From the IMG/VR virus record IMGVR_UViG_3300037071_001475, positions 1 to 40,160 of that record: 40,160 bases of DNA; one strand, written 5' to 3'. Below are positions 1 to 40,160 of the stretch, piece by piece; positions within the stretch are counted from its first letter, which is position 1; each line of letters begins with the position of its first letter. Source of the stretch: a virus. Both the position numbers and the translations under genes were made by a program. The notes under the pieces were generated by a model. That model did not search any database, was not told the origin of the DNA, and saw only the letters and a list, made by a program, of their open reading frames with translations.

Positions 1-178
1 GAAAAGGAGAGAGAAAGCCCTCCCGCGGCGCGTGCAACTCCTGAACTTTCCGACCGCCCCCCTTGCGCCGAACGATCCGCTCGAGCGCGTGCGCCAGCCT
101 GTGCTTCGCGCAACGCCCGTCCTTGACCGCGAGGTTGCGGCACCCCTCGGTCTGGCACCACCCTAGGTTGGGTCTCAC
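1..178 (-). CDS. Partial small Cys-rich protein, cut by the window edge
   Basis: The GTG start at 178 shares a GTGA overlap with the stop of the upstream methyltransferase. The frame stays open for 59 codons to the left edge, so the 3' end is missing. Residues 8-25 hold a C-x4-C-x10-C-x2-H pattern (WCQTEGC then CAKH), likely a zinc knuckle, followed by an Arg/Lys-rich stretch. Similar N-termini occur in phage HNH proteins encoded beside terminase, but no HNH motif is present in the visible part, so no function is assigned. If the two window ends were joined, the frame would continue to a TAG at 40048, giving a 96-aa protein ending 26 nt before the small terminase. That is inference only. Confidence 0.55.
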   Translation of the reverse strand, partial: MRPNLGWCQTEGCRNLAVKDGRCAKHRLAHALERIVRRKGGGRKVQELHAPREGFLSPF

Positions 179-753
179 AGTGGCCACAGATCGAGCGTCA
201 TCGGTGCCACGTCGGGGATGGATGCCAGCGGTGGACCCAGATTGAACGGTTCTGCCGGTAGGTAGCAGCGGAAGAACCCTCCGGTGGGGGTGTCGACGTT
301 GCGGGCCTTGTCCCGGTGGTTGGTGCTGGCGATCAGGTAGCGGGCGCCTGAGTCCCGGAAGTTATCCACAGCCTTGAGTGCGTCCTCGATGCTCAGGTGC
401 TGCAGAACATGGCGGCACATGATCGCGTCCACCATGGGTAGATGGTCCTCGACCACGTCACCGAGCATGAATGACCAGGTGGGGTGGCGTTCTTGGGCTA
501 CCTCGAGGGCTTCTGGCACGATGTCCACACCGATATAGCCGGGGAGCTCGGGCTGCCAGAGTGCCTCGTTGCACCCTGCATCCAGGACGGAGCGGATGTC
601 ATAGGCTCTGACCAGGGCTTTCAGGGCCGGACCGAGGGCTTGAGTGGCCTCGAGCGTGGAGTCCTTGCCGGCCTTGTTCTCACCCCACAGGTTGTCGCGG
701 TAGATCTCCCCGAAGACGTGCCGCCTTCCAGTGACCGTAGAACCTGTGACCAT
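175..753 (-). CDS. Class I SAM-dependent methyltransferase
   Basis: 192 aa. Rossmann-type motif I is VLDAGC at residues 56-61. It is followed by an acidic motif II (VDIVPEALE) and a motif IV/post-I stretch, CRHVLQHLS, usual for small-molecule or sugar methyltransferases. The usual Gly after the motif I Cys is replaced by Asn-Glu. The gene overlaps the GT2 gene by 74 nt and ends the glycan-type run TagD-GT2-methyltransferase, so a role in methylating a transferred sugar or polyol is plausible but inferred. A DnaA-box-like 9-mer, TTATCCACA, lies inside it at 362-370. The substrate is unknown. A nucleic-acid target seems less likely because no catalytic motif of DNA methyltransferases is visible. 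Confidence 0.8.
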   Translation of the reverse strand: MVTGSTVTGRRHVFGEIYRDNLWGENKAGKDSTLEATQALGPALKALVRAYDIRSVLDAGCNEALWQPELPGYIGVDIVPEALEVAQERHPTWSFMLGDVVEDHLPMVDAIMCRHVLQHLSIEDALKAVDNFRDSGARYLIASTNHRDKARNVDTPTGGFFRCYLPAEPFNLGPPLASIPDVAPMTLDLWPL

Positions 754-1378
754 ATCTGCCCACCAGTCGTTCGTATTCGTCCCTCAGCTGGCCTTCGTCC
801 ATGAGATGCAGGGCGTGGTGCTTGGCCACCTGGCGGATCGCCACCTCCGGGACCCTGCCTACCCAGTAGCCGGCCATGTCCACCTCGATCGCGTAGGCCG
901 TGTCGGCGTAGGCCAAGGTGAACGTCTCGTCCAAGGGACCCACGTTCTCCAGGATCTCCCTCGGCATGACCCACAACGGGCCGAAGAAAGCGCCTCTGCG
1001 GGCCTGCGTCTTGGCGGATTCGGGGATGTTGCCGTATTCCATGGGGGTAGCGAGGCCAGGACGGCGCTCGAGCGCCTTGAGCATGGGGGTGAGCCAGCCG
1101 TAGGGGACCTCGATATCGGCACTTCCGACCGCAAGATAGTCGCCTCGAGCCACCTGGAAGCCCCGATTGACGCCGCCGGCGAACCCGCGGTTAGGGTCCA
1201 GGCGGATGTAGATGTCGGCCATATCCTCGAACGGGTTCGGCAGGCTGCTGGCGTTGTCCACCACGATCAGTTCGTGGTTCTCGGGGGTGCCTTCGGAGAA
1301 GCTGCGGAGCGCACCCATGGCGAGCTCGACGTTGGCTGGATCCTTGGCGTAGATCGGGACGATCACCGAGGTCAGCAC
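680..1378 (-). CDS. GT2-family glycosyltransferase
   Basis: 232 aa, GTG start. The N-terminus (SVIVPIY, then LIVVDNASS, then the NRGFAGGVNRG segment) is the classic nucleotide-sugar binding half of inverting GT-A family 2 enzymes. The DxD-like metal site appears as SADIE, and an acceptor-side segment (GPLDETFTLAYADTAY) resembles the conserved ED-hD region. No membrane segment is seen, so it is probably a soluble cytoplasmic transferase. It overlaps the TagD-like gene by 7 nt upstream and the methyltransferase by 74 nt downstream. It likely transfers a sugar to a phage structural protein or a host surface glycan; donor and acceptor cannot be read from sequence. Confidence 0.85.
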   Translation of the reverse strand: MLTSVIVPIYAKDPANVELAMGALRSFSEGTPENHELIVVDNASSLPNPFEDMADIYIRLDPNRGFAGGVNRGFQVARGDYLAVGSADIEVPYGWLTPMLKALERRPGLATPMEYGNIPESAKTQARRGAFFGPLWVMPREILENVGPLDETFTLAYADTAYAIEVDMAGYWVGRVPEVAIRQVAKHHALHLMDEGQLRDEYERLVGRYGHRFYGHWKAARLRGDLPRQPVG

Positions 1379-1797
1379 AGACGCTCCTTGATGATCGACG
1401 TAGAGATACCAGGGGTGTAGCCCACGAAGGCGACTGTGATGTCGAGTTGCGTGAGCAGTTCCGCCGACATGCCGATCTGGGCGCAGTAGTCCTTGGAGAG
1501 CCAGTCGGAACCAACAATCAGGATGTCAGGGAGCAGTTCCTGGATCACGTCGCCGCCAGGGCCGTCGTTGAGGACGGTTTCGTAGCCGAGCTCGCCGATC
1601 AGCGCCCTGCGTTCGTCCTCGGTGAACATCGGCGCGGTGCCTTTGTAGTCCTCGACGAAGGCGTCAGAGTTCACACCGACGATCAACTCGTCGCACAGAC
1701 GTTGGGCTTTCAGCAGGAAACTGGCGTGGCCGGCGTGCGGTATGTCGAACGAGCCCAACGTCAGCCCGATCGTCGAAGATAGCGTGCTGTCCCTCAT
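1372..1797 (-). CDS. TagD-like glycerol-3-phosphate (or related) cytidylyltransferase
   Basis: 141 aa, close to the size of TagD/GCT. The two family signatures are present: HxGH as HAGH at residues 21-24, binding CTP phosphates, and the C-terminal ISTS at 131-134 in the setting YTPGISTSIIKERL (TagD has the very similar GISTTKIK). An RxxLI-type segment also fits. The family makes CDP-glycerol, CDP-ribitol or ADP/CDP-heptose-type donors. The closeness of the ISTS region favours the TagD group. The ATG at 1797 precedes the first beta strand (IGLTLGSFD), so a shorter start would remove essential residues. It is followed by GT2 and methyltransferase genes, and a TagF-like gene lies at 33088-34119. 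Confidence 0.8.
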   Translation of the reverse strand: MRDSTLSSTIGLTLGSFDIPHAGHASFLLKAQRLCDELIVGVNSDAFVEDYKGTAPMFTEDERRALIGELGYETVLNDGPGGDVIQELLPDILIVGSDWLSKDYCAQIGMSAELLTQLDITVAFVGYTPGISTSIIKERLC

Positions 1798-1861
1798 GGC
1801 CAGCCGTCAGCGCGCACCCGATGTCCTCCCCGCAGATACGGAGCGGTCCTTCGCACTTCAC
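1664..1861 (-). CDS. Small Cys/His protein with C...C-x-L-x2-GHEGxH motif
   Basis: 65 aa, GTG start overlapping the stop of the acidic peptide gene as GTGA. Residues 1-28 hold two Cys residues and then CALTAGHEGQH, a small putative zinc-binding motif common in short actinophage proteins. The last 134 nt run out of frame through the start of the TagD-like gene. The C-terminal half is therefore Arg-rich and looks like a by-product of the overlap. An overlap this long is unusual, but the motif plus the GTGA coupling support translation. Function unknown. Confidence 0.5.
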   Translation of the reverse strand: MKCEGPLRICGEDIGCALTAGHEGQHAIFDDRADVGLVRHTARRPRQFPAESPTSVRRVDRRCEL

Positions 1862-1944
1862 TCCGGTTCGGCTTCGGGGGTTTCCGGTTCGGCTTCGGGG
1901 GTCTCTTCCGGCGTCTCTTCGAGCTCTGCGGGATCGGTTTCCAT
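1858..1944 (-). CDS. 28-aa acidic Pro/Glu-rich peptide
   Basis: ATG at 1944 follows a strong ribosome-binding site, AAGGAG, six bases upstream. The product begins METDPAELEETPEE and ends with two copies of ETPEAEP, encoded by a 21-bp near-perfect tandem repeat. Its net charge is strongly negative and there is no hydrophobic segment. It ends in a GTGA overlap with the Cys/His gene. Small acidic phage proteins sometimes mimic DNA or bind host enzymes, but nothing here shows that. It could also be a leader that couples translation of the next gene. Confidence 0.55.
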   Translation of the reverse strand: METDPAELEETPEETPEAEPETPEAEPE

Positions 1945-1954
1945 GGTGTTCTCC

Positions 1955-2107
1955 TTATCGGTCGGCGCCGTACTGTCGGTGCTCGGATTGAGCCAGCAGG
2001 CGCGAGATCATCTCGATGCAGGCATGGACGTGGGCCGTAAGCTCTTCGAGTTGACTCACCAGGTCCATGCTCCCTGGGTTGTTCCAGACCGGAGGCCAAC
2101 TCTCCAA
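1955..2107 (-). CDS. Small WPP-family helical protein, left copy
   Basis: 50 aa from a TTG at 2107. A TTG at 2170 would add 21 residues of unlike composition. The short start is chosen because the product then begins ESWPPxW and aligns end to end with the protein at 13870-14058, which begins AEWPPxW. Both continue with a helix of the pattern L-x-x-Q-(I/L)-x-E-L-T-x-H followed by CI-x-M-(I/L). The two genes lie in different regions, so this is a dispersed paralogue pair. No membrane segment, probably an oligomerising helix. Function unknown. Confidence 0.6.
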   Translation of the reverse strand: MESWPPVWNNPGSMDLVSQLEELTAHVHACIEMISRLLAQSEHRQYGADR

Positions 2108-2226
2108 TCGAGATTCGCCCCCTAGATGGAAGAGCGGAGCGCCAGGGTTGCGCTCCAGGACGGACGTCAAGCGTCCGATCGGCCTCTGGCACCGCGATCA
2201 CGGGGCCGTCTCCGGCTCGATGGGGC

Positions 2227-2739
2227 TCACGATAGCACTACACGTTGAGGATTACCACACGGTCCTGCCATATCCTCGCGCCAACCAGCAGTCCGTACTT
2301 TCTTGCAAGCCCGGCAGAACCGACGACCCTCCCACATGTAGGTGTTCGTCTCGTCGTAGGCGTGTCCCTGCGGGCAGTGGGTCTTCCGCCCATTCGCATT
2401 CTGGGTTCCGCGAGGCATGTGCCCACGGCGCATGTTCTCAGCGTGAGAGACGGGCTCCAGATGCGCGGGGTTCACGCAGGCACGGTTGCGACACAGGTGG
2501 TCCAGTTCTAGCCCAGCAGGAACGGGACCGACCATCATCTCGAACATCGCCGTATGTGCGCTGCACGCCCGTTGCCGATGCGCATCCCGATCCCACCAGC
2601 TGAAAACCCCGTAACCCGCTGTTCGCCTGGGCCCTTGCCACAGCCAGCATCCCGAGGCCAGGTCCACCCTTGTATAGCTCACCAACTTGTCCTCCGGCGA
2701 GGAAAACCGACGTCCTCCTGCCCATGAACGCCTACGCAC
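2227..2739 (-). CDS. HNH endonuclease with C-terminal zinc ribbon
   Basis: 170 aa, GTG start overlapping the preceding gene by 8 nt. The HNH_3-type core is LELDHLCRNRACVNPAHLE, with D80-H81 as the beta-beta-alpha metal site, N90 and H93. A C-terminal ribbon CPQGH (122-126) and CRAC (142-145) follows, as in many free-standing phage HNH proteins. The N-terminal CWLWQG segment is also usual for the family. It probably makes a site-specific nick or break in DNA, acting as a homing-type mobile gene or as a packaging/recombination accessory. It sits among unrelated small genes, which fits a mobile insertion. Confidence 0.85.
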   Translation of the reverse strand: MRRRSWAGGRRFSSPEDKLVSYTRVDLASGCWLWQGPRRTAGYGVFSWWDRDAHRQRACSAHTAMFEMMVGPVPAGLELDHLCRNRACVNPAHLEPVSHAENMRRGHMPRGTQNANGRKTHCPQGHAYDETNTYMWEGRRFCRACKKVRTAGWREDMAGPCGNPQRVVLS

Positions 2740-3166
2740 CGAGTCTCCCTTCCGTACTAGGCTTAGGGGTTTCCCCTACCGCGGCGTGCCGGCGAGCTCT
2801 CCGCTCCGGGCCGATCTCCGGGTCCGTGTCCAGCCAAGCGTCCAGGATCGCCTGTCCGCCGCGCTCAAGGTTCCGTTCAGCGGATCGCAGGTCCCTCTCC
2901 GCCCGCAGGATCCGCCCCGATGCGAACGCACACGCTCCCTGCAGACGGTGGAACTCATACCCCGCCTGCGATGTGGTGTCTGATCCCCCCGAATGACGGG
3001 AGCCGAGCTTGCCCGAGCCCGATCTGAGTGCGGAGAGGCCGGCGTCGTGGGCCAGGACGAAGTCCTTCATGGCCTCCTCGAGTTCCTGGCGGATCCCTTC
3101 CAGGAGCTCAAGTTGCCGCCGGTGGGATTGCCGTACCCTGTCGACGGACGGGACGGCCTTGGCCAT
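2732..3166 (-). CDS. Hypothetical helical protein
   Basis: 144 aa, ATG at 3166 in a TGATG overlap with the upstream gene. The sequence is rich in Arg, Glu and Ala with long predicted helices: residues 10-50 (RQSHRRQLELLEGIRQELEE) and 75-115 (ILRAERDLRSAERNLERGG), suggesting a coiled coil. No catalytic motif, membrane segment or Cys cluster is seen. It is the last member of the run of small genes whose upstream neighbours carry the EPIQDD start repeat, but it lacks that repeat itself. Function not recognised. Confidence 0.7.
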   Translation of the reverse strand: MAKAVPSVDRVRQSHRRQLELLEGIRQELEEAMKDFVLAHDAGLSALRSGSGKLGSRHSGGSDTTSQAGYEFHRLQGACAFASGRILRAERDLRSAERNLERGGQAILDAWLDTDPEIGPERRARRHAAVGETPKPSTEGRLGA

Positions 3167-3396
3167 CAGATCTGCGCCATCAAGTGCTCCAGGTGCTCGA
3201 TCGCCTTATCCCTGTTGCCCATCTCACCGGCATGTTCAGCATCGAGGAATCGCTGGACCGCGCGTTCTAGCTGTCGCACACGGCGAGCACAGAGCTTCAA
3301 CGCCTCGATGTCGTCCTGTATGGGTTCCCGATTGCTCATGTTCCACGTTCCTTCTTCCATGAAGTTGCGCGGTCGGTCGTCCTGTATGGGTTCCAT
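3166..3396 (-). CDS. Small protein with two EPIQDD repeats at its N-terminus
   Basis: 76 aa from ATG at 3396, in a TGATG overlap with the stop of the gene before it. The N-terminus is MEPIQDDR. A second in-frame copy follows an internal ATG at 3339 with its own AAGGA-type ribosome site (MSNREPIQDD), so the true product may be 57 aa. The rest is a charged helix (KLCARRVRQLERAVQRFLDAE). The two copies come from two of the four 19-bp repeats of this region, suggesting that the gene start was duplicated. Function unknown. Confidence 0.6.
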   Translation of the reverse strand: MEPIQDDRPRNFMEEGTWNMSNREPIQDDIEALKLCARRVRQLERAVQRFLDAEHAGEMGNRDKAIEHLEHLMAQI

Positions 3397-3959
3397 CACA
3401 GGTTCCGGTGAGCATCAACCGCTTCGAGCGCCCGGTGCATCTTGTCGTGGAAGACCCGCACCCACATCTCGACAGGGGTCGTGTCGATGAGCTGTTCCAG
3501 CATGGCGTCGGCAACGCGGGCGCACGACAGCACATCCTCGATACGAACGAGCTGGTCCTTGGTCAGAACGTTCTTGCTCATCATCTTCCTCTCCTCACGC
3601 GGGATCTCCTGTCGGTCGTCCTGTGTGGGTTCCATCAGCCCGCCTCTTCCGTTTCCGTCTTGGTCAATGCTTCGCGGGCGGCACGACAGAACGAATCGCA
3701 GGCGCTATCGCCGTCGGGGTCATCCATCATGGCTTGAATCTTCCGGCCCGTGCAGTTCACGCTATGCCAGCGACCGTCGGCGTATTCGTGTCCCGCCAGT
3801 TCTAGCGCCCAGATGAGTCGGCCACGTTCGGCTACCAAGCGGTCGAGAGCGGCGTAGGCGGGGTCAGCCTCGTCACCCATCATCTCGCTGTAGTCGTCCA
3901 GCGAAGCTCGCACGATGTCGAAGTCGCTCCTTGTCGGTCGGTCGTCCTGTATGGGTTCC
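3310..3959 (-). repeat. Four-copy 19-bp repeat at small-gene starts
   Basis: On the minus strand the core GGAACCCATACAGGACGAC lies at 3328-3310, 3394-3376, 3633-3615 (one change, A to G) and 3959-3941. Three copies begin with the ATG of a gene in a TGATG junction (3396, 3635, 3961); the fourth lies 10 nt after an internal ATG (3339). All are read in the same frame as EP(I/T)QDD. Confidence 0.85.
3396..3635 (-). CDS. Small protein with EPTQDD start repeat
   Basis: 79 aa from ATG at 3635 (TGATG overlap with the preceding stop). It starts MEPTQDDR, encoded by a repeat copy with one base change. About 17 codons in, an AGAGGAAG site precedes a second start (MMSKNVLTKDQLVRIEDVL) that could give a 62-aa product. 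The body is alpha-helical (VADAMLEQLIDTTPVEMWVRVFHDKM) and resembles no domain I know. If the inner start is used, the repeat would act as an untranslated or leader-peptide element rather than as part of the protein. Confidence 0.6.
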   Translation of the reverse strand: MEPTQDDRQEIPREERKMMSKNVLTKDQLVRIEDVLSCARVADAMLEQLIDTTPVEMWVRVFHDKMHRALEAVDAHRNL

Positions 3960-3961
3960 AT
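3635..3961 (-). CDS. Small acidic protein with EPIQDD start repeat
   Basis: 108 aa from ATG at 3961, again a TGATG junction. The N-terminus MEPIQDDRP is encoded by a copy of the shared repeat. The remainder is acidic with a GHEYADGRWHS segment followed by two Cys (CTG and CDSFC), possibly a small metal site. An AAGGAG lies just after the repeat at about 3929, but no well-placed ATG follows it, only GTG codons. Function not recognised. Confidence 0.65.
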   Translation of the reverse strand: MEPIQDDRPTRSDFDIVRASLDDYSEMMGDEADPAYAALDRLVAERGRLIWALELAGHEYADGRWHSVNCTGRKIQAMMDDPDGDSACDSFCRAAREALTKTETEEAG

Positions 3962-4407
3962 CACGACGCCTGCAATCGTTCGAGAGCGTCCGCGGCCTTC
4001 TCGGCGGGATCGTGCAGCGATGCCGCATACACCAGCGCGTAGTCGACCCCGCAGGCTTTGAAGAACGCCTCATCGACGCGGAACGCCGTCTGCCACATGT
4101 GATGCGCCGCGCAGAGCGGGATGCAGCCGTCGTAAGCATCGCCGAGCAGCCGGGAGCGCCAGCGTGTCGCGTGACGTGACCGGGTGACGACGTGGGCCGC
4201 TTGCATGTTGCCCGAGCATCGGGGCAGTTCCTTGCGCCAGGTCCGGCCGTCGTAAGTCGTCTGCTCGATCCACGCGATGTCCCGCGCTCGACACGGGCCG
4301 GATTCACGGATGAGTTTCTGGAACGCATCGTCGGCCTGTTTGAGGACGCTGTTGCCCTTCCGCTTCATCGGCTTGCGCTTGAGCGCCGTCTTCCTGGCTA
4401 AGACCAT
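3961..4407 (-). CDS. HNH/NinG-like nuclease
   Basis: 148 aa. The ATG at 4407 overlaps the preceding stop (TGATG); longer starts would run into the lysozyme-like gene. A basic N-terminus (KTALKRKPMKRKG) is followed by CRARD, then a core with C, MQAAHV (the first HNH His), a segment R-H-x-T-R-W, and GCIPLCAAHH (second Cys plus His pair). This Cys/His layout resembles phage NinG/Rap-type recombination nucleases and DUF968-like HNH proteins that cut branched DNA. A role in resolving replication or recombination intermediates is inferred from family resemblance and from its place downstream of the replication genes. Confidence 0.7.
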   Translation of the reverse strand: MVLARKTALKRKPMKRKGNSVLKQADDAFQKLIRESGPCRARDIAWIEQTTYDGRTWRKELPRCSGNMQAAHVVTRSRHATRWRSRLLGDAYDGCIPLCAAHHMWQTAFRVDEAFFKACGVDYALVYAASLHDPAEKAADALERLQAS

Positions 4408-4862
4408 CAGAAACCCCATGCGCCTAACCCGTAAGCGTTCGCGGCCCACACCGCCAGCAGGACGTTCGTGCGAGCGTTGAACACGTTGTCGACGAGCCGA
4501 GCCATCTGCACACGATCAGCGAAGGCCGCTCGCCAGGAGGCATAGGTGGAGCCGATGATCTGGAACACGCCGGATGAACCGGACGGGTTCGCTGCCCAGG
4601 GCCAGGTGTAGGGGCCGGATTCGCGTTCGGCTATCGCCACCATCTGCGCGTAGCCACCCGGCACGTCCCATCGGTCGGTGGCGCAGCGGATCAGCCACAG
4701 GACGCGGTGGTGGACCTGCTCGAACCCCATCGAAGGCTGGATGTTCGCCTGCCACGAGTTGCAGACGTATCCGAGTCCGCGTTCTTCGGCGTGTGCTGTC
4801 GACATCCCGGTTCCGATCGTGAGCGTCGTTGCAAGCAAGAGCGAAGCTGCGAGTTTGCGCAT
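4407..4862 (-). CDS. Secreted lysozyme/transglycosylase-like protein
   Basis: 151 aa from ATG at 4862. Residues 1-25 form a clear signal peptide: MRK, a hydrophobic core, and AHA as the likely cleavage site before EE. The mature part has the lysozyme-fold signature AERESGPYTWPWA followed by NPSGSSGVFQI, as in soluble lytic transglycosylases and resuscitation-factor-like proteins, where a Glu (E79 or E81) is the catalytic acid. It would cleave peptidoglycan outside the membrane. It lies in the early/replication region, about 11 kb from the M15 endolysin, so it may serve a purpose other than final lysis, for example local wall remodelling. Confidence 0.75.
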   Translation of the reverse strand: MRKLAASLLLATTLTIGTGMSTAHAEERGLGYVCNSWQANIQPSMGFEQVHHRVLWLIRCATDRWDVPGGYAQMVAIAERESGPYTWPWAANPSGSSGVFQIIGSTYASWRAAFADRVQMARLVDNVFNARTNVLLAVWAANAYGLGAWGF

Positions 4863-4890
4863 GAGGTACGTCCTTCCGTCGTGTCCGTCG

Positions 4891-4909
4891 CCCACCACCG
4901 TGAGGTGGG
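4891..4909 (-). other. Weak hairpin before the secreted lysozyme gene
   Basis: Six-bp stem CCCACC/GGTGGG with a 7-nt loop in the 64-nt gap between the genes at 4862 and 4927, extendable by one G-U pair. No T-run follows. It could slow transcription or affect the ribosome site of the downstream gene, but a stem this short is common in GC-rich DNA. Confidence 0.25.
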
Positions 4910-4926
4910 TCGGTCAGGCGGTTGCG

Positions 4927-5160
4927 CTAGCGGCCTCGCCCCCTCGGCAGCAGGTCGGCTTCGAAGAACTCAACCGTCGTGTTCTCGGTGAGCCACGCTT
5001 CGAGTTCTTCCGGCGTCGGACCGATGGGAGGTTTGTCGTCGAAGAACTCTCCGGGATCTCCTCGGTCACCCAAGACAGCAACGAAGATGAGCGCGATCAA
5101 GATGCCCGCGAAGATGCATGCGAGGGTGTAGGTGCAGCCGAGCCAGAAGTCGTTGGTCAC
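4927..5160 (-). CDS. Single-pass membrane protein
   Basis: 77 aa from GTG at 5160, which shares GTGA with the stop of the replication gene. An ATG at 5187 would add nine residues. Residues 5-32 are strongly hydrophobic (YTLACIFAGILIALIFVAVL), giving one transmembrane helix. The C-terminal tail is acidic and Pro-containing (FFDDKPPIGPTPEELEAWL). Topology is probably N-out/C-in or a membrane-anchored cytosolic tail. Small membrane proteins next to phage replication genes are sometimes exclusion or membrane-tethering factors; no direct evidence here. Confidence 0.7.
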   Translation of the reverse strand: MTNDFWLGCTYTLACIFAGILIALIFVAVLGDRGDPGEFFDDKPPIGPTPEELEAWLTENTTVEFFEADLLPRGRGR

Positions 5161-5885
5161 GCCGTCACCGCCGATAAGCGACGACATTCGCTGAGCAGGT
5201 ACGGGTAGTGGTCGTTCGCTACTGGCTGCGCCTCGCGGATGTTGCGGAGCGCATCGGTGACGATCTCGGGGGTGAAGGTGTTTCCGAGCAGCATCAGGCG
5301 GGCCGGTGTCATGGATTCCTGCCAGCCTTCGTCGAGTCGGCTGATGAGGTACTGAGCCGTCGAATCCTCAGCGAGCAGCGACGCGGCGATCCTGTTGCCG
5401 TTCTTTGGTGCCGCGCTCAGCGCGGGATTCCCTGTTCCCTGTTCCACTTCCCTGTTCCCTGTTCCCTGTTCCGGCAGTGAGTCCTCCAGTTCACCGTTAT
5501 CCACAGTGATGGAACCCTCACTGAGCATGTCGTGAGTCCTCACTGAGCCGTCATGCACAGCGGGGTACTTGCTAGGGGTCGGCCGGTTCACTCGCTGATG
5601 GTCGGTCCAGGCGTTCACGCAGTAGAACGTCTTGCCGAAGACGGCGTACCGAGTGATTAGGCCCGAGTCCTGTAGCCCCCACATCATCGCATCGACCATG
5701 TATGGCTCTATCTCATCCCGCAGCGGGAAGAGGGCAGCGCGGATCAGGCGCGGTACATCACGGCCCCGGCCCTCGTCGTCGGCGTAGTTCCACAGACCGA
5801 TGAACAGCAGGCGGTCGATGTCGTCGGGGAGGTCGGCGATGTCCTGGGACGTCCAGAACTCGGGCTTGATGGTTCGAATCCTCAT
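5157..5885 (-). CDS. Replication-initiator/replisome-organizer-like protein
   Basis: 242 aa from ATG at 5885 (ATGA overlap). The N-terminus MRIRTIKPEFWTSQDIADL is the hallmark of a widespread phage family with an N-terminal winged helix and DnaD-like tail, annotated as replisome organizers or DNA-binding replication proteins. Residues 25-110 (LLFIGLWNYADDEGRGRD onwards) continue this domain. A low-complexity linker (EQGTGN repeated) and a C-terminal helical domain follow. The linker DNA consists of 7-bp repeats and lies beside a perfect DnaA box, so the gene may contain the origin it acts on, as lambda O does. The helicase gene lies upstream in the same operon. Confidence 0.75.
   Translation of the reverse strand: MRIRTIKPEFWTSQDIADLPDDIDRLLFIGLWNYADDEGRGRDVPRLIRAALFPLRDEIEPYMVDAMMWGLQDSGLITRYAVFGKTFYCVNAWTDHQRVNRPTPSKYPAVHDGSVRTHDMLSEGSITVDNGELEDSLPEQGTGNREVEQGTGNPALSAAPKNGNRIAASLLAEDSTAQYLISRLDEGWQESMTPARLMLLGNTFTPEIVTDALRNIREAQPVANDHYPYLLSECRRLSAVTA
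5428..5548. other. Candidate replication origin inside the initiator-like gene
   Basis: Five copies of TTCCCTG lie at 5428, 5435, 5448, 5455 and 5462, in two runs broken by TTCCAC, with a partial sixth at 5469. A perfect DnaA box TTATCCACA lies at 5497-5505. Two 11-bp direct repeats CCTCACTGAGC at 5516-5526 and 5538-5548 are spaced 22 bp apart, two helical turns. GTGAGTCCTC also occurs twice (5477 and 5532). Iterons inside an initiator gene are known from lambdoid phages; applying this here is inference. Confidence 0.45.
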
Positions 5886-6082
5886 GCCTTCGCCGCCCGC
5901 TCGATCATCCGCATGCTCGCCACGATCTCGCCGTCTGAACATCCCCCGGCCCTGGCCGACTCCATCGCACGCCGCATCTCGTCCTCGGCTTTGAGGACGG
6001 CAGCCCTGGCGTCCTGGACCCTCAGAAGATGGGCGAGTCGGCGCTGTGCGACCTCGATGGGTGATGAACTCAGGACCCTCAC
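5882..6082 (-). CDS. Small helical protein
   Basis: 66 aa, GTG at 6082 in a GTGA overlap with the zinc-ribbon gene, and ATGA at its end with the initiator-like gene. It is almost entirely charged alpha-helix (VAQRRLAHLLRVQDARAAVLK, then EDEMRRAMESARAG) ending in IERAAKA, so coiled-coil dimerisation is likely. The tight coupling on both sides suggests a partner of the replication protein, but no family is recognised. Confidence 0.65.
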   Translation of the reverse strand: MRVLSSSPIEVAQRRLAHLLRVQDARAAVLKAEDEMRRAMESARAGGCSDGEIVASMRMIERAAKA

Positions 6083-6243
6083 CCGAGATCACCGTCTCTT
6101 TCCCAATCGAACGGCAGCCGAGCGGAACTCACACGCAGTTCGGCATCGAACGTCAGGCACGCGCAGATGCCGCAGCCGATCCAGGTCCCGGAGCGGATGT
6201 GGCTCGTCATCCGATGCCCGCAGGCGCAGACGAAGTAGGTCAC
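6079..6243 (-). CDS. 54-aa zinc-ribbon protein
   Basis: GTG at 6243, overlapping the methyltransferase stop as GTGA; its own stop overlaps the next GTG. The product begins MTYFVCACGHRM and has CGICAC at residues 24-29, so C6-x-C8 and C24-x2-C27 can form a four-Cys zinc site. The C-terminal part is charged. It is too short to be found by size cut-offs, but both junctions fit translational coupling. Probably a nucleic-acid or protein-binding ribbon. Function unknown. Confidence 0.65.
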   Translation of the reverse strand: MTYFVCACGHRMTSHIRSGTWIGCGICACLTFDAELRVSSARLPFDWERDGDLG

Positions 6244-7193
6244 ACGAACCCCTCTTGCTGCTCGCCCTGCGTACCTATGGACTCCAAACTCTTGACCGCT
6301 TGGCGGTAATAGCTAGGCTTCAACTCGATTCCGATTCCACGTCGGCCAGCGGTCACGGCCCCGTAGACCTCGGACCCGACACCCATGAACGGTGTTAGAA
6401 CCGTCTCGCCGGGGTTGGACCACAGCACCACCGCGCGGTCAATCACGTCCAGCTGAAGCGGATGGATGTGCTTCTCGTCCTCTTGGTCGCGGGCCGCGCG
6501 ATACGGCAGCACTCGGTCGACGCGCACGTCATCCCAGAACGCTGAAGCGTACTGACGCCAGATCCAGTGGGAGTAACGGTTCTCGGTTTGCTTCCCCGTC
6601 CACCCTCGGTAACGCAGGAGTTCGGGGGGAACCACTCGCTCGCCGGCATACTCCATGAGGCCAACCGGGTGCGTGATCGGGACTGGGTTGTCGCCCTTGG
6701 CGCGGAAAATCAGCAGGTAATCCGCCGACGCTACAGCGCACCGAGATGAATCCTCGACCAGGGTCCGATGCGCGAGGTCCTTCCGCATGGTCCGGTTGCG
6801 GACAGCTAGCGGTTCCTTCCAGACGTGATAACGCGCGACGTAGTTGAACCCGAGACGCTGGTGCAGGCGGATGATGTCACCGGGGAAGTCCGCGAGAGCA
6901 TCACGCCCCGAGTTGCCGGTCGGAACGTCCATGCAGTGGACCGCCGACATCCGCCCCGGCATCGTGAGTCGGGCGATCTCCTGCACGAAGAACTCGTAGT
7001 GCTCGAAGAACTCGCCATAGTCGCGCGTGTTCGATAGGTCGCGTTCGCTCGACGTGTACTGATATAGGCCAGCGAACGGTGGGGAGTAGATCGTGAGATG
7101 CACCGACCCATCCGGCAGGGTCGGCATGACCTCCATCGCATCACCGTTGTACACAGCGAAGCGGTCGGTGATGAGCTGATCTAGGACAGCCAT
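6240..7193 (-). CDS. Beta-class DNA methyltransferase (N4-cytosine or N6-adenine type)
   Basis: 317 aa from ATG at 7193, chosen for the strong GGAGG site upstream. It overlaps the helicase gene by 13 nt. Motif IV (catalytic) is SPPF at residues 37-40 and motif I (SAM binding) is FMGVGS at 269-274. Motif IV before motif I defines the beta class. SPPF rather than DPPY leaves N4-cytosine and N6-adenine both possible. The middle (about 120-230) is the likely target-recognition region. There is no restriction nuclease beside it, so self-protection against host restriction, or regulation, is more likely than a restriction-modification pair. Confidence 0.88.
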   Translation of the reverse strand: MAVLDQLITDRFAVYNGDAMEVMPTLPDGSVHLTIYSPPFAGLYQYTSSERDLSNTRDYGEFFEHYEFFVQEIARLTMPGRMSAVHCMDVPTGNSGRDALADFPGDIIRLHQRLGFNYVARYHVWKEPLAVRNRTMRKDLAHRTLVEDSSRCAVASADYLLIFRAKGDNPVPITHPVGLMEYAGERVVPPELLRYRGWTGKQTENRYSHWIWRQYASAFWDDVRVDRVLPYRAARDQEDEKHIHPLQLDVIDRAVVLWSNPGETVLTPFMGVGSEVYGAVTAGRRGIGIELKPSYYRQAVKSLESIGTQGEQQEGFV

Positions 7194-8572
7194 GCGGGAA
7201 CCTCCGTGGGGACATCGAAGTCCTGAGTCCTGCGGATGCCGAGTGCGTCGTTCATGTGCGCCACGAGCGCGTCGAACATCCGGTCTGCCTGCGTCGCTTT
7301 GCGTTGCAGGTTGTTCAGGGCTTGCTCCCCGCCCTTGGTAGTGATGATGTCGACCAGCACGGGGAACTCTTGCCCAAACCTCCACGAGCGTCGGACCGCC
7401 TGGTAATACTGCTCGTAGCTGTGGGAAGGGAAGAACGTCATCCGGTGGCAGTGCTGCCAGTTCAGCCCCCACGCACCGATGACGGGCTTGGTGATAAGCA
7501 CTCGGATCTCCCCGCGCCCGAACGCGGTCAGGGCTTCTTCCTTCGCGTCGATGTCGTCGCTGCCGCTGACCTGTACCGCATCGGGAATGACCTGCGCGAG
7601 CAAGTCCCCTTCGGCGTTCAGTTGGCACCAGGCGACGGCAGACTCCGCATCGGCCAACAACTCGCCCACCATCTCGCACCGCTCGGTGATCGTGCGCCGC
7701 GCTTCGTCCCGCTCCTCCCGCAGTCCAACGGCGGGGAGTTCGAATAGCCGACCTTCGGGAAGGGTGCGCGCCTCAACAACATGCTGCGCGTGCTCGAGCG
7801 GCGGCAGGATGAACCCATCGTCATCGAACCCGAGATCCGAGGGACGACGGATCGCTCGAGCCCATGACGCCACCCAGCGCCAGAACGCATCCTCCGCGTG
7901 ACCCTTGAACCGCCACTTCGCCCGGTCGTATCGAGCCGAGAAGTTCGAGCCGCGTTGCAGAATCGTGCGCGGGCTCGATGTGTTCTGGTCGTTCTTGAAG
8001 AACCGCGCCAGCATGTCCATGTGGCCGAGTTCCCCGAGAGCTTCGCTCGAGGTCCCAAGCTCGATGTAATCGTTCGGCGCTGCCGTCGCGGTGCACAGCA
8101 GGCGGTACGGCAGCTTCCGCATGAAGTCGGTTACGAGCGCCCTGCGTACACCGTCGAAGGACTTGATCGCGCTCGACTCATCACAGACCACCCCGCCGAA
8201 CTGGTCCCAGTCGAACAGGTGCAGCCGCTCATAGTTCGTGATGGTGATTGGACCAGCAACCGCACCAGTACGGGAGATACCGGCCTCGATACCGAACTTC
8301 TCGGCCTCGAACTCGGTCTGGTACGACACGGCGAGCGGGGTGAGCAATAGCACGGGCTTGCCGGTTTGGCGATGGACGTTCTCAGCCCAGACCAGTTGCA
8401 TCGGAGTCTTGCCCAAGCCGCAGTCAGCGAAGATGGCTGCGCGACCCTTGCGGATGGACCATTCGACCAGCGCCCGCTGGAACTCGAATAGAAACTCGGG
8501 CATCCACACCGGGTCGAACCCGGAGTCGCCACCCAACTGAGTCTTGCGCTCGAGGAACGTGGCGTAGCTCAC
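7181..8572 (-). CDS. SF2/SNF2-like DNA helicase-ATPase
   Basis: 463 aa from GTG at 8572 (GTGA overlap). Walker A is CGLGKT at residues 51-56. Walker B is VVCDESS with DESS at 131-134 in place of DEAD/DEAH. Motif III is TATAAPND. The C-terminal RecA half ends with QAVRRSWRFGQ, the motif VI form typical of SNF2/RapA-type ATPases. It acts in the cytoplasm on duplex or branched DNA. Because it lies between an annealing-type protein and the methyltransferase, replication, recombination or remodelling are all possible. No nuclease domain is attached. The length suits a minimal two-domain phage helicase. Confidence 0.88.
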   Translation of the reverse strand: MSYATFLERKTQLGGDSGFDPVWMPEFLFEFQRALVEWSIRKGRAAIFADCGLGKTPMQLVWAENVHRQTGKPVLLLTPLAVSYQTEFEAEKFGIEAGISRTGAVAGPITITNYERLHLFDWDQFGGVVCDESSAIKSFDGVRRALVTDFMRKLPYRLLCTATAAPNDYIELGTSSEALGELGHMDMLARFFKNDQNTSSPRTILQRGSNFSARYDRAKWRFKGHAEDAFWRWVASWARAIRRPSDLGFDDDGFILPPLEHAQHVVEARTLPEGRLFELPAVGLREERDEARRTITERCEMVGELLADAESAVAWCQLNAEGDLLAQVIPDAVQVSGSDDIDAKEEALTAFGRGEIRVLITKPVIGAWGLNWQHCHRMTFFPSHSYEQYYQAVRRSWRFGQEFPVLVDIITTKGGEQALNNLQRKATQADRMFDALVAHMNDALGIRRTQDFDVPTEVPAWLS

Positions 8573-9228
8573 CCCACCAGATCCTTCCGAACCTCGACCT
8601 CTTCGATGGGCGCGGTGTGGATCGTGACCTTCGCCAGCTTCTCGGCCTTCCCGCAGTCGCAGACGGCCCAGCCTTCTCGGGGAGCTTTCGACCATTCGTG
8701 GATGTGACTCGGAGCGGAGGAGGAGGCAGGAGCCCCCCGAGAGGTTGCGCCCTCCCCCTCCGCATCGCTCGCCTGGTCCACCACGGCAGGCGGAGCGTCC
8801 GAGAGTTCGCCCGAGCCCACTGCACCTTCCCCATGAACAGCAGGCTCGGGACGTTCGGCTACAGGAGCGGCAGCATGGCGGCTTTCTCCCGTAGCCGAGG
8901 CACTCTTGGCCATCTCTTCGCGGGACGGCCGTTTCCCCTTCGGCGCGTAGCCTGCGTTCGCAAGCGCTCGGCCGATCGCGCTCGTTTCGGCCACCTCGAG
9001 CGCCGAGGACTTCATGTTCGCCGGCAGGCTCGACATCGAATCGTGAGCGAGTCCCGTGGCCGTGGGTGGATCGTTGCGGAGCTCGTTGCCGAAGTAGATG
9101 CTCGCCAGGACGATGTAGTCCCCGTCCTCGTGGTGCAGCAGTTCGGTGATGACACGGCCGTAGGGATGATCCGTCCAGAACTGGCGCAGGCGGTCCTCAA
9201 CGGGTTCGTAATCGTCGAGGAAGCTCAT
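8569..9228 (-). CDS. Putative recombination/ssDNA-annealing-type protein with C-terminal zinc motif
   Basis: 219 aa from ATG at 9228 (ATGA overlap). The N-terminal region contains FWTDHPYGRV and VAETSAIGRALANAGYAPKGKRPSREEM, a conserved block seen in actinophage proteins encoded beside recombination functions; I associate it loosely with the ERF/Sak group but cannot prove this. Residues 110-185 are low-complexity Ala/Pro/Ser linker. The C-terminus HEWSKAPREGW followed by CDCGK looks like half of a zinc ribbon. Position just upstream of the helicase fits a DNA transaction role. Confidence 0.55.
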   Translation of the reverse strand: MSFLDDYEPVEDRLRQFWTDHPYGRVITELLHHEDGDYIVLASIYFGNELRNDPPTATGLAHDSMSSLPANMKSSALEVAETSAIGRALANAGYAPKGKRPSREEMAKSASATGESRHAAAPVAERPEPAVHGEGAVGSGELSDAPPAVVDQASDAEGEGATSRGAPASSSAPSHIHEWSKAPREGWAVCDCGKAEKLAKVTIHTAPIEEVEVRKDLVG

Positions 9229-9692
9229 CCGTCCAACCACGCTTCCGTATAGGCGTCGTCATCGAGCAGCCACGAACAGCGGCTGCAAGGCGTTCCGCCG
9301 TCCCGTGCGGACACGAGGCAGGCAGGGTGGGGTTTGTCTACCGGCATCGGATCGGGACGGCGAGGGACGATGTAGAGGCCGGTGCGCTTGGACTCGGCAA
9401 GATGCTGCGCGGCGAGCTTGCGCCTCTGCTTCGCGTCGGCCTCGGTCGAGTTGAAGCGGTAGGGATGCGCGGAGGGCGCCGGTTCTTCGGCGGCGTGTGG
9501 ACGCGCCTTCGCCTGCCCACCCTCCGCACGCTTCACGTCCGCGATCACGCGCTCGATGGCGGGCTTCGTCGGGAGGATGCCTTCGGCAACGATCCTGAGC
9601 GCGATGGTGTCGCATACGTCGTCCGAAAGATGACGGACGTCGATACCTAGTGCGGAACACAAGTTCAAGAGTGCTTCGTGCGCAGGCGTCAT
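9225..9692 (-). CDS. Hypothetical protein whose N-terminus matches the adjacent HNH gene
   Basis: 155 aa from ATG at 9692 (ATGA overlap with the HNH gene). The first ten residues, MTPAHEALLN, also begin the homing endonuclease just upstream. Residues 15-55 are helical (DDVCDTIALRIVAEG, KPAIERVIADVKRAEGG). A basic Lys/Arg/Gln segment is followed by a C-terminal CLVSARDG and CSRCSWLLDDD cluster, likely zinc-binding. No named family recognised. The N-terminal identity suggests that the HNH gene arose from, or invaded, a copy of this gene. Confidence 0.65.
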   Translation of the reverse strand: MTPAHEALLNLCSALGIDVRHLSDDVCDTIALRIVAEGILPTKPAIERVIADVKRAEGGQAKARPHAAEEPAPSAHPYRFNSTEADAKQRRKLAAQHLAESKRTGLYIVPRRPDPMPVDKPHPACLVSARDGGTPCSRCSWLLDDDAYTEAWLDG

Positions 9693-10168
9693 GGACAAAC
9701 CTCGCCGTAGTACTCAAGCTCCGCAGTGCGGCGCGCCGCGACCGCGAGCTCCTGCGTGGAGTACATGCCGATGTACTTCGTCGTACCGTTGACGCCAATC
9801 TGTACGTGCCAGGGATTCGTCTTGTTCACGTTCGGTCGAAACGCGACGCCGCGGATGCCTGACGTGTTCCTCTTGCTGAGCCTGTGGCGGTTCACCTGAT
9901 TCGTCGAAGGTGACACGACGCGCAGGTTGGCCCTCCGGTTATCAAGCTTGTTGCCGTTGATGTGATCGACGTGCCGTCCCGGATGCCGTCCGGCGATAAG
10001 CGTGTGAAGTCTCACCGAGGTCTCGGTTTTGGTGTGGCACGCCGCATAGCCGGTGCTGTCCAGATAGAAGGAGTGCCCCTCCACCAGCCCTGCATCCGCG
10101 GCGTCGATGACGGTAAAGCCGCCCTTGCCTAGCGGGAGGTTCAGCAGCGCCTCGTGTGCGGGGGTCAC
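9689..10168 (-). CDS. HNH homing endonuclease with AP2 DNA-binding domain
   Basis: 159 aa from GTG at 10168 (GTGA overlap). Residues 54-95 form an HNH_3 core (RHVDHINGNKLDNRRANLRV, with the D68-H69 metal pair). Residues 101-155 form an AP2 domain (NTSGIRGVAFRPN, then WHVQIGVNG, then YIGMYST, then AVAARRTAELEYYGE). HNH-AP2 fusions are classic mobile homing endonucleases. The first eleven residues (GTG-initiated MTPAHEALLNL) repeat the N-terminus of the next gene with different codons. It is therefore likely a selfish insertion in the operon whose translation start was borrowed from its target gene. Confidence 0.9.
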   Translation of the reverse strand: MTPAHEALLNLPLGKGGFTVIDAADAGLVEGHSFYLDSTGYAACHTKTETSVRLHTLIAGRHPGRHVDHINGNKLDNRRANLRVVSPSTNQVNRHRLSKRNTSGIRGVAFRPNVNKTNPWHVQIGVNGTTKYIGMYSTQELAVAARRTAELEYYGEVCP

Positions 10169-10353
10169 TTGGCCCTCACGAGCATCATGGCGATGGCCTG
10201 CGCCGTTTCTTCGTGAATCATCTTGGTTCTCGAAGTTCTGATGTTGCGGACGGTCGGGGCCGAGAAACCGATGCGACGGGCTATCTCGTGGTCGTTCGCT
10301 CCGTCCTCGTGGAGCTTCGCAAGCACGACCTGATACGGCGCGGCGTCGATCAC
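10165..10353 (-). CDS. Small HTH DNA-binding protein
   Basis: 62 aa from GTG at 10353, sharing GTGA with the preceding 34-aa gene. Residues 14-42 (LHEDGANDHEIARRIGFSA followed by PTVRNIRTSR) form a clear helix-turn-helix with a recognition helix PTVRNIRTS. The C-terminal helix ETAQAIAMMLVRAK may dimerise. It could regulate the early operon. The family cannot be fixed; it resembles Cro/HTH_23-like small phage regulators. Confidence 0.75.
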   Translation of the reverse strand: MIDAAPYQVVLAKLHEDGANDHEIARRIGFSAPTVRNIRTSRTKMIHEETAQAIAMMLVRAK

Positions 10354-10454
10354 CGGGACTCCAGCCACAACATAAAGACGCAGAACAACAGCAGGAGCGC
10401 AGCGCTGATGATGCAGACGGCGACCGCGCCCATGACCCACGCACCGGAGGTCAC
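10350..10454 (-). CDS. 34-aa single-pass membrane peptide
   Basis: GTG at 10454 overlaps the preceding stop (GTGA), and its own stop overlaps the GTG of the HTH gene. Translation gives MTSGAWVMGAVAVCII, a Leu-rich core and LWLESR at the end: one transmembrane helix with almost no soluble part. Both couplings and the uninterrupted hydrophobic core support a real gene. Function unknown. Confidence 0.6.
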   Translation of the reverse strand: MTSGAWVMGAVAVCIISAALLLLFCVFMLWLESR

Positions 10455-10657
10455 GCCTGCTCCAAAAGCCTGCGGAAGCGCGACTCATCGACCAGGTAGT
10501 CGTAGGGGTCGCTCAGGTCCGCATGGATCGGCGGTCCCCATGTCGTGTAGGGGACGAGGTGGGGGGCGGAGCGTTCCGCGAGGGTGCAGGTGCCGTCGTC
10601 ATAGATACTCACGAGAGCTTGGCTGCCGTCCGGGCGGGTAAAAGAGATCGTTCGCAC
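10451..10657 (-). CDS. Small hypothetical protein
   Basis: 68 aa, GTG at 10657 directly after the TAG of the gene upstream. The sequence begins as beta strands (MRTISFTRPDGSQALVSIYD) and ends with a helix (DYLVDESRFRRLLEQA), with a Pro-rich middle. No motif recognised. Its compact form and position in the early operon suggest a small accessory protein. Confidence 0.65.
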   Translation of the reverse strand: MRTISFTRPDGSQALVSIYDDGTCTLAERSAPHLVPYTTWGPPIHADLSDPYDYLVDESRFRRLLEQA

Positions 10658-10960
10658 CTACACCCCTTCCCATAGCGTCAGAGGGTGGCTGTGCAGCCGC
10701 GCTCGTTCGGACTTGCGGTAGCCGATGGCGCGGATGACCCCGGCCCGTGCGGCGTTGTGGAACAAGGAGCCGCAGGCGTTCGGGTGGTCCCACGGTTCGC
10801 CCGCGATGGCACGAACATCGTCGGAGGTGAACGGATCCCCGATGTCGGCAAGGAGGCGGATGGCTTGTTCCCAGATCCGCTTCCACTCGTCGGCTGCGAC
10901 CTCGGCCTGCTCCATGCCGTGCTGCTTCATGGCCTCGCCGAGGGTTAGCTGGTCGTTCAT
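10658..10960 (-). CDS. Winged-helix-like actinophage protein
   Basis: 100 aa from ATG at 10960 (ATGA overlap with the LPxTG gene). Residues 15-40 are helical (AADEWKRIWEQAIRLLADIG). The following block FTSDDVRAIAGEP, HPNACGSLFHNAARAG, IGYRKSERARLHSHPL is a pattern I recognise from many actinophage proteins of unknown role, with the helix spacing of a winged helix-turn-helix. It may bind DNA. No direct evidence of target. Confidence 0.7.
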   Translation of the reverse strand: MNDQLTLGEAMKQHGMEQAEVAADEWKRIWEQAIRLLADIGDPFTSDDVRAIAGEPWDHPNACGSLFHNAARAGVIRAIGYRKSERARLHSHPLTLWEGV

Positions 10961-11574
10961 GGACGCTCCCTGCTGCGAAGCACGGCCGTCGCTCCAAGGG
11001 TCGAGAGCAGCAGGGCCACGATCCCGAGCGGCACCACGCCCGCAGGCAGTCCCGTGTCGGGCAGATCGCAGGTCGTGCAGACCACGGGTGGGTTCGTCGG
11101 AGGCGGGGGTGTCCAGCTTGGCGTCCAGCAGGGGTAGTCCTCAGGAGCGCACGGCTTCGGAGTCGGGCTCGGGGTAGGTGTAGGTGATGGGGTCGGGGGT
11201 GGTGTGGAAGTGGGTGGAGGAGGCGTGTCGGTGGGCGGCGGCGGGGGCGACTGCGTGGGTGTGGTGGAAGGTGAAGGCGTAGGACTCGGAGTCGTCGATG
11301 GCGACGGAGACGGCGTGGTGGTGGGTGAGGGCGTACCGCTCGGACTTGTCGTTGGGCATGGTGACTCCGATCCGATCGTGCATCCGTTAGGAGATGGACT
11401 AGGGCTGGGGCTGGGGCTGGGGCTGGGGGACGGTGAGGGGCTGACCGTGATCGTTGGGCTGGGGCACGGCCAGTAGCTCCCCGGACAGTTCGCGTTGGCC
11501 GATGCCACGTTCACCGCCAGCGGGGTGAAGACCATGGCAGCGAACAGCACGATCCCGACCAGAACTCGCTTCAC
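10957..11574 (-). CDS. LPxTG-type cell-wall-anchored Pro/Ser/Thr-rich surface protein
   Basis: 205 aa, GTG start directly after the TAA of a 34-aa gene. Residues 1-28 are a signal peptide (MKRVLVGIVLFAAMVFTPLA, AxA cleavage). Residues 35-165 are Pro/Ser/Thr repeats including an (SP)n run and CP/PC pairs. The C-terminus has LPDTG at 171-175, a hydrophobic helix, and an RSRERP tail: a full sortase sorting signal. The host sortase would link it to peptidoglycan, with the repeat stalk reaching through the wall. It is probably made during lysogeny or infection to change the host surface. A virion role would not need a sorting signal. Confidence 0.88.
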   Translation of the reverse strand: MKRVLVGIVLFAAMVFTPLAVNVASANANCPGSYWPCPSPTITVSPSPSPSPSPSPSPSPSPNGCTIGSESPCPTTSPSGTPSPTTTPSPSPSTTPSPTPSPSTTPTQSPPPPPTDTPPPPTSTPPPTPSPTPTPSPTPKPCAPEDYPCWTPSWTPPPPTNPPVVCTTCDLPDTGLPAGVVPLGIVALLLSTLGATAVLRSRERP

Positions 11575-11679
11575 TTATGCCCCTCTCAGTTGACGAACGA
11601 CGACGATCCACACCGCGAGGTCCGCGATGAGCAGGACAACGATCCACGCAACCCGCGGCCAGTCGATGGGACGGGTCAT
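11575..11679 (-). CDS. 34-aa membrane peptide
   Basis: ATG at 11679 overlaps the preceding stop (ATGA); TAA ends one base before the GTG of the LPxTG gene. The product is MTRPIDWPRVAWIVVLLI, then ADLAVWIVVVRQLRGA: one transmembrane helix with a basic C-terminus. Coupling at both ends favours translation. It might help insertion or export of the neighbouring surface protein, but this is only positional. Confidence 0.6.
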   Translation of the reverse strand: MTRPIDWPRVAWIVVLLIADLAVWIVVVRQLRGA

Positions 11680-12215
11680 GCTCCCCACCCTGCTAGGCGA
11701 CGTAGATAGGCTTGCTCGGGAGACTTACGCCACGCTGCCAACCGAGCTCGCGCTCGCCGTATGTGCAGCAGCTTCGTCTTCCGCCTCTGCTCTTGTTCGT
11801 ACCGCCATTCGTCGTCTGCGCTGGCGAAGTAAGGAGTGTCAGCACCCTCCGGGAAGATTCCCGCCAGGGCCTCGAGCGGCGCTAGCAGGTCTGGCTCGGG
11901 CGACAACATGTCCAGCACCTGCCAGTCACGGGAAGTCCCGAGGGCGCTCCCCGTCAGTCGGAAAGCATCCGGCCGAATCGTTGCCCACTCCTCCTCGCGC
12001 TCTGCGTGGCGCTGCTCACGCCGCTCAACCTGATACACCACGCTCTCGCTGTACCTAGCCGGGTCGCTGATCGTGGGTGAGCTACGCAACAACTCCTCAA
12101 CCGGCTTCAACTGCTCGTGGCTGCGCTCGCTCATACACTGGCGACAGTTTCCGCTCTTGTTCCGGCCGACAAGGAGGATGTCATGACCTCGAAGGCACCG
12201 CTTCTTCTGCATCAT
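11676..12215 (-). CDS. Zinc-finger protein with N-terminal Cys cluster
   Basis: 179 aa; ATG at 12215 (ATGA overlap), with a second ATG three bases later. The N-terminus CLRGHDILLVGRNKSG followed by CRQC gives C-x2-GH...C-x2-C, the zinc ribbon usually found at the C-terminus of phage HNH proteins, here without an HNH core. The rest is charged helix (VERREQRHAEREEEW; RRKTKLLHIRRARARLAAW). It probably binds nucleic acid. It lies directly downstream of the HTH gene in the leftward operon. Confidence 0.65.
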   Translation of the reverse strand: MMQKKRCLRGHDILLVGRNKSGNCRQCMSERSHEQLKPVEELLRSSPTISDPARYSESVVYQVERREQRHAEREEEWATIRPDAFRLTGSALGTSRDWQVLDMLSPEPDLLAPLEALAGIFPEGADTPYFASADDEWRYEQEQRRKTKLLHIRRARARLAAWRKSPEQAYLRRLAGWGA

Positions 12216-12406
12216 GCCGCACCCTCCTCGTTGCCGTTCCTAGCCCCTGGGAGCGATCCAGCGTCCCGCAGAGCGTTCAGGTGGAAGTAGACCGCGGCAC
12301 GGCTGATCTTGAGCTCACGGGCCGTCTGAGAGACGTTCTTGCCCCGCAGCGCCAACCGCAGCACACGCCGTTGGGTCACTCCTGGACCTGCTTTGTTCCT
12401 TCCCAT
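12212..12406 (-). CDS. 64-aa helix-turn-helix regulator
   Basis: ATG at 12406. Residues 10-50 form a compact HTH (VLRLALRGKNVSQTARELK, then ISRAAVYFHLNALRDAG) like the LuxR/resolvase-type DNA-binding unit. It is the first gene of the leftward operon and lies 100 nt from a divergent rightward gene. A TTGACA-N17-AAGGAT promoter ends only about 8 nt before the start codon, so the transcript may be leaderless. A palindrome in the intergenic region is a possible operator. Together this looks like a small regulatory switch, with this protein as the likely regulator (inference). Confidence 0.75.
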   Translation of the reverse strand: MGRNKAGPGVTQRRVLRLALRGKNVSQTARELKISRAAVYFHLNALRDAGSLPGARNGNEEGAA

Positions 12407-12414
12407 GGAACGGC

Positions 12415-12443
12415 ATCCTTCCAGAACGCGGCTTGCATGTCAA
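12415..12443 (-). promoter_or_regulatory. Leftward promoter of the HTH operon
   Basis: -35 TTGACA at 12443-12438, 17-bp spacer, -10 AAGGAT at 12420-12415 (close to actinobacterial TAGGAT). Transcription would begin close to the ATG at 12406, suggesting a leaderless mRNA. Confidence 0.55.
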
Positions 12444-12454
12444 CCTCATTGACA
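12438..12454. promoter_or_regulatory. Palindrome formed by the two divergent -35 boxes
   Basis: TGTCAACCTCATTGACA is a perfect 6-bp inverted repeat with a 5-bp spacer. Each arm is the -35 element of one divergent promoter. A third TTGAC lies at 12466-12470. A regulator bound here would block both promoters at once. Confidence 0.5.
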
Positions 12455-12477
12455 GCGTAAAGCGGTTGACGTAGGGT
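12449..12477 (+). promoter_or_regulatory. Rightward promoter of the secreted-protein operon
   Basis: -35 TTGACA at 12449-12454, exactly 17 bp, then -10 TAGGGT at 12472-12477, a good match to actinobacterial sigma-70 promoters. The start codon at 12506 follows an AGGAAGG site. Confidence 0.65.
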
Positions 12478-12505
12478 GAAAACACCCGAGAGGAAGGACA
12501 ACGAG

Positions 12506-13213
12506 ATGAGACTCACCATCAAGGCGCTGCTCCTCGCAGTCGCCCTCGTTCTCGTCACCGGGCTCGCAGCCAAGGCCGATCCCGTCACTCAGTTCGAGTG
12601 GGACAGGACCGGAGCCGAGCTTCTGCCGTGTGCATCGGATGCGCTTTGGGTGCTGTCCCCAGGCGAGGGGATCGACAACGCCACCATCGGGATCAACGAC
12701 GACGACGGAGAGGCCGACGGTCATGCCTGGGGGATGTTGAAGAACTGGGATGACCTGACTTGGTACATCACCACCACCGAACCCATCGCCACGACCGACG
12801 AGGTGCTGGTGGCCTACCTCGGGACGGCCGAGGTTGCACCGACGTTGACGCTCACCGGGTGTGTCGGTGCTGAGACTCCACCGACCGGTGGTGGCGGAGG
12901 TGGCGGAAGCACCGAGCCGCCCGCACCCGCTCCTCCAACGCAGACGATCAGTTGGGACATCGGGTTCCAGATCGCCACCGGGCACCTGACGAACGTCGTG
13001 GCGAAGTACCGACTGACTTGCTCGAACGGTACAGACACCCTGATCGTGAAGGGACGGGTGAAGGGAAAGACGCCGCTCGTGCGCTCTCTGAATCCGACCC
13101 TCGCCGATGCAACGTCATGCCACCTGCGGGTAGTTGCGAAAGACGTGAGGCCGTGGGTGAACCTGCACCATGCCCAGCGACCGATCGTGACCACATGGGT
13201 CACGCAGAACTGA
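12506..13213 (+). CDS. Secreted two-domain protein with poly-Gly linker
   Basis: 235 aa from ATG at 12506, chosen for the AGGAAGGACA ribosome site; an earlier ATG at 12476 lies in the promoter. Residues 1-24 are a signal peptide (MRLTIKALLLAVALVLVTGL, AAKA then DP). An N-terminal domain of about 95 residues with two Cys is followed by a Gly/Pro linker (residues ~124-143, a run of seven Gly) and a C-terminal beta-rich domain with a Cys pair. No anchor follows, so it is likely released or wall-associated. It is one of only two plus-strand genes and has its own promoter, consistent with separate timing such as expression during lysogeny. Function unknown. Confidence 0.8.
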   Translation: MRLTIKALLLAVALVLVTGLAAKADPVTQFEWDRTGAELLPCASDALWVLSPGEGIDNATIGINDDDGEADGHAWGMLKNWDDLTWYITTTEPIATTDEVLVAYLGTAEVAPTLTLTGCVGAETPPTGGGGGGGSTEPPAPAPPTQTISWDIGFQIATGHLTNVVAKYRLTCSNGTDTLIVKGRVKGKTPLVRSLNPTLADATSCHLRVVAKDVRPWVNLHHAQRPIVTTWVTQN

Positions 13214-13224
13214 AGGAGGACCAG

Positions 13225-13428
13225 ATGCTCGGATACGAAAGCGTCCCCCAATGGCAGGTTTGGATCGGGGACATGGTGCGCGCAGTCGAGGCGAACGGCC
13301 TGCTCGTCATGGTGGCGATCACGGCGGTCGTCCTCGGCGTGATGTTCATCAGGGATCTACGGCGCAAGGCGAAGGCCCAGCGCGACATCGAAGACGCCTA
13401 CGGCCTCCCGCGGCCGCCACACTCCTGA
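13225..13428 (+). CDS. Single-pass membrane protein
   Basis: 67 aa from ATG at 13225, preceded by a strong AAGGAGG. Residues 22-45 (ANGLLVMVAITAVVLGVMFI) form one transmembrane helix, followed by a basic cytoplasmic segment (RDLRRKAKAQRDIED). It lies 11 nt after the secreted protein gene and shares its operon, which ends at the bidirectional terminator. Secreted plus membrane protein pairs with their own promoter can act in superinfection exclusion; this is inference from context. Confidence 0.75.
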   Translation: MLGYESVPQWQVWIGDMVRAVEANGLLVMVAITAVVLGVMFIRDLRRKAKAQRDIEDAYGLPRPPHS

Positions 13429-13432
13429 GACG

Positions 13433-13469
13433 ACGAAAGCCCCCGACCCTTGAGGCCGAGGGCTTTCGT
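13433..13469. terminator. Bidirectional terminator between convergent operons
   Basis: Perfect 10-bp stem ACGAAAGCCC/GGGCTTTCGT (13433-13442 with 13460-13469) around a GC-rich inner loop. It lies 4 nt after the plus-strand operon and 20 nt after the last minus-strand lysis gene. No long T-run is present, as is usual in high-GC phages. Confidence 0.75.
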
Positions 13470-13489
13470 GTTGCAGGGTGCGGGTGACC

Positions 13490-13873
13490 CTACGGGGTAG
13501 ATTCTGCTGGTGCCTGGTAGCTGAAGTACGTCACGCCGAATGCCAGCACCGCAGCCACCAGCGTGGGGACGGCGATCCGCTCGATGGCGACGACGTCGGC
13601 CCAGGTGTTCACCACCACGGCACCGACACCGCCCACGATCGCCTCGACCGCCGAGCGGGTCGCCTTGGCTACCGCCGTGGTGGCCGGCGAGGTCGCGAAC
13701 GACCAACCCACCGCCACGAGCGCGCCGATCAGCGCCAGGACCAAGGCCAGACCGGCCTTGGCCGATGACGCCTCGAACCCCTCGACCGTCCAGTCGAGCC
13801 CCTGCAGCGTGATGAGCGCAGCGCCCGCGAGTTGCGCGAACGTGCGAGCGAATATGTTCAGGTACTCCTTCAC
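13490..13873 (-). CDS. Holin-like membrane protein
   Basis: 127 aa, GTG at 13873 in a GTGA overlap with the WPP-family gene, after a GGAGG site. Hydrophobic segments at about 12-26 (amphipathic), 40-60 (AGLALVLALIGALVAVGWSF), 75-90 (AIVGGVGAVVVNTW) and 98-118 (IAVPTLVAAVLAFGVTYFSY) give two to three membrane passes. The N-terminus FARTFAQLAG is typical of actinophage membrane proteins of the lysis region. It is the last gene before the terminator. A holin is likely, but other membrane genes in the cassette compete for that role. Confidence 0.65.
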   Translation of the reverse strand: MKEYLNIFARTFAQLAGAALITLQGLDWTVEGFEASSAKAGLALVLALIGALVAVGWSFATSPATTAVAKATRSAVEAIVGGVGAVVVNTWADVVAIERIAVPTLVAAVLAFGVTYFSYQAPAESTP

Positions 13874-14058
13874 TCTGGTTCACCTCCTTGATGTGTCATG
13901 TCGCCACGCTCCCCCGCGTGGGACTGCGTGTGGTCATCGAGTGCTTTGAGGACGGTTGAGAGCATCGCGATGCAGAGCTTGAGGTGGTTGGTGAGTTCGA
14001 CTATCTGGTCGTTCAGGCTCATGGCCCCGCGCTCCCACTCGGGAGGCCATTCCGCCAT
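13870..14058 (-). CDS. Small WPP-family helical protein, lysis-region copy
   Basis: 62 aa, ATG at 14058, 3 nt after the upstream stop. It begins MAEWPPEWERGAMSL and continues NDQIVELTNHLKLCIAMLS, aligning with the protein at 1955-2107 over about 45 residues. The tail is His/Gly-rich. Soluble, helical, no enzyme motif. Its place between two membrane proteins of the lysis cassette suggests a link with lysis timing, but the second copy in the early region argues for a more general role. Confidence 0.65.
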   Translation of the reverse strand: MAEWPPEWERGAMSLNDQIVELTNHLKLCIAMLSTVLKALDDHTQSHAGERGDMTHQGGEPE

Positions 14059-14061
14059 GGG

Positions 14062-14863
<802 letters not shown>

Positions 14864-14877
<14 letters not shown>

Positions 14878-15205
14878 CGTCACCTCCGACCTGCGTGTCG
14901 TGTGCCCGGCGCAGGAGTTTGGCGAGCGCGTAGATCCCCAGCGGCCACGCCACCGAGGCGAGCGGCAGACGCCAGGTGATGGGGTCACCCTGGACGGCGC
15001 GGTCGAAGATGAACGCCCACAACCCCGCGCACAAGATGACATAGGACACCGTGATCGCCAGGACGTGCGCTGTCGAGGCGTAGGCCCCCGGCTTGAAGTG
15101 CCCGTGGACGTAGAACCACGCGATCGTGAGCGCGAACCCCATGTCGAACGCGCCCATCCCGAGGACGAACACGCGCCAGATGCGCAGGAAGTCATCCCCG
15201 GTCAT
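14864..15205 (-). CDS. Multi-pass membrane protein of the lysis cassette
   Basis: 113 aa from ATG at 15205 (ATGA overlap). Hydrophobic stretches at about 11-32 (VFVLGMGAFDMGFALTIAWF), 46-67 (VLAITVSYVILCAGLWAFIF) and 80-95 (ASVAWPLGIYALAKLL) give three transmembrane helices, followed by a hydrophilic tail (RRAHDTQVGGDDANR). Its position two genes downstream of the endolysin makes it a holin or antiholin candidate. Confidence 0.7.
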
Positions 15206-15405
15206 CTGGGACCCCCGTTGCGACGACGGATGTTCTCCGCCCACAACCCCCCGAGGACCGCCATCATCGCCCCGTTCACCAGGAGCAGGCCAGTCGAGTC
15301 TTGACGCGCCGGGGCGATGAGTAACGAGGCGAACGAGACAGTCCAGACCGCGGCCACGACGTAGGCGAGCACGACCTTGACTCGTCCGAGAGGGTCATCA
15401 GCCAT
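15202..15405 (-). CDS. Two-helix membrane protein, holin candidate
   Basis: 67 aa from ATG at 15405. Two hydrophobic helices, about 10-30 (VVLAYVVAAVWTVSFASLLI) and 38-57 (GLLLVNGAMMAVLGGLWAE), are followed by a basic C-terminus (NIRRRNGGPR), the classic layout of class II holins. It lies after the M15 endolysin and a 39-aa membrane gene, and the next gene begins with an ATGA overlap. Confidence 0.75.
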   Translation of the reverse strand: MADDPLGRVKVVLAYVVAAVWTVSFASLLIAPARQDSTGLLLVNGAMMAVLGGLWAENIRRRNGGPR

Positions 15406-15525
15406 TCACTTCTTCTTCATCCTGGAGCGGATCCAAAGCCCCACGACGGTCGCGATGAGGACACCACCGGCCGCGAAGCCGATGATGAACACGACGTCTT
15501 CCGTCTCGGTGGTGGCACCGAACAT
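15406..15525 (-). CDS. 39-aa membrane peptide after the endolysin
   Basis: ATG at 15525 overlaps the endolysin stop (TGATG); TGA is followed at once by the ATG of the next gene. The product begins MFGATTETEDVVFIIG, continues with FAAGGVLIATVVGLW and ends IRSRMKKK: one transmembrane helix with an acidic N-terminus and a basic C-terminus. Charge placement fits N-out/C-in insertion. Probably a lysis regulator or small holin. Confidence 0.65.
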   Translation of the reverse strand: MFGATTETEDVVFIIGFAAGGVLIATVVGLWIRSRMKKK

Positions 15526-16160
15526 CAGTGGGCCGGGACCTTACCTTCTACAGCGATCCTTGCGTCGTTCCAGCCCCGCTTGACCGGGCCTTCCTTCGCG
15601 GGTTCCTTCTCTCCGCGCATGTACCGCTGGAAGCCCTCGACCCACTTGAGTTGGTTCTCCTGCTCCTTGTTGAGCGACACAAGCATCTCCTTCGCCTTGG
15701 CCGTCATGGCTGCCGCATCCGCTGGCGTGCCCATGAACTCGAAGTGCATCGCGTCCTTGCGCCCCGAGTAGTTGCCGCCCCATCGCCAGCCGTATTCGTT
15801 CCAGAGCGGTCCGACCCAGGCCGGCATCTCCCACGAGATCGCACCGAGCGGGTTCACCGGAGCGTTCAGGTCGACGGCGAGCCCCCAGGAGTGGTTGGAT
15901 GGAACGCTGGTTCCGCGGATCGCCCGACAGCCGTACCCCCAGCACCAGCCGGGATGCATCAGGTAGCCGCGTTCCTCCGTCTCCGTCAGCAGCGCAACGC
16001 AGAGGTCGATCACCTCTATCCGCAGCCCCGCGGGGAACGCGATACCACCGTTCTGCCCGCTGAACACGAACGACTCCATCATGTGCGAGGAGCAGTACGG
16101 CCAACCGGATCCCCATCCGCGTTGTGCTGCGGAGAGCGAGGAATCGAGGTTGATGCTCAT
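15525..16160 (-). CDS. M15-family peptidoglycan peptidase endolysin
   Basis: 211 aa from ATG at 16160 (ATGA overlap with the minor tail gene). The D,D-/L,D-peptidase metal site is complete: H90 in SNHSWGLAVDLN, D97, and H139 in DAMHFEF. This is the M15 (VanY/L-alanyl-D-glutamate peptidase) pattern with zinc bound by His, Asp and His. The C-terminal 45 residues (KEMLVSLNKEQENQLKWVEG onwards) are helical and may form a wall-binding or dimer region. There is no signal peptide, so release needs a holin. It cleaves stem-peptide bonds at the end of infection. It is encoded at the end of the tail operon, followed by membrane genes. Confidence 0.88.
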   Translation of the reverse strand: MSINLDSSLSAAQRGWGSGWPYCSSHMMESFVFSGQNGGIAFPAGLRIEVIDLCVALLTETEERGYLMHPGWCWGYGCRAIRGTSVPSNHSWGLAVDLNAPVNPLGAISWEMPAWVGPLWNEYGWRWGGNYSGRKDAMHFEFMGTPADAAAMTAKAKEMLVSLNKEQENQLKWVEGFQRYMRGEKEPAKEGPVKRGWNDARIAVEGKVPAH

Positions 16161-17818
16161 CCCGTGCCCACGCTCCAGCCGCTCTGTTCCCCTGCGAAGA
16201 AGCCGATGACGTCTACGCGGTGAACCTCGCTCCCCGCTGCTGCGGATACGACGACGAGGACCGTGGCGAACGCGGCAGATGCCGGCGCGATCGCGGTGAC
16301 GGCGCTCGTCACGGTCACATCTCCGTCGTCCTCAACGTTGCCCGCAGACGAGGAGAGGATGCTGCCGCCCGAGTCACGCCAGACGAGCTCGACATGGCAG
16401 TCCCTGCCGCCGCCCGCTTTGAGGAACGAGGCCATCGCGGAGTAGACGGACCCAGGGACGACCGCGAGTTGCGTGTTCGGAGTGGTGGATGCCGACATAT
16501 CTCCAGCGCCGGTCGCCGTCATGGTCATGATCCCTGCGCCGTAGACCATGAGGGACGTCGACCGTGCGACCGTGCAGTTCGCGACGGCTACCCAACCGGT
16601 GGTGTTGGTATCGAGGCTCGATTGGTTCAGGGTCAGCAGGTTGACCGAAGGCGTAGCCGAGAGCCTCCAGACCACGCTCCAATCCCACAGACGCCCCGAC
16701 GTGATCGTGATGCCTTGGATGACCGAGTCCTGCTCGATCAGCTGCCCCGGTAGCGGCCGACGCCTCACGACGATCCGGTCCAGCAGGTCCTTGCTCAGGA
16801 TGTCGTTCCACTCCACGTCATCACGGACACCGACCTCCATGCCCGTGATCCGTTGACGGGGGGTGGAGAAGCGTGCGAGGTAATCCCATGCGCGGGTCGC
16901 CATCTCCGGGGTGGAGTTCAGCACCGTAGGCACGGTCGTCGGGCGAACCCGGTAGTGATCTTGGCTCACGGGGTCGATGACCACGTAGTCGGCCACGTTG
17001 GGCGAGGTCATCGTGACCTCGTTCCAGATATCGGACTCGTCGTAGTCGAACTCGAGCCGCTGATATTGACGCTCGTCGGCTTCGTCTCCCCAGACCTGCG
17101 CGGCACCTGGAGGATTCGCTGCGACATGGTCAGCGCCGTAGAAGGTCAACGTGCCATCACGAGCGACGAAGAACAGGCCTCCTTCGCTGGCGTCGATCTC
17201 CTGGAGCGCGGAGAGTTTCACGTTGAGGCTACCGCCGGCCGCGGCGACCTGATAAGAGCCGGCCTCGATGGTTCGCTCATCGACAGGCCAGTCCATGTAG
17301 TCAAGGATCTCCGCCACCGCGCTGTCGCTGTTGCCCGAGACCGCTGGTACGCCTCTAGACAGTGCGAGCAACTTGAAGGCATCCACCGCTCGCACCGTCG
17401 TCGTGGCCTCGGGATTGGGCGAGGGCTGCGGGTCCCAGTTCTGCTGCCAACTCTCGACGAAACCAGTGAACAGGTCGATCGCCGAGGAGGAACCCCCCAG
17501 CACATCTGTTCCACCGACGAAGGAGTCCCCGATGTAGAACGTCCCCACGTCGCTTTGGGAGAACGTGCGGATACGGATGCGCCGCATCGGCCTGATCCCT
17601 GGGTAGTACGGTCCGTCGGTCTTCGTGGGGTCGAACTGGCCGAGCGAGTTGTCGAATACGAACGTCGCCAAGCCGGCCTCGACACGGTCCAACTCCCTGC
17701 TGCCGCCACGGGAGATCGAGAAGCTCTTGAGCCGCACCGTGATATCGAGCCACTGGGGAGTCTCGAAAGGATCGGTGAACGGCGAGAACTCCACCGTGAC
17801 GTCGGGGAACACGATCAT
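16157..17818 (-). CDS. Minor tail protein, probable distal-tail/baseplate hub component
   Basis: 553 aa from ATG at 17818 (ATGA overlap). It begins MIVFPDVTVEFSPFTDP and soon has a SRGGSRELDRVEAGLATFVF block typical of actinophage minor tail proteins encoded near the tape measure. The region FTGFVESWQQNWDPQ followed by VRAVDAFKLLALSRG resembles phage tail hub folds. The C-terminal ~150 residues (NQSSLDTNTTGWVAVANCT onwards) look like a carbohydrate-binding jelly-roll of the CBM type. Probably part of the tail tip that contacts the host surface. Confidence 0.75.
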   Translation of the reverse strand: MIVFPDVTVEFSPFTDPFETPQWLDITVRLKSFSISRGGSRELDRVEAGLATFVFDNSLGQFDPTKTDGPYYPGIRPMRRIRIRTFSQSDVGTFYIGDSFVGGTDVLGGSSSAIDLFTGFVESWQQNWDPQPSPNPEATTTVRAVDAFKLLALSRGVPAVSGNSDSAVAEILDYMDWPVDERTIEAGSYQVAAAGGSLNVKLSALQEIDASEGGLFFVARDGTLTFYGADHVAANPPGAAQVWGDEADERQYQRLEFDYDESDIWNEVTMTSPNVADYVVIDPVSQDHYRVRPTTVPTVLNSTPEMATRAWDYLARFSTPRQRITGMEVGVRDDVEWNDILSKDLLDRIVVRRRPLPGQLIEQDSVIQGITITSGRLWDWSVVWRLSATPSVNLLTLNQSSLDTNTTGWVAVANCTVARSTSLMVYGAGIMTMTATGAGDMSASTTPNTQLAVVPGSVYSAMASFLKAGGGRDCHVELVWRDSGGSILSSSAGNVEDDGDVTVTSAVTAIAPASAAFATVLVVVSAAAGSEVHRVDVIGFFAGEQSGWSVGTG

Positions 17819-18675
17819 GCGAGCAGGCGGTACTCGAGGTATGAGTTCTCGAGCATCTTCATCGTGTTGGCGTCGGAGCTGGACTGCGCCCACTGCAACT
17901 GGAAGTCGCCAGCCGTGGCAGCGGTGCTCACGATCCCGTCCACGATGTTGACCGTCGGGGATTGGCTGATGGAGAACGACATCTCGGTGGTCGGGCCGTC
18001 CGACACCGACCGTATCGACCCGGAGGCCAACCGCCAGATAGCGCCGCTCGGCGCCGTGAAGTTCACCTTCATGGAGTTGTTCGTGCTCGGCTGGGTCATC
18101 ATCAGGACGAACTTGACCTGCCACGCGCCGTTCGAGGTCATCGTGAGCTTCAGATGATCGTCGTTCTGGAGTGCGGTGGAGGAGGTGACCGATTCATCTG
18201 CCGTCTTCACGACAAGCGTGGATGCCCCTGCCACCGAAGGAACCTGGACGATGATGCGCCGGTCATATATCTGCGTCGAGCCGATCGTGGTATCGGTCGC
18301 GGGTACGTAGACCTGTGCGAGTGCAACCGAGAGCGCAGGGAGCGCAGGTTCCAGAGGTGCCGCTGCGGGTGTGCCAGCGACAGCCGACTTCACACCGGAG
18401 GAGTTGACGACGACGAGATCGATGCGGGGGTTCGTCGCATCCGCCGCCGTGATGGTGACGTTGCCAGAGCTCACCGCCACTTCGGAGAACAGCCAGTAGA
18501 TCACCCCTGATGCGACCGCGACGGTCATGTCCGGGGAGCCCTGAGCCGTGACGGCACAACCGCTCTTGACACCGGTCAGACTCGCGGGCTGGGAGAGGAT
18601 CAGGAGGTCGGTCGAGAAGAGCCGCGCCTGACCATCATAGGCTGCGTCGACTCTGTTCGGAAGGGTGAACGCCAT
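17815..18675 (-). CDS. Minor tail/baseplate structural protein
   Basis: 286 aa from ATG at 18675, 11 nt after the tape measure stop. It starts MAFTLPNRVDAAYDGQARLF and has the beta-rich, Thr/Ser/Val-rich composition of tail structural proteins (TITAADATNPRIDLVVVNSS; DTTIGSTQIYDRRIIV). The segment NPRIDLVVVN followed by an acidic YDRR motif occurs in phage upper-baseplate or fibre-attachment proteins. It lies between the tape measure and the larger minor tail protein, the usual place for distal tail components. No enzyme motif. Confidence 0.7.
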   Translation of the reverse strand: MAFTLPNRVDAAYDGQARLFSTDLLILSQPASLTGVKSGCAVTAQGSPDMTVAVASGVIYWLFSEVAVSSGNVTITAADATNPRIDLVVVNSSGVKSAVAGTPAAAPLEPALPALSVALAQVYVPATDTTIGSTQIYDRRIIVQVPSVAGASTLVVKTADESVTSSTALQNDDHLKLTMTSNGAWQVKFVLMMTQPSTNNSMKVNFTAPSGAIWRLASGSIRSVSDGPTTEMSFSISQSPTVNIVDGIVSTAATAGDFQLQWAQSSSDANTMKMLENSYLEYRLLA

Positions 18676-18686
18676 GAGCTACGCTC

Positions 18687-20288
18687 CTAGAGGCCGAGTG
18701 TGAGATTCCGTCGTTTCAGCTCGAGCAATGTGTCTCGCAAGAAGCGGGGCAGATCGTTCTGATGCACCAGAGTGCCGGCGTTGACGGTCACATTCACCGT
18801 TCCCAGTCCACCTCCGTCCGAGAGCGGGATCACCGCCTCCGGCCCCGACTCTCCGATCAGCGCGAACGTCGGACGTCTGACGATCCCGCCCTCCGCCATC
18901 TGCTGGTGCGAACCCGGCATGAGCGGTCCACCCTGGACGTTCACCTGTGTCGTGACCGCGGTGGGGATGTCGCGGAGAGCCTCGATGTAGTTGCGGACGA
19001 CCCCGATCAGGTCCTTGATCTGCGCCTGGGACAGGCCGGCGTTGGCCGCCATCTTGCGGAACTGATCGAGCACGTTGCCGACCGTTGCTTGGCCCGTCTT
19101 GAAGTCCTCGATCAACGACCCGAACTCACCGCGCACGTTGATGAAAGCGTTGACGACGGCGAGCTCCTTGTCATGGAGCTCCGCAGCCGTGGTCGAGGAA
19201 TCACGTTGGGCTTCCGCGAGATCGTGCTGCGCGTCCTTGAGGTTCAGCACCGCACCGATGAGACCGGGGAGATCCTTGGTGAGTTCTCTCGCGGCATCGG
19301 CTGCTTCCTTCTCTGCATCGGCCATCGCCTGTGCAGCCTCAGCCGCTGTCTGGGTCGACCCACCGAACATGTCGATGAGCGGGATCAGATCCTCTGTCGT
19401 CCCGGCGTAGGTGGCGGTCTTGACCTCCACATCCCCAAGCAGTTCAGCGAACTTGTGCGAGTAGTCGAGCAGCAGCGTGAACGGGGTCAAGAGCGTCTGT
19501 ACGGCGTTGCCGATGGAGAACAATCCGCTGCCGGTGTCCGGCAATACATCCCCGAGGGATTGGAAGATCGTGATGATGTCGCTGCCGGCCTGCACCAGCT
19601 TCTCGAATATCGGGATGAGGAACTGCCCGATCTCCTCTTGCAGGTCGTTCAGCCGGGCACGGAAGATCTCCATCTGCCCTGCGGATGTCTCGCCGAACGC
19701 CTGGGCAGCACCGCCGACCTTGTCTTGCAACGCTCCCATGATCGTCGCGAGGTCCGCCGCTCGGTCACCGGTCGCGGTGAACTCGATGCCCACCGACTTG
19801 AGCGCGCGGGTGTTCCCCAGGAGCGCTTTCCCGATGGCCTCCGCGGCGGGAGCAGCTTCTTGTCCGGTGGCACGCGCGAAGTCCAACACCAACGGAACGA
19901 GGGTCCGCATCTGGGACTCGGTGAGGTCGAACCGAGCCAGCGCTGCATCGGCCGCCAGGATCTCCTCGTCCTGGAAACCCGTGAGGCTCTGCAGAGCGGT
20001 CGCCTGCTCCTCGTATGCGCCGGTCGCTCCGCCCACCGCGATGCGTAGTTGCGCGAGAACCGTCTCGGATTCCTGGAACGCTTTGATCGAGGACGATGCG
20101 AAGCCCGCAACCGCGACCCCCGCCAGGGTCCAGGGCGAGGTGAGCGCGGACGTGATGCCCTGGCTGAACCTGTTGACGGTCCCCTGGATGCCGGTGGTGG
20201 CCTTCTGCACACCCGCCTGCACGCCGGTGGCGAACTTCGTCATATCCGGCACGATGGACACGAACGCGGATCCAGCGTTGACCGGCAT
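18687..20288 (-). CDS. Tail tape measure protein
   Basis: 533 aa, ATG at 20288, 3 nt after the stop of the frameshifted chaperone. N-terminal MPVNAGSAFVSIVPDMTKFATG and the following Gln/Gly-rich helix are typical of tape measures. A hydrophobic segment lies at 48-70 (LTSPWTLAGVAVAGFASS). Long alpha-helical regions (AIGKALLGNTRALKSVGIEF; MEIFRARLNDLQEEIGQFLI) and a C-terminal Gly-rich region follow. Tape length sets tail length. Using the usual 0.15 nm per residue, about 530 residues implies a tail near 80 nm, short for an actinophage siphovirus. Gene order supports the call. Confidence 0.92.
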   Translation of the reverse strand: MPVNAGSAFVSIVPDMTKFATGVQAGVQKATTGIQGTVNRFSQGITSALTSPWTLAGVAVAGFASSSIKAFQESETVLAQLRIAVGGATGAYEEQATALQSLTGFQDEEILAADAALARFDLTESQMRTLVPLVLDFARATGQEAAPAAEAIGKALLGNTRALKSVGIEFTATGDRAADLATIMGALQDKVGGAAQAFGETSAGQMEIFRARLNDLQEEIGQFLIPIFEKLVQAGSDIITIFQSLGDVLPDTGSGLFSIGNAVQTLLTPFTLLLDYSHKFAELLGDVEVKTATYAGTTEDLIPLIDMFGGSTQTAAEAAQAMADAEKEAADAARELTKDLPGLIGAVLNLKDAQHDLAEAQRDSSTTAAELHDKELAVVNAFINVRGEFGSLIEDFKTGQATVGNVLDQFRKMAANAGLSQAQIKDLIGVVRNYIEALRDIPTAVTTQVNVQGGPLMPGSHQQMAEGGIVRRPTFALIGESGPEAVIPLSDGGGLGTVNVTVNAGTLVHQNDLPRFLRDTLLELKRRNLTLGL

Positions 20289-20291
20289 GAC

Positions 20292-20848
20292 TCACCTCCC
20301 CATACGTGCGAGACGGTCGAGGTCTTCCCTCGAGGAGAACTCCTTCTTCGTGGGCTCCCGGATCGCCCGATGTACGGCGGAGTCCGGGGGAAGGTTCATC
20401 AGCAACGCACGTAAGCGCCGCATCCCTAGGGGCTCATGCCCCCAGAGTGCGGCGCTCAGGTCGATGCCGTAGCTTCCTTGGAACGCGGCTTCTGTGGCCT
20501 CGAACCGTTCTGCGACGAACGCTCCGAGGCCGGCGATTCCCCCATGTCTGTGAACCCGTACTCCCTCGGTAGGCCGGTGAGGAGTTCCATGATGTCGGGC
20601 ATGGACGGCCCGTGAGCCATGAACGCCGGGTATCCCTCACCCAGCAACGGCTCAAGGACGCCCATAACATCCTCGAAGACAGCCGATGAACCTGCGGCGA
20701 TGTTCTCGAGCAGGGACAGCAGACGGTGTCCGACCTCGAAGGGAAGTTCGACGGGGAGCTCGAACGTATCCCCGCCGAATCGGATAGGTTCGGGGTGTTC
20801 GCCAGCAGCCTCGCGCCTCGCAGCCTTCGCGGCGTCGAGGTCGATCAT
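20292..20848 (-). CDS. Tail assembly chaperone, -1 frameshift fusion product (gpGT-like)
   Basis: The ATG at 20848 starts a 130-aa zero-frame product. A slip of -1 at GGGGGAA (20543-20537) leads into an 82-codon frame that has no start of its own and ends at TGA 20292, 3 nt before the tape measure. The extension has strong protein character (GIAGLGAFVAERFEATEAAF; WGHEPLGMRRLRALLMNLP; EFSSREDLDRLARMGR), the helical pattern of T-domains in siphovirus chaperones. The fusion is about 185 aa. Position between tail tube and tape measure is the canonical one. The shift is predicted, not shown. Confidence 0.85.
20456..20848 (-). CDS. Tail assembly chaperone, unshifted G-like form
   Basis: 130 aa, ATG at 20848 in an ATGA overlap with the tail tube gene. 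An N-terminal acidic/basic stretch (DLDAAKAARREAAGEHPEP) and a beta segment (IRFGGDTFELPVELPF) are followed by a helix (VGHRLLSLLENIAAGSSAVF) and FMAHGPSMPDIMELLTGLP, typical of phage tail chaperones. The last 25 residues in this frame are Ser/Lys/Arg-rich and look disordered, as expected beyond the shift site. It would bind the tape measure during tail assembly and is not part of the virion. Confidence 0.88.
   Translation of the reverse strand: MIDLDAAKAARREAAGEHPEPIRFGGDTFELPVELPFEVGHRLLSLLENIAAGSSAVFEDVMGVLEPLLGEGYPAFMAHGPSMPDIMELLTGLPREYGFTDMGESPASERSSQNGSRPQKPRSKEATAST
20537..20543 (-). promoter_or_regulatory. Slippery site for -1 ribosomal frameshift
   Basis: On the minus strand GGGGGAA is read G-GGG-GAA in the chaperone frame. 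Slipping one base back gives GGG then GGA and opens the 82-codon extension. G-rich slippery runs are usual in high-GC phages. Confidence 0.7.
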
Positions 20849-21420
20849 GAGGCGAGCTCGCCAGAGCCGACCGGGAACTCGTCGTCCTCGATGAAGACCG
20901 AGAACGGATCCGCCGTGCCCGAAGCCGTGGCGCCGAACGTCACCGGCAGATTCACGATGCTCTGGCGGTTGAACGTGATCTGACCGAGGTTGATGACGAT
21001 CCCGGTCGGGATGTAGAAGCGGTAGATCCGCGTCCCGTCGATCACGTCGATTATCATGGATCGCTCGTCCAGCGTCTGCGCCGAGGCCGGGGTGAACTCG
21101 TATGTCCCGCCGCTGCCAGTGGTCACACCACCACCGAGGGCCAGGGCCAGCGTTTCTGAGTTCAGCTGCGCGAGCGTGAAACTGACCTCGAATGACTTTG
21201 CCGTCGGGATCCGCTTGAGCGGGTAGAACTCCTGCCAGACCATCACGTCGGTCACGGTCTGCCCAGGGGCAAGCGACACGCCGTCCTCGGTGCAGTACCC
21301 GAGGTCCGACCAGCCGGCCCCTGCCGACGATGTGGCGTCCGTCGGTGCGGTCGCGCTCGTGGCGCCTACGTAGATGTGGCCGTTCGCGGCCACGAAGACT
21401 TCTGATGCGTCGTTCGCCAT
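20845..21420 (-). CDS. Major tail tube protein
   Basis: 191 aa from ATG at 21420 after the strongest ribosome site of the region (AAGGAGGT, 7 nt spacing). It begins MANDASEVFVAANGHIYVGA, then TAPTDATSSAGAGWSDLGYC, the standard N-terminus of actinophage tail tube proteins. It continues with beta strands (SFEVSFTLAQLN; TYEFTPAS; RIYRFYIPTGIV) ending in a loop-rich tail (DPFSVFIEDDEFPVG). The strong initiation site and the hairpin upstream fit a highly expressed structural protein. Confidence 0.9.
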   Translation of the reverse strand: MANDASEVFVAANGHIYVGATSATAPTDATSSAGAGWSDLGYCTEDGVSLAPGQTVTDVMVWQEFYPLKRIPTAKSFEVSFTLAQLNSETLALALGGGVTTGSGGTYEFTPASAQTLDERSMIIDVIDGTRIYRFYIPTGIVINLGQITFNRQSIVNLPVTFGATASGTADPFSVFIEDDEFPVGSGELAS

Positions 21421-21458
21421 CGTGGAACCTCCTTGCCGCTCGGACGCGGCGTAGGGGA

Positions 21459-21480
21459 CCCGAGCATCGGATAGCTCGGG
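21459..21480 (-). terminator. Hairpin between tail terminator and tail tube genes
   Basis: Seven-bp stem CCCGAGC/GCTCGGG with an 8-nt loop, just after the tail terminator stop at 21484, in the only sizeable gap of this operon. It may end or attenuate upstream transcription or protect the 5' end of the tail tube mRNA. No T-run. Confidence 0.4.
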
Positions 21481-21483
21481 GAC

Positions 21484-21879
21484 TTATGCGGGATGCAGCG
21501 TGAGCGTCATCCCGAAGATGTAGCGGTCACGTTCAGTCACATTGTCGGGCTGCCACGTCATACCGAGCGTGTCTGTGACCCCAGCGATGACGGCACCGTT
21601 CGGAGTGGTGCCTTCCATCCGCAGGATCGCGACACGCGCTTCTTGTGCGATGTCGTGAGCCTCGGCCTTCGTGTTCCCCCATACCGCGATCTGGAGTGAG
21701 GCTCGGTCGACGCGGTGCTTGTCCACGGGAAGCCCGCCGATGCGTTGCAGGGTGATGAGCGGCCACGTCGGGGACTTGGGGATCGAGGAATACACCCGCG
21801 TCCCCGCACCCGTCCCGGCAGTCCGCAGCGCCTCGCCCACGTAACGCTCAGCATCGACGAACGTCTGATAGTCGATCAC
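21484..21879 (-). CDS. Tail terminator / minor connector protein
   Basis: 131 aa, ATG at 21879 overlapping the neck protein stop. The sequence (ERYVGEALRTAGTGAGTRVYSSIP, WPLITLQRIGG, ASLQIAVWGNTKAEAHDIAQEAR, ILRMEGTTPNGAVIAGV) matches the compact alpha/beta fold of phage tail terminators (lambda gpU/SPP1 gp17/DUF3168-like). It caps the tail tube and joins it to the head. Its place just before the tail tube gene agrees. Confidence 0.75.
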   Translation of the reverse strand: MIDYQTFVDAERYVGEALRTAGTGAGTRVYSSIPKSPTWPLITLQRIGGLPVDKHRVDRASLQIAVWGNTKAEAHDIAQEARVAILRMEGTTPNGAVIAGVTDTLGMTWQPDNVTERDRYIFGMTLTLHPA

Positions 21880-22181
21880 AGGACCCCCACCGATTCGGCT
21901 GCCCTGCGGAGCGGGGCGAACGTCGGGGTATCCGCGGTGCCGAACTCCACGAACACGGCGTAGGGGACGTCCGCGACGACGTTGGCGATGGCCTTCCCGT
22001 CCTCCATCGCCTGCTCGACGTGGATCGACGCGGCATAGGCACCCGTGCGGTGCGGCGCGATGACCCTGGCGACGGTCTCCACCGCCGTCGCGATCTCCGT
22101 CATGGCTCGGGACATCTCGATCGTCTCATCGATCTGCGCCACCCCGAGAGGATTCGGAACGAACAGGATGGTGGTCGTCAT
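21876..22181 (-). CDS. HK97 gp10-like neck/tail completion protein
   Basis: 101 aa, ATG at 22181. The motif VIAPHRTGAYAASIHVE followed by VPYAVFVEFGTADTPTFAPL is diagnostic of the HK97 gp10 family (tail completion/neck): a helix, a strand with RTG, then (Y/F)A-x-F-V-E-F-G-T. The shorter-than-usual length suggests a minimal version. It overlaps both neighbours by 4 nt. Confidence 0.88.
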   Translation of the reverse strand: MTTTILFVPNPLGVAQIDETIEMSRAMTEIATAVETVARVIAPHRTGAYAASIHVEQAMEDGKAIANVVADVPYAVFVEFGTADTPTFAPLRRAAESVGVL

Positions 22182-22513
22182 CCAGCCTCGATCCTCTCCA
22201 GCATCACTTCGAGGTGGTGCGGTCCCGCGGAATCTTGGACGACTGCTGGGTCGCCGTTCACCCGGAACCTATCCCCCTCGATCACGACCTCGGACGTGGC
22301 GGTGATGACAGTGGCCGCCGGCAGGAACAGGCGGAAGTCCGAGACGCGGGTATCGCGGTCGTTCAGGAACTCCCTCTGCTCGGTCTGCTCCAGACGCCCT
22401 GAAACCACCACGCCGGCCCCGAACGTCTCCGTCGGGTCACCGTAGCGGTCCCCTGCACCCTCCACGAGGTTGAAGACCGTCACCGAGTCGATCAGGAGGC
22501 TCGTGAAACTCAC
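22178..22513 (-). CDS. Head-closure/head-tail adaptor protein
   Basis: 111 aa, ATG at 22513 (ATGA overlap). It is beta-rich, beginning with SLLIDSVTVFNLVEGAGDRYG. The block VSGRLEQTEQREFLND then FRLFLPAATVITATSEVVIE then RFRVNGDPAVVQD is the SPP1 gp16/phage_H_T_join-type barrel (often seen as (G/S)RLEQ...DRF...G). It seals DNA in the head and joins the tail. Order adaptor, closure, neck, terminator is canonical. Confidence 0.85.
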   Translation of the reverse strand: MSFTSLLIDSVTVFNLVEGAGDRYGDPTETFGAGVVVSGRLEQTEQREFLNDRDTRVSDFRLFLPAATVITATSEVVIEGDRFRVNGDPAVVQDSAGPHHLEVMLERIEAG

Positions 22514-23097
22514 GGGCGCCTGTGCGAAAGGTAGTGGTCCAGGGTGATTCGCTCCTCGTCCAGGAGCGCGCTGGCGCCTCCTGAAGAGCCGGGGGCGTTC
22601 GTGTAGGAGTAGCTTCCGATCGTCTCCGACTCCACCTGGCCCGTCTGCGTGCCCTGGGAGACCCAGATACGCGAGGCGAGCTCCAGCGCCACCCTGCGGA
22701 TGTCAGACGGCATCCTGCGGGCTCCGTCCACGTCGGACTCGTGGAATGCGTACCCGTGGTCGTAGTCGACCGTGACGTTCCCGTGGCCCTTCGTCCACAC
22801 GACCCCGTCCGTGCGGTACAGGATCCCCGCATCGTCCAGGTAGAACTCCGGGTCGGCCTCGTCTGCGATCTCGACGGAGTTCACCGCGACGACGGGTCGC
22901 TGCGGGAGCAGCAGGGAATAGGTCCCCGTCCCATCCAGCGTCACCTCGTCCGATTCAACGAGGTTCAGGTACTGGTCGAGGTAGGAGCGGACGATCTCGC
23001 ACGCCGAGTCGATGGCGATGATCGCGAGGTCCGAGGACGTGACGTCCTGACCCAGCTGGTCCGAAAGATCCGCACTGCTGATGAACGGAACCGTCAT
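22510..23097 (-). CDS. Head-tail connector (adaptor) protein
   Basis: 195 aa, ATG at 23097 (TGATG overlap with the upstream stop). Helix-rich N-terminus (FISSADLSDQLGQDVTSSDL, then AIIAIDSACEIVRSYLDQ) with LLPQRPVVAVNSVEI and YRTDGVVWTKGHGNVTVDYDHG is typical of the gp6/gp15-like adaptor family, which forms the ring under the portal. C-terminal helices (LDEERITLDHYLSHRRP) fit too. It is unusual that this gene is about 11 kb from the capsid gene. Confidence 0.85.
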   Translation of the reverse strand: MTVPFISSADLSDQLGQDVTSSDLAIIAIDSACEIVRSYLDQYLNLVESDEVTLDGTGTYSLLLPQRPVVAVNSVEIADEADPEFYLDDAGILYRTDGVVWTKGHGNVTVDYDHGYAFHESDVDGARRMPSDIRRVALELASRIWVSQGTQTGQVESETIGSYSYTNAPGSSGGASALLDEERITLDHYLSHRRP

Positions 23098-23510
23098 CAG
23101 GACTCCGGCATCACGATCGACCAGCCGGTCACGGCCACGTCTACGCCCACAGAAATCGTCACGGTGTTCAACTCAAGCTCTCCCCCGTCACCGGACGCTG
23201 AGCACGTCCCGTCCTCGACGGCGTTGTCGTCGGAGTCGTAGGCGCGGAACCAGCCGGCGTCACCGTTGCCGACACCCTGGACGACGGCGATGGAATCGGC
23301 CACCGCGATACCGGCGCCCGTGGTGCCTGCGGTGTCGAACGACGGGTCCGCGAGGACGACGGTCGCGAGCAGCGTGCCATTCGCGGCATCGTTGGGGGTT
23401 GCAGGACCGGAGCCCGTGCGAATCTCCAGGTAGCCGGGACCTGAACCTGCGTCCAGCAAAGACACGAGCGACTGACAGGCCGCGTTGCGTGTTGCGGTTG
23501 GGATCTTCAC
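23097..23510 (-). CDS. Small structural protein, possible fibre/decoration
   Basis: 137 aa, GTG at 23510 after AAGGAGG, 13 nt downstream of the GH-like gene stop. The sequence (KIPTATRNAACQSLVSLLDA, YLEIRTGSGPATPN, ANGTLLATVVLADPSFDTAG, GWFRAYDSDDNAVEDGTCSA) has the pattern of a family common in phages between portal and connectors, often a small beta-structured head or fibre protein. C-terminal VTISVGVDVAVTGWSIVMPES ends in a hydrophobic strand. It probably assembles on the virion. Confidence 0.65.
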   Translation of the reverse strand: MKIPTATRNAACQSLVSLLDAGSGPGYLEIRTGSGPATPNDAANGTLLATVVLADPSFDTAGTTGAGIAVADSIAVVQGVGNGDAGWFRAYDSDDNAVEDGTCSASGDGGELELNTVTISVGVDVAVTGWSIVMPES

Positions 23511-23523
23511 CTTGCCTCCTTCA

Positions 23524-25416
23524 CTAAGGCTGGCGGACCAGCCATTCTTCGCCGGACCCGACCAGCCATTCGTCCCCAGAACCGACAGGCCATTCGTCCC
23601 AGCGGATGAGCTCTGCCCGCAGGGACTGGGTGAACATCGGCATCGTCTGCTCGATGTCCCCGACGGCCGTGGTGGTGATGAGCCCGAGCGCCGCCTGTGC
23701 GAAGGCGGGAGCCGTCTGGGTGATCGCGCCCGTGGGGTTGAGATAGATCGCCGCGGCCTGGGTGAACGCCGGGATCGACTGCGCGATGACGACGGTGATC
23801 TCGAGCGTCGCGTCCGCGGCCTGGGTGAATCCGGGAACGACCTGGTCGATGCGTCCACCGACGGTGTCGTGCGGGACGATCGAGCCGACGAGTAGCTGGG
23901 TGAACGCCGGCATGATGTGCGCGACGTCGGGTGCCGTCTGGAAGGCGTCTTCCTGGAAAGCGTCTTCCTGGAACGTCGTGACACGGCTTCCGATGATCCC
24001 GCGCACGAGCATGTCGACGGTGCCAGACTGCGTGAACGCCCCGAGGGTTTGGGAGGCGGAGGCGGGGACCGAGACCGTGGCGTCCGCGGACTGCGTGAAC
24101 GCGCCGAGTTCCTGCGCGATCTCCGCAAGATAGGCCGCGAGTGCCGAGGCCGTCTGGGTGAACCCGGGCATCGTCTGCGCGATAACCGCGGAGACGACGT
24201 TCAGCGGTTCGGATTGGAACGTGTCCGTCTGGAAAGCGTCGTTCTGGAACGCCGGGAGGACCGTGAGGACCCCGCCGCCGTCCCACGTTGCTACCGGGTC
24301 ATCCCAGACGACGTCGGTTGAGTCCCAGACGATGCCCGTAGCACCCCATGCTGCATTCTGAGAGATGGCGACGAACCCGTCCCAGTCGTTCTGAGTCGTG
24401 TCGATCGTCCAGATCATCGTGACGGTCGAGTCCCAGTAGCACAGATGATGCAGAAGTGGCCAGGACGTCTGGATGTAGTCGGCCATGTTCTGGAACCAGT
24501 TGAACTTCGTCGGCGCGAGTCCAGTAGCAGTCCACGTCGCGTGTGACGTGGTGTAGAACGAGTTCGCCTGACACCCTGTCTCCCAAATCGCAGCGAGGAA
24601 CATCTTGCCCGCGGCGGCTTGGGATGTCCGTTTCGCATCCGTCCAAGACTTGAACGTCTGGAAGATGTAGGACAGCGGCTTCATCACCGCGCCGTTGTTG
24701 TATCCATCACCAGCGGCACAGATCATGTTCGCGTTCAGCCACGTATGACCCGGCGGCCACCATGTATCCCAGTCGTCCTCGTAACCTCCCGAGGTTTCTC
24801 CCGAGATGAGGTTGATCGACAGGATGATGCCCTCCGGGACGGTGGTTCCGTTCCAGAACCGCACGCCGAGTCCCTGCCAGATCGTGACGATGTTCTGGAT
24901 CGCGGCCTGCCAGTCCGTGACCAACATCCCAGCCCCACCCGAGTCGTTGTTCGGCTCGTGGTGGAACGTCCAAGCGAACGTGCAACCGAAGCGTCCTTGA
25001 CCGATGTGAGAGTCCTGCCACGTCTTGATCGCGTTCCCGCGGGTGACGATGTTGTTGTAGATCGTCCCCGACGCTGCGGCCCCGACCTGCGCCCACGTCG
25101 CACCCGCGTACTTGGATGACATCACCGGCAAGCGTTGCATCTCGAAGTCCGCCGTGGCATGACCCGAGAGCCGCCCGAACACGTTATCCGCGTTGGGGGG
25201 CCACGAGTCCGTGATGTCGTCGTAATGGCGACGGTCCGCACCGAAGACGAACGTCTGTCCCGAGTCCGTGGTGACCTTGGCTTCTTCGCAGGCGATGATG
25301 TAGCCCGACCCGCAGGAACGGTTGACGACCACGCCGGCGGTGTTCGCGGCGGAGACCCCGAGAAGCGTCACGGGCAGGCCATAGCTAGACCACCACTTCG
25401 GTCCCGAACGCCTCAT
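23524..25416 (-). CDS. Glycoside-hydrolase-like tail protein with FTQ repeats
   Basis: 630 aa, ATG at 25416, overlapping the upstream spike gene by 32 nt. Residues about 50-370 resemble a TIM-barrel glycosidase. HHEPN at 152-156 (E154) fits the acid/base site of the GH26-like clan, and AAIWETGC (E279) fits the nucleophile strand. Trp-rich segments (DDWDTWWPPGHTW; MADYIQTSWPLLHH) fit sugar binding. From ~380 the protein consists of FQ-x-DAFQ units and eight or so Q-x-x-P-x-F-T-Q repeats. It ends in a DEWPVGSG-type repeat. Likely a tail-borne depolymerase or receptor-binding enzyme; the glycosidase fold is inferred. Confidence 0.65.
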   Translation of the reverse strand: MRRSGPKWWSSYGLPVTLLGVSAANTAGVVVNRSCGSGYIIACEEAKVTTDSGQTFVFGADRRHYDDITDSWPPNADNVFGRLSGHATADFEMQRLPVMSSKYAGATWAQVGAAASGTIYNNIVTRGNAIKTWQDSHIGQGRFGCTFAWTFHHEPNNDSGGAGMLVTDWQAAIQNIVTIWQGLGVRFWNGTTVPEGIILSINLISGETSGGYEDDWDTWWPPGHTWLNANMICAAGDGYNNGAVMKPLSYIFQTFKSWTDAKRTSQAAAGKMFLAAIWETGCQANSFYTTSHATWTATGLAPTKFNWFQNMADYIQTSWPLLHHLCYWDSTVTMIWTIDTTQNDWDGFVAISQNAAWGATGIVWDSTDVVWDDPVATWDGGGVLTVLPAFQNDAFQTDTFQSEPLNVVSAVIAQTMPGFTQTASALAAYLAEIAQELGAFTQSADATVSVPASASQTLGAFTQSGTVDMLVRGIIGSRVTTFQEDAFQEDAFQTAPDVAHIMPAFTQLLVGSIVPHDTVGGRIDQVVPGFTQAADATLEITVVIAQSIPAFTQAAAIYLNPTGAITQTAPAFAQAALGLITTTAVGDIEQTMPMFTQSLRAELIRWDEWPVGSGDEWLVGSGEEWLVRQP

Positions 25417-27235
25417 GTCCCGCCGAGCGGAACTGCGCGAGGGTCATGGTGCTGTCAGCGATGTAGTACGTCGATCCGACCGTCGCGACGTGATACTCGT
25501 TGAAATCGAAGTGATTATTGGCTGCCGGGGCCGTGATGAGGTTCCGGTTGCTCACGTCGTACAGACCGCTTCGAGGTGCCTGCGCCACCGAGCCGCGCTC
25601 ATAGATGCGGTTGTGGTGCACGTACCAGTTGCGGGTCGCAGCCTCGGGGTGCCAGGTGCCGTCGATCAGGGCGACCCCGTTGGCACGGTTCGAGCAGTCG
25701 AGGTCGTTGTAACGCACCTCACTCGTGATGTTCGGTCCAGGGAAAGCTCCGGTCGAGGTCCCATCGGCCGCTGCACAGGAGACGAGGACGGCCGCGTTGT
25801 TGTATGGGTTGTTCACGCCCCCATAGGAAGGTGGCGAGGTCGGGTCTGCGAGCCCGGTGTTGATGCAGTAGTTGTGTTCGCAGATGGTCCCGCCGTACAC
25901 GACCTCCAAGAAGATGTCCGCCAGCGTGTTGTTCTCGCACACGTTGTCGTGAACCGAGAGGTTCGACACCCCGGTGTCCCACCACAGCCCGAAGCCGTAG
26001 TTGTTCTTGACCCAGTTGTATCGAGCGATGTCCCCGGCGGTGAGGACGAACTTCGTTGCGCTCGCATCGCCGCCGGGGTTGTAGGACGGGGACGCGATCT
26101 GGGCACGACCGCCGAGGTTGTTGTTGTCGATGATGCAGTATTCGAGGATGTTCCCGATCGTCCCTACCGGCCCGACCGCAGGGGTAGCGTTGCCTCCACC
26201 GTTGCAGCCATAGCGGAAGTTGTTCGACATCGTACAATGCGAGACCCTGGTCCCCATATGGCTCAGGTTGTCTCCGTGCAGCGTCACGCCGATCTCGTTG
26301 CCTGTGAGGATCGCGTCCTCTATGACAGACTGGGTCACGCCGCCTGCCGCGTGGATAGGGGTGGCCCACTTAGGCCCGGCTCCCTGGACCCCGTAGCCGC
26401 TCCATGTTCCACCGCGTACTTCAAGACCACCCACACCGTCGAAGCCAAAGATGCTACCGGCTCCCGTGATGTTGTACGAAGAGGCCGCGCCGGGGAACCA
26501 GAACCTCGGATGATCGGAGGTGATGCTCAGGTTTCGGAAGTTGGTGTAGGTCCCGGCGCCCGAGGCGACGAAGATCGTGTTGGCAGGGTTCCCGTCGATG
26601 AGCGTCTGGATGTTCGACGCCGAGTTGAACGACACGCCCCCGCCGGGTGAGGCGACGGTGCGTGGCCCTGCACCGTCGCGCACGGACTGGGCGCCTGCGA
26701 GTGGGCCGAATGGACTTGAGGGAACGAACGGGAACGATACCGTTGCCACCGTCCCCGCCAATGACACCTGCACGTCGGTGCCGACGAAGTTGAAGGTCGT
26801 CGCTAGGCCAAGAGTTACCCCTTCGTCCTGTACCTGGACGATCCCGCCCGAGTGCTTGGCGGATGTGTGGACGTCGGCGTGGTGCTGATCGACCGTGACG
26901 CCGGAGAGCAGGGTGTGGGAGTCATGAGCCACCGAGCCGTGTGCGTGATCCTCGCGGGCGTAGTCCGTGTCCACGCCGACGACGGGGGACTGCCCATAGG
27001 CAACACCGCTCGTCACGGTGGTCGCAGGTGTCCCGCCACCCCCACCCCCCGAAACCGTCCAGGTCGTCGCAGATGCTGCCTTGTATTGGATGTTCGTGTC
27101 CAGCGCGAGTGCGGTATCTCCGAGCTTGAGGCCCGAGGTCGGCAGTTCGGCGGTGGTCGTGCAGACGTAGTGGACGGGGTGGCTCGTCAGCGCGACGTTG
27201 TTGATATCCACCTGTGCGTAGCGTTTGACGCTCAT
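25385..27235 (-). CDS. Beta-helix tail spike with His-rich collar
   Basis: 616 aa, ATG at 27235 after AGGAAGG; longer versions would overlap the 1309-aa gene. Residues 1-65 are a fibre-type N-terminus (KRYAQVDINNVALTSHPVHY). Residues ~85-125 carry a His-rich collar (DHAHGSVAHDSH and HHADVHTSAKH) able to bind metal in a trimer. From about 200 on, repeated short strands with G, N and S turns (FRNLSITSDHPRFWF; GGLEVRGGTWSGYG; VSHCTMSNNFRYG; NILEYCIIDNNNLGG; NLSVHDNVCENNTLADIFLE) form a right-handed parallel beta-helix, as in spikes that cleave surface polysaccharide. The catalytic site is not identified. Confidence 0.8.
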   Translation of the reverse strand: MSVKRYAQVDINNVALTSHPVHYVCTTTAELPTSGLKLGDTALALDTNIQYKAASATTWTVSGGGGGGTPATTVTSGVAYGQSPVVGVDTDYAREDHAHGSVAHDSHTLLSGVTVDQHHADVHTSAKHSGGIVQVQDEGVTLGLATTFNFVGTDVQVSLAGTVATVSFPFVPSSPFGPLAGAQSVRDGAGPRTVASPGGGVSFNSASNIQTLIDGNPANTIFVASGAGTYTNFRNLSITSDHPRFWFPGAASSYNITGAGSIFGFDGVGGLEVRGGTWSGYGVQGAGPKWATPIHAAGGVTQSVIEDAILTGNEIGVTLHGDNLSHMGTRVSHCTMSNNFRYGCNGGGNATPAVGPVGTIGNILEYCIIDNNNLGGRAQIASPSYNPGGDASATKFVLTAGDIARYNWVKNNYGFGLWWDTGVSNLSVHDNVCENNTLADIFLEVVYGGTICEHNYCINTGLADPTSPPSYGGVNNPYNNAAVLVSCAAADGTSTGAFPGPNITSEVRYNDLDCSNRANGVALIDGTWHPEAATRNWYVHHNRIYERGSVAQAPRSGLYDVSNRNLITAPAANNHFDFNEYHVATVGSTYYIADSTMTLAQFRSAGHEAFGTEVVV

Positions 27236-27246
27236 GCGATCCCTTC

Positions 27247-30200
27247 CTAGCGGATGAGCAACCAGTCCAGCGTCCCGCCACCGACCGGGCACGCTACGCC
27301 GAAGTGAACGTCGAACCCATTCATCCGCTTCGCGGTCACGGCGACGGTCGTGTCCCAACTCGCGACGGGCACCACCGTGTAGGCCGTATCGGGTTCCCAT
27401 CCGGTTTGGTCGGTCGAATGGAGCCACTTCGACCCGTCCCAGTCGGCGTGTGAGGCCGAGGGTGTTGGGGTGAGGATCTGCGTGTATCCCGAGATGGGAT
27501 GGCCGGTCCACGCCAGACGCAGTTCAGTACCCCGGTCGATAACCGTGCGTCGACCACCCGTGTTGGAAACATTCATCGAGAAGATGGGTCGGTACGGGAA
27601 CACGTCGTAGCGCGTGGTGTAGACGCCCGAGGCTGCACCCCGGTAGAGCGTGAACCCCTCCAGGAAGGTGTCACTGGTGAGGAAGTTCCCGAGTTGGAGG
27701 GAAGCGTTCGTCGGGGCGACAAGCGCGACCGATGTGGTGGCGATCGCTGGCCGTGGTCCTCCGGTCGTTCGCCGAGAGGCCACGGCCCAGAACACCGTTC
27801 CGTTCAACGTCCCTGTTCCGGCGCTCGCTGCGGCGGAGATGAACGTGAGGTCTGGGTATGCCCTAGTGGGAAATGGAACCGTCATGGTGAGCGCACCCGC
27901 CGCCACCACCGCTGACCCTCTGAGATTATTCCCAGCGGTAGACGTGGACGATACCGCCCGGACGTTCTTGGTCGGTTCGCTCTTGAGGTCCAGCCCGGTT
28001 GGGAACCAGGCATCTTCCGCGAGGATCGTGCCCTTCCATGTCTGCGGGTAGCGAGTCTTCCACGGACCGGGATCAAGCAGGATGTTCGATTGAGGTCCCT
28101 CGTTCGGCTGCATCGCGCGGTCGGTCTGACTCCGTGCAACCGTCGCAAGCTCAGCGATCTGGAACGGCCCTGAGCTATCGGGCGCGGTTGTGAACTGGAC
28201 AGGGAACGCATCGAAGGGATAGGCGGTGGTGATGTCGGAGATCGTGCAGTTGGGCATCGACACATTGAGCGGCTCATCCACACCGAGCGTCGGCGTCAGC
28301 CGAACATGCCGGATGATGCTGCCTCCCCGTCCTTGCCAACCACCACCGAATGTCTGCAACGTCGAGGAGCCCGTGACCGTGAGCTTGCCTGCAACCAGCC
28401 CGTCGATGAACACTCGCGTACCTGTGAGCGTGGTCTGGATGAAGCCGAAGTCGCAGTCGACGATCTCGATCCCTGCTCCGACGATAGACACGATGCCCTG
28501 TTGGTTATAACGCGTGCTGCATCGGACGTTCCGCATCTTGATGCCGAATATGACGTCCTGGATGGCGATGTGTGACACCTTCGGAGATACGAACTCGACA
28601 TCGTTCAGGACCAGTTCGCCGCGGTCGGCATATTCCCATTCAACGTCGATGCCTTGCCCCCCGCAAGCCGCGAACCGCGAACGCTCGATGAGCCAAGGAC
28701 CGCCCGACATGAGCGACAAACCCTGACGGCCGTTGGCGAACACGTTGCAGTCGCGGATGGTGTTCGTGTGGTTCTTCATCCCCGCCTGACCCGCCTGGAA
28801 GAAGAAGCCATCACCCAGAGGTTTCTGGATGTCGATGTTCTCGAAGACGTTCCCCGAACTCGGCCCCTCAGTGATAGCGAACCCATGCTGGTTGTCTCGG
28901 CGGTCGACCCCGCCATACAACTGCGAGTTGCCGGTACGGCGTTGCCCCGTGTAGTCCGTCCAGTTGTGGATGGTGATCGTGGCGGTAGTTCCATTCACTT
29001 GCCCGATCCGCCAGTTCAGCATCTCCTCTTTGGTCCGCTCGTTCGGGCGCATCTTCACCGTATAGGTGGTCGGCGTGGTGGTGAGCGTCAATCGCACACT
29101 CGGCAGACTGGGAGCGATAGCGTCTTCGGGGATCTCCGCATTCACCGGCCAGAACGGCGGAGCCTGGGATAGGTCCGCAGCTACCCCCGTATCCGTGAAC
29201 GTAGCCTCCCCCGCAGATAGTTCGGCGATGAATCCCGCCGTCCAGTGTTCCTTCGCGGAGCCGGAGATGGTTCGGTAGATCCGCATCTTCGACACTCCGG
29301 TCCACGACGGGAGGGTGAGGGTCGCACCACCATTGACGACCGTAACGAGGCGTCGACCGTGGATATTGGTCTTCACAAGACCCTGGGGGTCGACAGCCCG
29401 TTCGCGGCCGGTGGTGGTATCGACCTGAGTCACGTAGTAGGCATAGGTGGTCGGGGTCAAGCTGCCCGCAGCATCGACCGCACCGGGCAGGGTCAAAGCG
29501 TAGGTGGGGACAGCGGTGGTTGCCGTGTTGTCCACGAAGCTCGTCCAGTAGACGGGAACTTCCGCGATCGGCACTCCCGCGTTCGCTGAGTTAGCGGACG
29601 TCCCGCAGTAGATCCGCTTGGCGATGATCGGCGTTCCTTGGATAGGCGTCGTTGGGACGGGGAGAGCCATGTGGACCCGACCCCATGTGGTCGGTACCGC
29701 TGCCCGCGCCGGACGAGACAATCCAGACTCACGCCCATCGGCATAGACGTATGTCATCCAGTAGTAGTAGGAACCTGCGGGCTTGCCTCCCCATGCGTCG
29801 TAGGTGAACGTCGTTGGAGGCGCTACCGAGGATTGCCCAAGCTCGATGAAACATTGCAGCGATGTTGACGCAGTTGTAGAGAGCGTGAAATCCGCCCGTA
29901 TGAATCCATCCTCGTCCTCAGCCTGCCAAGCGGGCTCAGGGGTCGTCGCCATCGCCCCACCCGTGAGCGTCATCGTGGACGTCACCACAGCAGCGGTACC
30001 GACCAGCCCGATATCGACGAGGTTCGAGCCCGGAAGAACACCCGTACCGTAGTTGGCGTGAGTGAACACCAGGCGCATGTTGCGGAACGTGCAGTCGTTG
30101 ACATGCTCCAAGATCCACATTCCGCCCGTAGAGCCGAGGTGGTAAAACGTCGCACCGTTGCCGTCGATCGTGATGTTCTTCTTGTTCCGGATGGTGACAC

Positions 30201-31176
30201 TCGCGAGGTCGTACTTCGCGCCCCTGGTGAACTGCAAGGTTTCGCCTTCTTGCAGGTCCCGGATCGCTTGGTCGATGACGTAGTCTGCTGCTCCGCCCTG
30301 CTCCACGTCTGCACCGGTCTCCCAGTCGCGGAGGCGACGGACCCCGTCGAATCCGCTGAGGGTCACCTCGCCCGGACGCAGGTCGAGCTTAGCGGTCCGC
30401 GACGGGGTCTCTACCCTGCGCTGCGCCACACCGGGAACGTAGTTCGCAGGAACCAGCACCGTGGACGACGTGGTAGAAGCCTTCGCCACATCGAGTTCGG
30501 TAGCCGTTGCCCAAGCGATCGAATCGAACCAGAAGCTCATCGTCTCTGATGCGTCTGGATATGGGACAGAATCTATCTGCCTGACACCGACGCACGCCAC
30601 AGACGTGAGGCCCTGAGTGAGCAGATACACGTCGTAGAACGTCGACATCAGCATGATCGGCAACGGGGTCCTCACGACGGTCCCGCTCAACGTGGCTCCG
30701 TCTGAAGCTACGACCTCGAATACCTCGCTCGGGAACCGCGGCCCTGGTTGGGTTCCCGTCGGTTGATAAGCGAGCGTGATCTTCAGCACCGCCTGCGTTC
30801 CGACCTGGACGGGAGTCGCGAAGTCGAGCAGCGCATAGTTGAACTGACTCTCCTGAAAGGACGTGAATCCTTCACCGAGACCCATCTTCCCGCTGTCCCA
30901 ATACGTCCGACCACTGACGTTCTTGAACCCCTGCCCCGTCCCCGCCTGGACCCCAGTGGCCGTCCAGCTTCCGGGGTTGATGGAACCAGCGGTGCCATCA
31001 TTGATAAGCGTTTCCGCCAATACCGCCGTCTGCGCGGAGGCATTCGTGAAGACGGGACCTTCGAGGGCTTGCTCGTGAGCATCGACGAGGTCGAACGCCT
31101 CATCGAGGATCTGCGTCGAGGGTTTCCCGTTGGATGAGGAGAGCGGGTCTCCTGGACTAGGTCTGGTTAAGGTCAT
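27247..31176 (-). CDS. Very large beta-helix tail fibre/spike
   Basis: 1309 aa, ATG at 31176 in an ATGA overlap with the gene before it. Residues 1-60 contain a helical attachment segment (ILDEAFDLVDAHEQALEG). Residues ~310-390 form a pectate-lyase-like beta-helix start (LQEGETLQFTRGAKYDLA, SVTIRNKKNITIDGNGATF, CTFRNMRLVFTHANYG). Residues ~470-640 form two fibronectin-like domains (KPAGSYYYWMTYVYADGRESG; LTPTTYAYYVTQVDTTTGRE), and a second beta-helix follows at ~770-1000 (NTIRDCNVFANGRQGLSL; GGQGIDVEW; NVRCSTRYNQQG). The C-terminal ~300 residues are beta-rich. It is the largest gene, probably the main receptor-binding spike. Confidence 0.8.
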   Translation of the reverse strand: MTLTRPSPGDPLSSSNGKPSTQILDEAFDLVDAHEQALEGPVFTNASAQTAVLAETLINDGTAGSINPGSWTATGVQAGTGQGFKNVSGRTYWDSGKMGLGEGFTSFQESQFNYALLDFATPVQVGTQAVLKITLAYQPTGTQPGPRFPSEVFEVVASDGATLSGTVVRTPLPIMLMSTFYDVYLLTQGLTSVACVGVRQIDSVPYPDASETMSFWFDSIAWATATELDVAKASTTSSTVLVPANYVPGVAQRRVETPSRTAKLDLRPGEVTLSGFDGVRRLRDWETGADVEQGGAADYVIDQAIRDLQEGETLQFTRGAKYDLASVTIRNKKNITIDGNGATFYHLGSTGGMWILEHVNDCTFRNMRLVFTHANYGTGVLPGSNLVDIGLVGTAAVVTSTMTLTGGAMATTPEPAWQAEDEDGFIRADFTLSTTASTSLQCFIELGQSSVAPPTTFTYDAWGGKPAGSYYYWMTYVYADGRESGLSRPARAAVPTTWGRVHMALPVPTTPIQGTPIIAKRIYCGTSANSANAGVPIAEVPVYWTSFVDNTATTAVPTYALTLPGAVDAAGSLTPTTYAYYVTQVDTTTGRERAVDPQGLVKTNIHGRRLVTVVNGGATLTLPSWTGVSKMRIYRTISGSAKEHWTAGFIAELSAGEATFTDTGVAADLSQAPPFWPVNAEIPEDAIAPSLPSVRLTLTTTPTTYTVKMRPNERTKEEMLNWRIGQVNGTTATITIHNWTDYTGQRRTGNSQLYGGVDRRDNQHGFAITEGPSSGNVFENIDIQKPLGDGFFFQAGQAGMKNHTNTIRDCNVFANGRQGLSLMSGGPWLIERSRFAACGGQGIDVEWEYADRGELVLNDVEFVSPKVSHIAIQDVIFGIKMRNVRCSTRYNQQGIVSIVGAGIEIVDCDFGFIQTTLTGTRVFIDGLVAGKLTVTGSSTLQTFGGGWQGRGGSIIRHVRLTPTLGVDEPLNVSMPNCTISDITTAYPFDAFPVQFTTAPDSSGPFQIAELATVARSQTDRAMQPNEGPQSNILLDPGPWKTRYPQTWKGTILAEDAWFPTGLDLKSEPTKNVRAVSSTSTAGNNLRGSAVVAAGALTMTVPFPTRAYPDLTFISAAASAGTGTLNGTVFWAVASRRTTGGPRPAIATTSVALVAPTNASLQLGNFLTSDTFLEGFTLYRGAASGVYTTRYDVFPYRPIFSMNVSNTGGRRTVIDRGTELRLAWTGHPISGYTQILTPTPSASHADWDGSKWLHSTDQTGWEPDTAYTVVPVASWDTTVAVTAKRMNGFDVHFGVACPVGGGTLDWLLIR

Positions 31177-31880
31177 ATCGGGATACTCCCTACGAACTCC
31201 GTGTCACCGGAAGACGCCTTCAGTTCCACCATGGCTAAAGTGGACCGCGCGCTAGAGTGTGTCCACGTCGCCGTGATGTCGGTCGTGTCCGGATCGCTGT
31301 CCCAGGCGACGCGCGCCGCCGTGTTCGGTGAGGCGTGGCCGCGAGACGTGCCCATCGCATCCCAGACACCATTGGCGTCGGCGTCGTTGGACGTCACGGT
31401 CACGGCACTGTTCAGCGCCACACCCGCCGCCGTGAATCTGGCATCACCAGCGACCACTGATGCTACGGTGGTGAACGATTTGGTGACGGAGGTGGCAGCG
31501 GTTCCCAGCGCGACCGTGGCGGTCTGCACGATCGCTCCGGCACCGTTGCTGCCCGATGCGTCCATGCCCGTCACCTCGATGAGATGCCAGATACAGCCCG
31601 TACCTGTCGCGACGTTGATGTCGATAGTGTCCGTCACCGTTGAGGTGGGAAGGGCACGCATGATCTTCACGTTGTGACCGACGGCGTTGCCCACGTTGGT
31701 GACCTGATCGAACGTGATCGCGGCCCCTGTGGTCGTTGCTGATACCGTCACGCTGTTCGGGTTGAAGCACACGCTCAACAGGTACAGCCGCCCTGCCGTC
31801 AACGTGACCGATGCTGTGGTGTACGTAGTACGGTCGGTGGCATCCGTGCCGGTCGTCAGTTCCGAGAACGCGATAGCCAC
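31173..31880 (-). CDS. Small beta-rich tail/fibre-associated protein
   Basis: 235 aa, GTG at 31880, 3 nt after the fibre-repeat gene stop. The sequence (FSELTTGTDATDRTTYTTAS; YLLSVCFNPNSVTVSATTTG; IMRALPTSTVTDTIDINVAT; WHLIEVTGMDASGSNG; STLAMVELKASSG) is Thr/Ala/Val-rich beta and matches the jelly-roll pattern of surface-exposed phage decoration or fibre-tip proteins. The spacing of these segments fits a concanavalin-like sandwich of about 200 residues. Position inside the fibre module supports a structural role. Confidence 0.65.
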   Translation of the reverse strand: MAIAFSELTTGTDATDRTTYTTASVTLTAGRLYLLSVCFNPNSVTVSATTTGAAITFDQVTNVGNAVGHNVKIMRALPTSTVTDTIDINVATGTGCIWHLIEVTGMDASGSNGAGAIVQTATVALGTAATSVTKSFTTVASVVAGDARFTAAGVALNSAVTVTSNDADANGVWDAMGTSRGHASPNTAARVAWDSDPDTTDITATWTHSSARSTLAMVELKASSGDTEFVGSIPI

Positions 31881-31883
31881 GAC

Positions 31884-32657
31884 TCAGCCCCGCAGCCAGA
31901 CCTGAACCGTTAGGTCGCTTCCTGGAATCGTGGATCCCACGGCATCCACGTTCACCGAGAGGTAATGACCGTCTGCGACCGAGGTCACATCTGGTGCTCC
32001 GCCCTGCTCGGCGGTGAAGTTCGTCGCCGTGATGGTCGGGCGGTTCGTGCCCGGTCCCGTGGTGTAGATCGTGGTGCCGTCGTAGTTCACGTCCACGATC
32101 AGCGACGCACCTGTGGGGGCGGTGTTCACCGAAGCTCTGACGCTGTCGATCGTGAGCGCCCGTCCGCTGTCGTTGTACCAGCGCATCACGGCGGCTTCCG
32201 TCGTGACGGCGACGGTCCCCTGCTTGGAGAACGTCACCGGGATGAACTGCGGTAGGAGCCCGGTCGCGATGGCGTTGTCTAGCTCCTCCAGCACGGCCTG
32301 CACGTCGGTCCCCGTGCCCACGAGCGTCGTCGAGTCCGCGGAGATAGCCGAGGCCGCGTGAGCGGCAGACGTGTCTCCGATATGGTCCGCGATCCCGTTG
32401 TCCAGCTCCTCGAGGACAGCTTGAACGTCCGTGCCAGTCCCGACGAGGGTGGTGGAGTCGGCCGACACCGCGGATGCGGCATGAGCGGCGGAGGTGTCCC
32501 CGGTGTGGTTCGCGACCGTCCCCGCAGGCTCCGCGCCGACGTCTGATGCGGAGATCGACACCGTATGCGTTGCGTTCCAGTCACCTGGCCTGATGAGGTC
32601 AGTATCCGGCCCATCAGGGACCGTGCTCACCTTGGTATGGGTCACCGATGCAGCCAT
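31884..32657 (-). CDS. Tail fibre protein with 41-residue tandem repeat
   Basis: 257 aa, ATG at 32657 after GAGGAGG. Residues 51-91 and 92-132 are two nearly identical 41-residue units (HTGDTSAAHAASAVSADSTT, then LVGTGTDVQAVLEELDN). The copies are alike in protein but differ at many silent DNA sites. This HxGDTSxAHxASA motif forms trimeric stalks in many phage fibres. Residues ~140-257 form a beta-rich head (VTFSKQGTVAVTTEAAVMRW; LTIDSVRASVNTAPTG; SVNVDAVGSTIPGSDLTV). Probably a side or distal fibre. Confidence 0.85.
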   Translation of the reverse strand: MAASVTHTKVSTVPDGPDTDLIRPGDWNATHTVSISASDVGAEPAGTVANHTGDTSAAHAASAVSADSTTLVGTGTDVQAVLEELDNGIADHIGDTSAAHAASAISADSTTLVGTGTDVQAVLEELDNAIATGLLPQFIPVTFSKQGTVAVTTEAAVMRWYNDSGRALTIDSVRASVNTAPTGASLIVDVNYDGTTIYTTGPGTNRPTITATNFTAEQGGAPDVTSVADGHYLSVNVDAVGSTIPGSDLTVQVWLRG

Positions 32658-32666
32658 CGAGCCTCC

Positions 32667-32864
32667 TCAGATAAGTAACAGGACGAGTTCGTCGTCGTTC
32701 ACGTTCGCTTCGAGGTGTTGGGTGAATGCGGGCATCGTCTGACGGATCGGGCCGAAGACCATGAACAGCACGAACTCGACGTGGTCGATGTCGGATTCGG
32801 GTTGCGGCGCGACACCCCCGACCTGGAAAGCATCGGCCTGGAAAGCATCGGCCTGGAAGGCCAC
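32667..32864 (-). CDS. Small fibre-linked protein with AFQAD repeats
   Basis: 65 aa, GTG at 32864 sharing its G with the upstream TAG. It starts MAFQADAFQADAFQVGG, three FQ units encoded by a near-perfect 15-bp tandem repeat (32826-32860), and has one RQTMPAFTQ unit near the C-terminus. Both motifs recur in the GH-like tail protein 7 kb away, so the two genes share modules. It may be a fragment or a separately made partner of that protein. Confidence 0.6.
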   Translation of the reverse strand: MAFQADAFQADAFQVGGVAPQPESDIDHVEFVLFMVFGPIRQTMPAFTQHLEANVNDDELVLLLI

Positions 32865-33124
32865 TAGTCCTCTTCCGTCTCCTCGATCACGGTGAACCCG
32901 GAGATGAGTCCGTCCTCATCGCGGGTGAAGAACGTCCCGGAGTCTTTCGCGATGACCGCCACTATCCGCCCGTTCTTGTCGCGGCGGACCTTCTTGCGCT
33001 CGACGGAGATGACGTACTTCCCGCGGCCGATCTCCTCTTCGCCCTCGACCTCTTCGAGCGTGTTCAGGTCGTCGAGTTCGGCGGCGGCTATGCGCTTACG
33101 GATATCGGCGAGTTCGTCTGCCAT
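32864..33124 (-). CDS. Small acidic/basic hypothetical protein
   Basis: 86 aa, ATG at 33124, overlapping the GT-B gene by 37 nt. Residues 1-33 are a charged helix (ADIRKRIAAAELDDLNTLEE). Residues 36-75 alternate strands (GKYVISVERKKVRRDKNGRI, VAVIAKDSGTFFTRDEDGL) and the protein ends acidic (EETEED). No known motif. It is coupled at both ends, between the glycan-transfer genes and the fibre genes. Confidence 0.65.
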   Translation of the reverse strand: MADELADIRKRIAAAELDDLNTLEEVEGEEEIGRGKYVISVERKKVRRDKNGRIVAVIAKDSGTFFTRDEDGLISGFTVIEETEED

Positions 33125-34119
33125 GAGCCCTCCACCAATCCTCGGATGCAGTCTGCGGCCCGCTTGGAAGCGGTGCCGATGTAGGGGAACACCTCTGCCG
33201 CGATCCGCTCACGATGGGCGCGAAGCTCCGCGGGCTCGTCCAGCACGATGTCGACGGCGGCGTTCAGCAGTCGCGGATTCCACACGTTCGGCCCGATATC
33301 CGCGCCTTCCCAGAACCGTAGGCCGTGATGGATCTCCCTGCGATACCACGGCGCGTTCAGCACCACGACCGGCTTGCCGAGCGCCGCGGCTTCATAGATC
33401 GTCGAAGATGCATCGTTCACCCACACGTCGGCCAGGGCGTAAACGTCCTCGATGTCCTCGAAGAACTCGATGCCCTTGTCCTCGAACCACGGCTGCATCA
33501 TCTTGCGGCCCTTCGGATGACAGTGGCCGATGATGCGGACGTCCGTGCGTTCCAGGAACTCGTCGGAGAGGTTGCGGTAGTGCTTGAACGCCGAGCGCGT
33601 CTCCGGGCAGGCGATCGCGTCCCAATGCCACGTCAGCGCCACCACGGGGATCGGGTTGTCGGGCTTCGGTATCAGCGCGAGCCGGTCCATCTTCGGAGAG
33701 CCGACGATTTCGCACGGGACCTGCGGGTAGTAGAGCTTCCAGCGGTCGTTCGCCCAGCGGTTCGGGTTCAGGAACATCCCCACGTTCTGCTGGCCCGTCC
33801 CGCCGGCGTAGGACGGGTGACGGTCGAACCGCTGCGACATCCCCGCACCGAAGCTGAACCCCGCGCCGTGCTCGAAGCGGATCACCTTGCCGTGGCTCAC
33901 GAACCCCCGGTCGGCTTCCCCCGCGACCACGGTGTAGGGACCCCACGTCGGGAATGACGGCAGCACCTCGGCCTTGATACCGCGGGTCTTCGCGTGCTCG
34001 AGGAGGTTCGGCCAGACGTAGAACGGGCCACGCTCCGCGGGCTTCAACGCCTTGTAGACAGGCGCCAGGTGGTCGATCCAATGGGGTTGGCGACTGAAGA
34101 ATCCGACGGGGCCGCTCAC
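33088..34119 (-). CDS. CDP-glycerol glycerophosphotransferase-like GT-B enzyme
   Basis: 343 aa, GTG at 34119, one base after the upstream stop. The C-terminal half has the TagF/TagB signature: GHCHPKG (198-204) and a nucleotide-binding block ADVWVNDASSTIYEAAALGK (230-249), then PVVVLNAPW. The N-terminal half contains VIRFEHGAG (79-87), replacing the QxWHG of TagF. This supports transfer of glycerol-phosphate, or a related polyol-phosphate or sugar, from a CDP/UDP donor. UDP-GlcNAc-type GT-B enzymes are the main alternative. It has no amphipathic membrane helix, so the acceptor may be a phage protein rather than a lipid-linked chain. It pairs with the TagD-like gene at the left end. Confidence 0.7.
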   Translation of the reverse strand: MSGPVGFFSRQPHWIDHLAPVYKALKPAERGPFYVWPNLLEHAKTRGIKAEVLPSFPTWGPYTVVAGEADRGFVSHGKVIRFEHGAGFSFGAGMSQRFDRHPSYAGGTGQQNVGMFLNPNRWANDRWKLYYPQVPCEIVGSPKMDRLALIPKPDNPIPVVALTWHWDAIACPETRSAFKHYRNLSDEFLERTDVRIIGHCHPKGRKMMQPWFEDKGIEFFEDIEDVYALADVWVNDASSTIYEAAALGKPVVVLNAPWYRREIHHGLRFWEGADIGPNVWNPRLLNAAVDIVLDEPAELRAHRERIAAEVFPYIGTASKRAADCIRGLVEGSWQTNSPISVSA

Positions 34120-34120
34120 G

Positions 34121-34720
34121 TCACTCGAACCACTTCGCCACCCGTCCCCTGTTCAGACCGTTCCGCCCCATGAGCTCCTTGCGGTGCGAGATCAGCGACG
34201 GGAGCGGGTAGAACGTCTTGACGCCTCGCTCCCGCAGGAAGTAGCGGATCCGCACGTCGTCCTGTTTCACGTCCGTGAGCGCATCGCAGTAGGCGATCAG
34301 GTCGGAGATCAGCCACGACGGGAGCACCATGCCAACACCCCACATCATGCGCCGGTACGTGAACCCACCTTTGGCGCGCCCCGCCTCCGCGGCGGCGATC
34401 ATCTCGCCGTTGTGCTTGTGGTTCTTGTGGCGGTAGTAGAGGCAGTACGCCTTCTGGTCGTCTTCGAGTAGCGCGGCGAGACGATCCGCGAAGTTGTCTC
34501 CCACCACGGCGTCGTCCTGAACGACCAGGTGGAATGCCGCCTGTGGGTCCCTGAGCTCGAGCGCGAGACGCCGCACCTCCCAGACCGATTCCTCCCGCGG
34601 ACGGAATCCCTTGGGGTCCCACGCCACCGGAGCGCCGCCGAGTTGCTCCTGCAGCGCGGGGACGAGCTCCGCACGGCCCTCGTGGGCCATGATCGAGATG
34701 GAGCACAGGGGCGAGGTCAT
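34121..34720 (-). CDS. GT25/GT-A-like glycosyltransferase after the capsid gene
   Basis: 199 aa. The ATG at 34720 is the only in-frame ATG ahead of the first beta strand (LCSISIMAHEGRAELVPALQ). The start codon lies at the loop of a 14-bp hairpin. The metal motif is LVVQDDAVV, the middle has WGVGMVLPSWLISDLIAYCD, and the distal block is DDVRIRYFLRE then TFYPLPSLISHR. These are the three landmarks of GT25-like enzymes (EDD, GYLIS-like, PSLxxH). Position directly behind the major capsid gene is where some actinophages encode enzymes that glycosylate virion proteins. Acceptor unknown. Confidence 0.75.
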   Translation of the reverse strand: MTSPLCSISIMAHEGRAELVPALQEQLGGAPVAWDPKGFRPREESVWEVRRLALELRDPQAAFHLVVQDDAVVGDNFADRLAALLEDDQKAYCLYYRHKNHKHNGEMIAAAEAGRAKGGFTYRRMMWGVGMVLPSWLISDLIAYCDALTDVKQDDVRIRYFLRERGVKTFYPLPSLISHRKELMGRNGLNRGRVAKWFE

Positions 34721-34738
34721 CGCCGACCTCGCCCCTGT
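34705..34738 (-). promoter_or_regulatory. Strong hairpin between capsid and glycosyltransferase genes
   Basis: Perfect 14-bp inverted repeat ACAGGGGCGAGGTC / GACCTCGCCCCTGT with a 6-nt loop, beginning 7 nt after the capsid stop. No T-run follows on the minus strand. The ribosome site (GAGG) of the glycosyltransferase gene is inside the stem and its ATG starts in the loop. It can end or thin out transcription, stabilise capsid mRNA, or hide the start. Confidence 0.8.
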
Positions 34739-34745
34739 TTCGTTG

Positions 34746-36068
34746 CTACGACCCGACCGTGACGGTCGCTTCGCAGAACGCCCCTGTGTACGAGACACCG
34801 CACACCAGACGCTCCTCAGCACGGATCGTGACCAAGTTGCGGACGAAGTCGTCCTGGTCCGAGTTCGTGCTGTCCACCGACAGGCCACCCTTGCGGTAGA
34901 TCTTCGCGCCCGAGGTGAAGTCACCCACGAGCGCCGTCCCCGACGTTGCGGCCGGCGTCACGACGACGCGACCGACGCCCCACGGGGTGCCGGTGCCACC
35001 GAAGGGTCCGCCACCGATGTATCCGGTGGACGTCCCGCCGGTGATCGCGCGCAGCGATGCCCAGTCCGTCGGGTGGATCACCATGCCGTTGGGCTCGAAC
35101 CCGGCGAGTTGCACCGTGTTCTCCGCGTCCAGGATCGCGTCCCAGGCGTTCGTCCCACTGACTCCGGTCCCGTCTGCAGTGATCGAACCCGCGTAGAGCA
35201 CCGAGGCCAGGTAGACCTCCTCGGCCTGACGGACCTGCAAGGGCAGGTCGGCGTTGATGAACGAGGCCATACCGGGCGCGTCCTCCAGCAACTCCTCCGA
35301 GACCTTGATGTAGGCCGCCAGCTTGAACAGGATCTTGGTGACCGTCGATGCGTCGTAACTCATCGCGTGCTTCGTCGCACCCTCTGCCGTGGACCCCATG
35401 ATGGCGGGCGAACCCACCTCACCGCTCGTCCCGGACAGGTTGACGCCTGCCCGCGAATAGACGGGGTACGTGACCGAGTTGCCCGTGGTCACGGTGATCG
35501 TGGGGATCAGGTCCCCGAGTGCGGGACGCAGCAGTACCGGGGGCGCGAGCCCCGCGAGCAGCGTGTTCAGGATCCCCGCCGTGGCACCGCTGTAGGAACC
35601 GAACACGTCGCCCGCAGCGTCGTCCATGCCCGACTCCAGGACTGGGCTGGCCTTGCCACGTCGCGTGGCCTGCCACACCCGGTCCGGGATCTCGATGGAC
35701 TCCGAGCGGAACTGCTTGCCGAGGGTGCCGTCCTTCTTCTTGTGGCTCAGAGCCTTGAACAGCCCCGAACGCACGAAGTAGGAACCGACGTCCCTCGCGG
35801 TGGCGAGCGAGTCCAGCGGCTCCTCAGCCGTGATCTCTCCGAACACCGGAGAACCGAGACCCTTCATCTTCTCGCCGAGATCGACCTTCTCGCGCTCACC
35901 AATGGCCTTGCGTACCCACCCTTCGGCTTCCTTCACGAGCGCGTTCGCTTGCTCCGACTCCTCCGGCGTGAGGTCGCGTCCCTCCGCATCCGCCTTGTCG
36001 GTGATGATGCGTGCCTCGTCCAACGCCTTCTGGCGCTGGGCGTTCATAAACTGCAAGAGATCTGACAT
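34746..36068 (-). CDS. Major capsid protein (HK97 fold)
   Basis: 440 aa, ATG at 36068, with AGGAGG six bases upstream; a GTG three bases earlier is too close to that site. Residues 1-100 are a charged coiled coil, the scaffold-like delta domain (LLQFMNAQRQKALDEARIIT; EESEQANALVKEAEGWVRKA) normally removed by the prohead protease. The rest matches HK97-type capsids (LAPPVLLRPALGDLIPTITV; VTKILFKLAAYIKVSEELLE; DTDWASLRAI-like loop VIHPTDWASLRAITGG; LVTIRAEERLVCGVSYTGAF). Most abundant virion protein, followed by a strong hairpin. Confidence 0.93.
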   Translation of the reverse strand: MSDLLQFMNAQRQKALDEARIITDKADAEGRDLTPEESEQANALVKEAEGWVRKAIGEREKVDLGEKMKGLGSPVFGEITAEEPLDSLATARDVGSYFVRSGLFKALSHKKKDGTLGKQFRSESIEIPDRVWQATRRGKASPVLESGMDDAAGDVFGSYSGATAGILNTLLAGLAPPVLLRPALGDLIPTITVTTGNSVTYPVYSRAGVNLSGTSGEVGSPAIMGSTAEGATKHAMSYDASTVTKILFKLAAYIKVSEELLEDAPGMASFINADLPLQVRQAEEVYLASVLYAGSITADGTGVSGTNAWDAILDAENTVQLAGFEPNGMVIHPTDWASLRAITGGTSTGYIGGGPFGGTGTPWGVGRVVVTPAATSGTALVGDFTSGAKIYRKGGLSVDSTNSDQDDFVRNLVTIRAEERLVCGVSYTGAFCEATVTVGS

Positions 36069-36070
36069 CA

Positions 36071-36820
36071 CTATCCTCCTGCCGCTAGTGCGGCGATACG
36101 CTCGCGGAGGGCCACCACAGAGGGACGCTCGTCGACCTTGGCCTCTGGCTCGTCGGTCTTGGCTTCCTCTTCGACCCCAGAACTCTCACCCTCAGCGAGG
36201 GACAAGAGTTCGTCGATCAAGTCACGCGCAGCGAGCAGGCGCGTGGCGTTGGAACGTGAGATGGCCCGGCCGGCCTTGGCCTCCGGGTCTGTGAGCGCGG
36301 CGATGGCGCGATGGAACTCGTCGTCACCGAGCATCGACTTGACGGCGAGAAGCTGCGTCTCGGGGTTCGCGCCCTTGAGCGTCGGACCCGCTTCGATCAG
36401 GTGAATCTTGCGGAGGTCGTTCGCACCTTTGACATCCTTGGATGGTCCTTCGTCCTGGATGTCGTAGCTGAACGAGAACTCCTTGAGGCTCCGGCGCTTC
36501 ATCAGCTTGTGGACCTGCGCAGCCGTGGGGTTGTCGTCTACGTCCAGACGGCCCTTGACGAGGAGACCCTGTTCCGTCTCGGTCACGTCGTTCGGGTCGG
36601 CGATCCCGATGTGGTGGAACGGATTCCCCCAGTCATGGCTGAAAACTAGAGGTACGGGGTCGCCCGACTTCCGCCACGCGGCGAGGGAGTCCGCGAACGC
36701 ACCGGGGAGCACCCTGTCTCCTTGCAGGTCCACGTTCTTGAAGACCGAGACGAGCGCGGAGAACTCACCTTTGTTGCCGTTGGCCTTCATGTCGGCGGAG
36801 TAGGTCTTCTGCGTGCTCAT
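36071..36820 (-). CDS. Prohead maturation protease (HK97/S78 type)
   Basis: 249 aa from ATG at 36820 (ATGA overlap with the portal). It matches the S78 family: GEFSALVSVFKNVDLQGDRVLPGAF (a start), PLVFSHDWGNPFHHIG with H62 as catalytic His, and LKEFSFSYDI with the catalytic Ser at 116 or 118. The C-terminal third is charged and helical (ARDLIDELLSLAEGE, then EPEAKVDERPSVVALRERI). It cleaves the capsid delta domain inside the prohead. Canonical place between portal and capsid. Confidence 0.92.
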   Translation of the reverse strand: MSTQKTYSADMKANGNKGEFSALVSVFKNVDLQGDRVLPGAFADSLAAWRKSGDPVPLVFSHDWGNPFHHIGIADPNDVTETEQGLLVKGRLDVDDNPTAAQVHKLMKRRSLKEFSFSYDIQDEGPSKDVKGANDLRKIHLIEAGPTLKGANPETQLLAVKSMLGDDEFHRAIAALTDPEAKAGRAISRSNATRLLAARDLIDELLSLAEGESSGVEEEAKTDEPEAKVDERPSVVALRERIAALAAGG

Positions 36821-38313
36821 GTGACCCCCTCGAGTGCTGGGCGCGGATGGAACGCCTGGTCGACGCCGAACTCCTCGATCTCGCCCTCCAGCTGCGCGTT
36901 CAGCCCGTCGGCGACGAGCTCGGGATGCGGCACGCCTTGGGTGGCGAGGACCGCGGTGAGCTCCCGGTTCCACCGCTGGCGGTCGAAGTCCCCGCCGGCG
37001 CCGAGACGGGACTTGACGGAGCGATATTGCCGCTCCCGGAACGCCTCCACGGCAAGAGATGCGGCCTGCAGCTGGGGTGCAGGGAGTTCGGGCGGAGGAG
37101 GCGGCGTCGAGCCTAGTTGGATGTTGTTGACCGGGATCGCCAACTCAGCGTCGGTTCCGTCTCCGCGGTCGGGCAGGTTCTCGAGCGCACGACCCTCCTC
37201 CACCGTCATGTAGGGGCGGCCGATCGTCTGGATCAGCACCCCTGCCCGCTCGATCGGGTCGCCCCAGAGCTTCGAGTCGGGATCGAACTCGGTATAGATG
37301 TCCTCGTCGTCGGTGAACCAGGGTTTCAGTTGCAGGTCGAGCTCGGACTGGATCGTCTCGTACCACGGGGGAAGGGTGTCCTGGTAAAGCGCCTTGTGGA
37401 ACTCCTTCTGGCTCGCGTATGTCGCCGTCTCCGTCAACCCGAGGAGCGGGAGCGGGACGTTGAACACCCGCGCGGTGGCTTCCAGGACGAACAACCGCCC
37501 CTCGAGGAACGCGGAGTCCTTCGGGGAGAACGAATCCGCGTTCCAATGCATCCCGCCCTCAAGGAGAACGGTCTTCCCGGCGTTCATCGCGCCGGCGTGG
37601 GCGTTCTGCCAGTCCTCACGGAAGCGTTTCCGCGCCTCATCGGACAGGACCGGCGCGTCCTTCTCCATCTCGATGATGCCGTCGCGCCGCGCAGCGTTGG
37701 CCCAGAATCCCGAGCGGTTCTTCGACGCTTCGACCTCTTCGGACAAGATCGTGCGGAGCGCGTTGAGCTTGGAATCCCCGATCCTGCGGTCTTCCGGGTC
37801 GTAGAGGCGGAAATGCACCATCTCCTCGCGCGGAATCCGTACCGGTTCGGGCCTCTCGAAGCCGTAGACGTCGTATCCCGACACCGAGAGCAAGTTGCCG
37901 CCGCGAGGAACGACACGGACCGGCGGGATCGGAACGACCCAGCGAGTGCCGCCGCGCTCCATCTTCCACCAGTAGGCGTTCGCATACAGCGCGAGATCAT
38001 GAACGACGTCGGAAATCAGCCGTTTCTGGGTCATCTCGGGGTTCGGGGAGCGTAGGAGCCTCGAATATGGGTGGTTCCGGGCCTCTGGGCGGCCTTTGGC
38101 GCCGCGGTTGTAAACCTTGAGACTCGTCGAGGACACCGCATCGGCGAGGAAGTCGACCACCGTGCGGACTGGCGCGAGCTTGCGGTAGATCGAGGCGTAA
38201 CTGCCCGCCGTGCCGTCGAAGAGACGCAGGACCTCAATCAGCTGCGGAGATGCGGTCACGGTGGGGTTCGGATTGGACTTCCGGTGCCAGAATCGGCGCT
38301 TCGTGTCGCTCAC
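36817..38313 (-). CDS. Portal protein
   Basis: 498 aa, GTG at 38313 after AGGAGG. HK97-type portal features: FLADAVSSTSLKVYNRGAKG, PEMTQKRLISDVVHDLALYA, YWWKMERGGTRWVVPIPPVR, YDVYGFERPEPVRIPREEMV and a long clip/stem region (LFVLEATARVFNVPLPLLGL; LYQDTLPPWYETIQSELDLQL; TVEEGRALENLPDRGDG). It forms the dodecameric ring through which DNA enters and leaves. The C-terminal ~80 residues are helical. It follows the large terminase by 12 nt. Confidence 0.93.
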   Translation of the reverse strand: MSDTKRRFWHRKSNPNPTVTASPQLIEVLRLFDGTAGSYASIYRKLAPVRTVVDFLADAVSSTSLKVYNRGAKGRPEARNHPYSRLLRSPNPEMTQKRLISDVVHDLALYANAYWWKMERGGTRWVVPIPPVRVVPRGGNLLSVSGYDVYGFERPEPVRIPREEMVHFRLYDPEDRRIGDSKLNALRTILSEEVEASKNRSGFWANAARRDGIIEMEKDAPVLSDEARKRFREDWQNAHAGAMNAGKTVLLEGGMHWNADSFSPKDSAFLEGRLFVLEATARVFNVPLPLLGLTETATYASQKEFHKALYQDTLPPWYETIQSELDLQLKPWFTDDEDIYTEFDPDSKLWGDPIERAGVLIQTIGRPYMTVEEGRALENLPDRGDGTDAELAIPVNNIQLGSTPPPPPELPAPQLQAASLAVEAFRERQYRSVKSRLGAGGDFDRQRWNRELTAVLATQGVPHPELVADGLNAQLEGEIEEFGVDQAFHPRPALEGVT

Positions 38314-38325
38314 AGCACCTCCTGG

Positions 38326-39600
38326 CTAGAACGTTTCAAGACCGCGGTCCTCGTATGGCGAGCGGTGTCCAACTTCCAACACTGCATAAGCCAGCGTATC
38401 CACGAAGTCGTCGTGCTTGCCGGCGGGGAAGCTCAACATCTCGTCCTCGATATCCCGATACCAGGGCACGGATGCGATCGGGAACCAAACCCGCCCGGAC
38501 TCCATTGCCGCAGATGCAGGCAGCGCACGGGCTTCTTTGTCCTTATCAGCCTTCACCACCCGCAGCGGGATGCCTTGGCGCTCAGCCTCCTGGATGATCC
38601 CCAACTGTTTCGTGGCCTTCTCGATCGCGAAATAGCCGCCGTACTTCTGGTAGGCGTGGCGGAGCCTCGGGACGATATCTGGACCTTCGTAGTGGTTGCG
38701 ATCCACGTCCAGAAGCAGGATGTGGCGTTTCGGGGTCACCGCCCAGGTCGAGATGACGGTGTAGTCGGCGCCTTCGGCTTGGGACCAGGCGAGGTCAACC
38801 GTGTGGAACGTCCCGCAAGCCGACGCGGGCACCGAATCCTCGCCGAGCATGTAGATCCGATCATCCCCGTCGAACCGAGTGAAATAGTGCCGGACCCAGT
38901 CGGCCCGGAACACCCCGGATCCGCTCGAGATGAACTCCGCACCGTATTCCTGGGAGAAATACAGGCTTCCTTGGCGTTTGCGAGCCGCTTCCAGGACGGT
39001 CGGACGCATGAATGGCGACGATGCGGAGGGCAGCTGCCACCGTTCCCATTCATCGAGCTCCGCGGCCTCCTGGTACAGGGCGTGGAACCAGTTCAGTCCC
39101 CGCGGGGTGGAGATGAACAGCGCCCACCCGTCCCGGATCGCGAGCGTCGGCTCCAGCGTCGGCCAAGCGGCGGGTTTGGCCTGAGCGGCCTCGTCGAACA
39201 CGACCCCGTCGAGCGTGGCACCACGGAGCGAGTCGGGATTATCCGCCGAACGAAGCTGGATCGTCCCCCCGGTCGGCAACGTGATCCGGTAGACGGGTCG
39301 GCCCTCGAACCTGACCCCGCCGATGCCCGCGTTGACCTGGCGGCAGAGGTAATCGATCTCCTTCCAGCCCAACTCACCCTGGTGAAACGCGGGAGCGACC
39401 CACCAGATGTCCTTGCCCTCGAGCGCGGCCCGGACCGCAGCCATCGCCCCCAGCAAGGTCTTTCCCCATTGGCGCCCACACACAACAACCTTGAAGCGGG
39501 CGGGATGCTCGGCGACCCGGAGTTGTGCAGGATGAAGGGGTGGGAGCTCGATCCTAGGCGGTATCGGATTCAGCGGGCTCGGGCTGTTCGTCCTGCTCAT
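38326..39600 (-). CDS. Terminase large subunit
   Basis: 424 aa, ATG at 39600, overlapping the small terminase by 47 nt. ATPase: Walker A CGRQWGKT (41-48), adenine-binding WWVAPAFHQG, Walker B GVVFDEAAQAK (132-142), coupling segment STPRG. Nuclease: RNase-H-like Asp in FHTVDLAWSQAEGADYTVIS, further acidic residues in HILLLDVDRNHYEG and KHDDFVDTLAYAVLEVG. It packages DNA into proheads and cuts it. Confidence 0.95.
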   Translation of the reverse strand: MSRTNSPSPLNPIPPRIELPPLHPAQLRVAEHPARFKVVVCGRQWGKTLLGAMAAVRAALEGKDIWWVAPAFHQGELGWKEIDYLCRQVNAGIGGVRFEGRPVYRITLPTGGTIQLRSADNPDSLRGATLDGVVFDEAAQAKPAAWPTLEPTLAIRDGWALFISTPRGLNWFHALYQEAAELDEWERWQLPSASSPFMRPTVLEAARKRQGSLYFSQEYGAEFISSGSGVFRADWVRHYFTRFDGDDRIYMLGEDSVPASACGTFHTVDLAWSQAEGADYTVISTWAVTPKRHILLLDVDRNHYEGPDIVPRLRHAYQKYGGYFAIEKATKQLGIIQEAERQGIPLRVVKADKDKEARALPASAAMESGRVWFPIASVPWYRDIEDEMLSFPAGKHDDFVDTLAYAVLEVGHRSPYEDRGLETF

Positions 39601-40021
39601 CCACGACCTCGCCGTCGATCACGTCCCCGACATCCCCGACAAGTTCCAGCGGCCGGGACGAGAATCCGAGCTGGATCACGATCGGCCCTTGCGGCACCGC
39701 CGGCGGGATAGCCACCGGAGGCGCGAATCCCGGTTCCCGGCGCTCGAGGAACCGGAAAGCCACGTTCACGTTCCCCGGCATCTCGTTGTAGACGGAGCCG
39801 AGCGCCCGAAGACGCGGGTGGGCTTCAGCCTCGAGCACGTCCTCGTGGAACTTGCGCCACTTCGTCCCCGGCGCGGCGTCCTTGCCCTGTTCCATCCATC
39901 GGCGGAGCGTCTTCTCGTCGATCCGGGCATTGGCGGCCGCGGTTCTGCGGCTCGCGCCGACCGACAGGGCATCCAGGATCTTGGAAAGCGTCTCGGTGGT
40001 GGCTTTGGTGGGCGTCGGCAT
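39554..40021 (-). CDS. Terminase small subunit
   Basis: 155 aa, ATG at 40021. N-terminal HTH (SKILDALSVGASRRTAAANA, then IDEKTLRRWMEQG) is followed by a helical region (WRKFHEDVLEAEAHPRLRAL, VNVAFRFLERREPGFAPP) and a disordered acidic C-terminus (DEQDEQPEPAESD). This is the usual make-up of a DNA-recognising small terminase. The ribosome site is weak (GAAAG). The AAACCTAGC repeats just upstream could be its binding site. Confidence 0.85.
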   Translation of the reverse strand: MPTPTKATTETLSKILDALSVGASRRTAAANARIDEKTLRRWMEQGKDAAPGTKWRKFHEDVLEAEAHPRLRALGSVYNEMPGNVNVAFRFLERREPGFAPPVAIPPAVPQGPIVIQLGFSSRPLELVGDVGDVIDGEVVDEQDEQPEPAESDTA

Positions 40022-40043
40022 GATGTCCAGCTTTCTTTGCCAT

Positions 40044-40089
40044 AAACCTAGCTATCGCTAAACCTGGAGATGCAGCCCCGAAACCTAGC
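40044..40089. repeat. AAACCTAGC repeats upstream of the small terminase
   Basis: AAACCTAGC at 40044-40052 and 40081-40089 and a related AAACCTGG at 40060-40067. The sequence ATCGCTA also pairs with TAGCGAT across this interval. The stretch 40022-40160 holds no other complete gene. Candidate packaging signal (cos/pac) or operator. Confidence 0.35.
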
Positions 40090-40160
40090 GATGCCCGGCG
40101 GGCTGCGGCGGATCGCGGAACGGGGATCAATGTGCGGGCTAAGCTCCCTTCCCCCTCTTC

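Follow-up and report, generated by a model that had tools for sequence, protein, structure and literature searches.

Putative virion-glycosylation gene sets with a probable CTP-type donor enzyme in an uncultured phage probably infecting actinobacteria

Virion glycosylation has, to our knowledge, been shown for only a few mycobacteriophages. The genes that belong to such gene sets adjoin the capsid gene or sit upstream of the terminase. For example, Mycobacterium phage Ariel has the order portal, protease, major capsid protein (MCP), two glycosyltransferases (GTs), kinase, methyltransferase, GT, and connector, and in prophiGD91-2, GTs and methyltransferases are found just upstream of the terminase. 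Glycans have been shown in the literature for only some of these phages; a passage in PMC11256854, citing Freeman 2023, places them on the capsid proteins of the cluster F1 phages Che8 and Rita. A second group of described enzymes comprises TagD of B. subtilis and TarD of S. aureus, which are CTP:glycerol-3-phosphate cytidylyltransferases, and the PF04464 polyol-phosphate transferases TagF, TarL, and Cps3D. Genes of the same kinds have been found in phages. GCT-type genes were reported in phages CRP-6 (PMC6918029) and S-SZBM1 (PMC9146016), where their role was called unclear, and a CDP-glycerol glycerophosphotransferase gene was reported in phage SP-15 (PMC5977210). The locus described here resembles these three phages in carrying such genes, and the parts are therefore not new. 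An earlier note on this DNA had suggested that a phage-encoded CDP-glycerol-type route would be a novelty; that phages carry genes of this type had already been reported.

The window, i.e., the whole stretch of DNA analyzed here, spans 40,160 bases and comes from the viral database IMG/VR, which classes the record as linear. Five genes that the earlier note had proposed as decoration enzymes were confirmed in it, as were the HAGH and ISTS motifs of one of them. The five genes, the MCP gene, and the region between the capsid and connector-like genes are as follows.

175 to 753, minus strand: SAM methyltransferase (phrog_3382; Methyltransf_25/11)
680 to 1378, minus strand: GT2 glycosyltransferase (PF00535)
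1372 to 1797, minus strand: nucleotidyltransferase of a cytidylyltransferase-like family, with HAGH and GISTS motifs (PF01467, phrog_7878)
23097 to 34720, minus strand: MCP-to-connector region, with GT25-like, TagF-like, and fibre-like proteins
33088 to 34119, minus strand: TagF-like GT-B transferase, a distant PF04464 match with H84 in EHG, GSPKMD, H199-x-H201-P, and DASS
34121 to 34720, minus strand: GT25-like glucosyltransferase (phrog_854), homolog of Ramsey gp108
34746 to 36071, minus strand: major capsid protein (phrog_10), a candidate acceptor, with the GT25-like and TagF-like genes directly after it

The principal genes read on the minus strand, beginning at the right end with TerS, TerL, portal, protease, and MCP. 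These are followed by the GT25-like gene, the TagF-like gene, several fibre-like genes, connector- and tail-like genes, and then a lysis and DNA region. At the left end, the nucleotidyltransferase, GT2, and methyltransferase genes follow one another in this order. The earlier note had considered that the ends might join, which would make these genes flank the head module; however, no terminal repeat was found, joining the ends gave no convincing gene, and the record is classed as linear. The portal and capsid proteins have their nearest counterparts (28 to 38% identity) in phages of Arthrobacter, Microbacterium, and Curtobacterium, and the host is therefore probably an actinobacterium. A DNA search of phage records with positions 1 to 24000 gave no match, and single-protein searches of IMG/VR found no close relatives of the window, so that its host and completeness are judged from weak protein similarity. 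Neither an RNA family nor a tRNA was detected in the window. A short Cys/His-rich open frame (2-187) runs off the left end, and at 6243-8695 a DNA methylase (N6_N4_Mtase) lies beside a helicase-like gene whose Walker motif reads ADCGLGKT.

The nucleotidyltransferase has 141 amino acids and contains the motifs G15-S-F-D18-I-P-H21-A-G-H24 and G130-I-S-T-S134. It matched PF01467 at 59.7 bits (cut-off, 21; E value, 4.5e-16), so the match is not due to chance. The superfamily core (G15, D18, H21, H24, K52, R63, D98, W99, and S132) could be aligned in it. The HAGH and ISTS motifs belong to the whole superfamily and alone do not mark a CDP-glycerol enzyme. When the window protein was searched by itself, it scored 72.7 bits against TIGR02199 (RfaE domain II or HldE C-domain; cut-off, 181.5) compared to 37.8 bits against TIGR01518 (GCT/TagD; cut-off, 165.4), below the cut-off in both cases, and its best PHROG is named HldE. 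The family, on the other hand, was closer to CTP enzymes. First, the alignment of 23 members had its best E value to TIGR01518 (5e-28, compared to 1e-22 for TIGR02199). Second, a profile search of the PDB with this alignment ranked Pcyt2 (117 bits), TagD (95), TarD (89), and Fom1 (89), all of which are CTP enzymes, above HldC (58), and in hhalign the family scored 148 with TagD as its partner, compared to 100 with HldE of E. coli. Third, the predicted structure (pLDDT, 90.8) matched TagD (1coz) with Z 17.4 and 1.6 Å over 122 residues, compared to Z 14.8 for HldC; this model was built from the family alignment, and the fold and profile evidence are not fully independent. These comparisons support a cytidylyltransferase-like family that is closest in profile and fold to TagD, Pcyt2, and Fom1. 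The earlier description of the gene as TagD-like thus holds for the family, but the window copy by itself scores nearer the heptose type.

Alignment of individual residues was similarly mixed. The window protein shares with TagD and TarD the HxGH motif, K44, R55, D94-W95, and T-x-G-I-S-T (TagD numbering), whereas K46, R63, D66, and R113 are lost, with T, G, and Y at positions 46, 63, and 113, respectively. The RTxGISTT signature of TagD, which includes R113, reads YTPGISTS. The same Y is typical of the family overall and was found in 21 of 22 contig relatives, whereas the enzymes of the Streptomyces phages (Stanwilliamsviridae) and Arthrobacter phage Atuin have R at this position. The window copy and its family also have an insert of about 10 residues after GSDW (DYxxQxG...) that neither TagD nor HldE contains. 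In the tree, the window protein formed a long branch of uncertain placement, and a clade with HldE-type proteins was not rejected (p-AU 0.18, compared to 0.10 for a clade with the contig and actinophage family). Because of this long branch and the lost TagD residues, the window copy may use another substrate. Sequence and model together point to a cytidylyltransferase-like enzyme for a small-phosphate substrate, possibly other than that of TagD.

The scores of the window copy by itself, its PHROG, and the tree could also be explained if the protein were heptose-1-phosphate adenylyltransferase-like and supplied an ADP-sugar to the adjacent GT2. However, its TIGR02199 score is far below the cut-off, it has W99 where HldE has Y, and the family profile and fold favor CTP enzymes. 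Furthermore, a non-exhaustive reading of the window open reading frames turned up no gene for a heptose kinase, isomerase, or phosphatase. We therefore consider a heptose-type enzyme improbable in this locus. Other phage contigs (loci L074, L076, L085, L091, L100, L107, L108, and L117) encode nucleotidyltransferases that do fall with HldE of E. coli in the tree, some of them extended at the N terminus, and phages may carry true ADP-heptose-type enzymes as well.

Relatives of the nucleotidyltransferase occur in 103 phage records, 63 of them from Streptomyces phages, and in at least 575 IMG/VR stretches. Their gene context is recurrent. Of 24 contigs in which the gene is intact, 21 have a small GT gene immediately before it and overlapping it, and 20 have a head-tail adaptor after it. 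The full order MCP-GT4-GT2-nucleotidyltransferase is present in 15; most of the remaining contigs end too early to show it. Mutual identity among the capsid proteins of the contigs is 28 to 90% (median, 48%), which means that they are not one phage resampled. In the Streptomyces and Arthrobacter phages, the nucleotidyltransferase gene comes after two GT genes. The Stanwilliamsviridae and Atuin sets are like the window in that an enzyme of the same family, with the DYxxQxG insert, is coupled to a small GT, and unlike it in that their GTs have no detectable homology to the window GT2. Indeed, when the GT partners were compared between the three groups (window, contigs, and actinophages), no homology was detectable, so that the nucleotidyltransferase is the constant part of these gene sets. 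A capsid-linked cassette with this enzyme was not described in the literature searched, which covered few subscription journals. Diverse phages thus show the order of an MCP, two GTs, and an enzyme of the CTP type, and this recurrence suggests that there is a wider class of phages that also supply the activated donor themselves.

The window GT2 (61.9 bits to PF00535) is coupled to the nucleotidyltransferase by a GTG start that overlaps the end of that gene by 7 nt. It had no match in phage records, no detectable homology to the small GT whose gene accompanies that of the nucleotidyltransferase elsewhere among phages, and weak similarity to GtrB-like and other wall-type enzymes. This similarity, together with the ability of phage glycosyltransferases to change host serotype (PMC12619734), would fit enzymes that modify the host envelope, leading to receptor masking or superinfection exclusion, instead of the virion. 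Such a role appears doubtful to us, given that the gene families recur within the head modules of many phages and have homologs in glycosylation-type sets of mycobacteriophages.

These homologs are those of the GT25-like and methyltransferase genes. The 34121-34720 protein has no Pfam match but is assigned to phrog_854 ("glucosyltransferase") with an E value of 4e-19. Its homologs were found in 346 phage records, 334 of which are Mycobacterium phages, including Ramsey (cluster F1, genus Cheoctovirus), whose gp108 is 31% identical. As in the mycobacteriophage sets that adjoin the capsid gene, the window GT25-like gene comes directly after the capsid gene. The methyltransferase has homologs at 34 to 39% identity in the mycobacteriophage sets, with those of Ariel and prophiGD91-2 lying in the gene orders given above. 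A PADLOC match of the window methyltransferase (mads_2, 21 bits) was set aside, as it looks like a generic methyltransferase match. Unlike the window, the mycobacteriophage regions listed contain no gene annotated as a CTP-type nucleotidyltransferase or as TagF-like. About 11.6 kb separate the capsid gene from the connector-like genes in the window, compared to about 0.3 kb in the related phages Squircle and Andrew. Among its glycosyltransferase and fibre-like genes, this region has one for a 1309-amino-acid beta-helix protein. The fibre-like proteins at 23524-25416 and 32667-32864 have repeats of the types QTMPGFTQ and AFQxDAFQ in common, which suggests repeated binding or oligomerization units.

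The other enzyme in this region, the 33088-34119 protein, scored 18.2 bits against PF04464 by itself, below the cut-off of 22.1. Its family, which consists of 34 viral contigs and virus Rctr41k, had PF04464 as its best match, and the solved sequences that matched it best were Cps3D and TarL. PF04464 was matched at E ≤ 0.01 by 23 of the 25 members in the alignment, and five of seven relatives searched passed the cut-off. This supports PF04464 as the nearest family of the GT-B protein. With TagF, TarL, and Cps3D it shares the GT-B fold and the motif order HG, GxPxxD, H(x)HP, and DxSS. In the alignment to PF04464, H84 in EHG corresponds to TagF H444 in WHG, GSPKMD to GYPRND, and H199-x-H201-P to H584, and DASS is also present. 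Both catalytic histidine positions of TagF, the roles of which are described in PMC11666461, are therefore kept, and H84, H199, and H201 were invariant in 25 sequences. WHG itself is absent, with EHG in the window protein and EHG, QHG, or NHG in its relatives. WHG is found in glycerol-phosphate polymerases, whereas hexose-phosphate transferases have QHG (PMC11666461). The sequence match to the PF04464 enzymes lies mainly in the C-terminal half, and when the family was compared one-to-one by hhalign with a PF04464 protein from an archaeon, the probability was only 32%, for a match in the C-terminal part. The structure model (pLDDT, 87.7) was tied between a UDP-GlcNAc 2-epimerase (Z 21.5) and TagF (Z 21.2); the match to PF02350, the non-hydrolysing UDP-GlcNAc 2-epimerase family, was 16.9 bits, under the cut-off of 30.6. 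Because of the EHG motif, the occurrence of QHG in hexose-phosphate transferases, and the tied fold, the protein may transfer sugar-phosphate, polyol-phosphate, or sugar. Thus, the earlier assignment as a TagF-like GT-B enzyme stood as far as family and histidines are concerned.

Like the nucleotidyltransferase relatives, the TagF-like genes recur near head genes. A head gene was located within 3 kb in 19 of 35 loci and, in addition, the TagF-like gene of L034 comes directly after the capsid gene; the head genes concerned span four head-gene families. In L008, L011, and L012, the neighbor of the TagF-like gene is a homolog of the window methyltransferase. Across the TagF-like loci L009 to L012, L020, L022, and L026, the protein is frequently a fusion with another domain, about 260 amino acids long, which in L010 matched Nucleotid_trans (PF03407) just below the cut-off. 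In several loci a related separate gene follows, and in others MptE-like or rhamnosyltransferase-like genes are nearby.

If both assignments were taken at face value, the TagD-type enzyme would make CDP-glycerol or CDP-ribitol, and the TagF-like enzyme would place the polyol-phosphate on the virion or wall as a teichoic-acid-like coat. The TagD-like profile and fold of one family, the PF04464, Cps3D, and TarL matches and conserved catalytic histidine positions of the other, and the SP-15 precedent are consistent with this. However, the two families were not found together in any other viral record searched. A nucleotidyltransferase of the window family was found in none of 35 TagF-like viral records searched in full, and a TagF-like protein was found in none of at least 30 viral nucleotidyltransferase records, including three complete phage genomes (129 to 194 kb), or in two cellular genomes searched that carry the nucleotidyltransferase. 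Altogether, both families were present in 0 of 67 other viral records searched, many of which are fragments, while the positive controls (the window and known carriers) were detected. This lack of co-occurrence weakens the pairing, and an obligate TagD-to-TagF route is not supported. PF04464 was present in 5 of 15 cellular genomes carrying the nucleotidyltransferase family. The earlier note had presented the two genes as a matched pair and had named beforehand their never occurring together in related phages as evidence against it; the records searched go against the pair in this respect, and the higher TIGR02199 score of the window copy, the missing R of RTEGISTT, and EHG instead of WHG point the same way. 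Given also the Y at TagD R113 in the window and nearly all contig relatives, a teichoic-acid-like coat on virion or wall is unlikely. We also have little confidence in a particular version of it. Here, phages would produce a CDP-activated block themselves with the nucleotidyltransferase, whose gene lies next to the capsid gene in many contigs, and a TagF-like phosphotransferase, in this phage and in others, would attach a teichoic-acid-like group to capsid or fibres through a phosphate link.

The SP-15 gene also raises another possibility. It is of the PF04464 type and lies in a base-hypermodification cluster, and DNA modification was proposed for it (PMC5977210), so the window enzymes might hypermodify phage DNA, and the window does have a DNA methylase gene. 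No hydroxymethylpyrimidine synthase or kinase was seen in the non-exhaustive set of window open reading frames read, however, and the enzymes are linked to head genes and not to nucleotide metabolism. DNA hypermodification is very unlikely here.

The explanation that we favor, at a probability of roughly 0.55, is that the genes form two small cassettes for virion glycosylation, with a donor enzyme probably of the CTP type, in a phage whose host is probably an actinobacterium. Decoration of the virion, already suggested in the earlier note, is better supported because the GT25-like and methyltransferase genes are homologous to those of mycobacteriophage cassettes, the TagF-like relatives adjoin head genes, and MCP-GT4-GT2-nucleotidyltransferase is found in 15 of 24 contigs. 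Against it, the nucleotidyltransferase set of the window is located at the far end, away from the capsid gene. The GT25-like protein, and probably also GT2, would attach sugar to a protein of the capsid, tail, or fibres while the particle is being assembled. Most likely with CTP, the nucleotidyltransferase would convert a small phosphate compound to its nucleotide-activated form, and the glycosyltransferase coupled to it would use this product as donor; candidate substrates are a polyol-, amino-alcohol-, or sugar-phosphate. The TagF-like enzyme would add sugar-phosphate, polyol-phosphate, or sugar, and the methyltransferase would cap the glycan. Candidate acceptors are the MCP, tail proteins, or the 23097-34720 fibre proteins, and the benefit may be shielding of the particle or altered adsorption. 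The analysis shows what the genes are, how they are ordered, to which families they belong at the superfamily level, and that related genes are repeatedly linked to head genes in phages unrelated to one another. We infer acceptor, donor, glycan, and benefit from the genes of an uncultured contig, and the glycan is thus a prediction. On this reading, phage virion glycosylation would here include a CTP-type donor enzyme. The idea is testable, since cultured phages carry related sets (phages of Streptomyces and Arthrobacter) or methyltransferase/GT sets (phages of Mycobacterium). It also offers a possible role for the phage "GCT" genes listed as auxiliary, although those reported in CRP-6 and its marine relatives belong to a tree branch different from that of the window family.

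Finally, three small tandem genes at 3166-3964 start with the same N-terminal peptide (MEPIQDDR or close to it). Over the gene starts lies a 35-nt block with copies at 3372, 3611, and 3937 (77 to 89% identity), which may represent a start region that was copied or an element with a regulatory role.

Follow-up and report, generated by a model that had tools for sequence, protein, structure and literature searches.

Can a phage build a protein of its own into the cell wall of its host, using the host's sortase? The question is raised by a Pro/Ser/Thr-rich open reading frame in an IMG/VR virus record of 40,160 bases, which was analysed in its entirety and is called the window below. A first-pass annotation had described the product as a phage-encoded surface protein with an LPDTG sorting signal, attached to the wall of the host and not to the virion. 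The phage origin is borne out by genes for terminase, portal, capsid, tape measure and endolysin in the same record.

The stalk gene in its probable operon

The open reading frame was found exactly at 10957–11574, as annotated, and could be assigned to the minus strand, for which no statement had been made before (Table 1). A Shine-Dalgarno-like GAGAGGGG directly precedes its GTG start codon. The neighbouring genes abut or overlap the stalk gene, a packing typical of a real operon, and all belong to one minus-strand run that also includes HTH, HNH, helicase and methylase genes. In the window as well as in the record of a second phage described below, the stalk gene is placed apart from the structural genes. 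No promoter-like site was found for the gene, which we count against the view that the infected host makes a cell-surface stalk from it.

Table 1. Positions of the stalk gene, its neighbours and its encoded features in the window.
Feature	Position	Strand	Basis
LPDTG surface stalk gene, GTG start, 205 aa	10957..11574	-	ORF; homologue L119:9557-10246
34-aa ORF, one membrane helix, immediately upstream; TAA abuts stalk-gene GTG	11575..11679	-	
100-aa gene, next downstream; ATG overlaps TGA of stalk gene	10658..10960	-	
179-aa gene upstream, weak endonuclease VII match; stop overlaps ATG of 34-aa ORF	11676..12215	-	phrog_1035 E 0.011
Helix-turn-helix regulator, 64 aa, heads minus-strand run containing stalk gene	12212..12406	-	HTH_5 E 6e-8
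Signal peptide, ~aa 1-28; cleavage after ...VASA or ...VASANA	11491..11574	-	by eye; AlphaFold2 helix 2-28
Pro/Ser/Thr-rich stalk, no predicted fold	11065..11490	-	P/S/T 76% of aa 29-174; pLDDT mostly <60
Cys loop 1, CPGSYWPC	11464..11487	-	
Array of 4.5 hexanucleotide copies encoding part of (SP)n, 100% match	11402..11428	-	
Cys loop 2, CTIGSESPC	11356..11382	-	
Cys loop 3, CAPEDYPC, opens most conserved block CAPED[YF]PCWTPSWTPPPP	11128..11151	-	
LPDTG pentapeptide, aa 171-175 (homologue: LAVTG)	11050..11064	-	
C-terminal hydrophobic helix, aa 180-201, then basic tail RSRERP	10972..11037	-	

Architecture of the predicted protein

The signal peptide, the (SP)n stalk and the LPDTG motif followed by a hydrophobic helix and a basic tail, all of which had been claimed for the product, are present in the 205-aa ORF. 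In addition, the protein contains eight cysteines, arranged as three C-x6/7-C loops and one CTTC beside the anchor, and these loops and the CTTC had been overlooked. Because the perfect 6-base repeat encodes part of (SP)n, the length of this stretch could vary in frame. A lipobox was not seen by eye in the signal peptide, and Pfam, PHROG and PADLOC searches returned no match for the protein. AlphaFold2, run on a two-sequence alignment, predicted only the helices 2–28 and 180–201 (mean pLDDT 53.6) and no globular adhesin domain; a model built on two sequences says little more than that the protein has no recognised fold.

The sorting signal was compared with chance expectation by a strict scan, which required LPxTG close to the C terminus and, after it, 18–45 residues that include a hydrophobic run and end in 8 residues of which two or more are basic. 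In the window the stalk ORF was the single match, and no match was obtained in 300 order-1 and 200 order-2 randomised Markov copies of the window or in 85 viral loci (900,513 bases). The scan gave one more match in natural sequence, in the second phage record (L119), where an overlapping frame just upstream of the homologue fits the pattern; thus the scan alone is no proof. With profile models, the stalk protein scored 12.0 bits (E 0.26) against NCBIfam TIGR01167, short of the cut-off of 15.9, and did not match Pfam PF00746; none of the LPXTG models matches the homologue. We count the scores below cut-off against the cell-surface stalk.

A homologue with an altered sorting motif

With the C-terminal 68 aa as query, one homologue was found, encoded on contig IMGVR_UViG_3300037071_005032 (L119), a 46 kb phage record. 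The corresponding ORF (9557–10246) has a TTG start that overlaps the TGA of a 33-aa membrane ORF, and its product consists of a signal peptide, the loops DECEEYGYC/DECEEYGDC, a Pro/Ser/Thr stalk, KPCAPEDFPCWTPSWTPPPP, LAVTGLPTAAIPLAIVALMLALLGASAWMRS and a 23-residue tail, in this order. BLASTP aligned the two proteins with 32/60 identical residues (E 7e-10 for the pair), and the stalks differ in length and composition. In the block PKPCAPED[YF]PCWTPSWTPPPP, 20 of the 21 residues are identical; at the codon level, 13 of 21 are identical, seven differ synonymously and one is a replacement. As seven of the eight differing codons are synonymous, the frame is under selection. In the anchor block, 9 of 28 codons are identical, 8 differ synonymously and 11 are replacements. 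Thus, the Cys-loop block is tightly held and the anchor block loosely, as expected for a membrane segment. Since a single homologue was found, conservation is based on two sequences.

This pattern of divergence bears on the most basic objection, namely that 10957–11574 might not be a gene at all, or might be a repeat read out of frame or in a decayed form. The low complexity of the stretch and the higher GC3 of an overlapping frame (11141–11383) would fit that objection, which is contradicted by the synonymous divergence from the L119 homologue and has against it the signal peptide, the anchor, the ribosome-binding site and the coupling, all of them present; we regard it as extremely improbable. 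Judging from the ribosome-binding site, the coupled neighbours and a homologue with mostly synonymous differences, 10957–11574 is a real gene.

In the alignment, LPDTG stands opposite LAVTG, with L, T and G retained. LAxTG is described in PMC5148588 as the motif of the class E sortases of soil and freshwater actinobacteria, and is accepted among the sortase signals in a 2026 actinomycete study (PMC13251363). LAVTG fits this motif, so that the sorting function looks retained and the motif altered. A check of the sorting signal in homologues had been proposed, and its outcome was divided: the homologue does not keep LPxTG as such but has a sorting signal of a different class. The proline of LPxTG is missing from the homologue, whose tail is also longer than usual; both points count against the cell-surface stalk. 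The classification as a host-sortase substrate is supported, in that the homologue keeps signal peptide, stalk and anchor, with the class E motif LAVTG in place of LPDTG.

The same data can be read in another way, with the C terminus as a plain membrane anchor in which LPDTG and LAVTG are incidental, and which might act together with the upstream 34-aa membrane ORF. The lack of strict LPxTG conservation, the model scores under cut-off, the long tail in L119 and the small single-helix ORF immediately upstream in both phages (34 aa; 33 aa in L119) all agree with such an anchor. However, the motif is correctly positioned relative to the helix and the basic tail, L, T and G are kept, and the change yields exactly the other actinobacterial motif, LAxTG. 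We consider a plain membrane anchor rather improbable. The alignment of the two small membrane ORFs is unconvincing (28%), and they are taken to share their position only.

Search for further family members

Searches with the full-length stalk protein gave 117 stretches in viral contigs, none of which was confirmed, and none in phages, because low complexity hides homologues. The C-terminal fragment gave 104 stretches in viral contigs, one of them confirmed (L119), and none in phages; the L119 homologue as query likewise found none in phages. Of 35 viral records searched, the L119 record was the one match. Altogether, the searches of cultured phages, of viral contigs and of 396 genomes from a single phylum yielded no homologue beyond L119. 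In these genomes, 38 of 396 matched the full-length protein at E <= 0.001, and the 20 loci listed were rejected as homologues: by their open frames they are matches in Pro/Ser/Thr composition, two of which (L108 and L113) have LPxTG tails of their own. With the C-terminal alignment (A4), 17 of the 396 genomes gave matches at E <= 0.01, the best being 7.2e-4. Of the three frames listed for 10 of these loci, two have sorting-signal-like tails (L121, L122); these matches were set aside as well, as sharing the anchor type.

The Cys-loop pattern was absent from the 396 genomes when up to two mismatches were allowed. This result touches on the idea that the conserved loop itself binds a ligand or acts as a decoy close to the wall, the partner being for example a tail protein of a phage or a component of the envelope, with the stalk as a spacer. 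In favour of this idea, conservation is highest in the loop block (20/21 residues) and the stalk varies in length and make-up, whereas the missing pattern in the phylum and the lack of a known ligand speak against it, and overall it appears unlikely.

Other genes of the window were also used as guides to related loci. The window encodes a helicase and a DNA methylase (6240–8695, minus strand), and the pair recurs in 80 of the 80 helicase loci examined (tblastn). The helicase was discarded as a lineage marker, as few of these loci (L001–L080) share anything beyond helicase and methylase; the pair resembles a widespread cassette shared by otherwise unrelated phages. An LPxTG-type tail was found in 0/80 helicase loci, and the same scan found no LPxTG/LAxTG-type ORF in six cultured actinobacteriophages with a related portal or capsid (Renna12 whole, the other five from base 16000 to the end). 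A portal relative with 95–96% identity (L081) is on a contig of 5.5 kb that ends short of the stalk-gene region and is thus uninformative on the presence of the gene. The window portal had two matches in the 396 genomes, at 26–27%. The endolysin, the terminase and the secreted 12476–13213 protein as queries gave no relatives, and the tail ORF 25385–27511 had no match in phages.

Relation of the two phages and neighbouring genes

The capsid, portal and terminase genes of the window have no match in the L119 record. A 440-aa stretch of the tail-region ORF 25385–27511 is 79.5% identical in L119, which suggests related receptors and hosts of the two phages. Several small genes gave weaker matches, including the secreted 4407–4898 product and the membrane protein 4927–5187; in L119, the gene for the homologue of this membrane protein directly follows the LAVTG gene. 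The L119 record also contains two integrase-type genes near the LAVTG gene. The test that detected these two found no integrase in the window record, a further point against the cell-surface stalk.

Several other features of the two records were observed. The minus-strand ORF 14062–15195 is 95% identical over 252 aa to 41872–42627 of L119, with capsid genes unmatched; on this similarity, the match is probably a recent exchange of a lysis-region segment, and in this long frame the coding frame may be another. In L119:9330–9560 (+), in the frame of the 33-aa ORF, ...GLPDTGRSE-VGWLITAAVVFGFIAWAIVKTGSRRPPTRGEFH forms a second LPDTG-helix-basic tail, without a signal peptide, that overlaps the end of the 9197–9457 gene in a different frame and may be due to chance or be the remnant of a second anchor. 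The minus-strand product of 4407–4898 is a secreted protein of 163 aa that weakly matches a transglycosylase family (phrog_3310, E 1.4e-4) and has a homologue at 45002–45496 of L119. Between the lysis and replication regions, on the strand opposite to the stalk gene (+), 12476–13213 encodes a secreted 245-aa protein with no family match in Pfam or PHROG. Methyltransferase, family 2 glycosyltransferase and cytidylyltransferase genes are clustered at 175–1797 (minus strand) and possibly serve sugar modification of the virion or the cell surface, and 33088–34119 has a weak CDP-glycerol glycerophosphotransferase match.

Host and sortase

The cultured relatives nearest by portal infect Arthrobacter (~37%), and the nearest terminase found in a genome is that of the MAG 'Actinobacteria bacterium UBA5176' (51–52%). 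The host is probably an actinobacterium, as this weak phylum hint suggests. UBA5176 has three PF04203 matches, one of which is a class F sortase (182.6 against a cut-off of 166 bits); a second is below the class F cut-off, at 130.8 bits. A sortase (PF04203) was found in neither the window nor the L119 record, both of which are possibly incomplete. On this result, a host enzyme must act.

A proposed wall-anchored stalk and its possible functions

The proposed course of events has four steps. First, the signal peptide would export the stalk protein, as its sequence strongly indicates. Second, a host sortase would cut LPDTG between T and G and link the protein to the wall; this linkage is strongly indicated and very probable, and the related phage has LAVTG, as do class E substrates. 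Third, the mature protein of about 146 residues would be a disordered Pro/Ser/Thr rod, extended in shape and bearing three small Cys loops, of which the conserved one is close to the wall. Fourth, in the early phase of infection or in a lysogen, the wall-borne stalk would keep further phages from their receptor or, alternatively, would offer the Cys loop for binding to some partner at the surface. This last step, in either form, is tentative, and we hold it somewhat less probable than its opposite. The four steps together, that is, a cell-surface stalk made by the infected host, we regard as evenly balanced between right and wrong. Most probably, the stalk is made early in infection and anchored to the host wall; the signal peptide, the anchor and the place among replication-type genes point to the wall rather than the virion, and the replication-gene neighbourhood speaks for synthesis during infection over virion assembly.

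Of the two roles that had been suggested, blocking of rival phages by the putative stalk is plausible and a changed host adhesion possible. Staphylococcal protein A, a wall-anchored protein, can occlude phage receptors and hinder adsorption when abundant, according to the relevant part of PMC6532042; it differs in being bacterial, in having folded domains and in exerting the effect on overproduction. The stalk could instead benefit the host or lysogen by changing adhesion, aggregation or biofilm formation (lysogenic conversion), rather than by excluding phages. According to PMC10232760, a PhiSPbeta-like prophage encodes the wall-anchored protein SasX, which promotes colonisation and aggregation between cells, and the relative L119 has its two integrase-type genes; against such a benefit stand the lack of a predicted globular adhesin domain, of any Pfam, PHROG or PADLOC match and of an integrase in the window record, and we consider it fairly unlikely.

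Comparison with known systems

The kind of protein is already known in principle, from SasX and from the Ltp-type exclusion lipoproteins. SasX, from Staphylococcus aureus ST239, is likewise phage-borne and wall-anchored by a host sortase, as PMC10232760 describes it, and the stalk gene also lies in a phage genome in whose record a sortase was not found. SasX comes from a Firmicute prophage, and its role in colonisation and aggregation has been shown in the work summarised there; the likeness drawn here is one of description. Set against SasX, the Cys-loop stalk and the LPDTG/LAVTG switch are features of the window/L119 pair.

The Ltp exclusion lipoproteins (phage TP-J34, PMC3952083) and gp41 of the Cutibacterium phage Aquarius (PMC11480721) are likewise phage-encoded and exported, and as portrayed in these sources they share a disordered stretch after the signal peptide and display by the infected cell. 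Ltp is described as a lipoprotein with two HTH repeats (PMC3952083), whereas the stalk protein has a C-terminal anchor and nothing folded predicted; neither a lipobox nor folded HTH repeats were found in it. For gp41, PMC11480721 reports a membrane segment at the N terminus and a folded element at the C terminus; a sorting signal is reported neither there nor in the description of Ltp. The long chaplins ChpA-C, which are class E substrates, have a signal peptide, LAxTG, helix and basic tail as in L119; the same descriptions (PMC5148588, PMC13251363) give them hydrophobic chaplin domains, in contrast to the Pro/Ser/Thr-rich stalks of the phage proteins.

Searches of open-access papers did not turn up any sortase-anchored protein described from a phage of actinobacteria, which is weak evidence of absence. 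Two features look new: the family of loop-bearing stalks, and the LPDTG/LAVTG switch that separates the two related phages. That the two represent a disulfide-loop, wall-anchored stalk family of actinobacterial phages, expressed from the replication region and fitted to whichever sortase class the host has, with LPxTG in one phage and LAxTG in the relative that has tail-region sequence in common with it, is doubtful at present.

In Gram-positive hosts, phage exclusion proteins are mostly lipoproteins or membrane proteins, and the class E and F sortases of actinobacteria and their substrates are little studied. A sortase-tuned phage gene would add a way to alter the surface of the infected cell, and it would lie outside the well-studied staphylococcal prophage case. 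The proposal predicts that exchanging LPDTG and LAVTG exchanges the required sortase class. If it is true, such phages use the sortase of their host to rebuild the host surface during infection.
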